The notes under the pieces were generated by a model. It saw nothing but the letters and a program-made list of their open reading frames with translations. It did not search any database and was not told where the DNA came from. A stretch of DNA of 64,000 nt, taken from positions 87,501-151,500 of the forward strand of contig NZ_CP009170.1 of NCBI RefSeq assembly GCF_000763575.1. Reading direction: 5' to 3'. Numbering within the stretch: position 1 is the first letter of the stretch; every line of letters begins with the position of its first letter. Positions 1-64,000 of this stretch are shown one piece after another. The position numbers and the translations under genes were made by a program. This DNA is from Thermoanaerobacter kivui. Its GTDB lineage: Bacteria; Bacillota; Thermoanaerobacteria; Thermoanaerobacterales; Thermoanaerobacteraceae.

Positions 1-1143
<1,143 letters not shown>

Positions 1144-1171
1144 GGCTTTGTGCAGTTTTGAGGGTCTAGAT

Positions 1172-1280
<109 letters not shown>

Positions 1281-1302
1281 AAAATTTTAATAAGCCCCCT
1301 TT

Positions 1303-1333
1303 ATAAACTCCTTTTTAGGAGTTTATTTTTTTA
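1303..1333. terminator. Bidirectional rho-independent terminator between the rRNA operon and the minus-strand sulfur carrier gene
   Basis: A perfect 10-bp stem (1303-1312 with 1317-1326) with a 4-base loop is followed by a T run on the plus strand and preceded by a poly-A tract that gives a U run on the minus strand. It can end both the rRNA transcript and the convergent tusA-like gene whose stop codon lies in the hairpin. Confidence 0.8.
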
Positions 1334-1553
1334 TATAAATTTCCCATACGCCAGTTAATACTTCATTTATTTTTAAAATACTACCTTGCACATAATCTTT
1401 TTTATAAAAGTATGATTCTATATTATCTAAAGAACATCTATGGTCTACGACTACTTTTAATATATCACCTTCTTTCATTTCTTCCAGTTTTTTTATAGTT
1501 TTTAAAAGAGGCAAGGGACAAATTTCACCCATACATATAATTTCTTGTTCCAT
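1323..1553 (-). CDS. TusA-family sulfur carrier protein (sulfurtransferase TusA/SirA/YedF family)
   Basis: A 76-residue protein with the TusA hallmark C-P-L-P near its N-terminus; the cysteine of this motif is the persulfide-carrying residue in the family. TusA proteins shuttle sulfane sulfur between sulfurtransferases and acceptors in the cytoplasm. The ATG at 1553 is preferred over an upstream GTG (1562) because a GAGGTGG ribosome site sits 5 bases before it. It lies 10 bases after the LysR gene stop, so the two are probably co-transcribed, divergent from a second tusA-like gene and a YeeE transporter. The presence of two TusA paralogues around one regulator suggests dedicated carriers for a sulfur relay. 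The family call is sure; the sulfur donor and acceptor are not known. Confidence 0.88.
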   Translation of the reverse strand: MEQEIICMGEICPLPLLKTIKKLEEMKEGDILKVVVDHRCSLDNIESYFYKKDYVQGSILKINEVLTGVWEIYIKK

Positions 1554-1563
1554 TTTTACCACC

Positions 1564-2457
1564 TCAACAGAATAGATTTTGTCCGTTGATTTTTATAAAA
1601 TCAATAAAATCTTTTTTTGATTTTTTATATATTTTTTTATTGTAAATGATAGAATAATTGTAAGTAAAGTCTATATCATCGACGTTTACTATAGATAAAG
1701 TTTTTGTATATAATTCTTTTTTTATTGCAATATAGGGCAAAATTGATAATCCATGTCCAGCTGCTACAGAAGATTTGATTGATTCGATTGATGGGGATTC
1801 CATTTCAATTTTTAATTTTTTAATATCAACACCATGTGACAAAAGTGTTTCTTCAATTATCTTTCTTAAGCTACATTTTTTGTGTATTACAAAAAAATTG
1901 TAGTGGAATAATTTGTTTTTTGACAACTTTTTATTTTCCCAACTACCATTAGCAACAAAATGCATTTTATATTCTCCTAATGATATACAGTCAATATTCT
2001 CATCTGAATAGCATCCTTCAATGAAACCTATGTCTATTCCTGCTTCTTTTACATTATAAATTACTTCCGGTGTAAAATTATGCTCAATATGCACAACCAG
2101 ATTTTTCTGCCTTTTTTTAAACTCATGAATAGCACATGGGAGGGCATATTGTCCAATAGTAGGACAGCAGGAAATTGTGAGTCTATTTACACAGTCATTT
2201 TCATAACATTCTAAGTCTTTGATCATATTGTCATATAAATTTAATATTCTCTCGGCATATTGATATACTAATTCTCCTGCTAGAGTGGGGACAACACCTC
2301 TATTACTTCTTTTAAGGAGAGTGGCTTTTAAGTCTTTTTCTAAAGCTTTTATTTGCTGGCTTATGGCAGGTTGAGAAAGATATAATTCCTTTGCTGCGGA
2401 ATAAATGCTTTTATAATATACAGTCTTATAAAATGCTTTTAAATTATCAATATTCAT
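1564..2457 (-). CDS. LysR-family transcriptional regulator of the adjacent sulfur locus
   Basis: A 297-residue protein of normal LysR length. Residues 1-60 form the winged helix-turn-helix (SAAKELYLSQPAISQQIKAL), followed by a linker helix and a periplasmic-binding-protein-like effector domain from about residue 90. The ATG at 2457 follows a strong GGGGGGAG ribosome site. The gene diverges from the tusA-yeeE-dsrE set, the classic arrangement of a LysR activator and its target, and shares a mirrored promoter region with it (2504-2599). By position it probably controls both the divergent sulfur operon and itself; the effector may be a sulfur compound, which is inference. It resembles CysL/CysB-type regulators only at family level. 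Confidence 0.9.
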   Translation of the reverse strand: MNIDNLKAFYKTVYYKSIYSAAKELYLSQPAISQQIKALEKDLKATLLKRSNRGVVPTLAGELVYQYAERILNLYDNMIKDLECYENDCVNRLTISCCPTIGQYALPCAIHEFKKRQKNLVVHIEHNFTPEVIYNVKEAGIDIGFIEGCYSDENIDCISLGEYKMHFVANGSWENKKLSKNKLFHYNFFVIHKKCSLRKIIEETLLSHGVDIKKLKIEMESPSIESIKSSVAAGHGLSILPYIAIKKELYTKTLSIVNVDDIDFTYNYSIIYNKKIYKKSKKDFIDFIKINGQNLFC

Positions 2458-2503
2458 AAAAAACTCCCCCCTATTGTTAAAAACATATCTTTATGTAACG
2501 TTT

Positions 2504-2599
2504 AATTTTATTATACTATAATGTTTGTTATAAGTAAAACTAATGTTATATAAGAAAAACAAATGATAAAGAGCGAAAATTTTATAGTATAATAAAATT
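2504..2599. promoter_or_regulatory. Divergent promoter region with an 18-bp perfect inverted repeat carrying mirrored -10 boxes
   Basis: The 18-bp sequence at 2504-2521 recurs exactly as its reverse complement at 2582-2599. Each copy contains TATAAT facing outward: minus strand 2515-2510 for the LysR gene and plus strand 2588-2593 for the tusA-yeeE operon. The plus-strand -35 is poor (ATGATA at 2563-2568, 19-bp spacer), which fits activator dependence. Two direct TGTTATA copies (2526-2532, 2544-2550) lie between the arms and are candidate LysR half-sites. Confidence 0.6.
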
Positions 2600-2639
2600 G
2601 AAATGTTAAAAATATAACAAAATTAAGAGGTGAAGTAAA

Positions 2640-2882
2640 ATGAGTAATGAAGTTAAACCCACTTACACTTTAGATGAAAGAGGTGAAGTTTGTCCAGTTC
2701 CGGACGTGGACACCAGAAGAAAACTCAAAGAAATGAAGTCAGGTGAAGTTCTTGAAGTGCTTATCGATTATGCACTTTCAAAGGAAAGGATTCCAGCAGG
2801 AGTTAAAGACGTAGGTGGGGAAGTAATTTCAATTGAGGAGATTGGACCAAGCGAGTGGAGACTTCTCATTAAGAAGTTATAA
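2640..2882 (+). CDS. TusA-family sulfur carrier protein, YedF-like
   Basis: An 80-residue protein with the TusA signature C-P-V-P (Cys18 region, RGEVCPVPDVDTRRKL). It starts with ATG after an AAGAGGTGA ribosome site. It is the first gene of the plus-strand operon and is followed 22 bases later by a YeeE/YedE transporter; TusA (YedF) next to YeeE (YedE) is a common pairing in which the transporter imports a sulfur compound and the carrier receives it on its cysteine. It differs clearly from the minus-strand TusA paralogue at 1323-1553, so this is not a recent duplication. Family assignment is firm; the substrate is inferred. Confidence 0.9.
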   Translation: MSNEVKPTYTLDERGEVCPVPDVDTRRKLKEMKSGEVLEVLIDYALSKERIPAGVKDVGGEVISIEEIGPSEWRLLIKKL

Positions 2883-2904
2883 TTTAAGCTAAGGGGGAAG
2901 ATGT

Positions 2905-3921
2905 ATGGATCCCAGGTGGCAAGGACTTTTAGTTGGAATCCTCTTTGGCATAGTTTTACAAAGAGGAAGAATATGTTTTAACTCTGCTATTAGGGACGTT
3001 AAAATGACAAAAGATAACTACCTCATGAAGATGGCTTTGGTAGCAATACTTGTGGAAACAATTGGCTTTCAGCTGGCTGCGCAATTGGGTTGGATTAAAT
3101 TAAATCCCCTTCCATTGATTCCTCTTGCGCAAATAATTGGCGGCTTTCTATTTGGCATGGGAATGGTTTTGGCAGGAGGATGTGCCAGTGGTATTACTTA
3201 TAGGATAGGTGAGGGTTATGTAACTGCTTTTGTTGCTGCTGTTTTCTTTGGAGTTACAGCATCAGCAGTAAGAGGTGGCCCTCTTTCCTTTATAAATAAT
3301 TGGCTTGGGAAGCCTATTACAACTACTAATAATCCAAATGGATTTTATGCAGCAAAAGATGGAGCAGTGAATCTGACAATTGCAAACTTGCTTAATATAA
3401 ATCCATGGATTATTGCCATTATTTTTGCAATTTTGCTTTTAATAATAGTTATTTATTGGAAAACAACTGAAAGAAAAGTATCTGGGCTCAATTGGATTAC
3501 CGGTGGCATTTCTCTTGGAATTGTAGGAATTATAGCCTATCTTTCACAAAAGACATATCCTCTTGGTATTACAGGCGGTTGGGTGAACCTTTTTAGAACA
3601 ACTACTGCCAATCTTGACCTGACACAACCCATTCCATATAATTGGATGGGTATGGAAATAGTAGGAGTTATAATCGGAGCTTTTGTAGCAGCACTTATAG
3701 CAAAAGAATTTAGATTTAGAGCTCCTAAAGACCCAAAAACTTTTGCTCAGGTAGCTTTAGGTGGAATTTTAATGGGTATAGGTGCAGGAAGTGCAGGAGG
3801 CTGTAACATAGGCCATATTCTTTCTGGACTTCCACACCTCGCAATTAGCTCTATTATATTTACAATATTTGCTGTACTCGGCAACTGGCTGATGGTTTGG
3901 TATCTTTTTGAGAGGAGATAA
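2905..3921 (+). CDS. YeeE/YedE family sulfur-compound transporter
   Basis: A 338-residue, strongly hydrophobic protein with roughly nine or ten membrane segments. It has the two-fold pattern of the YeeE/YedE family: cysteine- and glycine-rich motifs GRICF near residue 22, GGCASG in the first half and GGCNIGH in the second. In the characterised member, cysteines at these positions relay thiosulfate through the membrane. The length matches the family. The gene follows tusA by 22 bases with a GGGGG ribosome site and precedes dsrE-like genes, so imported sulfur is probably handed to TusA/DsrE-type carriers. Thiosulfate as the substrate is inference from the family. Confidence 0.88.
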   Translation: MDPRWQGLLVGILFGIVLQRGRICFNSAIRDVKMTKDNYLMKMALVAILVETIGFQLAAQLGWIKLNPLPLIPLAQIIGGFLFGMGMVLAGGCASGITYRIGEGYVTAFVAAVFFGVTASAVRGGPLSFINNWLGKPITTTNNPNGFYAAKDGAVNLTIANLLNINPWIIAIIFAILLLIIVIYWKTTERKVSGLNWITGGISLGIVGIIAYLSQKTYPLGITGGWVNLFRTTTANLDLTQPIPYNWMGMEIVGVIIGAFVAALIAKEFRFRAPKDPKTFAQVALGGILMGIGAGSAGGCNIGHILSGLPHLAISSIIFTIFAVLGNWLMVWYLFERR

Positions 3922-3926
3922 TTTTG

Positions 3927-3945
3927 GGAAGGGTTCTGCCCTTCC
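3927..3945 (+). other. Intercistronic stem-loop between yeeE and dsrE
   Basis: A perfect 7-bp GC-rich stem (GGAAGGG at 3927-3933 with CCCTTCC at 3939-3945) and a 5-base loop follow the transporter stop codon. There is no T run, so it looks more like an mRNA processing or stabilising element, or a weak attenuator, than a terminator. Confidence 0.45.
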
Positions 3946-3976
3946 TATGAAATTTTGATAAATAGGAGGGAAATGT

Positions 3977-4330
3977 ATGCATATAACGATACAGTTAAAT
4001 GTACCGCCTTATACAAATGAAGATGTAGATACAGCGATCCATTTAGCGGAAACGCTTCTAAAAAAAGGACATAAAGTTTCAATATTTTTATTTGCTGATT
4101 CTGTTCTTGCAACGAATAAACTTGTTAAACCTATGAGGGCTGATAGAAATCTTCCTTCTAAGTTGCAAGAATTATCAAACAATGGAGCGGAAATTCACAT
4201 TTGTGGTCTTTGTGCACAGTACAGAGGTATTACAGAAGACATGAAAATAGACAATTCAGTATTTTCAGGTCTACCAGAAATGGCCTCACTTATTTACAAT
4301 TCTGACAGATATATAAATTTAATGCCCTAG
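3977..4330 (+). CDS. DsrE/TusD-like sulfur relay protein
   Basis: A 117-residue DsrE/DsrF-fold protein. The conserved cysteine region (IHICGLCAQYRG, about residues 73-84) matches the active-site cysteine of TusD/DsrE, which accepts sulfur from TusA. The start follows an AGGAGGG ribosome site. It is followed after 12 bases by a broken DsrF-like gene and then a DsrH-like gene, giving the order of the DsrEFH/TusDCB heterohexamer. In this organism the complex would link TusA to a later acceptor. The family call is good; whether it works with a broken partner is open. Confidence 0.85.
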   Translation: MHITIQLNVPPYTNEDVDTAIHLAETLLKKGHKVSIFLFADSVLATNKLVKPMRADRNLPSKLQELSNNGAEIHICGLCAQYRGITEDMKIDNSVFSGLPEMASLIYNSDRYINLMP

Positions 4331-4342
4331 GAGGTTAGAAAA

Positions 4343-4766
4343 ATGAAAAAGGTATTGTTTGCAGTGTTCAATTCTCCTGTAGGAAGTATATGGATAAATG
4401 AGGCATTTAGAAGTGCATTTGGAATGTATGGAGAAGACTTAGAACCTACTGTGCTTTTTGTAAATGAAGCAGTTCTAGCAGTTAGAACGAGTTGTAAACC
4501 TTTTCTGTCTCTCTTTCAATTTTTTAAAAGATTCAGTTCTAGCAGTTAGAACGAGTTGTAAACCTGAGCTGATTGGATGCTTGCCATTATCCATGACCTT
4601 TAAGTATATAGAAAAATATAAGACAGAAGTTTATGCGATAAAAGAAGACATTGAAAAATATAACATACAACAAAGTGAAATTGATCCTCATTGGGATTTA
4701 AAAACAATAAAGGCAGAAGAACTGCCAGAATTTGTACATTCTTTTGACAAGGTAGTATTCTTTTAG
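4343..4766 (+). pseudogene. DsrF/TusC-like gene disrupted by a 64-bp insertion with a 31-bp duplication
   Basis: The first part (from ATG 4343, after a TAGGAGG ribosome site) encodes a DsrE-fold N-terminus ending in VLAVRTSCKP and then runs into unrelated sequence and a stop at 4547-4549. The missing half continues in another frame from 4565 to 4766. Removing 64 bases (4501-4564) restores one continuous frame of about 120 residues, the normal size of a TusC/DsrF subunit, and joins the sequence as CKP-ELIGC. Because 64 is not a multiple of three, the frame is lost. A short N-terminal peptide and an internally started C-terminal fragment (TTG 4581) could still be made. A sequencing or assembly fault is possible but the clean duplication argues for a real event. 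Confidence 0.85.
4470..4564 (+). repeat. 31-bp direct repeat flanking a 33-bp insert
   Basis: The 31 bases at 4470-4500 recur exactly at 4534-4564, separated by 33 bases (4501-4533) that are T-rich and unlike the gene. The arrangement resembles a target-site duplication around a tiny insert or a template-switch event inside the DsrF-like gene. With only two copies and coding content, it is not a CRISPR. Confidence 0.9.
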
Positions 4767-4777
4767 GAGGGAAAAAT

Positions 4778-5056
4778 ATGGCATTAATAATTGTTAAGAA
4801 AAGTCCTGAGAATAAGATTTCGGAATTTTTATTAAAACTTGCTTTGCCTCATGATAAAGTTATTTTCATACAAGATGGGGTCATCTTTGCCATTGAAAAG
4901 AATTTGAAGACAATGGTAAAAGATGGGGTAGAACTCTTTGCACTTAAGGAAGATTTTATTGCAAGAGGATTTGAAGAGAGTGAAAGCCAAATTCCTTTGA
5001 TAGATTATGAGGGATGGGCTGATCTTATAGAAAGGGATGAGAAAATAATTTCTTAG
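4778..5056 (+). CDS. DsrH/TusB-like sulfur relay protein
   Basis: A 92-residue protein of the size and fold pattern of DsrH/TusB, the third subunit of the TusBCD/DsrEFH complex. The N-terminal strand ALIIVKKSP and the segment KVIFIQDGVIFAI fit the family. I see no cysteine in the protein, so the active cysteine found in some DsrH proteins is absent. The start follows a TTAGGAGGG ribosome site. It sits 11 bases after the broken DsrF-like gene and just before the lipoamide dehydrogenase. Assignment rests on length, context and weak pattern, so it is less certain than for the DsrE-like neighbour. Confidence 0.7.
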   Translation: MALIIVKKSPENKISEFLLKLALPHDKVIFIQDGVIFAIEKNLKTMVKDGVELFALKEDFIARGFEESESQIPLIDYEGWADLIERDEKIIS

Positions 5057-5091
5057 AGGTATGATTGGCTATCACGCTGGAGGTATGTCAA

Positions 5092-6501
5092 ATGAATGGA
5101 GAGATAAAAGTGGCTGAATTCTCAGATGTCAAAGAATATGATTTAGCTGTAATAGGGGCAGGTCCTGGAGGATATGTTGCTGCTATTAAAGCTGCTAAAA
5201 AAGGTGCAAAAGTAGCTTTATTTGAAAAAGATAAATTAGGTGGTACCTGTTTAAACAGAGGATGTATACCGACAAAAGCTTATGCAAGAATTGCAGAAGT
5301 TTATGACATTTTAAAAAGAGCAGGGGAATTTGGATTTGATGTAAAAATAAACACTTTTGAATTTGCACAAGCTGTGAAAAGAAAAAATGAAATTGTAAAT
5401 GAACTTACTGAAGGCATTAAGGCTTTACTTAAAGCCAATGGAGTAGATGTTTTTAATGCTGAAGCAAAAGTTGACAAAGAAAAGAATATACTATTTGGAG
5501 AAAATAAAATTAAAGCGAAAAACATTATTATTGCAACTGGGTCATCACCTGCTGAACTTCCTATTGAAGGCATTAATTCTAAAAATGTCATGAATAGTGA
5601 TACTATTCTTGAAATGACTTCTTTGCCACAAAGTTTATGCATTATAGGTGGCGGAGTAATAGGCATGGAATTTGCTTTTATAATGAATCAATTTGGAGTA
5701 AAAGTGTCAGTTGTTGAAATGATGCCTAATATTCTTCCTACACTTGATAAAAAGATAAGTTCCTCTATTAAATTCGTTGCACAAAAAAGAGGAATCAAGA
5801 TATATACTTCTTCAACGGTTGAGAGAATAGATGAAGAAGAAAACGGAGGGAGTATAGTAACAGTTAAAAATGGTGAAAATATAAAGCGCATATACGCAGA
5901 CAAAGTATTTGTGTCTATAGGGAGGAAGTTAAATACGGATATTGGTCCAATTGTAGAACTATTAGAATTTGAAGGAAAAGCTATTAAAGTTGATGAGCAC
6001 ATGAAGACAAATGTAGAAGGAGTTTATGCAGTAGGTGATGTCACAGGCAAGATGATGTTAGCTCATGTTGCTTCAGCACAAGGGGAAGTAGCAGTTGACA
6101 ACATTTTTGGTGAATCATCTACCATAGATTATATGAAAATACCTGCTGCAGTATTTACAGAACCAGAGATTGGATATTTTGGGTATACAGAAGAAGAGGC
6201 AAAAAAGAAATTTGGGGAAATAAAAGTAGGGAGATTTGATTTCAAGCACAACGGAAGAGCTAAAACCTATGGAGAAACAGAAGGATTTGCAAAGATAATT
6301 TCAAATGAAATTGGAGAAATAGTTGGTGCATGGGTAGTAGGAAATGGAGCTTCTGAACTTGTTCATGTACTTTCAACGGCTTGCCAAAGCGGAATAACTG
6401 CAGAAAATTTAAAGGAAGTTGTTTATGCACATCCAACCAGAAGCGAAACTATTATGGAAGCTGTTAAGGACATCTTTGGGGAGTCTATACACAAAGTGTA
6501 A
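5092..6501 (+). CDS. Dihydrolipoamide dehydrogenase-like FAD disulfide oxidoreductase
   Basis: About 469 residues, family-typical. An FAD-binding Rossmann motif (VIGAGPGGYVAA) is followed by the redox-active disulfide GGTCLNRGCIPTK, an NAD-binding GGGVIGMEFA and the C-terminal His-Glu catalytic motif HPTRSE. It would oxidise a dihydrolipoyl group with NAD+. ATG 5092 is chosen over TTG 5065 because GGAGG lies 8 bases upstream. No 2-oxoacid dehydrogenase E1/E2 and no glycine decarboxylase genes are nearby; instead it sits between a DsrH-like gene and a GcvH-like lipoyl carrier. This suggests a lipoyl-based sulfur relay rather than a classic dehydrogenase complex, which is inference. Confidence 0.92.
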   Translation: MNGEIKVAEFSDVKEYDLAVIGAGPGGYVAAIKAAKKGAKVALFEKDKLGGTCLNRGCIPTKAYARIAEVYDILKRAGEFGFDVKINTFEFAQAVKRKNEIVNELTEGIKALLKANGVDVFNAEAKVDKEKNILFGENKIKAKNIIIATGSSPAELPIEGINSKNVMNSDTILEMTSLPQSLCIIGGGVIGMEFAFIMNQFGVKVSVVEMMPNILPTLDKKISSSIKFVAQKRGIKIYTSSTVERIDEEENGGSIVTVKNGENIKRIYADKVFVSIGRKLNTDIGPIVELLEFEGKAIKVDEHMKTNVEGVYAVGDVTGKMMLAHVASAQGEVAVDNIFGESSTIDYMKIPAAVFTEPEIGYFGYTEEEAKKKFGEIKVGRFDFKHNGRAKTYGETEGFAKIISNEIGEIVGAWVVGNGASELVHVLSTACQSGITAENLKEVVYAHPTRSETIMEAVKDIFGESIHKV

Positions 6502-6524
6502 TTTTCTTAAATACAACTATTATT

Positions 6525-6548
6525 AAAAACTAAAGTTTGGTAGTTTTT
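6525..6548 (+). terminator. Weak AT-rich hairpin with T run after the lipoamide dehydrogenase gene
   Basis: An 8-bp stem (AAAAACTA at 6525-6532, TAGTTTTT at 6541-6548) ends in a T run. It lies between the dehydrogenase gene and the gcvH-like gene. The stem is all A-T except one pair, so it is probably only partly effective and may set the ratio of the two proteins. Confidence 0.4.
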
Positions 6549-6589
6549 TAAATGGACAAAATATTTCATGAAATAGGAGGTTTTCCAAA

Positions 6590-6964
6590 GTGGAAGTTTT
6601 GGAAGGATTGTACTATTCGAAAGACCATGTATGGCTCAAAATAGAGGGAGATAAAGCATATATAGGAATAACTGATTATGCACAGGATTCGGTTGGAGAT
6701 ATAGAATTTATTGATTTGCCTGAGGTTGGTGAAGAACTTGCAGCTGGCGATGTTTTAGGTGTAGTAGAATCTGCGAAAGCAGCTTCTGATGTGTATATGC
6801 CGGTGGACGGTAAAGTGCTTGAGATAAACAATAATGTTGTTGATGACCCTTCTCTTGTAAACAGCGATCCATATGGGAATTGGCTTATTGTAGTAGAAAT
6901 TAAAAACAAATCACAACTTGAGGATTTGATGACGGCCGAAGAATATAAGAAATTATTAGATTAA
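6590..6964 (+). CDS. gcvH: GcvH-like lipoyl carrier protein
   Basis: A 124-residue protein with the complete GcvH fold pattern. The lipoylation site is Lys63 in [14 protein letters not shown], matching the canonical SxKAASD motif. It starts with GTG 9 bases after an ATAGGAGG ribosome site. In glycine cleavage GcvH shuttles an aminomethyl group between the P, T and L proteins, but no gcvP or gcvT is present here. It follows TusA, DsrE, DsrH and lipoamide dehydrogenase genes. Similar GcvH-like proteins act as lipoate-binding sulfur carriers in the sHdr sulfur-oxidation pathway, so a sulfur role is plausible. Ordinary GcvH acting with gcvPT elsewhere in the genome remains possible. Confidence 0.85.
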
Positions 6965-6969
6965 AAAGG

Positions 6970-6988
6970 ATGCCTGAGAGGCATTTTT
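6970..6988 (+). terminator. Rho-independent terminator after gcvH-like gene
   Basis: ATGCCT (6970-6975) pairs with AGGCAT (6979-6984) across a GAG loop and runs into T5. It lies 5 bases after the gcvH-like stop codon and ends the sulfur operon. Confidence 0.75.
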
Positions 6989-7018
6989 CAGACTGTAGCC
7001 AAACCTTTTTTCATATAG

Positions 7019-7231
7019 AAGGGGCATTTTGCATTTGTGAAACGACTTGTTACAAAGCGGCAACTAAATTTAGTGAGACCGAAAGACGAAGGCAGGGCCG
7101 AAGCCAAGGATGGCGAAGGCGGGCACCTGAAGCATGGAAGCCGATTGTGCCCGGAACCTTGCCGGAATTTGAGGCCGAGCTTTAGTTTAGTCGCTTTGTA
7201 ACTCTGGAGTGAACGATGCAAAATGCCCCTT
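7019..7231. repeat. 213-bp GC-rich palindromic (MITE-like or structured RNA) element
   Basis: The element begins and ends with exact 16-bp inverted repeats (7019-7034 and 7216-7231, AAGGGGCATTTTGCAT and its complement). Further inward, GTTACAAAGCG pairs with CGCTTTGTAAC, ACTAAA with TTTAGT, and GGGCAC with GTGCCC, so nearly the whole unit folds into one long imperfect hairpin. Its core is far richer in G and C than the neighbours. It sits between two terminators (6970-6988 and 7261-7285), isolated from both neighbouring genes. A 71-residue open frame inside has no ribosome site and is probably not real. Confidence 0.75.
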
Positions 7232-7260
7232 TAAAAAATAATTTTGTCGACAAACCAAAA

Positions 7261-7285
7261 AATGCCTGAAATGGTATTCTTTTTT
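7261..7285 (+). terminator. Hairpin with T run downstream of the palindromic element
   Basis: AATGCC (7261-7266) pairs with GGTATT (7273-7278) with one G-U pair, followed by a run of Ts. It resembles the 6970 terminator in sequence (both use an AATGCC-type arm) and may be a duplicated copy separated by the palindromic element. Confidence 0.5.
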
Positions 7286-7400
7286 GTTCTATTGACTTTA
7301 TTGATGATTTTAGCAATAATATAATTACTTTAAAGTTATTTTATTCAGTAAAATATACGAAATTCTTAAAAATAAGGATGTGGGCAATGGAGGGATAAAA

Positions 7401-8348
7401 ATGGGGAAAATCCTATGCGGTGTGGACTTAGGGGGGACAAAGATAAGTACAGGGCTTGTAGATGAGAAGGGCAATATCATAAAGAGCATCAAAATACCTA
7501 CTATGGCAGAAAAAGGGCCAGAAGAAGTAATTAAGCGAATCGAACAAAGTGTTTATGACGTTTTAAAAGAAGCAGGATTAAAAATATCTGATTTAAAAGG
7601 AGTTGGGATTGGATCTCCAGGGCCCCTTGATGCCAAAAGGGGGGTAGTTATAAGCCCACCTAATCTTCCAGGTTGGGACAATGTTCCCATTGTGGATATT
7701 TTATCTCATAAGCTGGGAGTTGAAGTAAAATTAGAGAATGATGCAAATGCCGCAGCTATTGGAGAACATTTATTTGGCGCAGGAAGAGGTATAGACAATT
7801 TTGTTTATATAACTGTAAGTACTGGGATTGGTGGTGGCGTGATAATTCAAGGAAAACTTTATAGCGGAGAAAATTCTAATGCAGCTGAGATTGGGCACCA
7901 TACTATAAATTTTAATGGGCCTCGATGTAATTGCGGAAATTATGGGTGCTTTGAGGCTTTTGCTTCTGGTACGGCTATTGCGAGATTTGCTCAAGAAGGA
8001 ATTCAAAATGGGAAAGATACAATGATAAGGGATTTAGCCAAAGATGGAGTAGTAAAATCGGAACATGTATTTGAAGCGGCAAAATTGGAAGATGAGTTTG
8101 CGGAAGAATTGGTTGACAATGAAGCTTTTTATCTTGGAGTGGGAATTTCAAATATCATGGCTTTTTATAATCCAAAAAGAATTGCCATAGGTGGTGGCGT
8201 ATCCACTCAATGGGAGATGCTTTATGATAAAATGATGGAAACAATAAAGAAAAAAGCTTTAAAGCCTAATGCCGAAGTATGTGAAGTAGTAAAAGCAGAG
8301 CTTGGAGAAAACGTGGGTGTTTTAGGAGCGGCAGCATTACTTTTATAA
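7401..8348 (+). CDS. glcK: ROK-family glucokinase
   Basis: About 315 residues. The N-terminal phosphate loop GVDLGGTKIS, the catalytic-base region ENDANAAAIGE and the ROK zinc motif GPRCNCGNYGCFEA are all present. The enzyme phosphorylates glucose with ATP in the cytoplasm, feeding glycolysis. ATG 7401 is chosen because GGAGGG lies 6 bases upstream; the GTG at 7380 has no ribosome site. It is followed by the glycosylase gene after 10 bases, so the two are probably co-transcribed. Kinase specificity for other sugars cannot be excluded, but the motif set is that of Gram-positive glucokinases. Confidence 0.92.
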   Translation: MGKILCGVDLGGTKISTGLVDEKGNIIKSIKIPTMAEKGPEEVIKRIEQSVYDVLKEAGLKISDLKGVGIGSPGPLDAKRGVVISPPNLPGWDNVPIVDILSHKLGVEVKLENDANAAAIGEHLFGAGRGIDNFVYITVSTGIGGGVIIQGKLYSGENSNAAEIGHHTINFNGPRCNCGNYGCFEAFASGTAIARFAQEGIQNGKDTMIRDLAKDGVVKSEHVFEAAKLEDEFAEELVDNEAFYLGVGISNIMAFYNPKRIAIGGGVSTQWEMLYDKMMETIKKKALKPNAEVCEVVKAELGENVGVLGAAALLL

Positions 8349-8358
8349 GAGGTGAAAT

Positions 8359-8931
8359 ATGAATAGGTGTCCTTGGTGTCTTAGTGACGACATTTACATA
8401 AAATATCATGATGAAGAATGGGGAGTGCCTGTTCATGAGGATAAAAAACATTTTGAGTTTTTGGTTTTAGAATCGGCACAAGCAGGTCTTAGTTGGATTA
8501 CTATTTTAAGAAAAAGAGAAAATTACAGAAAGGCCTATGCTGACTTTGACCCTATAAAAGTGTCACAATATGACGAAAAGAAAGTAGAAGAACTCATAAA
8601 AAATAGTGGAATTATAAAAAACAGAAAGAAAATAGAGGCTTCAATACACAATGCAAAAAGGTTTATAGAAATACAAAAGGAATTTGGAAGTTTTGATCAA
8701 TATATTTGGGGTTTTGTAAATTATAAACCTATAATAAATGCGTGGGAAAAAATTGAAGATATACCTTCTAAAACTGAATTATCAGATAAAATCAGCCAAG
8801 ACCTTAAAAAGAGAGGATTTATTTTTATAGGTTCTACTATTATATATTCCTATATGCAGGCGGTTGGAATAGTAAATGATCATTTAATAAGTTGCTTTAG
8901 ATATAAGGAGTTAGTTGAGACTTTTAAATAA
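8359..8931 (+). CDS. tag: DNA-3-methyladenine glycosylase I
   Basis: A 190-residue protein of standard Tag length. The N-terminus MNRCPWC and the C-terminal DHLISCFRYKE carry the Cys and His residues of the Tag zinc snap; the conserved YHDEEWGVP and SWITILRKRENYR segments are typical of the family. It removes 3-methyladenine from alkylated DNA in base-excision repair. It sits 10 bases after the glucokinase gene and is closed by a strong terminator. The functional link with glucokinase is probably only co-transcription. Confidence 0.95.
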   Translation: MNRCPWCLSDDIYIKYHDEEWGVPVHEDKKHFEFLVLESAQAGLSWITILRKRENYRKAYADFDPIKVSQYDEKKVEELIKNSGIIKNRKKIEASIHNAKRFIEIQKEFGSFDQYIWGFVNYKPIINAWEKIEDIPSKTELSDKISQDLKKRGFIFIGSTIIYSYMQAVGIVNDHLISCFRYKELVETFK

Positions 8932-8936
8932 TACAG

Positions 8937-8977
8937 GCAGGGCTTGGTGCAATTTGCATTGAGACTTGCTTTTTTTC
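8937..8977 (+). terminator. Rho-independent terminator after tag
   Basis: A 15-position stem (8937-8951 with 8955-8969) with a single mismatch and several G-U pairs closes on a 3-base loop and is followed by eight Ts. Confidence 0.85.
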
Positions 8978-9021
8978 TTTTACGAAAAAATATAATGAAA
9001 TTAGGAAATACAAAAAAGGGT

Positions 9022-9050
9022 GAATATATTTTTGCACAAAAGGGAATAAT
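9022..9050 (+). promoter_or_regulatory. Candidate forespore sigma-F/sigma-G promoter of gin
   Basis: GAATA (9022-9026) and GGGAATAAT (9042-9050) are separated by 15 bases, resembling the -35 and -10 elements of sigma-F/sigma-G promoters. They lie about 20-30 bases upstream of the gin start. In Bacillus, csfB/gin is expressed from a sigma-F promoter. No good sigma-A -35/-10 pair is seen here. Confidence 0.5.
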
Positions 9051-9071
9051 TACATTAGAAAATTTTGAAAG

Positions 9072-9296
9072 ATGGTGTTGCATATGGAAAGCATAGCAAC
9101 GAAAAGGAAATGCTTTATATGCGAACAGGAATCACAAGATGGAATAGAAGTGTTAGGAAAGTTTCTCTGTACAGAATGTCAACATAAGCTGATAAACTTA
9201 TCGCCATTGGATGAAGCTTATGACTTTTACAGGCGTAAAATGATAGACATATGGGAAGGATACATGAAAGATATAAAATATGAAAACCGGATGTGA
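9072..9296 (+). CDS. Gin (CsfB)-family inhibitor of forespore sigma factor
   Basis: A 74-residue protein with two CxxC pairs (CFICEQES and LCTECQHK) forming the zinc site of the Gin/CsfB family, and the downstream DEAYDFYRRKM segment typical of it. In sporulating Bacillus this protein binds and holds back sigma-G (and sigma-E in the mother cell) until the right stage. Its position just ahead of the decarboxylase-tmk-yaaQ cluster is the same as in Bacillus. The start is uncertain: ATG 9072 has no clear ribosome site and ATG 9084 would give 70 residues with an N-terminus closer to known homologues. Confidence 0.85.
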   Translation: MVLHMESIATKRKCFICEQESQDGIEVLGKFLCTECQHKLINLSPLDEAYDFYRRKMIDIWEGYMKDIKYENRM

Positions 9297-9315
9297 ATCC
9301 GGTTTTCATATTTTT
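9278..9315 (+). terminator. Strong terminator overlapping the gin stop codon
   Basis: A perfect 15-bp stem (9278-9292 with 9297-9311) has a 4-base loop and a T run. The last codons of gin form the left arm and its TGA (9294-9296) lies in the loop, so a translating ribosome would cover the hairpin. Confidence 0.9.
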
Positions 9316-9363
9316 ATGGTATAATCAATATAACGAAAAATTATGATTATACGGAGGTATTGT

Positions 9364-10785
9364 ATGACAGCTCCATTATATGAAGCACTTATGGATTATG
9401 CAAAAAACCAAATTATACCTTTTCACATGCCAGGTCATAAACAAGGAAGGACTTTTCCAGGAGAATATCTTGTTAATTTGGCAAAGATTGATCTAACAGA
9501 GGTACCAGGACTTGACAATCTTCACAACCCTGAAGGTCCCATACTTGAGGCACAAAAACTTGCAGCAAAAGCTTTTGGGGCAAGAGAGTCTTTTTTTCTT
9601 GTAAATGGGACGACATCCGGCATATATGCAGCGATGTATGCAGTGTTAAATCCTGACGATAAAATACTTATAATGAGAAATTCTCACAAATCTGTGTACA
9701 ATGGCCTTGTATTGACAGGAACAGTGCCTGTCTATATAAACCCGGAAATTGATTATGAAGACGGTATTCCAATGGGAATTGACATAAACAAATTGGAAGA
9801 ATATTTAAAAAAAGATGAGGCTATAAAAGCAGTTGTGATGACTTATCCCAATTATTACGGGTTCTGTAGCGATATCACAGGAATTTCTGACATTGTTCAT
9901 AAATACAATAAAATTTTAATTGTAGATGAAGCCCATGGAGCTCACTTTCCTTTTTCTAATAATTTACCTCATTCTTCTTTACAAGCAGGAGCAGACATTG
10001 TGGTACAGAGTGTACACAAAACCTTGTCTTCTTTTACTCAAAGTTCTATACTTCATTTGAATTCTGATAGAGTAGATACAAATCGACTAAAATATTCTTT
10101 AAGCCTTTTTCAGTCAACTTCGCCTTCCTATATACTCATGTCCTCTCTTGACCTTGCGAGAGATTATATGGAGAAAGAAGGGAAAGAGAGGTTGAGAAAA
10201 GCGGTTCAACTGGCCGATTATGCGAGAGATGAGATAAACAAAATTGAAGGAATAAGGTGTTTGGGGAAAGAAATAATCGGGAAATACGGCATTGTGGATT
10301 TTGACAAAGCAAAATTGACTGTCAGCGTAAAAAATTTAGGCATAAAAGGACCAGAGGCAGAGAAATTTTTAAGAGATAATTTTAATATACAAGTAGAGAT
10401 GTCTGATGCTTTTAACATTCTTGCCATGGTTACATTAGCGGATGATAAAAGTCATATTGATTCTTTTATAGAAGGGATAAAAAACCTTGTAGCTATTAAG
10501 AGAGATAAAGAGCCAGTTGAGGAAATAAAAAATTATCCTGATATTCCGGAGATGGTTTTAAAACCTTCTCAAGCAGTGACGAAAAAAGCTAAGTTGGTGC
10601 CTTTAGATGAGGCTATAAACTCTATTTCAGCAAATTTTATTATACCTTACCCGCCAGGTGTTCCGCTTGTTTGTCCAGGAGAGCGCATAAAAAAAGATAT
10701 GGTAAAATATATAAATGTGTTATATAATAAAGGTATTAAGATATTAGGACTCAAAAATAATAACATATTGGTGTGTGAAATATGA
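9364..10785 (+). CDS. Orn/Lys/Arg decarboxylase family PLP protein (YaaO-like)
   Basis: About 473 residues of a fold-type I PLP enzyme. The N-terminal FHMPGHKQGR motif, the PLP-aspartate segment VDEAHGAHFPF and the Schiff-base lysine in SVHKTLSSFTQ are all present, followed by the family C-terminal domain. Members decarboxylate arginine, lysine or ornithine to polyamine precursors. ATG 9364 follows CGGAGG with 6 bases between; an upstream TATGGTATAAT (9316-9325) is a good extended -10 promoter. It overlaps tmk by four bases (ATGA) and heads the conserved tmk-yaaQ-yaaR-holB-yaaT operon. Which amino acid is used cannot be told. Confidence 0.9.
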   Translation: MTAPLYEALMDYAKNQIIPFHMPGHKQGRTFPGEYLVNLAKIDLTEVPGLDNLHNPEGPILEAQKLAAKAFGARESFFLVNGTTSGIYAAMYAVLNPDDKILIMRNSHKSVYNGLVLTGTVPVYINPEIDYEDGIPMGIDINKLEEYLKKDEAIKAVVMTYPNYYGFCSDITGISDIVHKYNKILIVDEAHGAHFPFSNNLPHSSLQAGADIVVQSVHKTLSSFTQSSILHLNSDRVDTNRLKYSLSLFQSTSPSYILMSSLDLARDYMEKEGKERLRKAVQLADYARDEINKIEGIRCLGKEIIGKYGIVDFDKAKLTVSVKNLGIKGPEAEKFLRDNFNIQVEMSDAFNILAMVTLADDKSHIDSFIEGIKNLVAIKRDKEPVEEIKNYPDIPEMVLKPSQAVTKKAKLVPLDEAINSISANFIIPYPPGVPLVCPGERIKKDMVKYINVLYNKGIKILGLKNNNILVCEI

Positions 10786-11393
10786 AAGGCAAGTTTATAA
10801 CTTTTGAAGGAATAGATGGCTGTGGCAAAACTACACAAATAAAACTTCTTAAAGAGTATCTTTTTAAAAAAGGTTATAATATTTTGGTATTAAGGGAGCC
10901 GGGAGGAACAAAAGTCGGAGAAAAAATTAGAGACATTCTTTTGGATAAAGATAATTTTATCTTTCCTATGACTGAAATGCTTTTATATGCTTCTTCAAGA
11001 GCCCAATTGGTGTCAGAAAAAATTATACCTGCTCTTCAAAAAGGTAAAATTGTAATAGCAGACAGATTTGTGGACAGTTCCTATGTCTATCAAGGATATG
11101 CGAGGGAGTTAGGAATTGAAACTGTTAAGGTTGTCAATGAAATAGCGACGATCGGGATTTTACCGGATATAACAATTTATATAGATATAACGCCAGAAGA
11201 GGCAATGAAAAGACGGGGGAAGAGAGAGGCTGACAGATTGGAAAAAGAGAGTATGGAGTTTCACGAAAAAGTCAGAGAAGGGTATGTTAAATTGATCAAA
11301 CAACATCCTGAAAGATTTGTTATAATAGATGGAATGCAGGAAATATCGAAAGTACATCAATGTATAATTACTGTTATAAAAAAATATCTGTAA
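10782..11393 (+). CDS. tmk: Thymidylate kinase
   Basis: A 203-residue protein with the P-loop FEGIDGCGKTTQ, the DR(F/Y) motif in IADRFVDSSYVYQG and the lid-region RGKREADRLE. It phosphorylates dTMP to dTDP for DNA synthesis. The length is standard. Its start overlaps the decarboxylase stop by four bases, implying translational coupling. It is followed by darA after 13 bases. The order tmk-yaaQ-yaaR-holB-yaaT is conserved across Firmicutes. Confidence 0.97.
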   Translation: MKGKFITFEGIDGCGKTTQIKLLKEYLFKKGYNILVLREPGGTKVGEKIRDILLDKDNFIFPMTEMLLYASSRAQLVSEKIIPALQKGKIVIADRFVDSSYVYQGYARELGIETVKVVNEIATIGILPDITIYIDITPEEAMKRRGKREADRLEKESMEFHEKVREGYVKLIKQHPERFVIIDGMQEISKVHQCIITVIKKYL

Positions 11394-11406
11394 AGGAGGT
11401 CTAAAT

Positions 11407-11736
11407 ATGAAATTAGTGCTTGCCATTGTACAAGACGAAGACGTAAGAAGGCTTATGGATGGCTTAACTGAAGGGGGATTTAGTTTTACAAGAGTGGCAT
11501 CTACAGGCGGATTTTTGAGGTCTGGCAATACAACTTTGATAATAGGTGTTGAAGACGAAAAATTAGATGATGTTATCAGCATAATAGAGAAGAAGTGTAA
11601 AACTCGTGACAGGATAATTACTTCCCCTACACCTATGGGAGGCGCAACAGATATATTCTTGCCACAGGCTGTTGAAGTTACAATTGGCGGAGCCACAGTA
11701 TTTGTGCTGGATGTAGAAAAATTTTTCAGAATATAG
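11407..11736 (+). CDS. darA: Cyclic-di-AMP receptor DarA (PII-like protein, YaaQ)
   Basis: A 109-residue PII-like protein with the YaaQ/DarA sequence pattern: MKLVLAIVQDED at the start, the long internal loop with GGFLRSGNTT, and TPMGGATDIFLPQAVEV near the end. DarA binds cyclic di-AMP as a trimer; its downstream partner is unknown. A TAAAGGAGG ribosome site precedes the ATG. It lies between tmk and yaaR as in Bacillus. Confidence 0.95.
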   Translation: MKLVLAIVQDEDVRRLMDGLTEGGFSFTRVASTGGFLRSGNTTLIIGVEDEKLDDVISIIEKKCKTRDRIITSPTPMGGATDIFLPQAVEVTIGGATVFVLDVEKFFRI

Positions 11737-11745
11737 GGTGTTGTT

Positions 11746-12186
11746 ATGAGGATCCAAGAGATAAAATCTCTCAAAGTTTCTTCTGACATAAAAAGTGAAT
11801 ATCATAGGTATGATAAAGTCTCAAAGAAATTTATTGACTCTTTGGAAGAAGAATTAGAGCAATTTCGGCAGGATAAGCTAAATAGCATATTATCTGAATT
11901 AGATAGTGCAGCGCAAAAATTAAAAGAAACTTTAACTTTAGAAGACTTGCTTAACTACAAAAAGCTTGTCAAAAAGTTTTTGCAAGAAGCCACAAACGGT
12001 ATGTTAAAGCACACTAAAAAGGAATACGTAGATTTAAGAGGAAGAAAGAAAATTTATTCTCTTGTGGAAAAGGTTAATGACAAATTAGAAAAACTTACAG
12101 AAGATTTTTTAAAGGATAGCAAGCATATAGAACTTTTGAAAATGATAGATGACATAAGAGGGCTTTTAATAGATATTTATTCATAG
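11746..12186 (+). CDS. yaaR: YaaR family protein (DUF327)
   Basis: A 146-residue mostly helical, charged protein matching the YaaR/DUF327 family in length and place. No catalytic motif is visible; the sequence LRGRKKIYSLVEKVNDKL is the best conserved part. The function is unknown. It follows darA by 9 bases and precedes holB, and is almost always found in this operon in Firmicutes, so a role near DNA replication or its coordination is only a contextual guess. Confidence 0.88.
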   Translation: MRIQEIKSLKVSSDIKSEYHRYDKVSKKFIDSLEEELEQFRQDKLNSILSELDSAAQKLKETLTLEDLLNYKKLVKKFLQEATNGMLKHTKKEYVDLRGRKKIYSLVEKVNDKLEKLTEDFLKDSKHIELLKMIDDIRGLLIDIYS

Positions 12187-12194
12187 GTGATAGC

Positions 12195-13169
12195 GTGTAT
12201 AGGATTTATGGTCATGAAAACATATTAAATATATTTAAAAGCATTGTTTTTAAAAACAAAATTTCAAATGCTTATTTGTTTGTAGGCGAAGAAGGATTGG
12301 GAAAAAAATTTATGGCAGAATATTTTGCCATGATGATAAATTGTAAAGACAATGTTTCAAAACCTTGCTTTAAGTGTAATTCTTGCATAAAAATGATATC
12401 AAAAAATCATCCGGATGTATTTTTTATAGAACCAGAGGGAAATTCTATAAAAGTGGACACTATAAGGTATATTACTAATGAAATTAATATAAAGCCTTAT
12501 GAAGCGAATAAAAAAATTTTTATCATAGATGAAGCCCATAAAATGACTACAGCTGCTCAAAATGCTTTTCTTAAGACATTAGAAGAGCCTCCCTTATATG
12601 GACTTTTTATACTTATTGCGCCTCGGCAGGAGGAACTTTTGCCTACAATCGTATCCCGGTGCAATGTCATAAGGTTTAATAAAGAGGATAAAGATACTAT
12701 AAAAAATTATTTAGTTTTTGAGCACAATATTCCAGAAAAAGAAGCAGAAACCTTAGCGTATATTGCTGACGGAAACTTTGAAGAAGCTGTTAAATTAGCT
12801 AAAGAGGAATATATAAACCTTAGGAATGAAACCATAAGAGAAATAGAAGGAGTAATAAATAAAAATGACTTCGATGTCTTAGATAAATTTACTTTTTTTG
12901 AGAAAAACAAGGATAATGTAGAAGAGATTTTAAAAATTTTGCTTTTGTATTTTAGAGACATATTGATTTATAAAACTACAGAGGAAAGAACCTTTATCAA
13001 AAACATTGATTTTTTAGAAAACATACAAAAGATGTCATCTAAATTGACTATTTACAAGCTTAATAATATAATTAATAGAATAGAGCAATTTAATTCTCAG
13101 CTTAAGTCAAATGTAAATTATCAATTGGCGGTAGAAAATTTACTCTTAGATATTGCGGGAGGTTTATAA
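12195..13169 (+). CDS. holB: DNA polymerase III delta' subunit
   Basis: A 324-residue clamp-loader AAA+ protein. The degenerate P-loop GEEGLGKK, the zinc module CKDNVSKPCFKCNSC, the DEAH-type Walker B IDEAHKMT and the sensor SRC motif (IVSRCNVIRF) are present. Delta' is part of the complex that loads the sliding clamp. It starts with GTG after AGGTGA. It is followed by ricT only two bases later. The C-terminal third is diverged and helical, as usual. Confidence 0.95.
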   Translation: MYRIYGHENILNIFKSIVFKNKISNAYLFVGEEGLGKKFMAEYFAMMINCKDNVSKPCFKCNSCIKMISKNHPDVFFIEPEGNSIKVDTIRYITNEINIKPYEANKKIFIIDEAHKMTTAAQNAFLKTLEEPPLYGLFILIAPRQEELLPTIVSRCNVIRFNKEDKDTIKNYLVFEHNIPEKEAETLAYIADGNFEEAVKLAKEEYINLRNETIREIEGVINKNDFDVLDKFTFFEKNKDNVEEILKILLLYFRDILIYKTTEERTFIKNIDFLENIQKMSSKLTIYKLNNIINRIEQFNSQLKSNVNYQLAVENLLLDIAGGL

Positions 13170-13171
13170 TT

Positions 13172-14056
13172 TTGGTTACGGTTGTAGGTGTCAGGTTTAA
13201 AAAAGCCGGTAAAATATATTATTTTGATCCAGCAGATTTACCTATAAAAGTTGGAGACAAAGTAATAGTAGAGACAATACGCGGGATAGAATTCGGAGAA
13301 GCTGTCGTCGGAATAAAGGAAGTCCCAGAGGAGGAAATTGTGGTTCCTCTCAAAAAAGTAATAAGAATCGCAACACCTGAAGATGTTGAACATTATTATG
13401 AAAACAAGAAAAAAGAAGCTCAGGCTTTTAATATATGTCTTGAAAAAATAAAGGAACATGGGTTGGAAATGAATTTAATTGATGTAGAATATACTTTTGA
13501 CAACAACAAAGTAATATTCTATTTTACTGCAGAAGGGCGAGTAGACTTTAGAGAATTGGTGAAAGACCTTGCGGCAGTCTTTAGAATGAGAATAGAGTTA
13601 AGGCAGATTGGAGTAAGAGACGAAGCAAAGATAATAGGCGGATTAGGACCTTGTGGAAGGCCTCTTTGTTGCGCTACATTTTTAGGAGATTTTGAACCAG
13701 TTTCTATTAAAATGGCAAAAGACCAAAATCTGTCTTTAAATCCTACGAAAATATCCGGTATTTGCGGGAGGCTTATGTGTTGTTTAAAATATGAGCAAGA
13801 GATGTATGAAAGCATACGGGCGGAACTTCCTAAAGTTGGAAGCATAATTAGAGTAGGCGATAAAGAAATGAAAGTTACAGAAGTAGATGTTATTAGACGT
13901 AAACTCAAAGTGAAAATGAAAAATGCCGAAGGAATAGAGATAATAAAGGAGTACAACCCTCAGGAAGTAGAGGTTGTAGAAGAAAAATCAGAGGAAATTG
14001 AAGAAGTTTATGATGAGGAACTGTTTGAAGAAGATTTAGAAAAAATAGAGGAATGA
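13172..14056 (+). CDS. ricT: PSP1-domain protein RicT (YaaT)
   Basis: A 294-residue protein with the PSP1 domain in the first two thirds and conserved cysteines in GPCGRPLCCATFL and GICGRLMCCLKYE. In Bacillus RicT forms the RicAFT complex with YmcA and YlbF, carries [4Fe-4S] clusters on such cysteines, and affects RNase Y-dependent mRNA maturation and sporulation. It starts with TTG, 8 bases after GGGAGG. The C-terminal tail is very acidic (EEIEEVYDEELFEEDLEK). It closes the tmk operon and its end overlaps a terminator. Confidence 0.95.
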   Translation: MVTVVGVRFKKAGKIYYFDPADLPIKVGDKVIVETIRGIEFGEAVVGIKEVPEEEIVVPLKKVIRIATPEDVEHYYENKKKEAQAFNICLEKIKEHGLEMNLIDVEYTFDNNKVIFYFTAEGRVDFRELVKDLAAVFRMRIELRQIGVRDEAKIIGGLGPCGRPLCCATFLGDFEPVSIKMAKDQNLSLNPTKISGICGRLMCCLKYEQEMYESIRAELPKVGSIIRVGDKEMKVTEVDVIRRKLKVKMKNAEGIEIIKEYNPQEVEVVEEKSEEIEEVYDEELFEEDLEKIEE

Positions 14057-14069
14057 TTTCTCTATTTTT
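14041..14069. terminator. Bidirectional terminator at the end of ricT
   Basis: AAAAATAGAG (14041-14050) pairs with CTCTATTTTT (14060-14069) around a 9-base loop holding the ricT stop codon. A and T runs on both sides allow it to work for ricT and for the convergent minus-strand DUF1634 gene. Confidence 0.75.
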
Positions 14070-14463
14070 ATTCTACTTTTCCGAGTATAAAACTTATTAT
14101 GAGTATTATAAACACAAGAGTGGTTATTGCAGTGTATAAATAATCTTTCTCGTGTAAAAAAGTAATTATCGATACAGCTACCCTAAAAACTGGCGTAAGT
14201 ATAAGCAGCAAAAGGCCTGTAAGAATTACAGCATAAGGCTTTAATGATATAAAACCTTTTAAAATTTCAACAGGAGATGTGGGATAAAATCCATGAGGAT
14301 ATCCACTGTTTCCTGTTATTATAAGCATTAAAAGGCCAATGAAAATCACAATTGCACTGGTTGTAATACCTATAGTTAGAGCTTTACTTATTATAAGCTC
14401 CATAGCTCTTAATTCTTCATTTTCTTTTTCCAACATTAAATCTCTATCAACTTTTTTTTCCAT
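14068..14463 (-). CDS. DUF1634 family membrane protein
   Basis: A 131-residue protein with three predicted membrane segments (about residues 28-50, 70-90 and 108-128) after a charged N-terminus. The pattern and length match DUF1634, a family commonly encoded directly beside TauE/SafE-type exporters, as here: it starts 4 bases after the TSUP gene stop. It is probably an accessory subunit of that transporter. The function is not established. Confidence 0.8.
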   Translation of the reverse strand: MEKKVDRDLMLEKENEELRAMELIISKALTIGITTSAIVIFIGLLMLIITGNSGYPHGFYPTSPVEILKGFISLKPYAVILTGLLLLILTPVFRVAVSIITFLHEKDYLYTAITTLVFIILIISFILGKVE

Positions 14464-14467
14464 GGTT

Positions 14468-15301
14468 TTATACCCCCAGACCTTTTATGAGCATCTGTAT
14501 TGAAATATAAGCAAGCACTGGTATAAATATTTTTCTTATGGTTGTATTTCTCATTTTTTGCATTATCCTTGTGCCCAAAGTGGCACCTAATAAAACTCCT
14601 AAAGCTACCGGACCTGCAATTTCAGGGTCTATGTAACCTCTCATCAAGTATACTCCTGCACTGGCAGCAGCTGTAACGCCAATCATGAAATTGCTTGTAG
14701 CAGTAGAGACCTTCATAGGAAGTTTCATCAACAAATCCATCGCCATAACTTTAAAAATACCACTTCCTATTCCTAGAAGCCCTGATATCACACCAGCAAC
14801 GTACATTGTCCCAAATCCACTGTAGACTCCTGCTACGTTGTATTTTACTTCTTTATTTAAGACTTTATCAAAATAAGACCCTTCTAATTTCAATTTTTTA
14901 GCTAAAGGGTGAGATACGACATTTTGAGGCAATTCTTCATGCCTTTTTCTAAGCATAGCCAAAGCCGAATACAAAAGCACAATGCCAAAAATTATATAAA
15001 GATATTTTGGGCTTATCAATCCTGCAATGTAAGCTCCTGTTATAGCTCCTGTAGTTGTAGCGATTTCCAAAAACATCCCTATTCTCAAATTTGTAATTTT
15101 GTCTCTCACATATGCAACTGCTGCCCCACTGGAAGTTGCGATGACTGAAACTATACTTGCACCTATAGCGTATTTGATATCTACACCTAATAACAAAGTA
15201 AGAGCTGGAATTACAATTATTCCTCCTCCTAATCCTAAAAGGGCTCCAAAAATTCCTGCTATAAAAGAAAAGGCGAGAATTTCTAGAGAGGTTAAAACCA
15301 C
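14468..15301 (-). CDS. TSUP-family (TauE/SafE) anion exporter
   Basis: About 277 residues and eight predicted membrane segments, with the two glycine-rich repeats of the family (GALLGLGGGIIVIPAL near the start and ISGLLGIGSGIFKV in the second half). Such proteins move sulfite, sulfoacetate or other small organic or sulfur anions. GTG 15301 is chosen since AAGGAG lies 8 bases upstream; the TTG at 15331 lacks a ribosome site. It is co-transcribed with the DUF1634 gene. With the sulfur locus in the same window, sulfite or thiosulfate is an attractive but unproven substrate. Confidence 0.87.
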   Translation of the reverse strand: MVLTSLEILAFSFIAGIFGALLGLGGGIIVIPALTLLLGVDIKYAIGASIVSVIATSSGAAVAYVRDKITNLRIGMFLEIATTTGAITGAYIAGLISPKYLYIIFGIVLLYSALAMLRKRHEELPQNVVSHPLAKKLKLEGSYFDKVLNKEVKYNVAGVYSGFGTMYVAGVISGLLGIGSGIFKVMAMDLLMKLPMKVSTATSNFMIGVTAAASAGVYLMRGYIDPEIAGPVALGVLLGATLGTRIMQKMRNTTIRKIFIPVLAYISIQMLIKGLGV

Positions 15302-15399
15302 ATTATCATCTCCTTGTTTTTGTTGGGTCAATTGCTACAATAACAATTATAACATACCATTTAAAAGGAGCCAAATATAAAGGCTACAGTGATTATTTA

Positions 15400-17571
15400 T
15401 TATACCTTCCTTTGAAGGAGTAGTAAAATAGGAGGTATTGCGTATATACAGGTAGTGGCTGCTGCTACAATGCCAGCATCGTTGAAGGCAAGAGCAAAAA
15501 GCATACCTACGATACTGCCAAAAAATCCGTAATACACGTATTTATAATTTTTGAAGATGTTTTTAAGTACTCCCGTTGGTCTATAAGATAGTATAAATAG
15601 TACTAAAATAGATATTATAAGTACCCATGACCATATAGTGTATCTTATAAGGTTAAGCTCCATTTGAAGCTTTCTTGTAAAAATTTGGAACAAAGAATTT
15701 ATACCTTCACTTTTTACAATAATAGCTGTTTGGGCCATATGGGTAGTAGTTCCAAAAAACATTGAAGCTATAAACATCAAAAATAGTAATATTACCATAG
15801 AGATAAACATTATTAAAAAAGTTTTTTTATTTATTTTTACTCCAAAGAGCATCAAAATTGTGGAACCAAAAGCCATAAAACCAGTTATAAATCCACCGAC
15901 TTTTGCTCCAAATTGTGGTAGAACCATTAACCAAAATGCAACAGTAAAAAGGATAAAGCCTAAAATTTTTACGCTCTTGGTTTTATATTTTTCAATTAAT
16001 GCCATAGTTCCCATAATTGAAGAACCTATCAAGACTCCCATGTATTCATTTCCTATTCCATAGAACCTAGCTCCGCTTATGACGTCATATCCTAATATAG
16101 AGTTTTTCATCAAAGGAGAATTAAGTAACAAATCTATTATTATTGTGATTGTGGTTACCAAACTTATTACCATTAGTCTATCTAAATCATTTTTTACAAA
16201 ATACATGATTAACCCGTCAATTAATCCAGTTAAAACAACAACAGCCACAATGTTTAAGTAAAGAGATAAGGGGCCTAATAAAGGCAGAATTAAAAATGTC
16301 AGAGGAACAGTCATTATTCCTAAAATTATAGGTGTCAAATACTTTAAATATTCTTTTTTCAAGAACAATAGGCCTATATAAAGTATTAGCACAATGACTA
16401 AAAACAAAACGTAACTTTTCAATACCAATGGTTTAGCATTGTGGACAGAAACTATCATTTTATCTGCGTTGATAAGATAACCAAGGGCGTTTTGGTATTT
16501 GATGCTTTCAATTGGATGTCCCAACATTTCTACAGGGGGTTCTATGTTAAAGTATGATAATATTGTTGGTGCTATGTCTAAATTTGTAATAATTCCTTGG
16601 CGCTTTGTAGTATTAGAAGTCGCAAAGCCTTGTGAATAAGAAGGACCTGCTATTATTACAGGGGTAATTAAATTGTTATTTTGTATATCTTGATTAGAAG
16701 GATAAGGAGTCACGACAATAAATAAATCTTTAGACAAATCCAAATCAGATAATATTTTACCTATAAGTTTATCAGATTCATATAATGCCTTTTCTCTGTA
16801 ACGCTGAGCCAAGGAAGGGGAAGTATATTTAGAAAATACATCTGCCCTTAAAATATCTCCAGGGTCTATAATAATGAGGCCACCATTTTTACTGTATTCT
16901 ACAAATTTATTGTAAAGTTTTTCATAATCGGCTTTTACCATGTAAGGACTATTATCATCTTTTACTAATAAATCTTCGCTAATATCTCCCTCAGATATCC
17001 CGTTTTTGTCCATGCCAATTAAAGGGGCATATCTTTTATAGGATATTCCTGAGGGAGTCTTTATGTCAGAGTTCCCTAATACGTACACGTTAATTTCATT
17101 TCTTTTTAAAAGTTCACCTAACAATCCCGGCGTAACAGTATAATTTAAAGTAGAAGCTTGATTTATTAAATCTTGTATTCCTAAGTTAACTATATTACCT
17201 TCTTGTGGAAGTTTCCCAGTGTAAAGGTGATATAATTTTTCTGCAGAAGTATAGCCATAAACTTCATCATTGTTAAAACATAAGCTACCCATTTCACCAG
17301 CCGAAGCTCGGGTACCTGTTCCTATGGTGAGATAAGAAGAAGGTTCTGAATAACTTCCGGCTGCTCTTGTATTCATAAGTGCTAAGGAACCTATGTCTAA
17401 TAACTTTTTTATATTTGGAAGATTGTATTTAGCAAGGTCATTAATACTTGTCCTATCTAAAATAAAGAGCACTGCTATTTTATTCTTTGTTGGAGATGCA
17501 AAAGAAATTGAAGGGGAAACTGCAAAGAAAATAAACACAAGACATAAAAAAATTGCAAAAAACTTTTTCAT
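15400..17571 (-). CDS. Large membrane protein with an alkaline phosphatase-like extracytoplasmic domain
   Basis: A 723-residue protein. A signal peptide (residues 1-26, ending SFASP) is followed by about 340 residues predicted outside the cell with features of the alkaline phosphatase superfamily (VLFILDRTSINDL, NTRAAGSYSEPSSYLTIGTG, and TNLDIAPTILSYFNI near 330-350, the last a common metal-site neighbourhood in this superfamily). The C-terminal half holds roughly ten hydrophobic segments. The likely role is hydrolysis or transfer of phosphate-linked groups at the cell envelope. The exact substrate is unknown, and the usual nucleophile motif is not clear, so catalytic activity is uncertain. 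It is monocistronic and upstream of the TSUP gene on the same strand. Confidence 0.65.
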   Translation of the reverse strand: MKKFFAIFLCLVFIFFAVSPSISFASPTKNKIAVLFILDRTSINDLAKYNLPNIKKLLDIGSLALMNTRAAGSYSEPSSYLTIGTGTRASAGEMGSLCFNNDEVYGYTSAEKLYHLYTGKLPQEGNIVNLGIQDLINQASTLNYTVTPGLLGELLKRNEINVYVLGNSDIKTPSGISYKRYAPLIGMDKNGISEGDISEDLLVKDDNSPYMVKADYEKLYNKFVEYSKNGGLIIIDPGDILRADVFSKYTSPSLAQRYREKALYESDKLIGKILSDLDLSKDLFIVVTPYPSNQDIQNNNLITPVIIAGPSYSQGFATSNTTKRQGIITNLDIAPTILSYFNIEPPVEMLGHPIESIKYQNALGYLINADKMIVSVHNAKPLVLKSYVLFLVIVLILYIGLLFLKKEYLKYLTPIILGIMTVPLTFLILPLLGPLSLYLNIVAVVVLTGLIDGLIMYFVKNDLDRLMVISLVTTITIIIDLLLNSPLMKNSILGYDVISGARFYGIGNEYMGVLIGSSIMGTMALIEKYKTKSVKILGFILFTVAFWLMVLPQFGAKVGGFITGFMAFGSTILMLFGVKINKKTFLIMFISMVILLFLMFIASMFFGTTTHMAQTAIIVKSEGINSLFQIFTRKLQMELNLIRYTIWSWVLIISILVLFILSYRPTGVLKNIFKNYKYVYYGFFGSIVGMLFALAFNDAGIVAAATTCIYAIPPILLLLQRKV

Positions 17572-17702
17572 AGATTATCCTTCCTTTTCAATTAGTAAAT
17601 TGACACCCAAACATTATACCATTAAATTATTAAAAATTTATTAACAACAGAAAGGTTAAATCTGTTAATTTGTTAATAACTTTTCAATGCAAATTAAAAA
17701 AT

Positions 17703-17740
17703 CCCCTTTTTTATGCTTTAAATTTGTGCATAAAAAGGGG
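17703..17740 (-). terminator. Rho-independent terminator after arcA
   Basis: On the minus strand a 13-bp stem rich in A-T with a four-GC base (17740-17728 with 17716-17703, one extra A bulged) is followed by a T run. It lies 13 bases past the arcA stop codon. Confidence 0.75.
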
Positions 17741-17753
17741 ACTGTGATTTAAT

Positions 17754-18977
17754 TTATTCTCTTAAAAGGGGCATAGTCATACAACGAGGGCCGCCTCTTC
17801 CTCTTGAAAGTTCCGACCCTTCAATAGGGATTACCTTTATTCCTTCTTTTTCCATTATTTTATTAGATATTTCATTTCTAGAATAGGTTACAATAACTCC
17901 CGGAGCGATAGCTAAAGTGTTTGTACTGTCATTCCATTGCTCTCTTGCAGAAGTTATTGCATTTAACCCGCCAGTTGGTATTATATCTATTGTGTAGAGA
18001 TTTAGCGCATTTTTTAATGCTGTTTGCAAATCTTTTTCCTGATGTATAGAGAAACCTTTTTCCTCTTTTATGATGCTAAATACTCTCAACTCGTTTTTTA
18101 TTCCTGGATAAAAAACAAATCTGTTTGTGTCAACCATGGTGAAAACTGTATCTAAATGCATATAAGAACGGTTTATAGGGATTTGCACTACCAATATTCT
18201 TTCGACAGAGGAACCTTTTTCAAATAAATTATGGGCTAATTGTTCTATTGCCTGAGGAGTTGTTCTTTCACTACATCCTACTGCAATTACTTTTTCGCTT
18301 AATACCAGCACATCTCCGCCCTCTATGGAATGAGGATAGCTATCATCATACCACCAAGGAATATTATTTTTTCTAAAAATTTCATGATATTTATAAATGT
18401 ATTTTAATATTAGAGTTTCTGGTTTTCGCGCTGCTGTTTTCATAGAACTTATCATTAAGCCGCCATCTATCATTGCTCCGGGGTCTCTTGTAAAATAAAG
18501 GTTTGGTAAGGGCTTTATATAAAAATAATTATCTTGGTATATGTATTCTGCTAAACCCATCATAGATTTTTTTATCTTTATTTCATTTAGAGCCAAACCT
18601 GCAATTGCTATTTCGGCAACCTCGTTTGAAGATTTTTCTTTAAGGAATTCTTTTAAATAGTTATTGATTTTTGGAGAGGTAACTCCATTTACTTGAAGTA
18701 ATTCCTCAATAAATTTTTCTTTTACATCTTCTTCTTTTAATATTTCTTCTAAGAGATTTTGTAAATACAGTACTTGGACTTCATTTTGCTGCAATACTTT
18801 TGCAAAGTTGTCGTGTTCTTCTTGGATCCTTCTAACCCAAGGGATATCGTCGAAAAGAAGCTCGGATAAATTTTGAGGGGTCAATCTTTCCAATTCTTTC
18901 CCTGGCCTGTGCAAAATCGTTGTTTTTAATTTATTTATTTCTGAATTTACGCGGGGAGCAGTAACTACTTTTGTCAA
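17754..18977 (-). CDS. arcA: Arginine deiminase
   Basis: A 407-residue protein, normal ArcA length. The substrate and catalytic motifs FTRDPGAMIDGG, IEGGDVLVLS and MHLDTVFTMVD are present, and the catalytic cysteine is in RGGPRCMTMPLLRE at the C-terminus. It converts arginine to citrulline and ammonia. The start is TTG 18977, 8 bases after AGGAGG. No ornithine carbamoyltransferase or carbamate kinase gene is adjacent, so this is an orphan arcA; energy from arginine would need those genes elsewhere. It diverges from yabB with 138 bases between. Confidence 0.95.
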   Translation of the reverse strand: MTKVVTAPRVNSEINKLKTTILHRPGKELERLTPQNLSELLFDDIPWVRRIQEEHDNFAKVLQQNEVQVLYLQNLLEEILKEEDVKEKFIEELLQVNGVTSPKINNYLKEFLKEKSSNEVAEIAIAGLALNEIKIKKSMMGLAEYIYQDNYFYIKPLPNLYFTRDPGAMIDGGLMISSMKTAARKPETLILKYIYKYHEIFRKNNIPWWYDDSYPHSIEGGDVLVLSEKVIAVGCSERTTPQAIEQLAHNLFEKGSSVERILVVQIPINRSYMHLDTVFTMVDTNRFVFYPGIKNELRVFSIIKEEKGFSIHQEKDLQTALKNALNLYTIDIIPTGGLNAITSAREQWNDSTNTLAIAPGVIVTYSRNEISNKIMEKEGIKVIPIEGSELSRGRGGPRCMTMPLLRE

Positions 18978-19115
18978 CTTTTCATCCTCCTAATGTTTAA
19001 ATTCTTTATATAGTATACTGTGCACTACTTCAATTTTCAATACGTATTTAAAAAGTTAATAAAAACTTTTGGCAATTGTGATAAAATAAATCAAGAATAT
19101 TATAGAGGTGATAAA

Positions 19116-19862
19116 ATGTTAAGAGATGGGGAAAGATTAGATGAATTAAACTTGAAAGATTTAGTTATAATTCAACACAAGGATAAATTTAAATTCGGAA
19201 TGGATGCGGTATTGCTTGCTAATTTTGTTACTGCTAAAAAAGGAGATAAAATTGTAGATTTAGGATGTGGGTCTGGCATAATACCTATTTTAATTGCTGC
19301 TAAAACTCAAGATACCTTTATTTACGGTGTTGAGATACAAGAAGATATGGCGGATATGGCTACAAGAAGTGTAGTTATTAATAAAATGGAAGAAAGAATA
19401 AAAATAATAAAAGGCGATGTAAGAGGATTAGAAAAGATATTAGGATATGAAAAATTTGATATAGTGACTTCAAATCCTCCCTATATGCCAGTAAAAACGG
19501 GATTTGATAAAAAACAAAAGTCAGAAAATATCGCGAGATACGAAATATATGGAGGACTTGAGGAATTTATAAAGGCTGCTTCGAAACTTTTAAAATTTGG
19601 AGGAAAATTTTTTATGATTCATAGAACAGAAAGATTAGTTGACATTTTGTATTTTTTGAGAAAATACAATTTAGAACCTAAAAAATTGAGATTTGTGCAT
19701 CCTTATGTAGATAGTAAACCCAATCTTTTGCTAATAGAATCAAAAAAAGGTTCTCAGCCAGGTTTAAACATATTGGCTCCCCTTTATGTGTATGAAAAAA
19801 GTGGGGAGTATACAAAAGAAATTATAGAAATATACTCTAAAATGCAATTAGAGGAGGAATAA
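19116..19862 (+). CDS. tRNA1(Val) A37 N6-methyltransferase family protein (YabB/TrmN6-like)
   Basis: About 248 residues. The SAM-binding motif VDLGCGSGIIPI and the amino-methyltransferase motif TSNPPYMP identify an N6-adenine methyltransferase of the TrmN6/YabB type. ATG 19116 is chosen because GAGGTGAT precedes it; the longer frame from 19020 has no ribosome site. rsmI starts two bases after its stop, matching the Bacillus yabB-yabC order, though the small GIY-YIG gene that lies between them in Bacillus is missing. The precise target base is inferred from the family. Confidence 0.9.
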   Translation: MLRDGERLDELNLKDLVIIQHKDKFKFGMDAVLLANFVTAKKGDKIVDLGCGSGIIPILIAAKTQDTFIYGVEIQEDMADMATRSVVINKMEERIKIIKGDVRGLEKILGYEKFDIVTSNPPYMPVKTGFDKKQKSENIARYEIYGGLEEFIKAASKLLKFGGKFFMIHRTERLVDILYFLRKYNLEPKKLRFVHPYVDSKPNLLLIESKKGSQPGLNILAPLYVYEKSGEYTKEIIEIYSKMQLEEE

Positions 19863-19864
19863 AG

Positions 19865-20686
19865 ATGGAAAATTATGGGGTATTATATTTATGTCCCACT
19901 CCTATTGGTAATTTAGAAGATATAACTTTAAGAGTTTTAAAAACTTTAAAAGAAGTTGATATTATAGCTGCCGAAGATACGAGGCAAACTCTTAAACTTT
20001 TAAATCATTTTGACATAAAAAAACCTCTTACCAGTTACCATGAACATAACAAAAGGACAAAAGGGGTAAAACTTATAGAGGAATTAAAAAAAGGGAAGTC
20101 AATTGCCTTAGTTACAGATGCAGGTACACCTGCAATCTCAGACCCTGGGGAAGACCTTGTGAAACTTTGCATAGAAGAAGACATAAAAGTTGTGTCATTG
20201 CCTGGTCCAACTGCTGCAATTACTGCTTTAGTTGCTTCAGGATTAAATACTTCTTCCTTTGTTTTTGAAGGTTTTTTGCCGACAAAAAATAAAGAAAGAG
20301 AAGAAAGGCTAAACCGTATTTCAAAAGAAGAGAGAACTGTCATACTTTATGAGGCACCTCATCGTTTAAAAGAAACTCTCCACGAATTGAAATCTTATGT
20401 AGCTGAAAGAAAGATTGTCATAGCAAGAGAACTTACTAAAATTCATGAAGAATTTATAAAAGGGACAATAGATGAGGTTTTAACGAAACTGGGGGATGAA
20501 ATAAAAGGTGAAATTGTACTAATTATTGAAGGAGCACAAAAACAACAAGTTGAAGAAAAACCAGAGATATTAATTCAAAAATACCTTGCAGAGGGAATGG
20601 ATAAAAAAGAGGTTATTAAAAAAGTTGCTAAGGAATTGGGAATACCCAAAAGTCAAGTGTATAAACTTACTATAGGAAAAAAGTAA
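19865..20686 (+). CDS. rsmI: 16S rRNA C1402 2'-O-ribose methyltransferase
   Basis: A 273-residue protein with the tetrapyrrole-methylase fold. The motifs YLCPTPIGNLEDITLRVL, AEDTRQTLKLL, VTDAGTPAISDPG and SLPGPTAAI are those of RsmI. It methylates the ribose of C1402 in the ribosomal decoding centre. Its ATG follows the yabB stop by two bases with the GAGGAGG ribosome site inside yabB. The length is family-normal. Confidence 0.96.
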   Translation: MENYGVLYLCPTPIGNLEDITLRVLKTLKEVDIIAAEDTRQTLKLLNHFDIKKPLTSYHEHNKRTKGVKLIEELKKGKSIALVTDAGTPAISDPGEDLVKLCIEEDIKVVSLPGPTAAITALVASGLNTSSFVFEGFLPTKNKEREERLNRISKEERTVILYEAPHRLKETLHELKSYVAERKIVIARELTKIHEEFIKGTIDEVLTKLGDEIKGEIVLIIEGAQKQQVEEKPEILIQKYLAEGMDKKEVIKKVAKELGIPKSQVYKLTIGKK

Positions 20687-20750
20687 AGAAGTTGGAAATA
20701 ATAGTTATTATCAATTGAATTTGATTTTCAATATCCCAAATTAAAAATAT

Positions 20751-20779
20751 TTGCATATTTTTCACCAATAAACTATAAT
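20751..20779 (+). promoter_or_regulatory. Sigma-A type promoter of the CDF transporter gene
   Basis: TTGCAT (20751-20756) and TATAAT (20774-20779) are separated by 17 bases, about 45 bases upstream of the start codon. Confidence 0.7.
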
Positions 20780-20822
20780 ATATATCAACAGTGAAATTTC
20801 AATTGAGAATATGGAGGATGTT

Positions 20823-21692
20823 ATGAATAAACAAAACGCAGCTTTGCTATCTGTGGTTTCTAACAGTGTATTGATAGCTATAAAATTGTTGGCGGGAATA
20901 CTAATGCATTCAGTAGGGGTAATTTCTGAAGCCATACATTCTTCAATTGATTTAATTGCTAGTCTAATTGCCTTTTTCTCCATACGAGTAGCAGTAAAAC
21001 CCGCAGATGAGGACCACCCTTTTGGACACAGCAAATATGAGAACGTTTCTGGCTTTGTGGAAGCTATTTTAATTTTTTTTGCAGCTATACTTATCATATA
21101 TGAGGCAGTGCGAAGAATAATTACTGGTACTTATGTAGAAAATTTAGGAATGGGCATTATTGTCATGATTTTTGCATCTTTTGTAAATGGAGTAGTATCA
21201 TATTTTTTGTTTAAAGTATCTAAAGAAGAAAATTCTATTGCCTTAAAAGCAGATGCAATGCACCTTTTAACTGATGTATTTACGTCTTTGGGAGTTACAC
21301 TAGGACTTGTTGCCATAAAAGTCACTAAATTGGATATTTTGGATCCAATCATAGCTATTTTTGTTGCATTGCTTATTATAAAAGCATCAATTGAGTTGAC
21401 AAAGGAAGCTTTAAAAGATTTGACAGACACTAGTCTTCCAGAAGAGGAAGTTAAAGAAATAGAGAATATAATAAAATCAAATTCTGAAATTACAAGTTTT
21501 CACAAATTGAGAACGAGAAAATCGGGGCCTCGAAGAGAAATAGACGTTCATTTGAGAGTGGACAGAAATTACAACATAGTAGATGCCCATGAATTGTCCC
21601 ATAAGGTTTCAAAACAAATAACTGATAAATTCCCTGATTCCCATGTGATAATCCATGTAGAACCGGAAAGAAAAAAAGAAGAGGATAAATAA
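20823..21692 (+). CDS. Cation diffusion facilitator (CDF) family metal transporter
   Basis: About 289 residues. Six membrane segments are predicted in the first 200 residues, with the metal-binding motifs HSSIDLIAS and HPFGHSKYE, then ADAMHLLTDVFTS, followed by a soluble C-terminal domain ending in VIIHVEPE. CDF proteins export Zn, Mn, Fe or Co by proton antiport. ATG 20823 is chosen since GGAGG lies 5 bases upstream. The gene stands alone with its own promoter and convergent terminator. The metal is not predictable from sequence by eye. Confidence 0.92.
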   Translation: MNKQNAALLSVVSNSVLIAIKLLAGILMHSVGVISEAIHSSIDLIASLIAFFSIRVAVKPADEDHPFGHSKYENVSGFVEAILIFFAAILIIYEAVRRIITGTYVENLGMGIIVMIFASFVNGVVSYFLFKVSKEENSIALKADAMHLLTDVFTSLGVTLGLVAIKVTKLDILDPIIAIFVALLIIKASIELTKEALKDLTDTSLPEEEVKEIENIIKSNSEITSFHKLRTRKSGPRREIDVHLRVDRNYNIVDAHELSHKVSKQITDKFPDSHVIIHVEPERKKEEDK

Positions 21693-21723
21693 TAGGAGGA
21701 CACACCCTCCTATTATTTATCCT
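21682..21723. terminator. Long convergent hairpin between the CDF gene and abrB
   Basis: A perfect 18-bp stem (21682-21699 with 21706-21723) has a 6-base loop and includes the CDF stop codon. T runs are short, but the stem serves both converging transcripts. Confidence 0.75.
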
Positions 21724-21727
21724 GCTA

Positions 21728-21979
21728 TTAGTCTACAGATTTCTTTAACTCTTCAAGGCAATTTTTACATATATTTTTGCCTTTGTAGTTTATTACATTC
21801 TCAGCGTTGCCGCAGAAAATGCAAGCAGGCTCATACTTTTTGAGGACTATTTGTTCCCCATCAACATAGATTTCAAGAGCATCTCTCTCTGCTATGTTAA
21901 GTGTCCTCCTGAGCTCGATTGGTATTACTACCCTTCCCAATTCGTCTACTTTTCTTACAATACCTGTGGATTTCAACAT
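21728..21979 (-). CDS. abrB: AbrB-family transition-state regulator
   Basis: An 83-residue protein. The first 50 residues are almost the Bacillus AbrB DNA-binding domain (MLKSTGIVRKVDELGRVVIP, then ELRRTLNIAERDALEIYVDG). The C-terminal part differs: it holds two CxxC pairs (CIFCGN and CKNCLEEL), a likely zinc ribbon in place of the Bacillus multimerisation domain. ATG 21979 follows GGAGGGGAG. In Bacillus AbrB represses post-exponential genes. It lies between rsmI and metG as in Bacillus. Confidence 0.93.
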   Translation of the reverse strand: MLKSTGIVRKVDELGRVVIPIELRRTLNIAERDALEIYVDGEQIVLKKYEPACIFCGNAENVINYKGKNICKNCLEELKKSVD

Positions 21980-22156
21980 TTTTCTCCCCTCCTGAGTTAC
22001 AAAATTCGACAACTAAACTTCACTTATAATAATACCAAGTTTTGAAAAATAAGTCAACACCTTTTTTGGAATTTTTTAAGGTTAATAACATAAATTTTAT
22101 TACATAAGAAGAAAAGCATAAACGAAGTTTTTTTGGTAATTTGGGAGGGCTATACC

Positions 22157-22741
22157 ATGATAAATTACATATGGTTTTTTATGATAGCGATAGGAGTTTT
22201 AGTAGGAATAATAAATGGCAGAATGGCAGAAGTATCCAAAGCTATAATTGATTCAGCACAGACTGCTGTTGCTATTTCGATAGGGTTAGTTGGTGTAATG
22301 TCTTTATGGCTTGGAATAATGAAAATTGCAGATAAGTCAGGCCTTACAGATATTATCGCAAAATTGCTAAAACCTACAATTATAAGGCTTTTTCCTGATG
22401 TGCCAAAAGACCACCCAGCTATTTCAGCGATGATAATGAATATATCAGCTAATATGTTGGGATTAGGTAATGCAGCAACACCTTTTGGGATTAAGGCTAT
22501 GGAATACCTTCAAGAGCTTAATAAAAAAGACAGTGCTTCAAATGCAATGGGCCGTTTTTTAGTGATAAATACAGCTTCAATACAGCTTATACCTGCAGTA
22601 ATGATTGGAATAAGGGCTTCTTTGGGAGCTAAAAATCCTGCGGATTTTGTGATTGTCAGCGTACTTTCAACTAGCACTGCACTTGTAGCTGGCCTTATTT
22701 TGAATAAATACCTTGAAAAAATGCCTATATTTAAGGAGTGA
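22157..22741 (+). CDS. spmA: Spore maturation protein A
   Basis: About 194 residues with a nucleoside-recognition (Gate) domain and four to five hydrophobic segments; MNISANMLGLGNAATPFGIK is the conserved core. SpmA and SpmB are membrane proteins needed for spore core dehydration in Bacillus and Clostridium. ATG 22157 is chosen because GGGAGG lies 8 bases upstream. Its stop overlaps the ribosome site of spmB, giving translational coupling. Confidence 0.92.
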   Translation: MINYIWFFMIAIGVLVGIINGRMAEVSKAIIDSAQTAVAISIGLVGVMSLWLGIMKIADKSGLTDIIAKLLKPTIIRLFPDVPKDHPAISAMIMNISANMLGLGNAATPFGIKAMEYLQELNKKDSASNAMGRFLVINTASIQLIPAVMIGIRASLGAKNPADFVIVSVLSTSTALVAGLILNKYLEKMPIFKE

Positions 22742-22746
22742 AAATA

Positions 22747-23268
22747 ATGATGAAAATTATATCTGAATGGATTATTCCTATACTTGTTCTTCTTATTCCT
22801 TTTTATGGAATCATAAAAAATGTCAAAGTGTATGAAGTGTTCGTCGATGGGGCAAAAGAAGGAATTTCTGTAGTTATAAAAATTTTTCCAGCTCTTGTAG
22901 CAATGCTTGTGGCAATAGGTGTATTAAGAGCGTCAGGCGCCCTTGACTTATTGGGGGAATTTTTAATGCCTTTTACAAATAAAATAGGCATGCCACAGGA
23001 GCTTGTGCCTCTTGCTTTAATAAGGCCTCTTTCGGGAAGCGGTGCTTTGGGGATTGCGACTGAGATTATAAAAACTCATGGTGCTGATTCTCTAATCGGA
23101 AAAATGGCTTCTGCTATGTATGGATCTACTGAGACCACTTTTTATGTTCTTGCTGTTTACTATGGGGCAGTGGGAATAAAAAAGATGAGACATTCTGTTA
23201 TCTCTGGAATTTTTGCAGATATTATCGCAATACTTTCTTGTGTATTTTATAGCAGATTATTTTTTTAA
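22747..23268 (+). CDS. spmB: Spore maturation protein B
   Basis: About 173 residues, hydrophobic, with the second Gate domain of the pair; RPLSGSGALGIATEII and MYGSTETTFYVLAVY are the conserved core. It acts with SpmA in spore core dehydration. ATG 22747 is preferred to GTG 22738 since AAGGAG lies 8 bases before it. It forms a two-gene operon with spmA. Confidence 0.92.
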   Translation: MMKIISEWIIPILVLLIPFYGIIKNVKVYEVFVDGAKEGISVVIKIFPALVAMLVAIGVLRASGALDLLGEFLMPFTNKIGMPQELVPLALIRPLSGSGALGIATEIIKTHGADSLIGKMASAMYGSTETTFYVLAVYYGAVGIKKMRHSVISGIFADIIAILSCVFYSRLFF

Positions 23269-23349
23269 TACTTGTACACTTTTTCACTTTTGTTATACTA
23301 TATATTGTAATGTTGTTTTTGCCTTTTAAAAGGAAAGGAATGATTTTTT

Positions 23350-24753
23350 GTGGCAACAATACCAAAATTAATAAGAAAATTAGGAAAAGAAGCATATAAT
23401 TTGTATATTGTTGGGGGATACATAAGGGACAGGATTTTAAATAGAGAAGCTAAAGATTATGATTTTGTAGTTCAGGAAGATGCAGAGAAAATCGCCAAAT
23501 TAGCGGCAGAAAAATTAGGGGGTACTTTTGTGCCTTTTATGGAGGAAAAAGGCACATATAGGGTTGTTGTAGGAGATGAAATATTGGATTTTACTAATTT
23601 AAGAGGAGAAGACATATACATAGATTTAGCTCATAGAGACTTTACAATGAATGCTATGGCTATAAAACTGACGGATTATTTTGAATTTGAATATATTATT
23701 GACCCTTTTGGTGGCATGATGGACATAAAAAACAGGGAAATAAAGCATGTTGGTGTGATGACCTTTAAAGAAGACCCTTTAAGAGCTTTGAGGGCCGTAA
23801 GATTTGCTGCGACTTACAAATTTGATATTGATGAGGGTACAAAGGCTAAAATAAGAGAAGAAGCGGCCTTAATAAAACAAGTAGCGCCAGAGAGAATAAT
23901 GAATGAAATTTTTATAATATTAAAAGAAAAGAATTCTCACAAATATTTAAGAATGATGGAAGATTTAAAACTTATGGAAAATATATTTGAAGAAGTTGCT
24001 AAAATGAAAGAAGTAGGAAAGTGCTATTATCACCTTACGAATGCTTGGATACATTCACTAAAAACCGTAGAAGAATACGAAAATATCATAAATTCTATGA
24101 GATTTCCCAAAGACGTATATGATATAGTTTCGGAGTATTTAGATAGAAAGCTTTCTTCTGACAACAAAGTAAAGGACATAATAAAACTTGGAGCTCTTTT
24201 TCACGATATAGGCAAACCAGAATCCATATACATTGATACTGAAAATAGAGTACATTTTTACAACCACGAGACAAAAGGAGCAGAAATCGTAAAAAAGATA
24301 GCATCAAGGATGAAAATGCCCAAAAAAGAGTCTTCTTTGCTAAAGAAGCTTGTCCTTTATCACATGAAGCCTTTAATGTACTATGTAAATGGCGGACCAA
24401 CGAATAAATCTCTTTTTAGATTTTTTTCCGAACTTAAGGATGATTCAATAGCGATTCTACTTTTATCTCAGGCTGATTTTACTGCTACAAGGCTTAATTT
24501 AGGTAAAGAGGAAGAGATACCAAAGTTTACAGATTATATTACCAAGCTTTTAAAAAGATATGTAGAATTTAAAGAAACAGAAAAACCATTACTTTCGCCG
24601 CTGGATATAATAATAAATTTTGATGTAAAAGATGGGAAAAAATTAGGACAGATTTTATATGAGATAAGAAAAAATAGATTTTATGGAGAAATTCAAGATA
24701 AAGAAGATGCTGTAGAGTTTGTAAAAGAAAGAATGAAAATAAATAAAGTATAA
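23350..24753 (+). CDS. cca: tRNA nucleotidyltransferase / poly(A) polymerase family protein with HD domain
   Basis: A 467-residue class II nucleotidyltransferase. The catalytic motif is GGYIRDRILNREAKDYDFV, followed by the RRDFTMNA-equivalent HRDFTMNAMA and the ARD region EDPLRALRAVRFA. The C-terminal half carries an HD phosphohydrolase domain (GALFHDIGKPES). This enzyme adds or repairs the 3' CCA of tRNAs; related proteins in this family may add only CC or A or be poly(A) polymerases, and that cannot be separated by eye. The start is GTG. A good promoter and a T-box for metG follow directly. Confidence 0.9.
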   Translation: MATIPKLIRKLGKEAYNLYIVGGYIRDRILNREAKDYDFVVQEDAEKIAKLAAEKLGGTFVPFMEEKGTYRVVVGDEILDFTNLRGEDIYIDLAHRDFTMNAMAIKLTDYFEFEYIIDPFGGMMDIKNREIKHVGVMTFKEDPLRALRAVRFAATYKFDIDEGTKAKIREEAALIKQVAPERIMNEIFIILKEKNSHKYLRMMEDLKLMENIFEEVAKMKEVGKCYYHLTNAWIHSLKTVEEYENIINSMRFPKDVYDIVSEYLDRKLSSDNKVKDIIKLGALFHDIGKPESIYIDTENRVHFYNHETKGAEIVKKIASRMKMPKKESSLLKKLVLYHMKPLMYYVNGGPTNKSLFRFFSELKDDSIAILLLSQADFTATRLNLGKEEEIPKFTDYITKLLKRYVEFKETEKPLLSPLDIIINFDVKDGKKLGQILYEIRKNRFYGEIQDKEDAVEFVKERMKINKV

Positions 24754-24765
24754 GAGAAAAGGTAG

Positions 24766-24794
24766 TTGACAATACTTTTTATAAACGGTATATT
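24766..24794 (+). promoter_or_regulatory. Sigma-A promoter of the metG T-box leader
   Basis: TTGACA (24766-24771) and TATATT (24789-24794) are spaced by 17 bases, with initiation expected near 24801, just before the T-box leader. Confidence 0.85.
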
Positions 24795-24799
24795 AAAGA

Positions 24800-25062
24800 A
24801 TAAATAGATATAGTAAAAGGCGATGAAGGAAAGAGTAAAAAGCTTGAACTTTCACAGAGAGTCGGGCGAGGTGCGAACCGATAAAGTTTGGGCTTTTGAA
24901 GATGGCTCCGGAGCCGTACTGCCGAAGGCTAGTAGGTTTTACCGGGAACTCCCGTTACAGGGTAGGAGTGTGTTAGCACTCTGTGAGGCATGCGTCGTGA
25001 GGCGCATGTGAAGAAGGGTGGTACCGCGAAAATCTCGCCCCTTATGTGGAGGCGAGTTTTTT
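24800..25062 (+). ncRNA. T-box leader (tRNA-Met sensing) upstream of metG
   Basis: The leader shows the hallmark T-box sequence AGGGTGGTACCGCG at 25015-25028 and a factor-independent terminator (CTCGCC 25034-25039 with GGCGAG 25051-25056, then T6). Stem I elements are visible (ggtgcgaacc near 24870), and the specifier loop GAAGATGG (ATG at 24902-24904) fits a methionine codon. Uncharged tRNA-Met would stabilise the antiterminator and allow metG transcription. An open frame in this leader is not a gene. Confidence 0.95.
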
Positions 25063-25088
25063 ATTTACAAAAAAAGAGGAGGATGGAT

Positions 25089-26990
25089 ATGAAAAAGACT
25101 TTTTACATTACGACACCTATCTATTATCCCAGTGATAAATTACATATTGGTCATTCATATACTACAGTTGCTGCAGATGCGATGGCAAGGTTTAAAAGGC
25201 TTACCGGATATGATGTCAAGTTTTTGACCGGTACTGATGAACATGGGCAAAAAATTCAAAGAATAGCAAGAGAAAAAGGGATGTCTCCTAAAGAATATGT
25301 AGACGGGATAGTTGAATGGATAAAAGATTTATGGAAGACAATGGATATAAGTAATGACCAATTTATTCGCACAACCGATAAATATCATGAGGAAATAGTA
25401 CAAAAAATATTCACGAAATTGTATGAAAAAGGAGATATATACAAAAGCGAATATGAGGGATGGTACTGTACTCCTTGTGAATCTTTCTGGACAGAAAGCC
25501 AGCTTGTAGATGGGAAATGCCCAGACTGTGGTAGACCAGTAGAAAGGGTAAAAGAAGAAGGGTATTTTTTTAAATTGTCTAAATATGGGGATAGGCTGTT
25601 ACAATATTATGATGAACATCCTGATTTTATACAGCCGGAGTCAAGGCGCAATGAGATGATAAACTTTATAAAATCAGGTTTGGAGGATTTGTTTGTCTCA
25701 AGGAGTTCGTTTGACTGGGGTATAAAGGTACCTTTTGACCCAAGACATGTGATTTATGTTTGGATAGATGCTTTGTCAAATTACATAACTGCTTTAGGAT
25801 ATTCTACAGACCATGACGACGACTTTAAAAAATACTGGCCAGCAGATGTTCATTTGGTTGGAAAAGAGATAATGAGGTTTCACACAATAATATGGCCAGC
25901 AATGCTTATGGCTCTTGACTTGCCCCTTCCTAAAAAAGTGTTTGGACACGGTTGGCTTATACTGGAAGGAGGCAAGATGTCAAAATCTAAAGGCAATGTA
26001 GTAGACCCTAAAGAGCTGGTTAGGAAATATGGCGTGGATGCTGTAAGATATTTTCTTTTGAGAGAAGTTCCTTTTGGGGCGGATGGAGTGTTTTCTAATG
26101 AAGCTTTGATAAACAGAATAAATTCAGACCTTGCTAATGACCTTGGAAACTTGCTGAGTAGGACTGTTACAATGATTGAAAAATACTTTGAGGGCATTCT
26201 GCCAAAGCCTTCACAAAAAGAAGAAGTAGATGATGACCTTATAAATACTGCACAGAATCTACCTAAAACTGTTGAAGAGTACATGGATAAACTTCAGTTT
26301 TCCAACGCTTTAATTGAAATATGGAAATTAGTAAGACGAGCTAATAAGTACATTGATGAAACAATGCCTTGGATTTTAGCGAAAGATGAAAGCAAAAAGG
26401 AAAGATTGGGTACTGTTTTGTATAATTTAGCGGAAGCTTTGAGATTTATTGCAATACTTATATCTCCTTTTATGCCAAATACCCCGCAAAAAATGTTTGA
26501 ACAATTAGGAATAGAAAAAGATTTGACGACTTGGGAGAGCTTAAAGTTTGGTTTGTTAAAAGAAGGTACAAAAGTAAAAAGAGGAGAAATTATTTTCCCG
26601 AGAATAGATGTAAATAAGGAACTGAGTGCTATAGAAGAAAAAGCAGAGGAGGAAGAGAAAAAGATAGATTATATCACTATTGAGGATTTTGCAAAAATTC
26701 AGCTTAGGGTTGCAGAGATTTTGGAAGCCGAAAAAGTGGAAGGCTCTGACAAGCTTATAAAGATGAAGCTTAAAGTGGGAGAGGAGACAAGGCAAATTGT
26801 AGGAGGAATTGCTCGTTATTACACTCCTGAAGAGCTTATAGGAAAGAAAATAATTATTGTATATAATCTGGAGCCAAAGAAACTAAAGGGTATTGAGTCT
26901 CAAGGAATGCTTTTAGCAGCATCTACCGAAGGAAAAATGTCCCTTCTTACAGTGGACAGGGATATAGAAAGTGGGGCAAAGATAAGCTAA
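25089..26990 (+). CDS. metG: Methionyl-tRNA synthetase
   Basis: About 633 residues. The class I motifs are HIGH-like (KLHIGHSYTT) and KMSKS (GGKMSKSKGNVVDP); a CxxC...CxxC zinc knuckle (CTPCESF, CPDCGR) interrupts the catalytic domain. The C-terminal 110 residues are a tRNA-binding OB domain (IEDFAKIQLRVAEIL...), which promotes dimerisation. ATG 25089 follows GAGGAGG by 7 bases. Expression is controlled by the T-box leader. The enzyme charges tRNA-Met; a long frame upstream of the start is leader sequence. Confidence 0.97.
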   Translation: MKKTFYITTPIYYPSDKLHIGHSYTTVAADAMARFKRLTGYDVKFLTGTDEHGQKIQRIAREKGMSPKEYVDGIVEWIKDLWKTMDISNDQFIRTTDKYHEEIVQKIFTKLYEKGDIYKSEYEGWYCTPCESFWTESQLVDGKCPDCGRPVERVKEEGYFFKLSKYGDRLLQYYDEHPDFIQPESRRNEMINFIKSGLEDLFVSRSSFDWGIKVPFDPRHVIYVWIDALSNYITALGYSTDHDDDFKKYWPADVHLVGKEIMRFHTIIWPAMLMALDLPLPKKVFGHGWLILEGGKMSKSKGNVVDPKELVRKYGVDAVRYFLLREVPFGADGVFSNEALINRINSDLANDLGNLLSRTVTMIEKYFEGILPKPSQKEEVDDDLINTAQNLPKTVEEYMDKLQFSNALIEIWKLVRRANKYIDETMPWILAKDESKKERLGTVLYNLAEALRFIAILISPFMPNTPQKMFEQLGIEKDLTTWESLKFGLLKEGTKVKRGEIIFPRIDVNKELSAIEEKAEEEEKKIDYITIEDFAKIQLRVAEILEAEKVEGSDKLIKMKLKVGEETRQIVGGIARYYTPEELIGKKIIIVYNLEPKKLKGIESQGMLLAASTEGKMSLLTVDRDIESGAKIS

Positions 26991-27002
26991 GGAGTGATAA
27001 AA

Positions 27003-27770
27003 TTGTTGGTAGATTCTCACGCTCATCTTGAAGATGAGAAATACGATAGAGATAGAGAAAAAGTTATTGAAGAATGTAAAAAAGACCTCACATTTTTAAT
27101 AAATGTGGGGTCTAACCTCTTAACTTCTAAACAGTCTATTGAGCTAACTCATAACTATGACTTTATATATGCTTCTGTTGGAATTCATCCCCATGATGCA
27201 CAAAGGGAATTTGACAAAGTGGAAGAAATAGAGAGATTAGCTTTACAGGAAAAGGTTGTAGCAATAGGAGAAATAGGGTTAGATTATTATTACGACGACC
27301 CTCCCAAAGAGTTTCAAAAAGAGATTTTTATAAAGCAAATAAAGCTTGCAAAAAAGCTTAATCTTCCAATAATAATACACGACAGAGATGCTCATGGAGA
27401 TATATTAGATATACTAAAAAAGGAGTGGACGAAAGATTTAAGAGGGGTTTTTCACAGCTATTCAGGAAGTATTGAAATGGCTTTTCAAGTAATTGAAATG
27501 AATTTTTACATTTCTTTAGGGGGACCTGTGACATTTAAAAATGCAAAAAAGCCAAAAGAAGTAGCAAAAGCTGTTCCCATCGAAAAACTTTTAATTGAGA
27601 CAGATAGCCCCTATCTTACTCCTGAGCCTTATAGAGGGAAAAGGAATACACCGGTGTATGTGAAATTTGTAGCAGAAAAAATAGCAGAATTAAGAGAGAT
27701 GTCTTATGAGGATGTTTGCAGGATCACTGCTGAAAATACCATAAAACTTTTTAACATCCCTATCAAATAA
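27003..27770 (+). CDS. tatD: TatD-family metal-dependent hydrolase
   Basis: About 255 residues with the TatD metal ligands: VDSHAHL at the N-terminus, GEIGLDYYY in the middle, IIHDRDAHGD and the late ETDSPYLTPEPYRGKRN. It is a TIM-barrel DNase/exonuclease-type hydrolase. TTG 27003 is chosen because GGAG lies 8 bases upstream and the N-terminus then matches homologues; a GTG at 26994 overlaps the ribosome site. It follows metG, as in Bacillus metS-yabD. Confidence 0.93.
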   Translation: MLVDSHAHLEDEKYDRDREKVIEECKKDLTFLINVGSNLLTSKQSIELTHNYDFIYASVGIHPHDAQREFDKVEEIERLALQEKVVAIGEIGLDYYYDDPPKEFQKEIFIKQIKLAKKLNLPIIIHDRDAHGDILDILKKEWTKDLRGVFHSYSGSIEMAFQVIEMNFYISLGGPVTFKNAKKPKEVAKAVPIEKLLIETDSPYLTPEPYRGKRNTPVYVKFVAEKIAELREMSYEDVCRITAENTIKLFNIPIK

Positions 27771-27880
27771 AAATTTTAAAAAAACAACCTCCTGCTTTTA
27801 GGGGATGTATTAAATGAGCAAATTTTGTATATAATATCATTAAGTTGTTTTTCCATATATGAAAATTGCTGCATAAAAAT

Positions 27881-27909
27881 TTGACAAATTTATTTAATTG
27901 ACTTAAAAT
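27881..27909 (+). promoter_or_regulatory. Sigma-A promoter upstream of the G5/3D protein
   Basis: TTGACA (27881-27886) and TAAAAT (27904-27909) are separated by 17 bases, about 45 bases before the start codon of the next gene. Confidence 0.75.
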
Positions 27910-27954
27910 TACTAAAAGACTCCCCTAATTAAATTTTTAACAGGAGGTTTTGGG

Positions 27955-28986
27955 ATGAATACAGACAAGTTTAGAAAGCGACTTGGTGAAATGGTTAAAA
28001 AACCAGTTGCTCTTCTAACGTTGGCTGCAGTATTCCTCTTAGTTGTGAGTCTTGGAGCATACGCAAGCTTAAAGAAGGAAGTAACCATACAGGATGACAA
28101 TAGAAAAATAGTTGTTACAACGCTAAAATATACAGTTAAAGATTTGTTAGAAGAGAAAAACATTAAGCTGAGAAAAGAAGATGTAGTATCACCTTCGTTA
28201 GATGCTGTTTTGAAAAATGGCATGAAAGTTACTATTAAAAGAGCGGTGCCCGTTACTCTTTGCGTTGATGGAAAAACTAAAGAAATTTACACTGCTGCAT
28301 CAAACATAAAAGATGTGCTTACCCAAAATGGGATAACTTTAGGCCCAAAAGACAAAGTAAATATGGCATTGGACACATCAGTATTTAAGTACATGTACAT
28401 CGATGTTACAAAAGTTACAGAAAAAATTATCACACAAGAAGTTGATATACCATATCAAACAGAAACAGTGAAGAATGACAACATGGAAAGAGGACAAGTG
28501 AAAGTAGTTCAACAAGGGGAGATGGGGAAAAAACAAGTTGTGATGAAAATTACATATGAAAATGGTAAAGAAGTGGCAAGAAACGTCATAGAAGAAAAGA
28601 TAATAAAAAACCCCATAAACAAAATGGTACAGGTTGGAACATTAGGAATTCTCACTACATCAAGAGGAGAGACTTTTAGATACAGAGAAGTGAGAATGAT
28701 GATTGCAACGGCTTACGATAGCAGCGAAGACAGTACAGGTAAGAAACCCTCCGACCCAGATTATGGAATAACGGCTACAGGTATCAAAGCTACACGGGGA
28801 GTAATAGCTGTAGACCCTAGAGTTATACCATTTGGTACGAGGATGTATGTGGAAGGATATGGATTCGGAATTGCTGCAGATACTGGAGGCGCTATAAAGG
28901 GCAATATAATTGACGTTTATTTTCCAACCCATGAAGAAGTCCAAAAATGGGGAAGAAGATATGTTAAAGTTTATATTTTAAAATAG
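27955..28986 (+). CDS. Cell-wall protein with DUF348, G5 and 3D domains (YabE/RpfB-like)
   Basis: A 343-residue protein. A single N-terminal membrane segment (about residues 17-37) is followed by two DUF348 repeats (to about 140), a G5 domain (about 140-225) and a C-terminal 3D domain with the three aspartates in TAYDSSED, VDPRVIP and ADTGGAIKGNIIDVYF. 3D domains are lytic transglycosylase-like; the protein probably cleaves peptidoglycan outside the membrane. The place between tatD and rsmA is that of Bacillus yabE, but the RNase M5 gene (rnmV) that normally lies between yabE and rsmA is missing here. It has its own promoter and terminator. Confidence 0.92.
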   Translation: MNTDKFRKRLGEMVKKPVALLTLAAVFLLVVSLGAYASLKKEVTIQDDNRKIVVTTLKYTVKDLLEEKNIKLRKEDVVSPSLDAVLKNGMKVTIKRAVPVTLCVDGKTKEIYTAASNIKDVLTQNGITLGPKDKVNMALDTSVFKYMYIDVTKVTEKIITQEVDIPYQTETVKNDNMERGQVKVVQQGEMGKKQVVMKITYENGKEVARNVIEEKIIKNPINKMVQVGTLGILTTSRGETFRYREVRMMIATAYDSSEDSTGKKPSDPDYGITATGIKATRGVIAVDPRVIPFGTRMYVEGYGFGIAADTGGAIKGNIIDVYFPTHEEVQKWGRRYVKVYILK

Positions 28987-29011
28987 ACAGGGTTACCCTG
29001 TCTTGTTTTTT
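28985..29011 (+). terminator. Rho-independent terminator between the 3D-domain gene and rsmA
   Basis: AGACAGGG (28985-28992) pairs with CCCTGTCT (28996-29003) across a TTA loop, followed by T6. The rsmA ribosome site begins only a few bases later, so rsmA may rely on readthrough. Confidence 0.85.
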
Positions 29012-29021
29012 GAGGTGAAAT

Positions 29022-29843
29022 ATGAAAGTAAAAGGTGTTAATGTAAAGAAGAGATTGGGTCAAAACTTTATATTGGACAAAAACATTTTATCAAAAATTG
29101 TAAATGCTTCAGGTGTGACTTCAGAAGATTTTGTATTGGAAATAGGAGCAGGGCTTGGCACTTTGACAGAAGAGCTAGCTAAAAGAGTAAAAAAAGTGGT
29201 TACATTTGAAATTGACAAAGAGCTTTATGAAGTGTTGAAGGAGAAGCTAAGAATTTACGATAATGTCGTGGTTATAAATGAAGATATAATGAAGGTGGAT
29301 TTAGAAAAATTAGCCCATGAATACTTTGAAGGGGAAAATTTCAAAGTAGTTGCCAATCTTCCCTATTATATTACATCTCCCATAATAATGCTACTTCTTG
29401 ATTGCAAATTTATAAAAGATATAACTGTTTTAGTACAAAAAGAAGTAGCACAGAGAATTTGTGCAAGCCCCGGCACAAAAGAATATGGGATACTTACTGT
29501 TTTTATAAATTTTAAGGCGAAACCTAAAATACTTTTTAATCTTCCTCCTTCTGTTTTTATTCCTCCACCTAAAGTGCAGTCTTCTCTGATAAAATTTGAA
29601 ATACTTGATAAGCCTGTTGCTCAGGTAAAAGACGAAAAATTATTTTCTGATGTGGTAAAAGCTGCTTTTGGACAGAGGCGAAAAGTTTTATCAAATGCTT
29701 TGAAAACTTTAAACATTGACAAGGAAATCATTGAAAGAGCCTTTGATTTATCAGGCTTATCTTTTAAGCGGCGGGGAGAGACTTTGACTGTAGAAGAGTT
29801 TGCACTTCTTGCGAATAATATATATGATTTAACAATTAAGTAA
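29022..29843 (+). CDS. rsmA: 16S rRNA dimethyladenosine transferase (RsmA/KsgA)
   Basis: A 273-residue protein with SAM motif VLEIGAGLGTLTEELA, the NLPY catalytic motif in VVANLPYYITSPI and the FxPPPKV segment (SVFIPPPKVQSSLI). It dimethylates A1518/A1519 of 16S rRNA during 30S maturation. The ATG follows TGAGGTGA. Length and order after yabE match Firmicutes. Confidence 0.97.
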   Translation: MKVKGVNVKKRLGQNFILDKNILSKIVNASGVTSEDFVLEIGAGLGTLTEELAKRVKKVVTFEIDKELYEVLKEKLRIYDNVVVINEDIMKVDLEKLAHEYFEGENFKVVANLPYYITSPIIMLLLDCKFIKDITVLVQKEVAQRICASPGTKEYGILTVFINFKAKPKILFNLPPSVFIPPPKVQSSLIKFEILDKPVAQVKDEKLFSDVVKAAFGQRRKVLSNALKTLNIDKEIIERAFDLSGLSFKRRGETLTVEEFALLANNIYDLTIK

Positions 29844-29909
29844 TATTAATTCCCCTTTATTCATAATATATATTGCAAAAGTTATAATTTGAATAAGGGG
29901 GATAAATAA

Positions 29910-30962
29910 ATGCCGCTAAGCATATATAAAAGGTCTTATATTATGTTTAACCCAGAGGAGAAAGGATGCTCTTTATATAAAGATAAGGAAGTAACAGGCT
30001 ATCTAAAAGTAGAAGTCCGTGGAAACAGAGGGAGGTTGACTGCTGCTTTACAAAATCTCAATCCGGAGTTTTCATATAATGTTAAATTGTTAAAATATGA
30101 TGATGAGATTGCTGTAGTAGATTTTGGCGCTGTAAAGGTGGACGATAAAGGGAGGGGAGGAGCAGAATGGACATTTAACGTGGAGGATGTAAAAGATACA
30201 GGAATCAAGTTGGGGGAGTTTTCTGTAGCTTTTGTTGAGGCAAATTATGGAGATAAAACTTTAATACCATTAGCGAGCGTTATTGATAAAAGGAGTTTGA
30301 ACTGGAAGTCAGCTTATAAAAAATATTTATCAAATTCAATGCAAGAGGATAAATTAGAGGAAAAGAGTGAAAGAGATGATAGAGATGTTAAAGACGAAGA
30401 AGTTGAAAGTGAATTACCCTCAACCGATGAAAATAAGGAAAATGAGGTTTTTGAAAATGAAGTTGCTGAAGAAAATATCCCAGGAGAAGAAAAAAACGAT
30501 GATGTTACTCAAACTGAAACTGATTCCAGTTTACAACATGAAGAAAAAACTTCAAGTAGCCATTTTAAAATCGAGGAAGAAGAGGGATATATAAAATATC
30601 TAAAGGAGTATGTCAATAATATAGTAAACTTTCTTGAAGAAGTGCAGCCTTTTGAAAAAAATTTGGAAGGCTATAGATGGTGGAAAATTAAAACAGGTTA
30701 TAAAGAGGGAGCTTTTGACCATTATCTTGTCGGCTTTGTGAATGGTGAAGATGGTTCATTAAAGTACATTGTCTATGGAATGCCAGGATTTTTTACTCTT
30801 GCAGATCAACCTTTTGGCGGGATGACTGGATTTGTAGTATGGAAACCTGTTAAAGAGAACTTAAGAGGTTCAAGGGATGAAGGGTACTGGATTTTGCACA
30901 TAGACGCAAAAACGGGGCAAATAGCTGTTCCAATAGAGCCTACTCCCCCACCTTTGGTATAA
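29910..30962 (+). CDS. Protein of unknown function with an acidic linker between two domains
   Basis: I do not recognise this 350-residue protein. There is no signal peptide or membrane segment. Residues 1-135 look like a compact beta-rich domain (GYLKVEVRGNRGRLTAALQN), residues 140-225 are a low-complexity Glu/Asp/Lys/Asn/Ser linker, and residues 226-350 form a second domain rich in Trp, Tyr, Gly and Phe (GYRWWKIKTGY, DQPFGGMTGFVVWKPV) ending in a proline-rich tail (PTPPPLV). The ATG follows AAGGGGG. A TATAAT at 29883-29888 may be its -10. It follows rsmA, where Bacillus has yabG, but no protease motif of YabG is visible. Spore or coat related roles are possible from context only. Confidence 0.75.
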   Translation: MPLSIYKRSYIMFNPEEKGCSLYKDKEVTGYLKVEVRGNRGRLTAALQNLNPEFSYNVKLLKYDDEIAVVDFGAVKVDDKGRGGAEWTFNVEDVKDTGIKLGEFSVAFVEANYGDKTLIPLASVIDKRSLNWKSAYKKYLSNSMQEDKLEEKSERDDRDVKDEEVESELPSTDENKENEVFENEVAEENIPGEEKNDDVTQTETDSSLQHEEKTSSSHFKIEEEEGYIKYLKEYVNNIVNFLEEVQPFEKNLEGYRWWKIKTGYKEGAFDHYLVGFVNGEDGSLKYIVYGMPGFFTLADQPFGGMTGFVVWKPVKENLRGSRDEGYWILHIDAKTGQIAVPIEPTPPPLV

Positions 30963-30995
30963 AAATAAAAGCGTAGTTTATACGCTTTTATTTTT
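30961..30995. terminator. Perfect 15-bp terminator hairpin
   Basis: AAAAATAAAAGCGTA (30961-30975) pairs perfectly with 30981-30995 over a 5-base loop; A/T runs on both sides make it active in both directions. Confidence 0.88.
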
Positions 30996-31002
30996 ATACC
31001 TT

Positions 31003-31131
31003 TTACACTGCAAATTCTTTTAAGTCCTCCTCTAATTTTTTCAAACTTTCTTCATCATTGGTGTGAGGTATTACAGTGAGGACGTTTTCTAAATTGAGGC
31101 TAAAGTAATTGTTTTCAAAAATAAAATCCCT
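31003..31131 (-). pseudogene. Possible C-terminal gene remnant downstream of the SLH gene
   Basis: The minus strand between the two terminators holds an open frame of about 43 codons ending in LEEDLKEFAV and a TAA at 31003-31005. It has protein-like composition (NVLTVIPHTNDEESLKKLEE) but no start codon or ribosome site, and its upstream end runs into the terminator hairpin of the SLH gene. It looks like the last exon-like scrap of a lost gene. I cannot identify the parent family. Confidence 0.3.
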
Positions 31132-31150
31132 CCGATGAGGGATTTTATTT
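31119..31150 (-). terminator. Rho-independent terminator of the sigI-rsgI-SLH operon
   Basis: A perfect 14-bp stem (31137-31150 with 31119-31132, 4-base loop) overlaps the SLH stop codon and is followed on the minus strand by a T tract. Confidence 0.85.
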
Positions 31151-32413
31151 AATATCCAAGCTTATATCAATATCCACAGAGATATTTATATTTTTATCTG
31201 TTTTAGCACTTATTTGTGTAATTTTACCATCATAAGTAAAACTTTTTATGTCATAAGGATAAGTGATAGCTGGTGTCACAATTGCGTCAGGAGAAGGGTC
31301 TACATATTTTACTTCAACTTCTAGTATGGTATCTTTCGATGTTTTTGTTATTTGGGCCTTTTGTATATTTATGATATATCCACCTGTTCGCATCATACCG
31401 CGGGTTGCGATTACATAATATACTCCATTTTCTTCTACTAATTTAACAGCAGGCTTATTTTTAATAGCTTCCACAGCAGATAACACTTTTTGAGGAGGAT
31501 TTGTGACTTTTTTAAGTTCTATAGGAATCACTTCCTCACTTTTATTATTTAACACTTCCACAAATATTATATTATTTTTGGAATCTAATATTAATCTTAT
31601 TTGATAACCGGTCTTTAGATAATCTATTCCTACGTACTCATTCCCATTGTACACTGGTGCATTTTTTAATATATTGAAGGTTTTTAGTACACCATTGACT
31701 TTTACCGTTATGGTATTGTTATCTATAGCATAAACAGTAGCAACGACATCACGGCCATTGAGGTCATTTTGTATCCTTTCGTCAAGCCTTTCAAGTAAGA
31801 CAGCCATCTCTACTCTTTTGACGGGGTCGTTTGGTTTAAGTTTTTTTCCATCTCCTTTAATGAGGCCCTTTTGTACAGCTACATACATATAACCTCTTAC
31901 ATTTTTCGGAATTTTATCCCAATCTTTATAATTTAAAACTTTATCTATGTTTTCTTGGGCCTGTTTTTCAAAACCTAAAGCGCGAACTAAATATTTTGCT
32001 ATTTCATATCTTTTTGCCTTTTCATTTGGGTTAAATTTTTTTAACTCGTCGTAAGTCAATATGCCCTTTTGATATGCCAGCGTGATAAAGCTTTTTCCCC
32101 AACTAAGTTTAGGACCTTTATACTCTTTAGGGAGTTCAGTTATTTTGTTAGCGTCTTCTTCATAACCCATTGCCCGCAAAATCATGACTAATGCCTCTAA
32201 ATGAGTGACAGGCTTTGAAGGGTCAAATTTTTTATTTCCAACTCCTTTTATAAAGCCTTTTGCGTACATTTTTTCGATTGCTTTTACTGCCCATGTGAGG
32301 TTTTGAATGTCATCAAAAGAGTATTGGGGCTGAGGTTTTGCATAAGCTGCCGAAGAGAACAACAGTGAAAGGATTACAACTACTGAAATAAAAAGTCGAG
32401 ATTTTTTTAGCAT
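31145..32413 (-). CDS. S-layer homology (SLH) domain protein
   Basis: A 422-residue exported protein. The signal peptide (1-25, ending SAAYA) is followed by three SLH domains over about residues 35-215 (repeats of AIEKMYAKGFIKG, FDPSKPVTHLEALVMILRAMG, KRYEIAKYLVRALG, VKRVEMAVLLERL). SLH domains bind pyruvylated wall polymers. The remaining 200 residues form a mostly beta-rich domain with no motif I know. It starts one base after the rsgI stop, so it belongs to the sigI-rsgI operon and is probably controlled by SigI. That arrangement suggests the sigma factor responds to, or remodels, the cell surface. Confidence 0.88.
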   Translation of the reverse strand: MLKKSRLFISVVVILSLLFSSAAYAKPQPQYSFDDIQNLTWAVKAIEKMYAKGFIKGVGNKKFDPSKPVTHLEALVMILRAMGYEEDANKITELPKEYKGPKLSWGKSFITLAYQKGILTYDELKKFNPNEKAKRYEIAKYLVRALGFEKQAQENIDKVLNYKDWDKIPKNVRGYMYVAVQKGLIKGDGKKLKPNDPVKRVEMAVLLERLDERIQNDLNGRDVVATVYAIDNNTITVKVNGVLKTFNILKNAPVYNGNEYVGIDYLKTGYQIRLILDSKNNIIFVEVLNNKSEEVIPIELKKVTNPPQKVLSAVEAIKNKPAVKLVEENGVYYVIATRGMMRTGGYIINIQKAQITKTSKDTILEVEVKYVDPSPDAIVTPAITYPYDIKSFTYDGKITQISAKTDKNINISVDIDISLDIK

Positions 32414-33571
32414 TTAATCTTTCACCTCCTTCATTTTTTCATTATATTCTTCGTTATTTTTGTTATCTTTTGGGGGATAGTTTTCTATTTCTTTTACATT
32501 TTTGTCAATATTTTTAACGGTAGTTTTATCAGAATTGTTAGATTTATTGTTATCAGAAACAGGTTTTGCTTTGCTTTCCTCTTTTTGACCAGAAGTATTG
32601 TTGTTTTGAGAAGCATTGCTGTTTTGTGATTGTGTGTTTGGTGCGCTTTCATTATCTTTCAGTTTAGATATATTATCATTATTCTCTTCTTTTTTAACTG
32701 GGGTATTTTGGTTTTTTACTTCTTTATCTTTTACATTTTTTATTTTTTGTGTAGTTTCCTCTTTGTAAAGTTCTTTTTCTTTTATTTTAATAGGTTTATC
32801 TGGAGTAATTTTAACTTTAGAAAGAGTTTTTTCTTTATTTTTTTCTATTTCTTTATTTTTAGAGTAATCTTTTATTTTTGTGTACGCTTCTTTTAACTCC
32901 TTAAAAAATTCAGAGCTATTTAATTTATCTTTTGGTATTTCTACTCCTTCTCTTTTGGCATTTTCCCACAAGATGAGTCTGCCAGGAGAAGTTTTTTCTT
33001 TTTTTGCTTCTTCTCTTTGCGCTTTACTGGATTTCAAAGTTTCTATTTGAATTTTGGCATTTGTCTTTTTGATGTTATTAACGGCTTTTTGTATGTCTTC
33101 ATTTATAACTTGTGAATTTTTTACAGGAACAGTAGTTATTATTACTGTATCTTCTTCTTTTAAAAAACCAAGTTTTTGTGATTCTACCACTGTTTGAGCT
33201 AAAAAAGTTGTAATGTCAAGGCCTTTATAAGGGAGTTTATCTAAAATTTTTTTGCCATCTTCATTTAGAGGAACGGCATTTATTATTTTACCATTTTTAT
33301 CTATTGAAACTTCTATGCTTGGGTTTATGTCTATATACACATAAGCGTAAACTTCTGGTGGTTTAAAATTTATAATGGCAAATATTAGAGCAAAAATAAG
33401 AGAAGCTGCTATTACAATTTTACCAATATTCTTATAAATTTCAAAATCTGGCTGTAATTCAATGGTTTCTCCTATCTGCACATTTTGCAAATTTTTTAAG
33501 CATTTAAACTGGCCATCTTGAGTCATGACATAGGTTCTATTTTTTTCTTTTTGGACTACTACAGCTCTCAT
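32414..33571 (-). CDS. rsgI: RsgI-type membrane anti-sigma factor
   Basis: A 385-residue protein. The N-terminal 45 residues form the RsgI_N sigma-binding domain, followed by one membrane segment (about 50-68, IVIAASLIFALIFAIINF) and a conserved extracytoplasmic domain (YAYVYIDINPSIEVSID). From about residue 175 to the end the sequence is low complexity, rich in Lys, Asn, Glu and Ser, with no carbohydrate-binding module such as those on clostridial RsgI proteins. It overlaps sigI by four bases. It would hold SigI at the membrane until an outside signal arrives; the signal is unknown. Confidence 0.92.
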   Translation of the reverse strand: MRAVVVQKEKNRTYVMTQDGQFKCLKNLQNVQIGETIELQPDFEIYKNIGKIVIAASLIFALIFAIINFKPPEVYAYVYIDINPSIEVSIDKNGKIINAVPLNEDGKKILDKLPYKGLDITTFLAQTVVESQKLGFLKEEDTVIITTVPVKNSQVINEDIQKAVNNIKKTNAKIQIETLKSSKAQREEAKKEKTSPGRLILWENAKREGVEIPKDKLNSSEFFKELKEAYTKIKDYSKNKEIEKNKEKTLSKVKITPDKPIKIKEKELYKEETTQKIKNVKDKEVKNQNTPVKKEENNDNISKLKDNESAPNTQSQNSNASQNNNTSGQKEESKAKPVSDNNKSNNSDKTTVKNIDKNVKEIENYPPKDNKNNEEYNEKMKEVKD

Positions 33572-34224
33572 ATTTTTGCCACCTCACTTTCCGAACTTAT
33601 GTACTGCTTAAGTATGGGCAAATCTTCCGAAAGGATTATTACCAACGCTATTATGTATTTTCTGTGCTTTTCTATGGTTTTGCGGCTTATATTCAAAATA
33701 TGTACTAGTTCTTTAACGGGAAGCGTTTTCTTCGTCTTAAGAAATGCCAATAATTCACTGTTTTCACATATAGTGTAGGCAATTTTTACTGCTGTTTTTC
33801 GCGTGTCAGAATGTTTGGGGGATTGCTTGACTAAGTCATCTAAAGTTATGTTGTAAAGGCTCAGTAAACTGACAAAAGAAAACATTTCCAATTTTCTGTT
33901 TTCGCTTTCGTAATCTTCGCCGCTTTCTATATATAACTCTAATGGGATGGTCTCTGTGTGATTTTTTCTGAAAAAGTCTATAAGGCGTCTTTTTATTAAC
34001 ATGCTGGAAAAACTTAAAAATGAACCTTTAGTGTTGTCGTAATTGTCAATTGCCTCATTAAAAGCTAAGAGTCCTATGCTTAATTCGTCACTGTTTCTTT
34101 CATCTATGTATTTATTTGTCATTTGTGATAATTGCTTTATCACAAAGGGAGTGTATTCTTTGATTAATTTTTCTCTTTCGGTGGGGTCTTTTTTTGCTAC
34201 GTATACTCTGTCGTTTATATCCAC
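33568..34224 (-). CDS. sigI: RNA polymerase sigma factor SigI
   Basis: About 218 residues. The sigma-70 region 2 core is seen in DELSIGLLAFNEAIDNYD and FLSFSSMLIKRRLIDFFRKN; the C-terminal helix-turn-helix is typical of SigI (LPVKELVHILNISRKTIEKHRKYI). SigI controls heat-shock, cell-wall or polysaccharide-degradation genes in Firmicutes. GTG 34224 is preferred because GGGGTGG lies 5 bases upstream; GTG 34233 would overlap it. It overlaps rsgI (ATGA) and is probably autoregulated by the site at 34246-34272. Confidence 0.92.
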   Translation of the reverse strand: MDINDRVYVAKKDPTEREKLIKEYTPFVIKQLSQMTNKYIDERNSDELSIGLLAFNEAIDNYDNTKGSFLSFSSMLIKRRLIDFFRKNHTETIPLELYIESGEDYESENRKLEMFSFVSLLSLYNITLDDLVKQSPKHSDTRKTAVKIAYTICENSELLAFLKTKKTLPVKELVHILNISRKTIEKHRKYIIALVIILSEDLPILKQYISSESEVAKI

Positions 34225-34245
34225 TTCAACCACCCCAATATATTA

Positions 34246-34272
34246 TTCGAATTTATAAATTTTTTTAAGGGT
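34246..34272 (-). promoter_or_regulatory. Candidate SigI-type promoter of sigI
   Basis: On the minus strand ACCCTT (34272-34267) and CGAA (34249-34246) are separated by 17 bases, about 20 bases before the sigI start. They resemble the ACCC...CGAA core of SigI-dependent promoters, in keeping with autoregulation. Confidence 0.45.
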
Positions 34273-34341
34273 ATTCTATTAATAATGATTATATATTATA
34301 ATATAAATGTCAACAAAAAAATACCAAGAGGGGGTATAAAA

Positions 34342-35397
34342 TTGGTTACAAAAGAACAAGTACTAAACGCATTGAAAGAGGTTTATGACCCTGAGATAGG
34401 CAAAAGTATAGTCGACCTTAACATGGTTAAAAATGTCCAAATAGATGGTAGCAAAGTCATAGTTGACATAAATCTCACTGTGAAAGGTTGCCCCCTTCAA
34501 GATACCATTAAAAAGGATGCAATAGAAAAAGTATCCGCTATTGAAGGGGTAGCTGAAGTGGTGGTAAATTTAGGTGCTATGACTGAAAAAGAGAGGCAAG
34601 ATTTAGCTAGAAAACTGTCTGGTGGCAAAAAGCCGTTGTTTGAAAATACTCGAGTGATAGTAGTAGGCAGTGGCAAAGGTGGAGTGGGTAAGTCCACTGT
34701 CTCTGTTAATTTAGCGGTAGCCCTTGCTCGATTAGGTTTTAAGGTAGGTCTTTTGGACGCTGATGTGTTGGGATTTAGCGTGCCAAGGCTTTTAGGCATT
34801 GTGGGTGAAAGACCTTATGCGTTGGATGAGCATACCATTTTGCCTCTTGAAAAGTATGGCATAAAAGTGATTTCAATGGGAAATTTTACTGACGAAGATA
34901 CGCCTCTTATTTGGAGAGGTCCACTTTTAGGAGGTGTTCTCGATCAATTTTTTAACGATGTATATTGGGGAGATTTAGATTATCTTGTTTTGGATTTACC
35001 TCCAGGGACTGGGGATGTGCCTCTTACTGTAATGCAAAAATTGCCTGAGGCAAAATTTATACTTGTCACAACTCCTCAAGCATCAGCTTCCCATGTGGCT
35101 GGCAGAATTGGGTATATGGCTAAGAAAGTTAACTTAGAAGTTATAGGTATTGTGGAAAATATGTCTTATTTTGAATGTCCTAACTGCCACCAAAGATATA
35201 ATATATTTGGCGAAGGGGAAACAGAAAAGTTGGCAGAAGATTTAGGGACAGAGATACTCGTAAAGATTCCAATAGAAATTAAAGTAAGGGAATTGAGCGA
35301 TATAGGAACACCTGCTGCACTCAGTGATGGCGAAGAAGGATTACCTTATATGAAACTTGCGGAGAAAGTTGTGGAAAAAGTAAGGCCGATTAAATAA
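34342..35397 (+). CDS. Mrp/NBP35-family iron-sulfur cluster carrier ATPase
   Basis: About 351 residues. An N-terminal MIP18/DUF59 domain (residues 1-85, VYDPEIGKSIVDLNMV) is followed by a deviant Walker A P-loop ATPase (GSGKGGVGKSTVSVNLA), with the cluster-binding CxxC in YFECPNCHQ. Such proteins (ApbC/Mrp/Nbp35) carry and transfer iron-sulfur clusters. TTG 34342 is used, 8 bases after GAGGGGG; the longer frame from 34285 lacks a ribosome site. A decayed NifX-like gene lies just downstream, a common neighbour of Mrp genes. Confidence 0.93.
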   Translation: MVTKEQVLNALKEVYDPEIGKSIVDLNMVKNVQIDGSKVIVDINLTVKGCPLQDTIKKDAIEKVSAIEGVAEVVVNLGAMTEKERQDLARKLSGGKKPLFENTRVIVVGSGKGGVGKSTVSVNLAVALARLGFKVGLLDADVLGFSVPRLLGIVGERPYALDEHTILPLEKYGIKVISMGNFTDEDTPLIWRGPLLGGVLDQFFNDVYWGDLDYLVLDLPPGTGDVPLTVMQKLPEAKFILVTTPQASASHVAGRIGYMAKKVNLEVIGIVENMSYFECPNCHQRYNIFGEGETEKLAEDLGTEILVKIPIEIKVRELSDIGTPAALSDGEEGLPYMKLAEKVVEKVRPIK

Positions 35398-35425
35398 AAT
35401 TAAGCCCTATATTGGGGCTTAATTT
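35397..35425. terminator. Rho-independent terminator after the Mrp-family gene
   Basis: AAAATTAAGCCC pairs with GGGCTTAATTT (35415-35425) around a short loop; T and A runs on each side make it bidirectional. It also lies at the end of the convergent NifX-like pseudogene. Confidence 0.8.
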
Positions 35426-35679
35426 ATTTATAGAGCTCTTCTTCAGGGATGAACTCAGTTAAATTTTCAATGCAAAAAGCCTCAGGTATAGTTATTACTA
35501 CATCAGTTCCTTTGTCAAGAAGAAAATCTACAACAGCACTTCTCCTTCCTTCTTTTAAAGAATATCCGGGTTAACGTACTTTTCGGTATTTTGTTTTTGT
35601 GTGTCAAAAATAATTATATATGGACCGTTAGGCAGTTTTTAATATAACCTTCTTTTGTTATTGTGACAGCTATTCTCAT
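35424..35679 (-). pseudogene. Frameshifted NifX/NifB-like dinitrogenase iron-molybdenum cofactor family gene
   Basis: From ATG 35679 (with an AAAGGAGG site upstream) the minus strand reads MRIAVTITKEGYIK and then breaks. One missing base in an A run, and a second in the CCGG region near 35570, restore a single frame of about 85 residues through KLPNGPYIIIFDT, then GYSLKEGRRSAVVDFLLDKG, then ITIPEAFCIENLTEFIPEEE to the stop at 35424. The start MRIAV and the size recall the NifX/DUF family often paired with Mrp ATPases. Two separate single-base losses point to decay, unless both are sequencing errors. The family name is tentative. Confidence 0.6.
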
Positions 35680-35699
35680 AAGAATTTGCCTCCTTTTTT

Positions 35700-35720
35700 A
35701 AGTATAATTTAATTATACTT
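35700..35720. promoter_or_regulatory. Perfect 10-bp-arm palindrome overlapping outward -10 like boxes
   Basis: AAGTATAATT and AATTATACTT flank a single central base (35700-35720). TATAAT occurs in both orientations within it. It lies between the NifX-like pseudogene start and the next plus-strand gene and could be an operator or simply back-to-back promoter elements. Confidence 0.4.
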
Positions 35721-35753
35721 CTTTTGAATAGTAAAAAAATAAAATTTTTAATA

Positions 35754-35783
35754 TTGTGTTCAATATATATTCTATGATATAAT
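35754..35783 (+). promoter_or_regulatory. Promoter of the membrane protein / FtsH-like operon
   Basis: A perfect TATAAT (35778-35783) preceded by TG (extended -10, 35775-35776) and a weak TTGTGT (35754-35759) with an 18-base spacer lie about 30 bases before the next start codon. Confidence 0.65.
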
Positions 35784-35813
35784 ACAGTATATCACAGACA
35801 AGGAGTGAGAGCT

Positions 35814-36332
35814 TTGCTCAAGGGAATAAGATGGCAGATTGTTTTGATTACTTTTGCAGTAGTTTTTGGATTTTTGTTCGCCAGCTTTCAATTGTATCAA
35901 AACAAACTTCTACCAGATAAGATTTCAAAAGACGTAAGTACGGTTAAATTTGTTAAAATGGTAACAATTTCAACTGATACTAACGGATATATTATGAAAG
36001 TTAAATTGGATAAAGTGAAAGATTTAATGCAGACTTACAAGGATATAGAAGATAAAGTAAAAAAATATCCTGTCAAAATTAATATTTTGCTTATTGACAA
36101 TCCCAATGACAAGTTAAATAATATTTATTATAATTGTCAGTTCGCAATTTACGAGGGCATACAAAATGGTGATTATATAAAAATGTACGAAACAATAAAG
36201 GATATTGCAAATAAAAATGGTGCAACATCTTATGTATACATTGATAAGCAAAACATTTATGTAGATTTGAGAGAGGGTTCTAATTATTTTTATAAAGTAA
36301 TACCGCGGGAGTTTTACAAGGGGGAAAATTAG
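35814..36332 (+). CDS. Membrane-anchored protein of unknown function paired with an FtsH-like protease
   Basis: About 172 residues with one N-terminal membrane segment (WQIVLITFAVVFGFLFASFQL) and a soluble domain of about 140 residues that should face outward. No motif is recognised; the alternating strands and helices (KINILLIDNPND, VYIDKQNIYVDLR) could be an alpha/beta fold. TTG 35814 is chosen because AAGGAG lies 8 bases upstream. Its stop codon ends one base before the FtsH-like ATG. Canonical FtsH carries a small extracytoplasmic domain between two membrane segments; the downstream protein lacks it, so this protein may supply it in trans. That is inference. Confidence 0.7.
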   Translation: MLKGIRWQIVLITFAVVFGFLFASFQLYQNKLLPDKISKDVSTVKFVKMVTISTDTNGYIMKVKLDKVKDLMQTYKDIEDKVKKYPVKINILLIDNPNDKLNNIYYNCQFAIYEGIQNGDYIKMYETIKDIANKNGATSYVYIDKQNIYVDLREGSNYFYKVIPREFYKGEN

Positions 36333-37814
36333 ATGTTTAAAGAAATTTTACTCGGAATAACTATCGCTTTTGCGTTATTTGCAGCTTTTCTTGGTATAAA
36401 TGGTGCTCCTTTGTTCTTTATTGCAGGGGTGTTCTTACTGCTCAACTATATTATGGAAAATAAAGGATTGATAACAAGTGCCAAAAATATTGGTAAGCCT
36501 GAATCAGAAATTTCTTTTGAAGATATTGGAGGGCAAAACACTGCGATTTCAGAGTTAAAAGAGGCTTTGGATTTTGTAATAAATAGGGACAAAATAGCTA
36601 AAATGGGCATAAGACCTATAAAAGGTATATTGTTAAGTGGACCTCCGGGAACAGGCAAAACCCTCCTTGCTAAGGCAGCAGCCAAATATACAAATTCCAG
36701 TTTTGTAGCGACTTCAGGCAGTGAGTTTATTGAAATGTATGCTGGAGTAGGTGCTCAAAGGGTTAGAAAACTCTTTGAAACGGCAAAAAATCTTGCTAAA
36801 AAAGAAAACAAAAACAGCGCAATAATATTTATTGACGAAATTGATATATTAGGTGCTAAAAGAGGCACTAATGAAAGTCATCACGAGTATGACCAAACCC
36901 TCAATCAACTGCTGGTGGAAATGGATGGCATTAAAAGTGATGGAGACATAAGTATTTTGGTAATTGCTGCTACTAATAGACCTGACTTATTAGATCCTGC
37001 TCTTTTGCGTCCTGGAAGATTTGACAGGCAAGTGGTAGTGGACTTACCGGATAAAAGCGGAAGACTTCAGATTCTTAAAATTCATACTAAAAACAAACCA
37101 TTAGGAGAAGACGTCAATCTTGAGGCTATAGCTGAAGATACTTTTGGATTTTCAGGAGCACATTTGGAGAGCCTTTGCAATGAAGCGGCGATTCTCGCGA
37201 TGAGGGATAATTCTGACGTTATTTTGCAAAAACATTTCGTAGAAGCAGTGGATAAAGTCATACTGGGAGAAAAAAGTGACCGAAAACCGACAGAAGAAGA
37301 AATATACAGGGTTTCTGTACACGAAGCAGGGCATGCCATCATAAGCGAGATGGTAAATCCAAATTCTGTCGCAACGGTTACGATTGTTCCAAGGGGGAAA
37401 GCCCTCGGATTTGTAAGGCAGACTGATAAAGAGGATACTCTTATTTACACAAAAGAACAATTAGAAAAAGACATAATGGTGTGCCTTGGGGGGACCGTTG
37501 CTGAGCTTTTAGTATTAGGTAACAGAAGTACAGGCTCTGCTAATGACTTTGAACAAGCTGTTGACATTGCAAAGAAGATAGTTTATACAGGGTTATCAAG
37601 TTTAGGCATAATTAGTAGAGACGACGTGTCGAAAGAAAAAGTCAATGATGAGATAAATGAGATTATGAGAGAACAGGAAGAAAAAGTTCAAAAAATGCTT
37701 GAGAAGAAACTTGGGCAGTTGAAAGAGATTGCAAATATTTTAAGAAAAGAAGAGACTATATCGGGAGATAAGTTAAGAGAGCTCATAAGTGAAAAAGAGG
37801 CTGCTATAGCGTGA
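36333..37814 (+). CDS. FtsH-like ATP-dependent zinc metalloprotease lacking the extracytoplasmic domain
   Basis: A 493-residue protein, shorter than the usual 600-650 of FtsH. Two hydrophobic segments (about 5-22 and 25-42) are almost contiguous, with no periplasmic domain between them. The AAA domain has Walker A GPPGTGKTLLAKA, Walker B IIFIDEIDILG and the SRH (ATNRPDLLDPALLRPGRFDRQ); the M41 protease has the zinc motif HEAGHA. It would unfold and cut membrane proteins. It is joined to the upstream anchored protein. FtsH or a specialised paralogue is possible; a normal ftsH is probably elsewhere. Confidence 0.9.
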   Translation: MFKEILLGITIAFALFAAFLGINGAPLFFIAGVFLLLNYIMENKGLITSAKNIGKPESEISFEDIGGQNTAISELKEALDFVINRDKIAKMGIRPIKGILLSGPPGTGKTLLAKAAAKYTNSSFVATSGSEFIEMYAGVGAQRVRKLFETAKNLAKKENKNSAIIFIDEIDILGAKRGTNESHHEYDQTLNQLLVEMDGIKSDGDISILVIAATNRPDLLDPALLRPGRFDRQVVVDLPDKSGRLQILKIHTKNKPLGEDVNLEAIAEDTFGFSGAHLESLCNEAAILAMRDNSDVILQKHFVEAVDKVILGEKSDRKPTEEEIYRVSVHEAGHAIISEMVNPNSVATVTIVPRGKALGFVRQTDKEDTLIYTKEQLEKDIMVCLGGTVAELLVLGNRSTGSANDFEQAVDIAKKIVYTGLSSLGIISRDDVSKEKVNDEINEIMREQEEKVQKMLEKKLGQLKEIANILRKEETISGDKLRELISEKEAAIA

Positions 37815-37828
37815 TTTGAATTAAAAGT

Positions 37829-37858
37829 AGTGTCTTTTTAAATGGCACTTTTTTTTTA
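37829..37858 (+). terminator. Rho-independent terminator after the FtsH-like gene
   Basis: AGTGTC (37829-37834) pairs with GGCACT (37844-37849, one G-U pair) and is followed by a run of ten Ts. Confidence 0.75.
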
Positions 37859-37874
37859 TTGTTTCTTTTATTAA

Positions 37875-37902
37875 TGCACTTTGCGCATAAAAGCATAGAC
37901 TT
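37875..37902. repeat. Fragment of the terminator-associated palindromic element
   Basis: About 28 bases (TGCACTTTGCGCATAAAAGC then ATAGACTT) closely match the inner arm found at 61890-61920 and, reversed, at 53340-53370. Only this fragment is present, directly after the T run of the preceding terminator. Confidence 0.6.
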
Positions 37903-37907
37903 TTTCT

Positions 37908-37986
37908 TGTCATTCTGAGGCAAAGCCATGAGCCGAAGCCCTGAGCATAAGCGAAGGGGCAGCGAAGGACCTATGCGAAGAATCTC
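37908..37986. repeat. Dispersed GC-richer repeat segment ('gtcattctgag...gaagaatctc')
   Basis: A 79-base block begins GTCATTCTGAGG and ends GAAGAATCTC, with several short internal CGAAG-type repeats. Sequences with these ends are widely dispersed in bacterial genomes. It is richer in G and C than its surroundings. The region 37815-38514 otherwise holds only a terminator, a repeat fragment, a promoter and a decayed gene start. Confidence 0.5.
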
Positions 37987-38124
37987 ATACTTAAGAGGAA
38001 TATTTAATAAGTTTATGTTTTTATTTATGCCATAGTGCAAGCTGTACGAGGAGAGTGTGTGCAATTGTTAAAATAATAACAATAAAAATTATCATTATTT
38101 AAAGATAAATATTCTTTGTTGTTA

Positions 38125-38153
38125 TTGACATTAAGGGTATAAAACTTTATAAT
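38125..38153 (+). promoter_or_regulatory. Consensus sigma-A promoter of the hydrogenase operon
   Basis: TTGACA (38125-38130) and TATAAT (38148-38153) are both perfect and are separated by 17 bases. Transcription would run through about 350 bases before the first intact gene of the hydrogenase operon. Confidence 0.88.
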
Positions 38154-38250
38154 CAATTTAGGAAGGTTGCTATTAAATCAAAAAGGTGTATACAAAATGT
38201 ATTACAATATGTCATGTAACTATTTTAAATTGTCTGAAAGAGGTGTTTTT

Positions 38251-38514
38251 ATGCAGTCAAATATTGCTACTTAATATCGTCTTTCCAATTGTTGCTGGAA
38301 TTATTACGTTTTTATAAATAAACCTTTAGTGAGAAAGGAGGTTGTTGCTGTATCTTTAACCCGTAATCGTTTTAACAACGCTTTTGATAATAAGAATTTA
38401 GAAGAAAAGAAAGTTTCTCCCACAAGGCAGCCTAGGTTCTTTTATTCCGAGTTTTGCGGTATCAGGTATTTAAACTATTAGGTTTTAAAATTTTGAAAGT
38501 GGGGAGGCAGTTAA
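38251..38514 (+). pseudogene. Decayed 5' region of the antiporter-like hydrogenase subunit gene
   Basis: An ATG at 38251 follows GAGGTG. A +1/-1 shift soon leads to the hydrophobic LLNIVFPIVAGIITF, and one missing T then gives INKPLVRKEVVAVSL, the look of an antiporter-like subunit N-terminus. Later bases include IPSFAVSGI in another frame and several stops. So the first few hundred bases of the gene seem present only as scraps with frameshifts and an internal loss, before the intact frame starts at 38515. Confidence 0.55.
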
Positions 38515-40866
38515 ATGACATCCTTTATACCCATAATGTTAGTTTTATGTATGATATGGACCTTCTTATTCGACCTTGGGGCTCTTTTGCAAAAGGATAT
38601 AAGAAAAATGCTGATTTTTTCAAACATTGCTGGCCTTGGTTTTATTGGGGCGGGCTATTTGCTTGAAGAAGGCGGCAAGTTGCTGGGAACTCAGGAGTTA
38701 CTCAATTATGTTATTATGCGTACTTTGATGTTTTTAACAATTGCATCTTTAGCAGGCAAGGCAAAGAATTTTGATATTGATAGTTTAAAAGGTAGAGGCA
38801 CCATTTTAAAAGGTCAAGGGATTTTGTATACCCTTGCTGTTGTGGCTGTTCTTGGAGTTTCACCTATAAAGAGCTTAACAGCAAGACTTGATATATTTTA
38901 CAATATGATAAAGGAAAGCGACATAATGGCAGCAGTAATAGGCTTTTTAGCAGTAATCATAGAATTTTGTTATTTTTTTAGAAGTGTGCAAAAGATTATG
39001 TTTGCGCCTTATGAAGGCGAAAAAGCTGACTTAAGGGATAATTTTTTAAGCTACTTTGTAGGAGCTTTAGCCATTTTAGCTTGTGTATTTAATCATGAGG
39101 TGCAGCATTATATACAGGATTTTGTTGGCGTAAATGCAGAATCTTTATCGGAACCATGGCCGAGGGAAATTGTAACCTTAGCTATATCAGCTTTTGTTGT
39201 ATATACAGTGGCAAAATTCAGCAAATCATTTGGTGGAATTTTAGCAGTAGCTGCAACAGCTTATGCAGCAATGGATATCACGAAAGAGTATATTAATAAC
39301 ATCTCTTCAATAAAATATCTTATAGCTACTTTGATGCTCTGGCTGATAGTTCTTGTTGTGGTCTATATAATGGGTACTATAAGTAAAGAGAAAATAAGTG
39401 GACTTCTCTTTTTTATCATCTATTTAAGCGCCTCTATTATAGGTCTTGTTAAAGCTGAAAGCTCAATAGAGTTTTATGAATTTTGGGAATTGTTCACTAT
39501 CTCTTCATATTTTATGGCAGTAATGCCATCAACCAAAGAAGCAAGAAAATCATCTTTGACGTATTTGTTAGCGGCGGTTTTTGTTGGTTATGCTATGTTT
39601 ACTGGTTTTGTTGTTTTGTCTAAAAATGCTGGCAGTTTTGAATTTGACAAAATGGGAGAATATTTAACATCTCCTGCTTCGATAACAGTGGCAGTTTTTG
39701 CTTTGCTTGCCATAATTGCAGGTCTTGGTCTAAAAGCAGAGTTGTTCCCGCTTTATGGATGGGTGCCAGGTTTATACGCAAGTGCTGATTCATCTGTTTC
39801 AGCCCTCTTTGCCGGTGTAATGAGTAAGGCTGGTATTATAGGTTTGATAACCGTTTTATATGTTCTTTTAAAAGATTTTGAAAAAGCCGATAGTGTTTAT
39901 ATGCTTGTTGCATGGTTGGGTGCGTTTACCATGCTTTTCGGGACAATGAGGGCTTTGATGGAGAGCGATGCAAAAAGGCTTTTAGCATATTGCTCAATCA
40001 GCCAAATGGGATATGTCATAACTGCATTGGCTATTAAAAATTCGTCTCTTGGATTTTCAGCCGGTATATACCATGCTGTGAACCATATGATGTTCAAAAC
40101 ATTGCTTTTCCTTTGCGTTGGAGCTGTTGTCCTAAAAGCCGGAACATCTGACATGAATAAACTTGGTGGCTTAGCAAGGAAAATGCCTGTTACGACAGTG
40201 TCTGCATTGATAGGGGCTTTTGCAGCAGCCGGATTACCTCTGTTTTCAGGTTTTAACTCTAAATGGATGATTTATCAGGCACTTATTTCAGAAAAAAATC
40301 CGAATTATGTTGTGATAGGCATAATAGCAATGGTTGCAAGCGCTGGTACATTGCTTTATATGCTTAAATTCATTCATTCTATATTTTTTGGAAGATTACC
40401 CGAAAACTTGCAAAATATTAAAGAAGATAGCTTGTTAACAAAACTTTCAATGCTTATATTAGCATTTGTAAATATTGTTCTCGGCATAGCGCCAAATGTT
40501 ATTCTTAAGCCTATTTCTGATGGAATGCGTGAACTTGGATTAGAAGGCGTGTCAGATTTTAGTATAGTTAAATCATTAGAAACTTATAATACTGGAGTGC
40601 TCATTTTTGTACTTGTTGTTGGTATTTTAATCGCACTCTTTCTTCTCAGTATTAAGCCTAAGAAAGAAATACGCAAAACAGTACCGGTTTTTGCCGGTGG
40701 TGATGAGACGAAATACAATAATATTACAAATCAAGAGATGCAGATTGCAGGTATCAATTTATTTGATAGTATAGTTTACGTAATTAAAGAATTTTTCGAT
40801 GCATGGTCGTTTATAGATAAGATCTTTTTACCCATTCGTAAGCTGCTCAATGCAGGGGAAAATTAA
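38515..40866 (+). CDS. Ech-type hydrogenase proton-antiporter-like membrane subunit (EchA/HycC/NuoL family), N-terminally truncated
   Basis: A 783-residue protein with about 20 membrane segments. Residues 1-170 match only the second half of one antiporter module (ALLQKDIRKMLIFSNIAGLGFIGAG). A complete second module follows from about 240: FAGVMSKAGIIGLITVLYVL, ALMESDAKRLLAYCSISQMG, YHAVNHMMFKTLLFL and PLFSGFNSKWMI. This suggests a protein built of two fused antiporter modules that lost its start. ATG 38515 has a good GGGGAGG site 7 bases upstream, so the shortened protein can be made. It would couple electron flow to ion pumping. Whether the truncated form works is unknown. Confidence 0.82.
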   Translation: MTSFIPIMLVLCMIWTFLFDLGALLQKDIRKMLIFSNIAGLGFIGAGYLLEEGGKLLGTQELLNYVIMRTLMFLTIASLAGKAKNFDIDSLKGRGTILKGQGILYTLAVVAVLGVSPIKSLTARLDIFYNMIKESDIMAAVIGFLAVIIEFCYFFRSVQKIMFAPYEGEKADLRDNFLSYFVGALAILACVFNHEVQHYIQDFVGVNAESLSEPWPREIVTLAISAFVVYTVAKFSKSFGGILAVAATAYAAMDITKEYINNISSIKYLIATLMLWLIVLVVVYIMGTISKEKISGLLFFIIYLSASIIGLVKAESSIEFYEFWELFTISSYFMAVMPSTKEARKSSLTYLLAAVFVGYAMFTGFVVLSKNAGSFEFDKMGEYLTSPASITVAVFALLAIIAGLGLKAELFPLYGWVPGLYASADSSVSALFAGVMSKAGIIGLITVLYVLLKDFEKADSVYMLVAWLGAFTMLFGTMRALMESDAKRLLAYCSISQMGYVITALAIKNSSLGFSAGIYHAVNHMMFKTLLFLCVGAVVLKAGTSDMNKLGGLARKMPVTTVSALIGAFAAAGLPLFSGFNSKWMIYQALISEKNPNYVVIGIIAMVASAGTLLYMLKFIHSIFFGRLPENLQNIKEDSLLTKLSMLILAFVNIVLGIAPNVILKPISDGMRELGLEGVSDFSIVKSLETYNTGVLIFVLVVGILIALFLLSIKPKKEIRKTVPVFAGGDETKYNNITNQEMQIAGINLFDSIVYVIKEFFDAWSFIDKIFLPIRKLLNAGEN

Positions 40867-40880
40867 AGGAGGGATTTGAA

Positions 40881-41843
40881 TTGTCGGAAATACTTATAAA
40901 ATTATTAAATGTGCTAATTTTCCCCGGATTTTTGTATACAGCAATTGTAGGGCTTTTATTCTATGGCATTCACATGAAGATATTGGCAAAGATACAGAGA
41001 AGGATAGGACCTCCTATATCTCAGCCATTTAAAGATTTTGCAAAGTTAATGCTAAAAGATACCTTAGAAATAGAAGGAGCGACAGGCTGGCTTTTTAAAT
41101 TAGCACCTCTTATAATGATAGTAGCTATTGTTATAGCAATGATGTTTGTACCGGTTGGTATGTCAGCAGTTTTTACAGGACCTGGTGCCATTATAGTGCT
41201 TCTATATTTAATTTCTGCAGCGGCTGTTGGTATTATACTTGGAGGTTCTGCTTCTTCATCGCCTTATTCTGTAGTGGGAGCTTCAAGAGAACTTGCTTTG
41301 ATGCTTTCTTATGATATATCGCTTGTCGTAATTTTTGTTACCGTTGCATTAAAAGCAGGGATGGGCTTAGGTTTGACAGCAGACTTTTCACTTATGGATA
41401 TAGTTAAGTATCAATTAGAACATGGAGCTTTTATAACTAATTGGGTGATGATACCCGCATTCCTTGCGTTTATGATGATAATACCCGCAAACTTAGGATT
41501 ACCTCCTTTTGATGTGGTAGAGGCAGAAACAGAGATTGCAGGAGGACCAATGGCTGAATATACAGGGAAAAGACTCGGACTTTTTTATTTGGCAAACGCT
41601 ATGAAAATAGTGTTGCTTACATCAACAATTGTTGCTATGTTCTTACCTTCGCCTACAACTGGGAATATCTTTTTGAATGCGGTCTGTTTTACAATCAAAG
41701 CATGGCTTATATACTTTATAGGTGGTACATTGGTTGCTGCTTTTACTGGTAGAAGAAGAATTGATCAGGCTGTGAGATTTTACTTAACAGTTCCCCTCGG
41801 ACTTTCCATTTTAAGTTTTGCGCTTGTTCTATTAGGGCTTTAA
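40881..41843 (+). CDS. Ech-type hydrogenase membrane subunit (EchB/HycD/NuoH family)
   Basis: A 320-residue integral membrane protein with about eight hydrophobic segments. The conserved Q-site-like charged loop is seen in KIQRRIGPPISQPFKDFAKL and the late DVVEAETEIAGGPMAEYTG; both are typical of NuoH/HycD. It anchors the hydrogenase module in the membrane and shapes the ion path. It starts with TTG after AAAGGAGGG. It lies 14 bases after the antiporter gene and just before the small subunit. Confidence 0.92.
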   Translation: MSEILIKLLNVLIFPGFLYTAIVGLLFYGIHMKILAKIQRRIGPPISQPFKDFAKLMLKDTLEIEGATGWLFKLAPLIMIVAIVIAMMFVPVGMSAVFTGPGAIIVLLYLISAAAVGIILGGSASSSPYSVVGASRELALMLSYDISLVVIFVTVALKAGMGLGLTADFSLMDIVKYQLEHGAFITNWVMIPAFLAFMMIIPANLGLPPFDVVEAETEIAGGPMAEYTGKRLGLFYLANAMKIVLLTSTIVAMFLPSPTTGNIFLNAVCFTIKAWLIYFIGGTLVAAFTGRRRIDQAVRFYLTVPLGLSILSFALVLLGL

Positions 41844-41858
41844 AGGGAGGTGAGTTTA

Positions 41859-42329
41859 TTGAGCATTAAAGAAAAGCTGGAAGATCTTGCTGCAGGTTCA
41901 CCATGGGTTTACCGATTAAATACCGGTTCGTGTAATGGCTGTGATGTAGAGGTGGCTACTACCGTCTTATGTCCAAGGTATGATTTGTCAAGATTTGGTG
42001 TAAGACTGGTTGGAAGTCCTAAGCATGCTGATATTGTTCTGATTACAGGGCCTGTTACCGAAAGATGTAAAGATGCTGTCTTGAGGATATTAGAACAGGT
42101 GCCTGAACCAAGGGTAATTTTGACCATAGGGAATTGTCCAGCCTCGGGTAATGTTTATCAAGGTAGCTATTCCTTAGCGGGTCCTGTGAGTGAGTTAATA
42201 CCTGTTGATGTAAGCGTACTTGGCTGTCTACCAAGTCCCTGGGCAATAATTGATGGAGTTGTAAAGGCAAAGGAGATTTGGAAAAAGAAACTCAGAGAAT
42301 ATCAAATCAAGGAAAGAAAAGAGGGGTAA
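41859..42329 (+). CDS. Ech-type [NiFe] hydrogenase small subunit (EchC/HycG/NuoB family)
   Basis: About 156 residues. The four cysteines of the proximal [4Fe-4S] cluster are in GSCNGCDVE, GNCPASG and GCLPSP, as in group 4 hydrogenases and NuoB. It hands electrons to the NiFe site of the large subunit. TTG 41859 is chosen since GGGAGG lies 8 bases upstream; GTG 41850 overlaps that site. The next gene begins right after the stop codon. Confidence 0.93.
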   Translation: MSIKEKLEDLAAGSPWVYRLNTGSCNGCDVEVATTVLCPRYDLSRFGVRLVGSPKHADIVLITGPVTERCKDAVLRILEQVPEPRVILTIGNCPASGNVYQGSYSLAGPVSELIPVDVSVLGCLPSPWAIIDGVVKAKEIWKKKLREYQIKERKEG

Positions 42330-42860
42330 ATGATGTTAAAGACCATTGGAGCGGTTTTATCAGCTCTAAAAAAAGGCAGAGCTACGGTAAATTATCCATA
42401 TGAGCCTATAACTCCGCCACAAAATTATAGAGGAAAAGTGCAGTATGATTCTACAAAGTGTATTGGATGTGGTACATGTCAATATGTTTGTGGAGGAAAG
42501 GCTATAAAGATAGATACTTATAATGACCATTTTGATTATATTTTGTGGGATGCTGCATGCACAAGATGTGGTATGTGTGTGGAGTTTTGTCCGACAGGCG
42601 CATTGACGATGTCAGAAAATCTGCACAATGCTATATTAGGGGAAGAGATTTTAGAAAGAATTCATTACAAAAACATACCTTATGTGCGCTGTGATATATG
42701 CAAAAAATACATCAAACCTTTACCTGATGTTGTATATCAGGAAATTTTAAAAGGCAATAATTATGCCTTTAAGGAGAATGAGCATATATGTCCAGATTGC
42801 AGGAGAAAACTTCATGCAGAGAAATTATTTAAAGGTATAAATACTTTGGTCAATAGATAA
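42330..42860 (+). CDS. Hydrogenase 2x[4Fe-4S] ferredoxin-like subunit (EchF/HycF type) with C-terminal zinc-ribbon-like tail
   Basis: A 176-residue protein. Two cluster motifs are CIGCGTCQYVCGGKA and CTRCGMCVEFCPTGA. A C-terminal extension has CDICKKYI and CPDCRRKL, likely a metal ribbon not found in the shortest EchF proteins. It passes electrons toward the small subunit. Its ATG follows GAGGGG and directly abuts the small subunit stop; a second ATG follows at once. Confidence 0.9.
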   Translation: MMLKTIGAVLSALKKGRATVNYPYEPITPPQNYRGKVQYDSTKCIGCGTCQYVCGGKAIKIDTYNDHFDYILWDAACTRCGMCVEFCPTGALTMSENLHNAILGEEILERIHYKNIPYVRCDICKKYIKPLPDVVYQEILKGNNYAFKENEHICPDCRRKLHAEKLFKGINTLVNR

Positions 42861-42881
42861 ATGTAGAGGAGGTAATTATAG

Positions 42882-43373
42882 ATGTCTAAAAAAGTATTGT
42901 TTGAGCCTAACATATGTGTAGGCTGTGAAGAGTGTGTAAGGGCATGCGCAAGATGGCATGAAGGAGAGACAAATGCTTATGTAGAACAAGTAGGTGTTTA
43001 TAACATTCCTATGAGATGTATGCATTGTGCTGATGCACCCTGTGCCCAGATCTGTCCTGTTAAGGCGATTTCTATCAATGAAGATGGCATTGTGCTTGTG
43101 GATAAGAGCAAGTGTATAGGCTGCGGAAGCTGTTTGCTTGTTTGTCCTTTTGGTATACCAAGGATTGACCTTTCCTCAAAGATTATGAGAAAATGTGATC
43201 TTTGTATTGACAGACTGAAAGAAGGCAAGCAACCGGCTTGTGTTCAATTTTGTAGCGTAGGGGCATTGCAACTTGTTGATCCTGAGGAGATAGAAAAGAG
43301 AAGAAGACAGAAAGTTGCTTCAAAGCTTAATGAACTTCAGAATCAACCTAATGTTCTTCCGGAGGTGAAATAA
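42882..43373 (+). CDS. CooF/HycB-like polyferredoxin electron-transfer subunit
   Basis: A 163-residue protein with four [4Fe-4S] cluster motif sets, starting CVGCEECVRACARWH and CMHCADAPCAQICPVKA, then CIGCGSCLLVCPFG and CDLCIDRLK...CVQFC. This is the pattern of HycB/CooF/DmsB-type subunits, which link a hydrogenase to an electron-donating enzyme such as formate or CO dehydrogenase. No such enzyme gene is in the window. The standard six-gene Ech does not include it. AGAGGAGG precedes the ATG. Confidence 0.9.
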   Translation: MSKKVLFEPNICVGCEECVRACARWHEGETNAYVEQVGVYNIPMRCMHCADAPCAQICPVKAISINEDGIVLVDKSKCIGCGSCLLVCPFGIPRIDLSSKIMRKCDLCIDRLKEGKQPACVQFCSVGALQLVDPEEIEKRRRQKVASKLNELQNQPNVLPEVK

Positions 43374-43375
43374 CA

Positions 43376-43837
43376 ATGGTAAAATCAAAACTTTTGCCGC
43401 TAGATAAGATACTTTCTCAACTTGATAAGAGTGATAGGATTGCAATAGTCGCTTGTAACAACTGCGCAAGGGTTTGTGGAGTTGGTGGAAAAGAAAATGC
43501 TGAGAAGATGGAAGAGATATTGGATAAAGAGGGTTATAATGTTGTAAGTGTTTGTGATGTTATTGCAGCTTGTAATGCTTATTATTATGATGATGCAAAT
43601 ATCAGCCCTGCAGCAAATACAATTTTGGTGTTGAGTTGTCCATCAGGTATAAGACTTGTGAAGAGGTTGTTTACAGATAAAAAAGTTATTACTACAACAG
43701 AAATAGAAGGCGGTATAATTGCTTCACCAACTTTAGGAAGATACAAAGTTGTAGAAGTCTTTACTGGTAAAGAAGCTTTAAAAGGAAAAGAATACAAGAT
43801 TTATACTGATGTTGAATTGAAAGACACAAAGTTATAA
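43376..43837 (+). CDS. MetV-like cysteine-rich protein (MTHFR C-terminal-domain family), copy 1
   Basis: A 153-residue soluble protein. The N-terminal VACNNCARVCGVGGKENAEKM and later VVSVCDVIAACNAY and LVLSCPSGIR resemble MetV, the small iron-sulfur/zinc partner of methylene-tetrahydrofolate reductase MetF in acetogens. No metF is present. It starts two bases after the polyferredoxin stop, inside the hydrogenase operon. It is about 150 residues, shorter than MetV (about 200). It may link the hydrogenase to an outside redox partner. The family call is by pattern recognition and needs a profile search. Confidence 0.65.
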   Translation: MVKSKLLPLDKILSQLDKSDRIAIVACNNCARVCGVGGKENAEKMEEILDKEGYNVVSVCDVIAACNAYYYDDANISPAANTILVLSCPSGIRLVKRLFTDKKVITTTEIEGGIIASPTLGRYKVVEVFTGKEALKGKEYKIYTDVELKDTKL

Positions 43838-43855
43838 TAAAGGGGGAATGAAAAT

Positions 43856-44359
43856 ATGGAAATTGTTGTAAGAACAAAGACTTATGATGACCTCAAGGCA
43901 TGGTTAAAACCCGATGATAAGATAATTCTTATGAGCTGTAATGTATGTGCAAAAGGCTGTGGTGTTGGCGGAGAAAGAATACTTGAAAGATTGCAGAAGA
44001 AGCTTGAAAAGGACGGTTTTAATGTGATATATAGCACATTAGCTGGTTTTACATGCAACAGAGATATTTTAGAGGATTTGAAAACATGTCCTTTTACAGC
44101 TAAGTATTTCGAAGAGGCTACAGTGATTATTCCTATTGCATGTCATGATGGTATAGAGAATGTTGAGCATGTATTTACAGACAAAAGAGTATTTCATGGC
44201 TATAAGTCCTTGGGTGTAGGATCTGTTTCTGTAAAAGAAGGTATAAAATTAGAAATACCTTTTGATGCAAGCCTCATTGAAAAGCTTGGTATTGGTGAAG
44301 ATGGAATACCAATAAAGGATGCTGCTGCAAAACTTGGCTACTATACAGGTCCATTTTGA
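43856..44359 (+). CDS. MetV-like cysteine-rich protein, copy 2
   Basis: A 167-residue paralogue of the preceding protein. It shares the CxxCxxxCGVGGE core (MSCNVCAKGCGVGGERILERL), a mid cysteine (GFTCNRDIL, TCPFTAKYFEE) and the CHDGIENVE segment where copy 1 has CPSGIR. The two differ enough to be an old tandem duplication with separate roles. Its ATG follows AAAGGGGG. The 160 bases after it hold no gene that I can see. Confidence 0.65.
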   Translation: MEIVVRTKTYDDLKAWLKPDDKIILMSCNVCAKGCGVGGERILERLQKKLEKDGFNVIYSTLAGFTCNRDILEDLKTCPFTAKYFEEATVIIPIACHDGIENVEHVFTDKRVFHGYKSLGVGSVSVKEGIKLEIPFDASLIEKLGIGEDGIPIKDAAAKLGYYTGPF

Positions 44360-44528
44360 TATTATTAAATTTTAAAATGAATTTGAAACTGCTGAGTGTG
44401 CACTGGTGGATAGCTGTGTGTTATGCGGTAAATAATATTGTTTGGTGGTCATCACACGATGAAGCAGAAAGTTTTCATTTTTGTTAAAGGGTATTTGACA
44501 GTCCCGTTGTAAAAAAGGAGTGATGGAT

Positions 44529-45041
44529 TTGTACCCTAATTTAAAAGAAGCTTTGTTAAAGATTGTTGGGAAAGACGTAGAAGTTTTTGAGAGCAAGGGA
44601 AGTTATTGGGCGGTTCTTGAAGATGTCACAAAACTTAGAGAAATCGCAAAATGGATTAAAGCTATTCCTGGTAGGTGTGTTACAATTTCTCCTTTGATGA
44701 GAGATGAAATAAAAGAGCTTATATATATATTTGATTTTTATGAAGGTCCTACGTTTAATTTAAAAGTTAGATTTAAAAATGGAGAAGAAATTGATTCAAT
44801 AAGTGATATTTTAAAAAGTGCCTATTTTACCGAGTTGGAGTTGGCGGAAACGTGGGCTGTTCCTTATAGGAATTTGCCACAGATACGATGGGGAAGATGG
44901 ATATTAGAAGATACCATTGAGAAAGGTGTATTATATGCAGGACTATCCGAGACATTAAGTCCTGAAACCGAGACAAAAATGTGGCAAAAAATAAGAGAGA
45001 ATATAAAAATAAATGAGGAAAAAGGTGAAACCAATGGCTAA
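44529..45041 (+). CDS. Ech-type hydrogenase subunit (EchD/NuoC-like)
   Basis: About 170 residues. The C-terminal half (YFTELELAETWAVPYRNLP, RWGRWILEDTIEKGVLYAGL) and place directly before the large subunit fit the EchD/NuoC-type subunit, often poorly conserved. The start is uncertain: AAAGGAG ends at 44520, so TTG 44529 (8 bases on) fits this genome's spacing better than ATG 44523. Its end overlaps the large subunit start by 8 bases. Confidence 0.72.
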   Translation: MYPNLKEALLKIVGKDVEVFESKGSYWAVLEDVTKLREIAKWIKAIPGRCVTISPLMRDEIKELIYIFDFYEGPTFNLKVRFKNGEEIDSISDILKSAYFTELELAETWAVPYRNLPQIRWGRWILEDTIEKGVLYAGLSETLSPETETKMWQKIRENIKINEEKGETNG

Positions 45042-46116
45042 GTATGCATTGCCTATAGGACCAATTCATCCTGCCTTGGATGAACCCTTGTATTTCCGTT
45101 TTGAGATGGAAGGGGAAACAATTAAAAATACTGAGATCATGTTTGGTCATGTTCATCGAGGTATGGAAAAGCTTGCTATGACAAATACCATCTCACAGAA
45201 CGTCATACTCTGTGAGAGGACCTGTGGTCTTTGCTCAAGCAATCATGGTCTTTCATATTGCAGAGTTATGGAGACCATAGGAGATATAAAGGTGCCAGAA
45301 AGAGCTGAATATATAAGAGTGATAACTGATGAATTGAAAAGGATAGCCTCTCATGCGTTTGCAGTTGCACTTATTGCACACGTGATAGGTTTTGATACGC
45401 TGTTTTTATACGCATTCCAAGAAAGGGAAAAAGTATTGGATTTGATAGAGGCATTTACTGGAAATCGTTTCCACACAAGTGTAAATGTAATTGGCGGGGT
45501 AAAAAGGGATATAGATGAGGAGTTGGCAAATAGGATATCTAAAGACTTAGAGGAGTTTAAGCATAGTTGGGAAAAAGTTGCTGAGATTTATTCAACAGAT
45601 CCGAATATTTTGTCAAGGACAAAAAATGTGGGTGTGCTGACTAAAGAAAAGGCTATTGAATATGGTACAATGGGACCAATTGCAAGAGCCTCTGGGATAG
45701 CATTTGATGTAAGAAAGCAGAGTCCGTATCTTGTCTATGATGAGTTGGATTTTAAGCTTATAACCGAAACAAGTGGAGATGTTTATGCAAGGACAATGGT
45801 CCGAATAAGAGAAATTTTTGAGAGCATAAATCTAATACAACAATGTATCAAGAGAATGCCTAAAGGTCCTATAAATTTAGGATTAATCCCCAGGATACCG
45901 CCAGGTGAAGCATCTGTAAGGACTGAAGCACCTCGTGGCGAGCTTATATACTATGCAAGAACAAATGGAACTCAAAACCCTGTGCTTGTAAAATGGAGGG
46001 TGCCTTCTGTTGTAAATCTGCCTTCTTTGGTTGAGATGTTTAAAGAAAACAAGATAGCAGACATACCTGTAATAGTTGCTTCTATTGATCCATGTATTTC
46101 TTGTACTGAGAGATAA
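45034..46116 (+). CDS. Ech-type [NiFe] hydrogenase large subunit (EchE/HycE/NuoD family)
   Basis: About 360 residues. The NiFe ligands are in ERTCGLCSSNHG (first CxxC) and DPCISCTER at the very C-terminus (second CxxC). The protein ends at the R of this motif, with no cleavable tail, so no processing protease is needed. It is the catalytic subunit reducing protons to hydrogen or the reverse. ATG 45034 follows AAGGTGA. It precedes hypC. Confidence 0.94.
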   Translation: MAKYALPIGPIHPALDEPLYFRFEMEGETIKNTEIMFGHVHRGMEKLAMTNTISQNVILCERTCGLCSSNHGLSYCRVMETIGDIKVPERAEYIRVITDELKRIASHAFAVALIAHVIGFDTLFLYAFQEREKVLDLIEAFTGNRFHTSVNVIGGVKRDIDEELANRISKDLEEFKHSWEKVAEIYSTDPNILSRTKNVGVLTKEKAIEYGTMGPIARASGIAFDVRKQSPYLVYDELDFKLITETSGDVYARTMVRIREIFESINLIQQCIKRMPKGPINLGLIPRIPPGEASVRTEAPRGELIYYARTNGTQNPVLVKWRVPSVVNLPSLVEMFKENKIADIPVIVASIDPCISCTER

Positions 46117-46129
46117 GAAGGTGAATAAT

Positions 46130-46348
46130 ATGTGTATTGCTGTTCCTATGAAGATTTTAAGTATAGAGAATAACAAAGCAGTTGTAGAATTAGGCGGCAT
46201 AACAAGAAAGGCGAGAATTGATTTGATACCTGACCTAAAGGTTGGGGATTATGTAATTGTTTATGCAGGTTTTGCTATTGAAAAAGTTGATGAAAAAATG
46301 GCAAAAGAAGTTCAAGAAATTTTCGATGAAATACAAGAATATGAATAA
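46130..46348 (+). CDS. hypC: Hydrogenase maturation chaperone HypC, copy 1
   Basis: A 72-residue HypC with the diagnostic N-terminal MCIAVP and the EADLGG-like KARIDLIPDLKVGDYVIVYAGFA. The N-terminal cysteine holds the Fe(CN)2CO precursor with HypD. ATG 46130 follows AAGGTGA. It lies 13 bases after the large subunit stop and is probably co-transcribed with it. A second hypC is at 50994-51236. Confidence 0.95.
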   Translation: MCIAVPMKILSIENNKAVVELGGITRKARIDLIPDLKVGDYVIVYAGFAIEKVDEKMAKEVQEIFDEIQEYE

Positions 46349-46390
46349 GCTGTTGAAAAATTATAAATAAATTAAAAAATTAAGATAAGA

Positions 46391-46421
46391 ACTCCCCACC
46401 TGATGTTTAGGGTGGGGGTAG
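46391..46421. repeat. Stem-loop resembling an IS200/IS605 end
   Basis: ACTCCCCACC (46391-46400), a loop containing TGATGTTTA, and GGGTGGGG (46410-46417) form a GC-rich stem. Hairpins of the form cccacctga...tttagggtggg are common at ends of IS200/IS605-type elements. There is no transposase nearby, so this may be a solo end or just a terminator between hypC and hypA; there is no T run. Confidence 0.4.
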
Positions 46422-46453
46422 TTTATAACATAAAAGATGGGGGATAATTTTTA

Positions 46454-46795
46454 ATGCATGAGCTGAGCATAGCTGAAAATATATTATCAATTATTACAGG
46501 AGAGGCTAAAAAATACAATTTGAAAAAGATAAAAGAGATTACCGTAAAAGCGGGTGAACTTGCTGGTATCGTTCCGGAAAACCTTATATATTGTTTTGAG
46601 ATAATCAGCAAGGGTTCTATTGCCGAAGGAGCTGAAATCAAGATTGAAAGAGTGCCTTTAAAGGTATTGTGTCTTGATTGTGGTGAAGAGTTTGTGGCAT
46701 CTTTGCCAAACATACAATGTGTTAAGTGTGGCAGCAGAAATCTCAAGATTGTTGGGGGAAAAGAATTTTTTATTGAGAGTATGGAGGGTGAATGA
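46454..46795 (+). CDS. hypA: Hydrogenase nickel incorporation protein HypA
   Basis: A 113-residue protein starting MHELSIAENIL (the nickel-binding MHE) with the zinc site CLDCGEEF...IQCVKCGSRN. It inserts nickel into the large subunit together with HypB. Its stop is one base before hypB. Both length and order are as expected. Confidence 0.95.
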   Translation: MHELSIAENILSIITGEAKKYNLKKIKEITVKAGELAGIVPENLIYCFEIISKGSIAEGAEIKIERVPLKVLCLDCGEEFVASLPNIQCVKCGSRNLKIVGGKEFFIESMEGE

Positions 46796-46796
46796 A

Positions 46797-47459
46797 ATGG
46801 GGATTAAAGTACTTCGTAATATTTTTGAGAGCAATATAAAACGCAGTGATGAGTTAAAAAAGATTTTTAAAGAAAAAGGGATATATGTTATAAATGTCAT
46901 GGGTTCGCCAGGAGCAGGAAAGACAAGTGTTATAGTTGAGATTATAAAAAGCCTCAAGGATGATTTGAGGATAGGGGTTATTGAGGCAGATTGTGAAGGT
47001 AAGTATGATGCTGAAAAGATAGATAGTATGGGGATTCCTGTTGTTCAGTTGAATTCAGAAGGGGCATGTCATATTGAGGCGGTTTCGGTTGATAAAGCTA
47101 TGAGCAATTTCCCAACTTGGGATATTGACTTGCTTTTAATTGAAAATATTGGTAACCTTGTATGTCCTGCTGGATTTGAAATAGGGGAAGATTTGAGAAT
47201 GGTTATTTTAAGTGTCCCTGAGGGAGACGATAAAGTTGCTAAATACCCTTCTATGTTTTATAGATGTGATGTTATGGTTATAAATAAGATAGACGTGAAA
47301 GACTATTTTGATTTCAATATGCAGAGGATTTTAACAGATATTCAAGGCCTTAATCCTAAAGTAGAGGTTTTTCCTGTGTCTTGCAAAACAGAATATGGTA
47401 TTGACAAGCTTTCAGCGTGGATAAAAAGAAAGGTGCTGGATAAAAAGAAATCAAATTGA
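46797..47459 (+). CDS. hypB: Hydrogenase nickel incorporation GTPase HypB
   Basis: A 221-residue G3E GTPase with P-loop MGSPGAGKTSVI, the EADCEGKYD metal/switch region and NKID guanine motif. The histidine-rich or CxxCGC N-terminal nickel stretch of some HypB proteins is lacking, so it only has the GTPase-domain metal site (the C in GACHIEA and EADC). ATG 46797 is the start; a longer frame from 46674 overlaps hypA and is not used. Confidence 0.95.
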   Translation: MGIKVLRNIFESNIKRSDELKKIFKEKGIYVINVMGSPGAGKTSVIVEIIKSLKDDLRIGVIEADCEGKYDAEKIDSMGIPVVQLNSEGACHIEAVSVDKAMSNFPTWDIDLLLIENIGNLVCPAGFEIGEDLRMVILSVPEGDDKVAKYPSMFYRCDVMVINKIDVKDYFDFNMQRILTDIQGLNPKVEVFPVSCKTEYGIDKLSAWIKRKVLDKKKSN

Positions 47460-47567
47460 AATGGATTTTGAAAATTTACTTTGAATATTCAAAATTGGTT
47501 TGTCACCTGGATTGTTAAATTTTAAGCAATCAAAAAATAAGTATGATAGTTTTCAGGAGAAATAAAA

Positions 47568-47590
47568 AAAGGGGGATTATTTTCCCCTTT
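47568..47590 (-). terminator. Terminator of the amidohydrolase gene
   Basis: On the minus strand AAAGGGG pairs with CCCCTTT across an AT loop, followed by a T run, 3 bases after the amidohydrolase stop. It converges with hypB. Confidence 0.7.
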
Positions 47591-47592
47591 GC

Positions 47593-48444
47593 TCAATCAA
47601 TGTTCTTATCACTAAAGAGTATTTTATATGCATTTTCTCCGTTGATTTTCATTTTTTCTTCTTCGGTCAGATTTGTTTTGCTCCATTCCCTGTAATACCT
47701 CGCAGGAGACAGCAGAGGAAAATCACTTCCTAGCACGACCTTATCTAATACTCCTGCCGATCTTGCAGCTTCATATACCTGAGGTTTGTAAAGATAAGGA
47801 GATGCAGCGTTGTCGTAATATACATTTTTTAAATTTTTTCGCACTTCAGGCATTAGCTCATAGAAGAAAAGGCCTCCGCCCCAATGGGCGTATATGATTG
47901 TGTTTTCGGGATTATTTACTGCGAAGAGATAGGCTTGTTCAGGTCCCATTTTTCCTTTGCCGGGATAATAGTGACCTATAAGCTCGTTGGCGTGCATGAG
48001 GATGGGGAATTTAAGTTTTTGACATACGGCCGCAAATTTTCCAATTTCATCTTGTTTGCTTATATCAACATGGACAGCATCAGGTATTATTTCACCAACG
48101 CCTTTTAATCCTGCTTCAGCACAGCGTATAAGTTCTTTTTCCATTTCTGGGTGATTAGGGGGGACGATGGCAAAACCGATAAATCGGTCAGGATATCGCT
48201 TAACAACATCAATGATGTAATCATTAGCTTCCTTAGACATCCCCATATCTAAACATGAAAAGCCGAAAATTACAGATTTGTCTATACCTGTCTTATCCAT
48301 TTCCATTAGCACATCTTCTGCTGTGGCAAATTTAGCTTTAGGGTTCGAATGAAGGAGTTTAAAATGCGCGTCCCTTTCTATGTTCTTCTTAATGTCTTTT
48401 ATAAAATCAGGTGACAGGATATGCACATGCATGTCTATTTTCAT
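47593..48444 (-). CDS. Amidohydrolase 2 family (TIM-barrel) metal-dependent hydrolase or decarboxylase
   Basis: A 283-residue protein of the ACMSD/amidohydrolase-2 superfamily. The metal ligands fit: MHVHI at the N-terminus, ILMHANELIGHY in the middle and LGSDFPLL late. Substrates in the family are varied (decarboxylases, hydratases, lactonases). It is transcribed opposite to the hydrogenase genes, has its own extended -10 promoter (TGGTATAAT, minus strand 48488-48480) and splits hypAB from hypFCDE. Its link to hydrogenase maturation is unclear and probably accidental. Confidence 0.82.
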   Translation of the reverse strand: MKIDMHVHILSPDFIKDIKKNIERDAHFKLLHSNPKAKFATAEDVLMEMDKTGIDKSVIFGFSCLDMGMSKEANDYIIDVVKRYPDRFIGFAIVPPNHPEMEKELIRCAEAGLKGVGEIIPDAVHVDISKQDEIGKFAAVCQKLKFPILMHANELIGHYYPGKGKMGPEQAYLFAVNNPENTIIYAHWGGGLFFYELMPEVRKNLKNVYYDNAASPYLYKPQVYEAARSAGVLDKVVLGSDFPLLSPARYYREWSKTNLTEEEKMKINGENAYKILFSDKNID

Positions 48445-48563
48445 CGCAAAATCTCCACCTTTTTTATTTTTTTTTTATAATTATACCACAAAAAGATTGC
48501 AATAATAATAATTAGCAATAAAAAAGCCTGACCATTTTGAAAACCCCCTTTTTTTTTTTAAGA

Positions 48564-48621
48564 TTAAGTGTTAAACTTATATTATAGAGATTCTACTTTC
48601 TGTTAATATTTTAACACTTAA
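48564..48621. promoter_or_regulatory. 12-bp inverted repeat in the amidohydrolase-hypF interval
   Basis: TTAAGTGTTAAA (48564-48575) and its exact reverse complement (48610-48621) are 34 bases apart. They lie upstream of hypF and could be a regulator binding site or a stem. The rest of the 290-base interval shows only AT-rich sequence and a GGAGGG ribosome site for hypF. Confidence 0.4.
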
Positions 48622-48735
48622 ATTTTATCATAAAAAGGGTAATTTCCATTATGATGGAATACAAGCTTTGAATCCAGATGCACCAATCTTTTAAGTTTCT
48701 GCAAGGACTGGAGAAGGCTTTGGAGGGTTTGCAAA

Positions 48736-50991
48736 ATGGTTAGAGGAACAGTACGAAAAATACAGACAAAACAAATAGAAATATCTGGTATTGTACAGGG
48801 CGTAGGTTTTCGCCCTTTTGTATTTACACTTGCAAAGAAGTATCATTTAGGAGGCATAGTCTATAACACCTCTTCAGGTGTTTATATAGAAGTAGAAGGG
48901 GAGGAGGAAAATGTCAACAGTTTTATAAAAGAATTAAAAAATAATCCTCCTCCACTTGCTGTTATAGATGAGGTAAAAGTAAAAGATTTAGAAGTTAAGG
49001 GTTATGAGGATTTCGAAATTATATCGAGTCAAGAAAATGATGGATTTGTACCTGTATCTCCTGATATGGGGGTATGCGACGACTGTTTAAGAGAAATGAG
49101 AGACCCAAATGACAGAAGATATAGGTATCCTTTTATAAATTGCACTAATTGTGGTCCAAGGTTTTCTATAATAGAGGATATTCCTTATGACAGACCCAAA
49201 ACTTCTATGAAGGTATTTCCTATGTGCGAAAAATGCGAAAAAGAGTACAATGACCCCAATGACAGGAGATTTCACGCGCAGCCGGTAGCCTGTTTTGACT
49301 GCGGGCCTAAGTTGGAATTTGTAGGAGCTGATTGTCAGCAAGATGAAATAAAATGTGCTATAGATTCCCTTAAAAAAGGCAAAATTGTCGCTATTAAGGG
49401 AATAGGGGGTTTTCACTTAGCAGTAAATGCCCTTAGCGATGAAGCTGTCTCTACCTTGAGAAGTCGAAAAAAGAGGTATGGAAAGCCTTTCGCTGTCATG
49501 ATGAAAGACATAGAACAGGTAGAAAAGTATTGTGTTGTAAGTGAAGAAGAAAAAAAGCTTCTTTTAAGCCAGAGAAGGCCGATTGTGCTTTTAAAGAAAA
49601 AAGGAGAAAAACTTGCGAAGGGCATTGCTGATGGCTTAGATACTTTGGGAGTAATACTTCCATATGCTCCTATACATTATCTTTTAATGGACCAAATAGA
49701 CTTTCCTATTGTGATGACAAGTGGGAATGTCAGTGAAGAGCCACTGTGCAAAGACAATGAAGAGGCTATAAAAAATTTAAAAGACATAGCAGATGTTTTT
49801 CTTTTAAACAATAGGGATATAGTAAATAGAATAGATGATTCAGTTACTTCTTTTAATGCGGGTTATGAGAGGATTATAAGAAGGGCGAGAGGTTATGCTC
49901 CTCAACCTATTTTGCTTAAAAAAGATACTAAGGTCAATGTGCTGGCGGTAGGAGGTTTTTACAAAAATACTTTTTGCTTTACCAAAGGGCATTATGCCTT
50001 CATAAGTCATCACATAGGAGATTTGGACAATGAAAAGACTTTTGAGTATTACAAAGAAGAAATAGAAAAATATAAACGGCTTTTTAAAGTGACACCTGAG
50101 GTAGTAGCTCATGACATGCATAAAGGATATCTTTCGACGCAGTATGCTTTATTGTGTGGTTTGCCTCTTGTTGAGGTTCAACACCATCATGCTCATATCG
50201 CTAGCTGTATGGCGGAGTACAACATTACAGATAAAGTAATAGGGATAGCCTATGACGGTACTGGATATGGTACTGACGGTAATATATGGGGTGCAGAATT
50301 TTTTATATGCGACTTAAAAGATTTTATAAGAGTAGGGCATCTCGAGTATAAACCGCTTCCAGGCGGTGAACTGGCAATAAAAAAGATATACAGAACAGCT
50401 TTGGGATTTATTTCAGAAGATATAGGAAGTTATGGAGATTTTTTGGAAAGGTTTGACCAAAAAGAGGTTGAGATAATTTTGAAACAAATTAAGAGAAAAA
50501 TTAATACTCCTTATGTGTCCAGCATGGGCAGGTTTTTTGATGCTGCTTCTTCTCTACTTGGATTAAGAGATGAGGTGCTCTTTGAAGGACAAGGTGCTAT
50601 GGAGCTGGAAAGTTTGATAGTTGACACTGACAGCTTTTATGAATTTGAAATTTCTCATAAAGATGGCTATATAATAAACACAGATATAATATTACAGCAA
50701 TTGTACAATGACTATAAAAAAAGAGTAGACAAAAGAATAATTGCAGCAAAATTTCATAATTCCATTGTAGAATTTACCCATTATTTGGCTTTGGAATTGA
50801 GAAAAGAATTTGGAATTAACAAAGTAGTATTGAGTGGTGGCAGTTTTCAAAATAGGTATTTGCTAAAAAAACTATTATCAAAACTTAGTGATTCAGGCTT
50901 TGAGGCTTATTCTAACAGTAGAGTTCCTTGTAACGATGGGGGAATTTCGTTAGGGCAAGCTGTTATTGCAAATAAAAAACTGGAGGGATAA
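48736..50991 (+). CDS. hypF: Carbamoyltransferase HypF
   Basis: A 751-residue multidomain protein. An acylphosphatase domain (GIVQGVGFRPFVF, residues 15-100), two zinc-finger sets (CDDCLREM and CTNCGPRF; CEKCEKEY and CFDCGPK), a YrdC/Sua5 domain (about 200-390, KGIGGFHLAVNA) and a Kae1-like C-terminal domain (VQHHHAHIASCMAEYN) are all in order. HypF makes the thiocarbamate that becomes CN ligands on the Fe of the NiFe site. ATG 48736 follows GGAGGG. It heads hypFCDE. Confidence 0.97.
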   Translation: MVRGTVRKIQTKQIEISGIVQGVGFRPFVFTLAKKYHLGGIVYNTSSGVYIEVEGEEENVNSFIKELKNNPPPLAVIDEVKVKDLEVKGYEDFEIISSQENDGFVPVSPDMGVCDDCLREMRDPNDRRYRYPFINCTNCGPRFSIIEDIPYDRPKTSMKVFPMCEKCEKEYNDPNDRRFHAQPVACFDCGPKLEFVGADCQQDEIKCAIDSLKKGKIVAIKGIGGFHLAVNALSDEAVSTLRSRKKRYGKPFAVMMKDIEQVEKYCVVSEEEKKLLLSQRRPIVLLKKKGEKLAKGIADGLDTLGVILPYAPIHYLLMDQIDFPIVMTSGNVSEEPLCKDNEEAIKNLKDIADVFLLNNRDIVNRIDDSVTSFNAGYERIIRRARGYAPQPILLKKDTKVNVLAVGGFYKNTFCFTKGHYAFISHHIGDLDNEKTFEYYKEEIEKYKRLFKVTPEVVAHDMHKGYLSTQYALLCGLPLVEVQHHHAHIASCMAEYNITDKVIGIAYDGTGYGTDGNIWGAEFFICDLKDFIRVGHLEYKPLPGGELAIKKIYRTALGFISEDIGSYGDFLERFDQKEVEIILKQIKRKINTPYVSSMGRFFDAASSLLGLRDEVLFEGQGAMELESLIVDTDSFYEFEISHKDGYIINTDIILQQLYNDYKKRVDKRIIAAKFHNSIVEFTHYLALELRKEFGINKVVLSGGSFQNRYLLKKLLSKLSDSGFEAYSNSRVPCNDGGISLGQAVIANKKLEG

Positions 50992-50993
50992 TC

Positions 50994-51236
50994 ATGTGTA
51001 TTGCTGTGCCATCAAAAGCGATAAAAATTGAAGGTAAAGTTGCAGAGACAGAGCTTGGTGGCGTCATAAGAAGGGTATCCATAGAAATGGTTCCAGATGT
51101 TAAAGTTGGAGATTATGTTATGGTTTATGCGGGACTTGCCATAAGCGTTGTAGACAAGGAAGAAGCGGAAATGGAAAGGGAGCTTTGGGAAGAGGTTACG
51201 GAGGTTTTAAAGGATGCAGCAAACCGAAATGATTAA
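50994..51236 (+). CDS. hypC: Hydrogenase maturation chaperone HypC, copy 2
   Basis: An 80-residue HypC paralogue with the MCIAVPSKA N-terminus and KVGDYVMVYAGLA. It starts two bases after hypF and overlaps hypD by 23 bases. Together with the copy at 46130-46348, it gives two HypCs: one in the Ech operon and one with hypDE, perhaps specific to different steps or hydrogenases. Confidence 0.94.
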   Translation: MCIAVPSKAIKIEGKVAETELGGVIRRVSIEMVPDVKVGDYVMVYAGLAISVVDKEEAEMERELWEEVTEVLKDAANRND

Positions 51237-52272
51237 AAAAGCTAAAGAAATAATTGATATTTTAAATCCGGGTATGCAATTTAACATAATGGAAGTCTGC
51301 GGCTCCCACACAATGGCTATTTCAAAATACGGTTTAAGGCAAATTCTGCCTAAAAATATAAGGCTTATATCAGGGCCAGGATGTCCTGTGTGTGTGACAG
51401 CGCAGAATGAAATAGACAGTGTTATAGAACTTGCTAATAAAAATGTTGTAATTGCCACTTTTGGAGACCTCATAAGGGTTCCGGGTAACAAGTCATCACT
51501 GCAGGCAGAAAGAGCAGCTGGCAAAGATGTAAAAGTGTTTTATTCGCCTCTTGATGCTTTAGAATACGCTGAGAAAAATCCAAGTAAAGAGGTAGTTTTT
51601 ATAGGGATAGGATTTGAAACCACTATTCCCACTGTGGCTGTCACTATTAAAGAGGCAGAAGAGAAAAACATAAAAAATTACAGCGTTTACTGCCTCCATA
51701 AGACAATGCCTGAGGCTTTAAGAGCACTTCTTGAAGGTGGTTCAAAGGTACAAGGCTTTTTGCTTCCAGGTCACGTAAGTGCAATAACGGGAAGCAAAAT
51801 ATATAAATTTCTTGCTGAGGAATTTGGTGTCGGCGGTGTAATCTCAGGATTTGAAGCATTGGATATTTTAATGAGCATAATAATGCTTCTTAAAAATTAC
51901 AAAAGTCCTTCAATCGAAATTCAATATAAGAGAGTGGTAAGAGAAGAAGGAAATGTTGAAGCGCAGAAGATAATTGAGGAAATTTTTGAGCCTTGTGACA
52001 GCACGTGGAGAGGTCTTGGGGAGATTAAAGGTTCAGGACTTAAGATAAAAGACAAGTATAAAGACTTTGATGCGGCGTTAAAATTTGATATAAAACCAAT
52101 TGGAGAAGAAATCGAGATAAAAGGTTGCCGATGTGGAGATGTTTTAAAAGGAAATATCTATCCCAACGAATGTCCTCTCTTTGGGAGAGTGTGTACTTCT
52201 GAAAATCCTGTGGGACCTTGTATGGTTTCTTCAGAGGGTTCTTGTGCAGCTTTTTATAAGTACGGTGCTTAA
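51214..52272 (+). CDS. hypD: Hydrogenase maturation protein HypD
   Basis: A 352-residue protein. The Fe-cyanide assembly motif CGSHT, the GPGCPVC motif (ISGPGCPVCVTAQ), and the [4Fe-4S] ligands in CRCGDVLKGN, PNECPLFGRVC and GPCMVSSEGSCAA are present. It is the scaffold for Fe(CN)2CO with HypC. ATG 51214 follows GGAGG by 9 bases and overlaps hypC. Confidence 0.97.
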   Translation: MQQTEMIKKAKEIIDILNPGMQFNIMEVCGSHTMAISKYGLRQILPKNIRLISGPGCPVCVTAQNEIDSVIELANKNVVIATFGDLIRVPGNKSSLQAERAAGKDVKVFYSPLDALEYAEKNPSKEVVFIGIGFETTIPTVAVTIKEAEEKNIKNYSVYCLHKTMPEALRALLEGGSKVQGFLLPGHVSAITGSKIYKFLAEEFGVGGVISGFEALDILMSIIMLLKNYKSPSIEIQYKRVVREEGNVEAQKIIEEIFEPCDSTWRGLGEIKGSGLKIKDKYKDFDAALKFDIKPIGEEIEIKGCRCGDVLKGNIYPNECPLFGRVCTSENPVGPCMVSSEGSCAAFYKYGA

Positions 52273-52289
52273 TGAAAGGATGAGAAGCG

Positions 52290-53279
52290 ATGGATAAAGT
52301 TTTGCTGTCCCATGGCGGCGGCGGGACCATGATGGAAAGATTAATTGAAGAAGTTTTTGCTAAAACCTTTGACAATGAATATTTAAATGCAATGGAAGAT
52401 GCGGCATTGCTTTTTGGAAATATCACTCTTACCACTGACAGCTTCACAGTGAAGCCTATTTTCTTCCCCGGGGGAGATATAGGGCGGTTGGCTGTGTGCG
52501 GCACAGTAAATGATGCTTCCATGAGGGGAGCAAAGCCTTTGTTTTTGACTTGCGCTTTTATAATTGAGGAAGGATACCCTATAGAAGAATTAAGACGTAT
52601 AGTAAAATCTATGGCTGAGGCAGCAGAGGAAGCAGGTGTGAAAATAGTTGCGGGAGACACTAAAGTCGTAGAAAAAGGTGGTGTTGACGGAATATTTATA
52701 AACACTTCCGGCATAGGTGTGGTATACGAAAATGCAGATGTATCGATTAAAAATGCGAGGCCAGGAGATGTGGTGTTGATTTCCGGCACAATAGGAGACC
52801 ATGGAATGGCTATTATGAGTGCGAGAGAAGAATTGCAATTTGACCCTCCCATTTTGTCGGATGTTTCACCTCTTAACAAGTTGATAGAAAAGCTTATGAC
52901 TTTGGGGAAAGCCGTTAAGGTGCTGAGAGACCCTACAAGAGGGGGAGTAGCAGAAGTACTTTACGAAATATCAAAAATGAGCGGTGTCGGCATTAAAATA
53001 TATGAAGATAAATTGCCTGTAAAAGCAAGCGTAAAATCTGCCTGCGATTTGATGGGATTTGATTTTTTGCACCTTGCAAATGAAGGAAAGTTAATTGCAG
53101 TCGTTGACAGGAAATACGCTGATGAAGCTTTAGAAATCATGAAATCAGATAAATATGGAAAAGATGCAGCGATAATTGGTGAAGTAAATGATTCAAAGCT
53201 TGTTACAATCGACACGTTTTACGGTACTTCAAGAATTATTGACAGGCCAATAGGAGAACTGCTTCCAAGAATATGTTAA
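52290..53279 (+). CDS. hypE: Hydrogenase maturation protein HypE
   Basis: A 329-residue PurM-like protein that starts with the HypE motif SHGGGGTMMERLI and ends in the diagnostic PRIC, whose C-terminal cysteine carries the thiocyanate made from HypF's product. The GDTKVVEKGGVDG segment forms the ATP site. It is the last hyp gene; its terminator appears split by a small palindromic element (53300-53449). Confidence 0.97.
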   Translation: MDKVLLSHGGGGTMMERLIEEVFAKTFDNEYLNAMEDAALLFGNITLTTDSFTVKPIFFPGGDIGRLAVCGTVNDASMRGAKPLFLTCAFIIEEGYPIEELRRIVKSMAEAAEEAGVKIVAGDTKVVEKGGVDGIFINTSGIGVVYENADVSIKNARPGDVVLISGTIGDHGMAIMSAREELQFDPPILSDVSPLNKLIEKLMTLGKAVKVLRDPTRGGVAEVLYEISKMSGVGIKIYEDKLPVKASVKSACDLMGFDFLHLANEGKLIAVVDRKYADEALEIMKSDKYGKDAAIIGEVNDSKLVTIDTFYGTSRIIDRPIGELLPRIC

Positions 53280-53299
53280 AATGGGTAAGGAACGGGATA

Positions 53300-53449
53300 G
53301 TTGCCTTTTCTCAGGCCGTAGGCAAAGTCATTTTTAATAAGTCTCCGCTTTTATGTGCAAAGTGCATTGCGGAAGTATCTTAGTGTGCCTGCATTTAATC
53401 ATAAAAGCAGGAGACTTTAAATACAATAAAAAGGTTTGTCAACAAACCG
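53300..53449. repeat. Palindromic element inserted in the hypE terminator (copy A)
   Basis: About 150 bases are flanked by exact 11-bp direct repeats GGAACGGGATA (53289-53299 and 53450-53460), the second being the left arm of the intact hypE terminator. The inside has two inverted halves sharing TTGxCAAA...AAGTCTCC...GCTTTTATG, and the same sequences recur in reverse at 61646-61944. GGTTTG TCAA CAAACC (53433-53448) is a terminal hairpin. Confidence 0.8.
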
Positions 53450-53450
53450 G

Positions 53451-53479
53451 GAACGGGATAATTTCCCGTTCTATTTTTA
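53451..53479 (+). terminator. Rho-independent terminator of the hypFCDE operon
   Basis: GAACGGGA (53451-53458) pairs with TCCCGTTC (53464-53471), followed by T5. It is 170 bases past hypE; its left arm sequence also occurs 10 bases past hypE, before copy A of the element. Confidence 0.85.
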
Positions 53480-53607
53480 TCATTTTATTTTACGTGTACA
53501 TATATATTGAATGTACTATACAGATATGGTAATATAACGTTAATATAAATTGCTTGTTACAACAAACAATTAATAACTTCTAAGTTTTAAGAAAAGGGTG
53601 AAGTAAC

Positions 53608-54153
53608 TTGTTTACAGGCGAGAAGGTAAGACTTAGGGCTTATAGAAAGGAGGATGTGGAATTGGCTTTGAAATATATAAATGATCCAGAGTTAAAAAGG
53701 TATTTGAAGCCAGGAATTCCATATCCTTTAACATTGGAGGATGAATACAGATGGTTTGAAAATTTATCTTCTTCAAAGGACACATATAGTTTTGCAATCG
53801 AGACGCTTGAGGATGGAAAGTACATAGGAGGCTGTGGAATAAATAAAGTTGACTGGAAAAATAAAGTTGCAGTCGTGGGAATTTTTATCGGTGACAAGGA
53901 ATATTGGGGAAAGGGATATGGAACAGATGCAATGAAAGTACTGATAAGATTTATATTTGAACAGATGAACATGAACAGAGTAGAATTATACGTGTATTCT
54001 TTCAACACTCGTGCTATAAAATCTTACGAAAAATGTGGGTTTGTAAAAGAAGGTGTGTTAAGAAAAAGGTTGTTTAGAGATGGCAAATATTATGATGAGT
54101 ATGTAATGAGCATATTAAAAGAAGAATTTGATGAGAAATATAACAAAGCATAG
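53608..54153 (+). CDS. GNAT-family N-acetyltransferase (RimJ/RimL-like)
   Basis: A 181-residue GNAT protein. The VRLRAYRKEDVEL start and the acetyl-CoA loop in IGDKEYWGKGYGTDAMKVLIRF are the family signatures; the C-terminal NTRAIKSYEKCGFVKEGVLRKRLF is the usual RimL-type end. It probably acetylates a protein N-terminus or small amine. It starts with TTG after AAGGGTGA. It follows an interval holding the palindromic element and a terminator. The substrate is unknown. Confidence 0.9.
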   Translation: MFTGEKVRLRAYRKEDVELALKYINDPELKRYLKPGIPYPLTLEDEYRWFENLSSSKDTYSFAIETLEDGKYIGGCGINKVDWKNKVAVVGIFIGDKEYWGKGYGTDAMKVLIRFIFEQMNMNRVELYVYSFNTRAIKSYEKCGFVKEGVLRKRLFRDGKYYDEYVMSILKEEFDEKYNKA

Positions 54154-54174
54154 TAATCATAGGTTTGGTTATAA

Positions 54175-54306
54175 ATGCATAAATTGGCATTAGTGAGTGG
54201 CGATATTACAAAAAATCCCGAGCATGTGAAGCGAAATTTAGATTTATTAGAGATGGATATTGACGAAAAAATAGTAGACAAAGCAATAGTAATTGCTAAT
54301 GCCTAA
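54175..54306 (+). CDS. Small open frame of unknown nature, possibly a gene remnant
   Basis: A 43-residue frame (MHKLALVSGDITKNPEHVKR through VDKAIVIANA) has protein-like composition and one clear ATG, but no ribosome site. An in-frame stop (TAA) directly precedes the ATG. It may be the 3' scrap of a lost gene or a real short protein. I do not recognise a family. Confidence 0.3.
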   Translation: MHKLALVSGDITKNPEHVKRNLDLLEMDIDEKIVDKAIVIANA

Positions 54307-54412
54307 ATTTTTTTAATAAATTTTTAATTTAAAAAGAGGAATATTTATTTTTTTGTAGAATATTAATTATTGTGTGTTAAAAAAAGATTATGGATGTAAA
54401 AAGGTGGCAAAG

Positions 54413-54763
54413 ATGGGCAGGATTTTGGTTTTAGATGACAACAAGGGAATTTGTAATTTATTAGAGGAGATTTTTACAATGGATGGTCACGAAGTAAAAG
54501 CCTACAGTGATATTAGCCATTTTGACAGAGAATTAGACAAATTCAAACCAGATGTAGGCTTATTTGACTTACACATGGCAAGCGATATGTTAAAAATTGT
54601 TAGAAAGATTAAAAAAATCCACCCAAATATAAAAAGTATCATTATGTCGGCTGATGAACCCGAGGCACCTTTTACGGAATTCCCTTTTATATCTAAACCT
54701 TTTGACATAATAGCGTTAAAAAATTTAGTTTATGATAACCTAAAAGAGCAAATGGTTGTATAA
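54413..54763 (+). CDS. Single-domain response regulator, Spo0F-like
   Basis: About 116 residues, receiver domain only. The acidic pair DD (8-9), phospho-acceptor Asp52 (GLFDLHM), Thr/Ser (IIMSADEPE) and the conserved lysine (FISKPFD) are present. Spo0F relays phosphate in the sporulation phosphorelay and lies next to fba in Bacillus, as here. ATG 54413 follows AAGGTGG; a longer frame from 54374 is less likely. Another function as a simple receiver protein is possible, as many anaerobic sporeformers lack the full phosphorelay. Confidence 0.8.
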   Translation: MGRILVLDDNKGICNLLEEIFTMDGHEVKAYSDISHFDRELDKFKPDVGLFDLHMASDMLKIVRKIKKIHPNIKSIIMSADEPEAPFTEFPFISKPFDIIALKNLVYDNLKEQMVV

Positions 54764-54787
54764 AAGGTACGCATGTACCTTTTTTAT
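54762..54787 (+). terminator. Terminator after the Spo0F-like gene
   Basis: AAAAGGTAC (54762-54770) and GTACCTTTT (54775-54783) form a perfect stem with a GCAT loop and a following T run; the stem starts at the last bases of the stop codon. Confidence 0.85.
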
Positions 54788-54794
54788 AATTTTC

Positions 54795-54823
54795 TTGAGC
54801 TGTTTTCAAACAAATGTTATAAT
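54795..54823 (+). promoter_or_regulatory. Sigma-A promoter of fba
   Basis: TTGAGC (54795-54800) and TATAAT (54818-54823) are 17 bases apart, with an added TG (extended -10). The leader to the ATG is about 60 bases. Confidence 0.8.
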
Positions 54824-54889
54824 GAAAAAGTAAAGTTACATAATAAAGATAGTATTTTGAAATCAGGTCTAACAAAGGAGTTGTTTGAA

Positions 54890-55741
54890 ATGTTGGTAAC
54901 AGGTATAGAAATACTAAGCAAAGCTCATAAAGAGGGATATGCAGTTGGCGCTTTTAACACCAGCAATTTAGAGATTACTCAAGCAATTGTTGAGGCGGCA
55001 GAAGAGACAAAATCTCCTGTTATTATTCAAGTCAGTGAGGGAGGATTAAAATACGCCGGCATTGAGACGATTTCAGCGATAGTAAGGACAATGGCTGAAA
55101 AAGCTTCTGTTCCGATTGCGCTTCATCTTGACCATGGTACAGATTTTGATATTGTGATGAAGTGCTTGCGAAATGGTTGGACTTCTGTCATGATGGATGC
55201 GTCTAAATTACCCCTTGAAGAAAATATTAGAGTTACAAAAAACGTGGTACAAATTGCCCATGGCATGGGAGTTTCTGTTGAAGCTGAAATTGGCAAAATC
55301 GGTGGTACAGAGGATAATATCACGGTAGATGAGAGAGAAGCGGCTATGACTGACCCTGAAGAAGCCTTAAAATTTGCGAAAGAAACAGGAATAGATTATT
55401 TAGCTATAGCCATCGGAACAGCCCATGGACCTTATAAAGGAGAGCCCAAACTTGACTTCGAGAGGCTTAAAAAGATAAAGGAAATGCTCAATATTCCGCT
55501 GGTTTTGCACGGAGCTTCAGGTGTCCCTGAAGATGCTATAAAAAAAGCCGTAAGCTTCGGCATAAACAAAATAAATATAGATACAGACATAAGGCAGGCT
55601 TTTGCGCGCAGACTTAGAGAATTATTAGAGAAAGACCAAGAGGTATATGACCCCAGAAAAATTTTAGGGCCTTGCAAAGAGGCGATGAAAGAAGTAATTA
55701 AGCAAAAGATGATATTGTTTGGCGCAGCAGGAAGAGCGTAA
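54890..55741 (+). CDS. fba: Class II fructose-bisphosphate aldolase
   Basis: A 283-residue zinc aldolase. The metal-site motifs PIALHLDHGTDFD (two His ligands), HGMGVSVEAEIGKIGG, IGTAHGPYKGEP and LVLHGASGVPEDAI are present. It splits fructose 1,6-bisphosphate to glyceraldehyde 3-phosphate and dihydroxyacetone phosphate. ATG 54890 follows AAGGAG; the upstream frame is untranslated leader. It follows the Spo0F-like gene and precedes rho as in Bacillus, but murAB, glpX and tal are absent between. Confidence 0.95.
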   Translation: MLVTGIEILSKAHKEGYAVGAFNTSNLEITQAIVEAAEETKSPVIIQVSEGGLKYAGIETISAIVRTMAEKASVPIALHLDHGTDFDIVMKCLRNGWTSVMMDASKLPLEENIRVTKNVVQIAHGMGVSVEAEIGKIGGTEDNITVDEREAAMTDPEEALKFAKETGIDYLAIAIGTAHGPYKGEPKLDFERLKKIKEMLNIPLVLHGASGVPEDAIKKAVSFGINKINIDTDIRQAFARRLRELLEKDQEVYDPRKILGPCKEAMKEVIKQKMILFGAAGRA

Positions 55742-55749
55742 AATATTGG

Positions 55750-55770
55750 CGGGTGCAGACCCGTTTTTTT
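55750..55770 (+). terminator. Terminator after fba
   Basis: CGGGT (55750-55754) pairs with ACCCG (55759-55763) over a GCAG loop, followed by seven Ts. Confidence 0.85.
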
Positions 55771-55843
55771 ATATTTTATGTATATTTTTTTATAAATTGT
55801 CAATTATAAATTTAAAAGAGAGCAAAAAAGAAGAAATAAATAC

Positions 55844-55872
55844 TTGACATTCCCAAAAAATATAAATAAAAT
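55844..55872 (+). promoter_or_regulatory. Sigma-A promoter of rho with a long leader
   Basis: TTGACA (55844-55849) and TAAAAT (55867-55872) are 17 bases apart. The leader to the rho start is about 195 bases (from about 55880 to 56074), T-rich and without an obvious gene or terminator; it may be involved in rho autoregulation. Confidence 0.75.
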
Positions 55873-56074
55873 AAAATAAGTACGGTATTATACGTATTCA
55901 TTTCCCTTCGAAGTTTTTTCAGTCTGCTTGTTTTAATTTTGTAGGTGATTAATCTCTTGAAAAGCCTTTGTATGGCGAAATTCTTCTTTATTACCCAATT
56001 TAAGTTTTAGACAAACAATTTTTAGTAATTTAAATTTTTTATTTATAAAAATCTAATTTTTGGGAGGTGTGCTT

Positions 56075-57613
56075 TTGGACTTTAACATTAATAATTTGGA
56101 AAATTTAAGCTTGATGGAGCTTCGAGAAATTGCAAAAGAATTAGGTGTTAAAAGCATCACAAAGTACAGAAAACAAGAACTGCGGGAAAAGATTTTAGAA
56201 AAAGCCAATCAGCTCAAAATTGAAGATGTAATTAAAAATGAGCCTAAAGAAGAAGATAAAAATTTAAAACAAAAGGAAGCTGAAGAAAATAAAGAAGGTA
56301 GTCTAAAAAACTCTTATGATAAAAATTCAGTTAAAACAGCTGATGTTTCAAAAAATGGCCATGCCAAACTTGTAACTTCTGAAAATACCAAAAACGAGTT
56401 GGCAATTCAACCCGCTTCTTCAAAAGAAAATTTGCCACTCATAAAAGAAATTTCTGATCCGTTGAAAGAACTCATAGAGACGCAGGGAGACGTTGTTGCA
56501 GAAGGCGTTCTCGATATAATGCCAGATGGTTACGGTTTTTTGAGGGTGGAAAATTTTGTTCAAGGGCCTAAGGATATATACATTTCTCAATCTCAGATAA
56601 GACGTTTTAATTTGAAAGTGGGAGATAAAGTAAGAGGTATAACAAGAATTCCAAGAGAAGGAGAAAAATATTCGGCTATATTATATGTGGAATCCATAAA
56701 TGGCGAAAACCCTGAAAATGCTAAAAAGAGGATTCCTTTCGATGAACTAACTCCTATTTTCCCAAATGAAAAATTAAGATTGGAAACATCACCTACGGAA
56801 TTTGCTATGAGATTAGTAGATATCATTGCACCGATAGGAAAAGGACAAAGAGGTATGATTGTAGCGCCTCCCAAAGCAGGTAAGACTACTCTTCTCAAAA
56901 AAATCGCCAATAGCATTTCAGAAAATCATCCAGAGGTTGTCCTTATTGTCCTTTTGATTGATGAGAGGCCAGAAGAAGTTACTGATATGAAAAGGTCTAT
57001 AAAAGGTGAAGTAGTGTATTCCACATTTGATGAACTTCCAGAACATCATACAAAAGTAGCTGAAATGGTATTAGAATATGCTAAAAGACTAGTGGAATAT
57101 AAAAAGGATGTAGTCATTCTCATGGATAGCATTACAAGACTGGCAAGGGCTTACAACCTTATAACGCCTCCTTCTGGAAGAACCCTTTCCGGTGGCATTG
57201 ACCCCTCTGCATTACACCCTCCAAAGAGGTTTTTTGGAGCTGCAAGGAATATAGAAGAAGGTGGCAGTTTGACTATTCTTGCTACGGCTTTAATTGAAAC
57301 AGGAAGCCGTATGGATGATGTAATATTTGAAGAATTTAAAGGAACAGGAAATATGGAACTCCATCTTGACAGAAAACTACAAGAACGTAGGATATTCCCT
57401 GCAATTGATATATACAAATCAGGTACCAGAAAAGAAGAATTATTGCTTACACAAAAGGAATTAGAAGCAATGTGGATGCTGAGAAAGGCTATGTCCAACT
57501 TGCCGCCAGCAGAAGTTACAGAAATGCTCATTGAAAAGTTAGTAAAAACTAAATCAAATGCTGAATTTATTGATATGATAAGGTCCCAATTATATAATAG
57601 GCAATATCAATAA
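56075..57613 (+). CDS. rho: Transcription termination factor Rho
   Basis: About 512 residues. The Rho_N domain (residues 1-45, [20 protein letters not shown]) is followed by a charged low-complexity insertion (about 50-135, Lys/Glu/Asn-rich), an RNA-binding cold-shock domain ([21 protein letters not shown]) and the RecA-like ATPase core (Walker [26 protein letters not shown]). TTG 56075 follows GGGAGG by 7 bases. The insertion makes it longer than most Rho proteins. It precedes rpmE after 270 bases. Confidence 0.95.
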
Positions 57614-57659
57614 ATATATTAAGGTATATTAAAAATTTTAACAAAATATATAATTTCTT

Positions 57660-57800
57660 AATTCAAGGAACCATGAACTTATAGAACCCCTTGGTGGGAT
57701 TCGCTTACTGTAAGGCTAATTCTAGTCTTGCATAGTTAGACGCCGAAACAATGGTGCGCATAAGGGAGTTGAAAGTATTCACCAACGCATTTGTAGAGAG
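57660..57800. other. Unexplained structured segment in the rho-rpmE interval
   Basis: Bases 57660-57800 are richer in G and C than the flanks and hold short complementary segments: GAACCCC with GGGATTC (57684-57702), CTTA with TAAG (57704-57714), GGCTAA with TTAGACGCC (57714-57744), and GGTG with CACC (57753-57783). It ends before a good promoter. No gene is visible. It may be an ncRNA, a leader for a regulatory RNA, or an old insertion. Confidence 0.4.
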
Positions 57801-57817
57801 GATAGAGGGTGTGGATC

Positions 57818-57846
57818 TTGATATTGTGTATAAGTTGTGTTATAAT
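57818..57846 (+). promoter_or_regulatory. Sigma-A promoter of rpmE
   Basis: TTGATA (57818-57823) and TATAAT (57841-57846) are separated by 17 bases, giving a leader of about 30 bases. Confidence 0.85.
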
Positions 57847-57884
57847 TTCTGACGTATGAGTTTAGGTTGAAAGAGGTGAAAACT

Positions 57885-58094
57885 TTGAAAGCGAATATAC
57901 ATCCTACCTACTATCATGATGCTGTTGTAAGATGTGCTTGTGGCAATACTTTTGTAACAGGTTCTACAAAGAAGGAAATTAGAGTAGAAATATGCTCTAA
58001 ATGCCATCCTTTCTTCACAGGACAGCAGAAAATTGTTGATACAGGCGGAAGAGTCGAAAGATTTAGGAAAAAATTTAATTTGGAGGAAAAATAA
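57885..58094 (+). CDS. rpmE: 50S ribosomal protein L31, zinc-binding form
   Basis: A 69-residue L31 with CACGNTF and CSKCHPF zinc ligands, so it is the C+ form. TTG 57885 follows AGAGGTGA and gives the usual KANIHPTYY start; the GTG- or ATG-type upstream frame has no matching homology. It is monocistronic between rho and tdk, as in Bacillus. The zinc form is normally kept when zinc is ample; a ZIP transporter 4 kb downstream may supply it. Confidence 0.95.
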
Positions 58095-58100
58095 TTTATC

Positions 58101-58135
58101 GGTTAGAGTGGATAAGGCTCTAACCTTTTGTTTTT
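58101..58135 (+). terminator. Terminator after rpmE
   Basis: GGTTAGAG (58101-58108) pairs with CTCTAACC (58118-58125), followed by TTTT and a second T run. Confidence 0.8.
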
Positions 58136-58164
58136 AATTTGACATTGGAAAGGTGGTTTTGTAA

Positions 58165-58746
58165 ATGATATATGGTTCTTTGGACCATGGCTTTATTGAG
58201 GTTATAGTCGGTCCTATGTTTAGTGGTAAAAGCGAAGAGCTCATAAGAAGAATTAAAAGGTCTCAAATCGCGAAACAAAAGGTGCAAGTTTTTAAACCAG
58301 CTATTGACGATAGATACTCTATTGACAAAGTAGTATCTCACAATGGCACTAATATAAATGCCATAAGCATAGTAAAAGCTTCCGAAATACTTGAACATTT
58401 AGAGGAAGATACAGAGGTTATTGCGATTGATGAAATTCAGTTTTTTGACCATGCAATTGTTGATATTGTGAGGGGAATTGCTGATATGGGCAAAAGAGTG
58501 ATTTGTGCAGGCCTCGATATGGATTTTAGAGGTGAGCCTTTTGGTCCTACTCCAGACGTAATGGCAATTGCTGAATCTGTCGATAAGCTAACAGCCATAT
58601 GTGTAAAATGCGGTAATCCTGCTACTCGTACACAAAGGCTTATAAATGGAAAACCCGCAAAATATGATGACCCAATAATTTTAGTGGGGGCCCACGAAAC
58701 ATATGAGGCGAGATGTAGAAAATGTCATGAAGTTCCTCGTACATAG
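58165..58746 (+). CDS. tdk: Thymidine kinase
   Basis: A 193-residue type II thymidine kinase. The P-loop [14 protein letters not shown], the DEIQFF motif and zinc cysteines in [13 protein letters not shown] and CRKCHEV are present. It phosphorylates thymidine in the salvage route. The ATG follows AAAGGTGG. Order rpmE-tdk is conserved in Firmicutes. Confidence 0.97.
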
Positions 58747-58761
58747 AAAAGAGGTGTGATG

Positions 58762-59688
58762 ATGAGAAAAACTGATATAGGCGGCCAAGCAGTAATTGAA
58801 GGAGTTATGATGAGAGGCCACAATAGTGTTGCAACTGCTGTAAGGCATGGGGGGGAAATAATTATAAAAAAGGAGTATGTTAAACCTCTTACAAAGAGGA
58901 ATAAATTTTTTTCTCTGCCTTTTATAAGAGGTACTTTTGCTCTTTTTGATTCTCTCATAATAGGAATAAAAAGCCTTACTTATTCTGCGGAACTTTTTGA
59001 AGAGGATGAAGAAGAAAACGTTTCAAAATTCGACTTGTTTTTACAAAAAATCTTTGGAGATAAACTGGATGACGTAATTATGTATTTTTCTGTTGCAATA
59101 TCACTAATTATTTCCATTATTGTATTTTTCATAGGTCCTACATACGTTGCTGATTATATAAAAATATTTACAAAAAATACCACAATTATAAACTTTGTCG
59201 AAGGACTTCTTCGTGTTGTCATTTTTATTTTGTATCTTGTGTTGATATCACAGATGAAGGATATAAGAAGAATATTTGAGTATCACGGTGCCGAACACAA
59301 AGCCATTCACTGTCTCGAACATGGAGAAGATTTGACAGTGGAGAATGCGAGAAAATACACTACTCTCCATCCCAGATGTGGAACAAATTTTCTTTTTATA
59401 GTCATGATTGTCTCTATTATAGTTTTTTCTTTTTTAAAATGGCCTGCTCTCTATATAAGAATATTAAGCAGAATCTTTTTGCTTCCTGTGGTTGCAGGCA
59501 TATCTTATGAAATAATAAAAATTGCAGGGCGGAGTGACAATAAAGTAATAGCAGCTTTTGTTTATCCTGGCTTACTTTTGCAAAAGCTTACCACAAGGGA
59601 GCCTGATGACAGTCAAATTGAAGTTGCAATTGCTTCTTTGAAGAGTGTTTTGGAAGATGAGGGAGGACGTGAATTTGAAAGTATATGA
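58762..59688 (+). CDS. DUF1385 membrane protein (YqhQ-like)
   Basis: About 308 residues. The N-terminus DIGGQAVIEGVMMRG and the EYHGAEHKAIHC...TLHPRCGTNF segment are the DUF1385 signatures; about four to five membrane segments lie in the middle and C-terminal parts. The function is unknown. Three start codons stand in a row (GTG 58756, ATG 58759, ATG 58762); the last has the best spacing to GAGGTG. It overlaps prmC by 14 bases and is typically found with prmC/prfA in clostridia. Confidence 0.9.
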   Translation: MRKTDIGGQAVIEGVMMRGHNSVATAVRHGGEIIIKKEYVKPLTKRNKFFSLPFIRGTFALFDSLIIGIKSLTYSAELFEEDEEENVSKFDLFLQKIFGDKLDDVIMYFSVAISLIISIIVFFIGPTYVADYIKIFTKNTTIINFVEGLLRVVIFILYLVLISQMKDIRRIFEYHGAEHKAIHCLEHGEDLTVENARKYTTLHPRCGTNFLFIVMIVSIIVFSFLKWPALYIRILSRIFLLPVVAGISYEIIKIAGRSDNKVIAAFVYPGLLLQKLTTREPDDSQIEVAIASLKSVLEDEGGREFESI

Positions 59689-60514
59689 AGCAGTAAATTT
59701 GGGGGCGGCAGAGCTTAAAGGAATTTGTGCAAACCCCAAATTTGAATCTGAATTACTCCTTGCTTACTGCCTTGGGATTGATAGGACAAAGCTTATACTT
59801 AAAAAAGAGGAAAAACTTGAGGGAAAACAGCTAAAAAAATTTTTAGAACTTTTAAATATGAGGAAATCCCGCATACCCTATCAGTACATTGTAAAAAAAC
59901 AGCATTTTATGGGGTTAGAATTTTTTGTAGATGAGAATGTGTTGATTCCCAGGCCTGATACAGAGACACTTGTAGAAGAGGTATTAAAAAGGTTGAGAAA
60001 AGGCGATGTTATCATTGATATTGGTACGGGTAGTGGGGCTATAGCCATAAGCATAGCTAAATATTTTAAAAATTGCACAGTGTACGCTGTTGATATTAGC
60101 AAAAAAGCTCTTGAAGTTGCTAAGTACAATGCTAAAATGCACGGTGTTTTAGATAAAATAGTTTTTATAGAAAGCGATGTTTTTTCTAATGTTTCAAAAG
60201 ATTTAAAGTTTGATTTTATTGTGTCAAATCCCCCCTATATTAAGAGAAGTGAGATTGAGACTCTTCAGAAGGAGGTAAAAAAAGAGCCTATTATTGCATT
60301 AGATGGAGGACCCGATGGGCTTTTATTTTACAAAAAAATTATAAAAGAAGGTCCTTTTTATATAAATATAGAAGGTAATATAGTATTTGAAATAGGATAT
60401 GGACAAAAGGAAGCAGTGACTGATTTATTAAAAAAGAACGGTTTTGAGGATATTGAAGTGATAAAAGATTTAAGCGGCATTGACAGAGTGATAATTGCAA
60501 AATACAAGTTATAG
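59675..60514 (+). CDS. prmC: Peptide chain release factor N5-glutamine methyltransferase
   Basis: About 279 residues. The SAM motif IDIGTGSGAIAISIA and the catalytic VSNPPYIKRSE motif, with the PRPDTE upstream element (VLIPRPDTETLV), identify PrmC. It methylates the glutamine of the GGQ loop of release factors. TTG 59675 is chosen with GGGAGG 8 bases upstream, overlapping DUF1385; an earlier frame start lacks a site. Its target prfA follows with its own promoter. Confidence 0.94.
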   Translation: MKVYEAVNLGAAELKGICANPKFESELLLAYCLGIDRTKLILKKEEKLEGKQLKKFLELLNMRKSRIPYQYIVKKQHFMGLEFFVDENVLIPRPDTETLVEEVLKRLRKGDVIIDIGTGSGAIAISIAKYFKNCTVYAVDISKKALEVAKYNAKMHGVLDKIVFIESDVFSNVSKDLKFDFIVSNPPYIKRSEIETLQKEVKKEPIIALDGGPDGLLFYKKIIKEGPFYINIEGNIVFEIGYGQKEAVTDLLKKNGFEDIEVIKDLSGIDRVIIAKYKL

Positions 60515-60534
60515 TTTTCACAAAAAATAATATG

Positions 60535-60543
60535 TGGTATAAT
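60535..60543 (+). promoter_or_regulatory. Extended -10 promoter of prfA
   Basis: TG (60535-60536), one base, then TATAAT (60538-60543) form an extended -10 sequence about 20 bases before the prfA start. No clear -35 is visible. Confidence 0.6.
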
Positions 60544-60562
60544 CAATCTTTGAGGTGAGATG

Positions 60563-61633
60563 ATGATTGATAAATTACAAGCAATAGAAGACAGGTATGT
60601 AGAATTGAGCCAAAAAATAAGCGACCCCGAAATAATCTCAAATGTGAACGAGTGGAGAAAGTATGTAAAAGAACATGCAGCCATTGAGGATATTGTATTA
60701 AAGTACAGGGAATACAAAAAAGTGATTGAAGATATAAATTCTACTAAGGAATTGCTGTCCAGTGATGATTTGGAACTGAGAGAAATGGCGGAAGAAGAGC
60801 TTTTAAAATTGGAAGAGAAAAAAGAGGAATTATTAAAGGAAATAAAAGTTCTTCTTATACCTAAAGACCCTAATGATGAGAAAAACGTCATAATGGAGAT
60901 AAGAGCAGGAGCAGGAGGAGAAGAAGCAGCCCTTTTTGCCCATGACCTTTTTAGAATGTATTCAATGTACGCAGAGAAAAAAGGATGGAAAGTGGAAATA
61001 ATGAGCTCAAATGAAACGGATATAGGAGGATTCAAAGAAGTAATTTTAAATATTTCTGGAAAGGGAGCTTACAGCAGATTAAAATACGAAAGCGGTGTTC
61101 ATAGAGTCCAAAGAGTTCCAACTACAGAAGCAGGGGGAAGAATTCACACTTCAACTGCGACAGTGGCAGTTTTGCCTGAGGTGGAGGAAGTAGATGTACA
61201 AATAAATCCAAATGATATAAAAATAGATGTTTTTAGATCTGGCGGTCATGGTGGACAGAGTGTAAATACAACGGATTCGGCTGTGAGAGTTACTCATATC
61301 CCAACAGGAATTGTGGTAACTTGCCAAGATGAACGGTCTCAGATTCAAAACAGGGAAAGAGCTTTAAAAATTTTGAGAGCAAAGCTTTATGAAATGGCTT
61401 TAGAAGAACAGGAAAGAGAAATTGCCGAGACCAGGAAGTCTCAAGTAGGAACCGGTGAGAGAAGTGAAAGGATAAGAACTTATAATTTTCCCCAGGGTAG
61501 AGTCACTGACCACAGAATAGGATTGACTTTGTATAGGTTACAAGAGGTGCTTGATGGTGACCTTGATGAGATTATAGACGCTTTGATTTTGAATGACCAA
61601 GCGGAAAAACTCAAAAACATGAATCTAAACTAA
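60563..61633 (+). CDS. prfA: Peptide chain release factor 1
   Basis: About 356 residues of RF1. The GGQ loop ([19 protein letters not shown]) and the PxT-type stop-codon motif RVPTTEAGG are present. It reads UAA and UAG stops and triggers peptide release. ATG 60563 is preferred to ATG 60560 for spacing to GAGGTGA. The terminator that should lie just after the stop is displaced about 300 bases by element copy B. Confidence 0.96.
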
Positions 61634-61645
61634 AGGACAGGCATT

Positions 61646-61944
61646 TTGTTGACAAACCTTTTTATTGCAATTAAAGTTTCCTGTTTTTATGCTTAGGTGC
61701 AGGCTCACGTATCTAAGTCGTGTCATAGGCTTCCTTTGGGCAGCTTCCGAATTTGCTTTCTTTCTTAATATGAAAGACAATTTTGTTCTAAGTTCAAGAA
61801 AATTTTTTAAGTTAGTACATATTTTTTTAAGACTGCTCATGGGAAGCTACTTTTCCAAAACTTCGCCAAGCCGTCTCCGATACTTCCGCAATGCACCTTG
61901 CGCATAAAAGCGGAGACTTATTAAAAATGATTTGTCTGCAGTGT
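61646..61944. repeat. Palindromic element between prfA and its terminator (copy B)
   Basis: About 300 bases start TTGTTGACAAACCTTTTTAT and end near TTTGTCTGCAG. Its two ends match copy A (53300-53449) in reverse: left about 60 bases, and the inner right GATACTTCCGCAATGCACC through AAGCGGAGACTTATTAAAAA. Between them copy B has about 170 bases missing from copy A. The small open frames inside show no ribosome site. It may be a mobile cargo-less element. Confidence 0.8.
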
Positions 61945-61947
61945 GCA

Positions 61948-61972
61948 AGAACAGGGAAGCCTGTTCTTTTTA
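61948..61972 (+). terminator. Terminator of prfA, displaced by element copy B
   Basis: AGAACAGG (61948-61955) pairs with CCTGTTCT (61960-61967) with a T run. The same left-arm-like sequence (AGGACAGGCA, 61634-61643) lies directly after the prfA stop codon. Confidence 0.8.
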
Positions 61973-62062
61973 TTTTGTAAAATGTGTTTATAGCAATATT
62001 TTGTCAAAAAGTCGTAAAGTGTGTATTATCAAAAAAGATAGGCATAATTAAAATTTTTGTGC

Positions 62063-62123
62063 TTGACTAAATAGTCATTATAAATTATAATTATAAAAAA
62101 ATACTTTAGTAAGCTAAACTAAA
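62063..62123 (+). promoter_or_regulatory. Promoter and operator-like dyad upstream of the ZIP transporter
   Basis: TTGACT (62063-62068) and TATAAT (62086-62091) are spaced by 17 bases. Just downstream, TTTAGT (62105-62110) and ACTAAA (62118-62123) form a perfect dyad across 7 bases, also readable as TTTAG-N4-CTAAA. It overlaps the transcript start, a place where a metal-responsive repressor (DtxR/MntR or Fur type) could block transcription. Confidence 0.6.
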
Positions 62124-62175
62124 AAAATAGCAGTATGCAACAAAATACCTACAATTTGACATTGCCCCCCAGCTG

Positions 62176-62235
62176 TCCTCTATAGAGGATGCTTTGTTCG
62201 CTCGATGGTCCTCCTACCTTCGAGCGAATTTTTTT
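62176..62235 (+). terminator. Leader hairpin and terminator ahead of the ZIP gene
   Basis: Within the leader, TCCTCTATAGAGGA (62176-62189) is a palindrome, followed by a strong hairpin TTCGCTCGA (62197-62205) with TCGAGCGAA (62220-62228) and seven Ts. Termination here would stop before the ZIP start at 62322 unless bypassed. It could be a conditional attenuator. Confidence 0.65.
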
Positions 62236-62321
62236 ATGTCCAATCATAATGCTTATTAGGGATTAATACATTTAAGGTAGAGTATATTTTATGTTTAAAG
62301 CGTAAAAAGGAGATGTTTTAT

Positions 62322-63044
62322 ATGTCTACCTTAAATGCCATGATAATAGGTTCTTTGGTGGGGGTAATTGGCACAGGATTAGGGGGAGCGGCCACTTATT
62401 TTTTTAAAAATCCTTCTAAAAAATTTTTCAGTGGACTTATGGGAATTGCTGCAGGTTTAATGCTTTCCATTGTAGCATTTGACCTTTTGCCTCATGCTTT
62501 TGAAATAGCAGGACTTTCTATGGCGATAATTGGTATATTAATAGGGGCTATCTTGGTTTCACTTTTTGATATGTTAATTGCTGAAGGAGGAATTACTAAA
62601 AATACATATATAAAGGAAGGTATACTTTTAGGTATTGCAATTGCTCTGCATAATTTTCCTGAAGGGCTGGCGATAGGCTCCGGCTTTATGGTTTCTAATT
62701 CTTTAGGTGCCAGTATCGCACTTGTTATAACTTTGCATGACTTTCCTGAAGGTTTGGCAATGGCAACTCCTCTATCTATAGGGGGTGTATCCCCTTTTAA
62801 GAATGTAGTATACACTGTACTTGCAGGAATCCCTACGGGTATAGGTGCTTTGGTTGGAGTTCTGACGGGAGGTATTTCTCCCTATTTTATTGGCTTAAAT
62901 TTAGGTATAGCGGGAGGTGCTATGCTTTATGTGACTTGTGGAGATATGATTCCACAGGCGAGAAATATTTATAAAGGAGAAATTTCTATTTTGGGGATGA
63001 TATTAGGTATTATAGGTGGTATAATAATAACAAAGTATTTATGA
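62322..63044 (+). CDS. ZIP-family metal transporter
   Basis: About 240 residues with eight predicted membrane segments. The metal-transport motifs HNFPEGLAIGSGF and HDFPEGLAMATPL (His and Glu in helices IV and V) are intact. ZIP proteins bring Zn, Fe or Mn into the cytoplasm. ATG 62322 is chosen since AGGAG lies 9 bases before it; ATG 62313 touches that site. It has its own regulated-looking leader, and sua5 follows after 30 bases. Confidence 0.92.
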   Translation: MSTLNAMIIGSLVGVIGTGLGGAATYFFKNPSKKFFSGLMGIAAGLMLSIVAFDLLPHAFEIAGLSMAIIGILIGAILVSLFDMLIAEGGITKNTYIKEGILLGIAIALHNFPEGLAIGSGFMVSNSLGASIALVITLHDFPEGLAMATPLSIGGVSPFKNVVYTVLAGIPTGIGALVGVLTGGISPYFIGLNLGIAGGAMLYVTCGDMIPQARNIYKGEISILGMILGIIGGIIITKYL

Positions 63045-63074
63045 TCTATAGCTTTTTACCAAGGAGTGCCATAT

Positions 63075-64000
63075 ATGACGAAAATAATAAAAATTGATAG
63101 AAATAAACCAGATGTTAGCCTTATTGATTTTGCAGCGGAAGTCATACGAAAAGGAGGACTTGTGGCGTTTCCTACTGAGACTGTCTATGGCATTGGGGCA
63201 AATTCTTTTGATATAGAGGCAGTGAAAAAAATTTTCATAGCAAAAGGAAGACCACAAGACAATCCTCTCATTCTTCACATAGCAGATATTGAAGTAGTGT
63301 ATGACCTTACTTTACATGTCCCTGAAAAAGCTAAAGTGCTTATGGAAAGGTTTTGGCCAGGTCCATTGACACTTATTTTTAAAAAATCCGATAAAGTTCC
63401 TTCGGTTAATACAGCTGGAATGGATACTGTTGCTATCAGAATGCCTTCAAATAAAATAGCCCATCTTTTAATTAAAAGGGCGGGAGTCCCCATATCTGCC
63501 CCCAGTGCTAATGTTTTTGGGAAGCCCAGTCCTACAGACGCCTCACATGTTATTGAAGATTTATACGGAAAGATTGATGTAATAATAGATGGGGGAAAAT
63601 GTGACGTTGGTGTGGAATCGACAGTTTTGGATTTGACAGAAAAAGTGCCAGTAATTTTAAGGCCAGGAGCAGTCACCGTAGAAATGCTAAAAGGATTGAT
63701 AGGGGATGTTTTAATAGACCCTTCTCTCTTAAAAAAGCCAGATGAAAATATAAAACCTAAATCCCCAGGGATGAAGTACAAACATTATTCTCCTAATGCA
63801 GAAGTGTACATAGTAAAAGGAGACCTTAAAAAAGTTGTTAAAAAAATTCAAGAATTGACAGAAGAACAATTGAAATACGGCAAAAAAGTTGGTATAATGG
63901 CAACGGTACAAACTTCGACACAGTATAAAAATGGAGAAATTATTGTCGTAGGTGATAGAGACAAGCCCGAGACGATAGCGAAAAATTTGTTTGAGGTTTT
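63075..64000 (+). CDS. Threonylcarbamoyl-AMP synthase (Sua5/YwlC), truncated by the window edge
   Basis: The reading frame is open from ATG 63075 (AAGGAG 8 bases before) to the end of the window: about 308 residues of an expected 340-350. The Sua5/YrdC signature is seen in GLVAFPTETVYGIGANSF and KGRPQDNPLI, and SVDLT-like VGVESTVLDLT is followed by the Sua5-specific C-terminal domain (PGMKYKHYSPNAEVYIVKG). It makes threonylcarbamoyl-AMP for the t6A37 modification of tRNA. Order prfA-...-sua5 matches Bacillus prfA-prmC-ywlC. Confidence 0.95.
   Translation, partial: MTKIIKIDRNKPDVSLIDFAAEVIRKGGLVAFPTETVYGIGANSFDIEAVKKIFIAKGRPQDNPLILHIADIEVVYDLTLHVPEKAKVLMERFWPGPLTLIFKKSDKVPSVNTAGMDTVAIRMPSNKIAHLLIKRAGVPISAPSANVFGKPSPTDASHVIEDLYGKIDVIIDGGKCDVGVESTVLDLTEKVPVILRPGAVTVEMLKGLIGDVLIDPSLLKKPDENIKPKSPGMKYKHYSPNAEVYIVKGDLKKVVKKIQELTEEQLKYGKKVGIMATVQTSTQYKNGEIIVVGDRDKPETIAKNLFEV

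Follow-up and report, generated by a model that had tools for sequence, protein, structure and literature searches.

How do acetogens with an Ech-type hydrogenase couple the Wood-Ljungdahl pathway to the pumping of protons? This question is central to their energy metabolism, and the locus analysed here raises it anew, as a hydrogenase operon of the thermophilic acetogen Thermoanaerobacter kivui carries three genes that the six-subunit Ech of its relatives lacks. The window, i.e. the whole stretch of 64,000 nucleotides that we analysed, which spans positions 87,501-151,500 of the chromosome, contains nine open reading frames in the order A-B-C-F-HycB1-orf1-orf2-D-E (Table 1). An earlier, sequence-only reading of this DNA had described a polyferredoxin and two MetV-like proteins between the Ech1F and Ech1D genes, and these reading frames exist as described. 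A published mutation in ech1C (position 129,729, CTA to CCA, L124P) falls on a CTA codon of Ech1C at window position 42229, which identifies the operon as the published Ech1 cluster of T. kivui (TKV_c01230-01310); the locus is this very cluster, without any difference.

The suggestion of a new hydrogenase type is hence not supported: Ech1 has been classed in group 4c together with CO-oxidising hydrogenases (PMC9356269), and Hess et al. reported in 2014 that both additional genes encode small iron-sulfur proteins similar to the N-terminus of MetV, the small subunit of type II methylene-THF reductase, with 20-23% identity and no counterparts in the Ech complexes known at the time (PMC4320612). 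Frolov et al. found the Ech1 cluster in Aceticella autotrophica as well in 2023, such genes having gone unnoticed in other hydrogenase clusters (PMC10213532), and a complex of Ech and MetVF was proposed for T. kivui by Oppinger et al. and by Katsyv et al. in 2021 (PMC8760232, PMC8578170). Both the MetV likeness of the pair and the idea of an Ech-MetVF complex are thus already known. What we add from sequence comparison is a homology that spans the entire N-terminal domain of MetV but not its DUF5981 part, a set of four invariant cysteines with a variable third motif cysteine, a family separate from MetV, its distribution in the class and its occurrence next to NuoE- and NuoF-like genes in a distant genome.

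Table 1 Features of the Ech1 locus (positions in the window)
Feature	Position	Strand	Basis
Promoter-like site, sigma-70 type, TTGACA-17-TATAAT	38125..38153	+	12/12 match, consensus only
Ech1A, antiporter-like membrane subunit, 783 aa	38515..40866	+	PF00361 5.5e-57
Ech1B, NuoH-like membrane subunit	40881..41843	+	PF00146 3.4e-62
Ech1C, small hydrogenase subunit, NuoB-like	41850..42329	+	PF01058 6.5e-24
Ech1F, HycF-like two-cluster subunit, C-terminal CxxC/CxxC part	42330..42860	+	NCBIfam
HycB1, HycB/CooF-type polyferredoxin, 163 aa	42882..43373	+	PF13247 (Fer4_11) 4.3e-25; 16 Cys
orf1 (TKV_c01280), MetV-N-like predicted [4Fe-4S] protein, 153 aa	43376..43837	+	homology, invariant Cys, pLDDT 82.5
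orf2 (TKV_c01290), MetV-N-like predicted [4Fe-4S] protein with own C-terminal tail, 167 aa	43856..44359	+	homology, invariant Cys, pLDDT 85.3
Ech1D, NuoC-like subunit	44520..45041	+	PF00329 E 0.0012, below cut-off
Ech1E, catalytic NiFe subunit	45013..46116	+	PF00346 2.6e-78, PF00374 1e-10
hypC, hypA, hypB, hypF, hypC, hypD, downstream maturation genes	46076..52272	+	names by likeness

All six core Ech subunits are present, with domain matches for A, B, C, E and F and a weak one for D, which carries this name in the literature (PMC4320612). Both Ni-binding CxxC motifs of Ech1E are intact (RTCGLC and DPCISC). The top NCBIfam match of Ech1F is the iron-sulfur subunit of formate hydrogenlyase (E 5.7e-28), and the cysteines of HycB1 are sufficient for four [4Fe-4S] clusters. 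HycB1 is separated from orf1 by 2 bp and orf1 from orf2 by 18 bp, while the 160 bp in front of Ech1D contain no stable RNA fold (z -0.12) and no Rfam family. The 450 bp upstream of ech1A, which were replaced in published promoter-swap strains (PMC12724272), should include the promoter-like site; a terminator-like hairpin, recognised by consensus match only, lies at 46393-46418. Neither a formate dehydrogenase nor a CO dehydrogenase is encoded among the reading frames of the Ech1 operon, and the published loci fdhF (c19990), acsA (c20100) and cooS (c08080) of T. kivui are located elsewhere (PMC4320612). The absence of metF from the window, as claimed in the sequence-only reading, was borne out: the sole PF02219 match in the T. 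kivui genome is at 1,913,313, with metV at about 1,914,231-1,914,836, and orf1 and orf2 are therefore not adjacent to metF.

What kind of proteins are orf1 and orf2? Comparison of a profile of the pair family (7 sequences) with one of 27 MetVs by hhalign gave a probability of 99.2 and an E-value of 8.6e-20 over residues 1-122, so that the likeness to MetV is not due to chance, and on this alignment we regard both proteins as homologous to the N-terminal domain of MetV over its full length. Family profiles, proposed earlier in the form of an MTHFR_C model, proved uninformative, as neither protein matched any Pfam or NCBIfam family. The reason is that PF12225 (DUF5981), the only MetV-specific Pfam model, spans residues 109-202 of T. 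kivui MetV and thereby models only the C-terminal half, which is absent from orf1 and orf2 (no PF12225 match by Pfam).

Both proteins carry the motif CNxCA(R/K)xCGVGG, in agreement with the CxxCxxxCGVGG core noted before, but the third cysteine of this core turned out to be variable. In all 40 sequences compared, MetVs included, four cysteines are invariant (C27, C30, C66 and C88 in orf1; C28, C31, C67 and C96 in orf2), whereas the remaining sequence is only about 20-40% identical. The third cysteine of CxxCxxxC is replaced by alanine in the orf1 of a distant Bacillota genome (G188, see below), is missing in one MetV and is a serine in Aceticella orf1 (L009 10571-11032, CNDCARVSGVGG), which makes it unlikely to be an essential cluster ligand. 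Judging from conservation, the ligand set is likely to consist of the CxxC pair and the two distant cysteines rather than of a CxxCxxxC triplet, and the four invariant residues offer clear targets for mutation. AlphaFold models of orf1 and orf2 are confident in their core and, together with fold searches, predict a Rossmann-like alpha/beta domain with the cysteines at strand ends. The best fold matches, none of them a clear relative, were Dph2, a 4Fe-4S enzyme, for orf1 (VIA Z 9.7) and lobes of periplasmic binding proteins for orf2 (VIA Z 9.2), neither of which we used to assign a function; Foldseek gave no match to the two models at E <= 0.001, and a PDB sequence search with orf1, orf2, MetV and both profiles returned neither a relative nor a MetV structure.

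In the neighbourhood survey that had been proposed, 2 of the 37 genomes in the class to which T. kivui belongs carried the pair, T. kivui itself and a genome (G011) that we take to be Aceticella on account of its gene content and published identities. AcsB, our mark for the Wood-Ljungdahl pathway, was found in three of the 37; both pair carriers belong to these and also possess MetV, while in the remaining one (G022) MetV is present and EchE gave no match. EchE homologues as such are widespread (33 of 37 genomes). Aceticella shares all nine genes and their order with T. kivui Ech1 at 70-90% identity; orf2 (84%) and orf1 (70%) can be compared with MetV (60%) and MetF (70%) of the same two genomes. 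Its Ech1 lies 15 kb from the Wood-Ljungdahl cluster on the same strand. As an observation on this region (L009/L010, G011:C1:2146000-2184000), Ech1, hypA/B/D, acsA with a CooF-like gene and the complete Wood-Ljungdahl cluster including metVF are all found on one strand in a stretch of about 35 kb.

Three complete genomes of non-acetogenic relatives (L094-L096) harbour a plain six-gene Ech in the order A-B-C-D-E-F, without HycB, orf1 and orf2, in the very slot of Ech1, flanked by an FtsH-like AAA gene on one side and the hyp genes on the other (window 36333-52272). Two further loci (L097, L098) have the same Ech-hyp neighbourhood, and the hyp order was recovered in relatives by sequence search. 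The core subunits of these Thermoanaerobacter- and Thermoanaerobacterium-type Ech complexes correspond to those of Ech1, their EchE being 41-45% identical to Ech1E. In a quick tree with long branches, 27 EchE sequences of the plain type form a clade apart from Ech1E. Ech1 hence stands where an Ech is usually found, but it differs from that Ech by more than three inserted genes, and by this sequence comparison Ech1E is not the orthologue of the EchE that relatives have at this site.

Outside the class, a distantly related pair was found in one further genome. In the genome G188, a member of the Bacillota from another class, tandem genes orf1' and orf2' (with 36% identity to orf1 and 38% to orf2, respectively) directly follow NuoE-like and NuoF-like genes, and orf2' carries a fused 2Fe-2S domain that has only three of the four customary cysteines. 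This operon lies at L045 (G188:C160) 2243-5677, and the contig ends 100 bp past the pair, just after the start of a new gene. MetF is present elsewhere in this genome, but neither MetV nor AcsB was matched, which indicates that this family does not depend on methylene-THF reductase. The same genome encodes an Ech-like large subunit of 555 aa (L100/L050, G188:C95) that gave no match to either of the Ni-binding CxxC motifs and is thus probably not a hydrogenase. Two overlapping samples of the phylum, each of 398 genomes and one restricted to a completeness of >= 99%, yielded no other carrier. A scan of 84,980 species genomes for close relatives, a method that needs exact short peptides and missed Aceticella and G188 so that its silence means little, returned only L013, a single-domain protein from a Pacearchaeota metagenome-assembled genome. 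It scores 119 bits against orf1 and orf2, compared to 70 bits at most for MetVs. This free-standing, MetV-N-like protein of 127 aa (9998-10381) has all four conserved cysteines and is located about 3 kb from 2-oxoacid:ferredoxin oxidoreductase genes. Another candidate, L014, was rejected, as here the pattern occurs by chance in an unrelated protein of the FAD type. No pair was found in the viral contigs searched, and a plasmid search gave one weak, unannotated match.

HycB- and CooF-type proteins are known to link group 4 hydrogenases to soluble enzymes, as in the formate and CO hydrogenlyases. With HycB1 and Ech1F, Ech1 is a group-4 NiFe hydrogenase of hydrogenlyase-like build, composed of a membrane arm, a NiFe core, HycB1 and orf1/orf2. 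Since HycB1 is directly followed by two MetV-N proteins, and since domains of this type are met again at the contacts of MetF with electron sources, in MetV itself as well as in RnfC2 of the type III reductases (PMC8760232), we propose as the simplest reading that the pair may relay electrons from one to the other of HycB1 and a soluble partner. In T. kivui and Aceticella, the partner would most likely be the methylene-THF reductase MetVF, which lacks a known donor in T. kivui: the purified enzyme does not use NAD(P)H (PMC8578170). Taken together, we see about an even chance that orf1 and orf2 are a pair of [4Fe-4S] adaptors through which Ech1 is electrically connected to a soluble enzyme, most likely MetVF. 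Electrons would flow from H2 via Ech1 and MetVF to methylene-THF, a direction that we favour on account of the intact Ni site and the lack of demonstrated ferredoxin activity of Ech1 (PMC10986591, PMC12056078). Under standard conditions this transfer releases ~41 kJ/mol, as calculated from the published potentials of -414 and about -200 mV, and the membrane arm of Ech1 could pump protons in its course. If the MetV-like pair indeed joins Ech1 and MetVF, this would be the missing coupling site of T. kivui.

Several lines of evidence support MetVF as the partner: the MetV-N homology, the invariant cysteines, the tight gene order, the Ni ligands and the hydrogenlyase-like Ech1F and HycB1, but also the distribution with AcsB and MetV in the class and the proximity of Ech1 to the Wood-Ljungdahl cluster in Aceticella. 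Likewise, ech1 could not be deleted by Baum et al. in 2024 or in a 2025 study (PMC10986591, PMC12724272) and its knock-down slows growth (PMC12724272), which adds to the lack of demonstrated ferredoxin oxidation and of a MetFV donor. A precedent exists in Sporomusa ovata, whose membranes reduce methylene-THF with H2 and build up a proton gradient by means of other proteins (PMC9430772). On the other side, the pair family is not derived from the host MetV, the G188 pair occurs without MetV, and His-tagged MetFV from T. kivui was isolated as a two-subunit enzyme with no Ech subunits in the gel (PMC8578170). According to Frolov et al., T. kivui and Aceticella obtained their Wood-Ljungdahl clusters from distinct sources, whereas Ech1 was passed down by vertical inheritance (PMC10213532); a specific dock must then have survived a swap of its partner, which counts against MetVF. 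As this form of Ech1 is present in two closely related genomes only, its co-occurrence with AcsB and MetV is statistically weak. The earlier idea of docking to a C1 enzyme is sound and had been proposed in the literature, but the protein family itself is not specific for methylene-THF reductase.

Could the partner be another one? The pair might be a general adaptor of the MetV-N type, with Ech1 connected to a different soluble redox enzyme such as an NAD(P)H-flavin module, a CO dehydrogenase or a dedicated carrier. This fits to the NuoE-NuoF operon of G188 with its 2Fe-2S fusion, to the single-domain relative in Pacearchaeota, to RnfC2, in which a MetV domain is combined with an NADH module (PMC8760232), and to the group 4c assignment of Ech1. 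However, the pair is restricted in the class to genomes with AcsB and MetV, the G188 case is a single fragmented contig, and an ech2 deletion mutant fails to use CO despite an intact Ech1 (PMC10986591), which speaks against CO dehydrogenase. We therefore rate a partner other than MetVF as the less likely alternative. A reading that takes up the G188 operon, and which we advance tentatively, is that orf1 and orf2 belong to an old iron-sulfur adaptor family of its own, made up of two proteins and reused by different redox machines: together with HycB1 and MetVF it would make Ech1 a proton-pumping H2:methylene-THF oxidoreductase, and in another lineage it would connect a NuoEF-type NADH module with some further partner. 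The G188 operon indicates that the pair can serve a partner other than MetVF, and makes the question more testable.

It is improbable that orf1 and orf2 serve a purpose in structure, assembly or regulation and move no electrons in a ferredoxin-dependent Ech1. HycB1 and Ech1F alone could take electrons from ferredoxin, we found no purified Ech1 in the literature consulted and no activity has been reported for orf1 or orf2, but four cysteines that persist in 40 of 40 such divergent sequences and the missing demonstration of ferredoxin activity for Ech1 (PMC10986591) point the other way.

That the two genes arose by recent duplication of the host metV and came to lie, perhaps as relics, inside a hydrogenase operon is very improbable despite the 20-23% identity to MetV: in an unrooted tree with several long branches, the six pair members and L013 stand opposite 33 MetVs, among them those of both hosts, with a branch support of 100/99.9, which argues against copies of the host's own gene, and both proteins are conserved in Aceticella with the four cysteines kept. 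In the same tree, the orf1 sequences, three in number, form one group, and the data do not reject a corresponding clade of the three orf2 sequences (p-AU 0.36); this tree suggests that the two-protein arrangement may be older than the split from the G188 lineage.

Among known systems, formate and CO hydrogenlyase-type group 4 hydrogenases also have a dedicated HycB/CooF-type polyferredoxin and a HycF-like subunit, but the Ech1 operon contains no formate dehydrogenase or CO dehydrogenase and has the MetV-N pair in addition. MetV shares about 120 homologous residues and the same four cysteines with orf1 and orf2, which, unlike MetV, lack the DUF5981 half, lie away from metF and form a separate family. 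By its description, RnfC2 of the type III methylene-THF reductase of Acetobacterium woodii resembles the pair in having a MetV-N-type domain outside MetV and in being a proposed link between this reductase and a respiratory complex (PMC8760232), but there the domain is fused to an NADH-binding RnfC domain, whereas orf1 and orf2 are two free-standing proteins. Downstream of Ech1, a minus-strand amidohydrolase-like gene (window 47593-48444) splits the hyp cluster between hypB and hypF.
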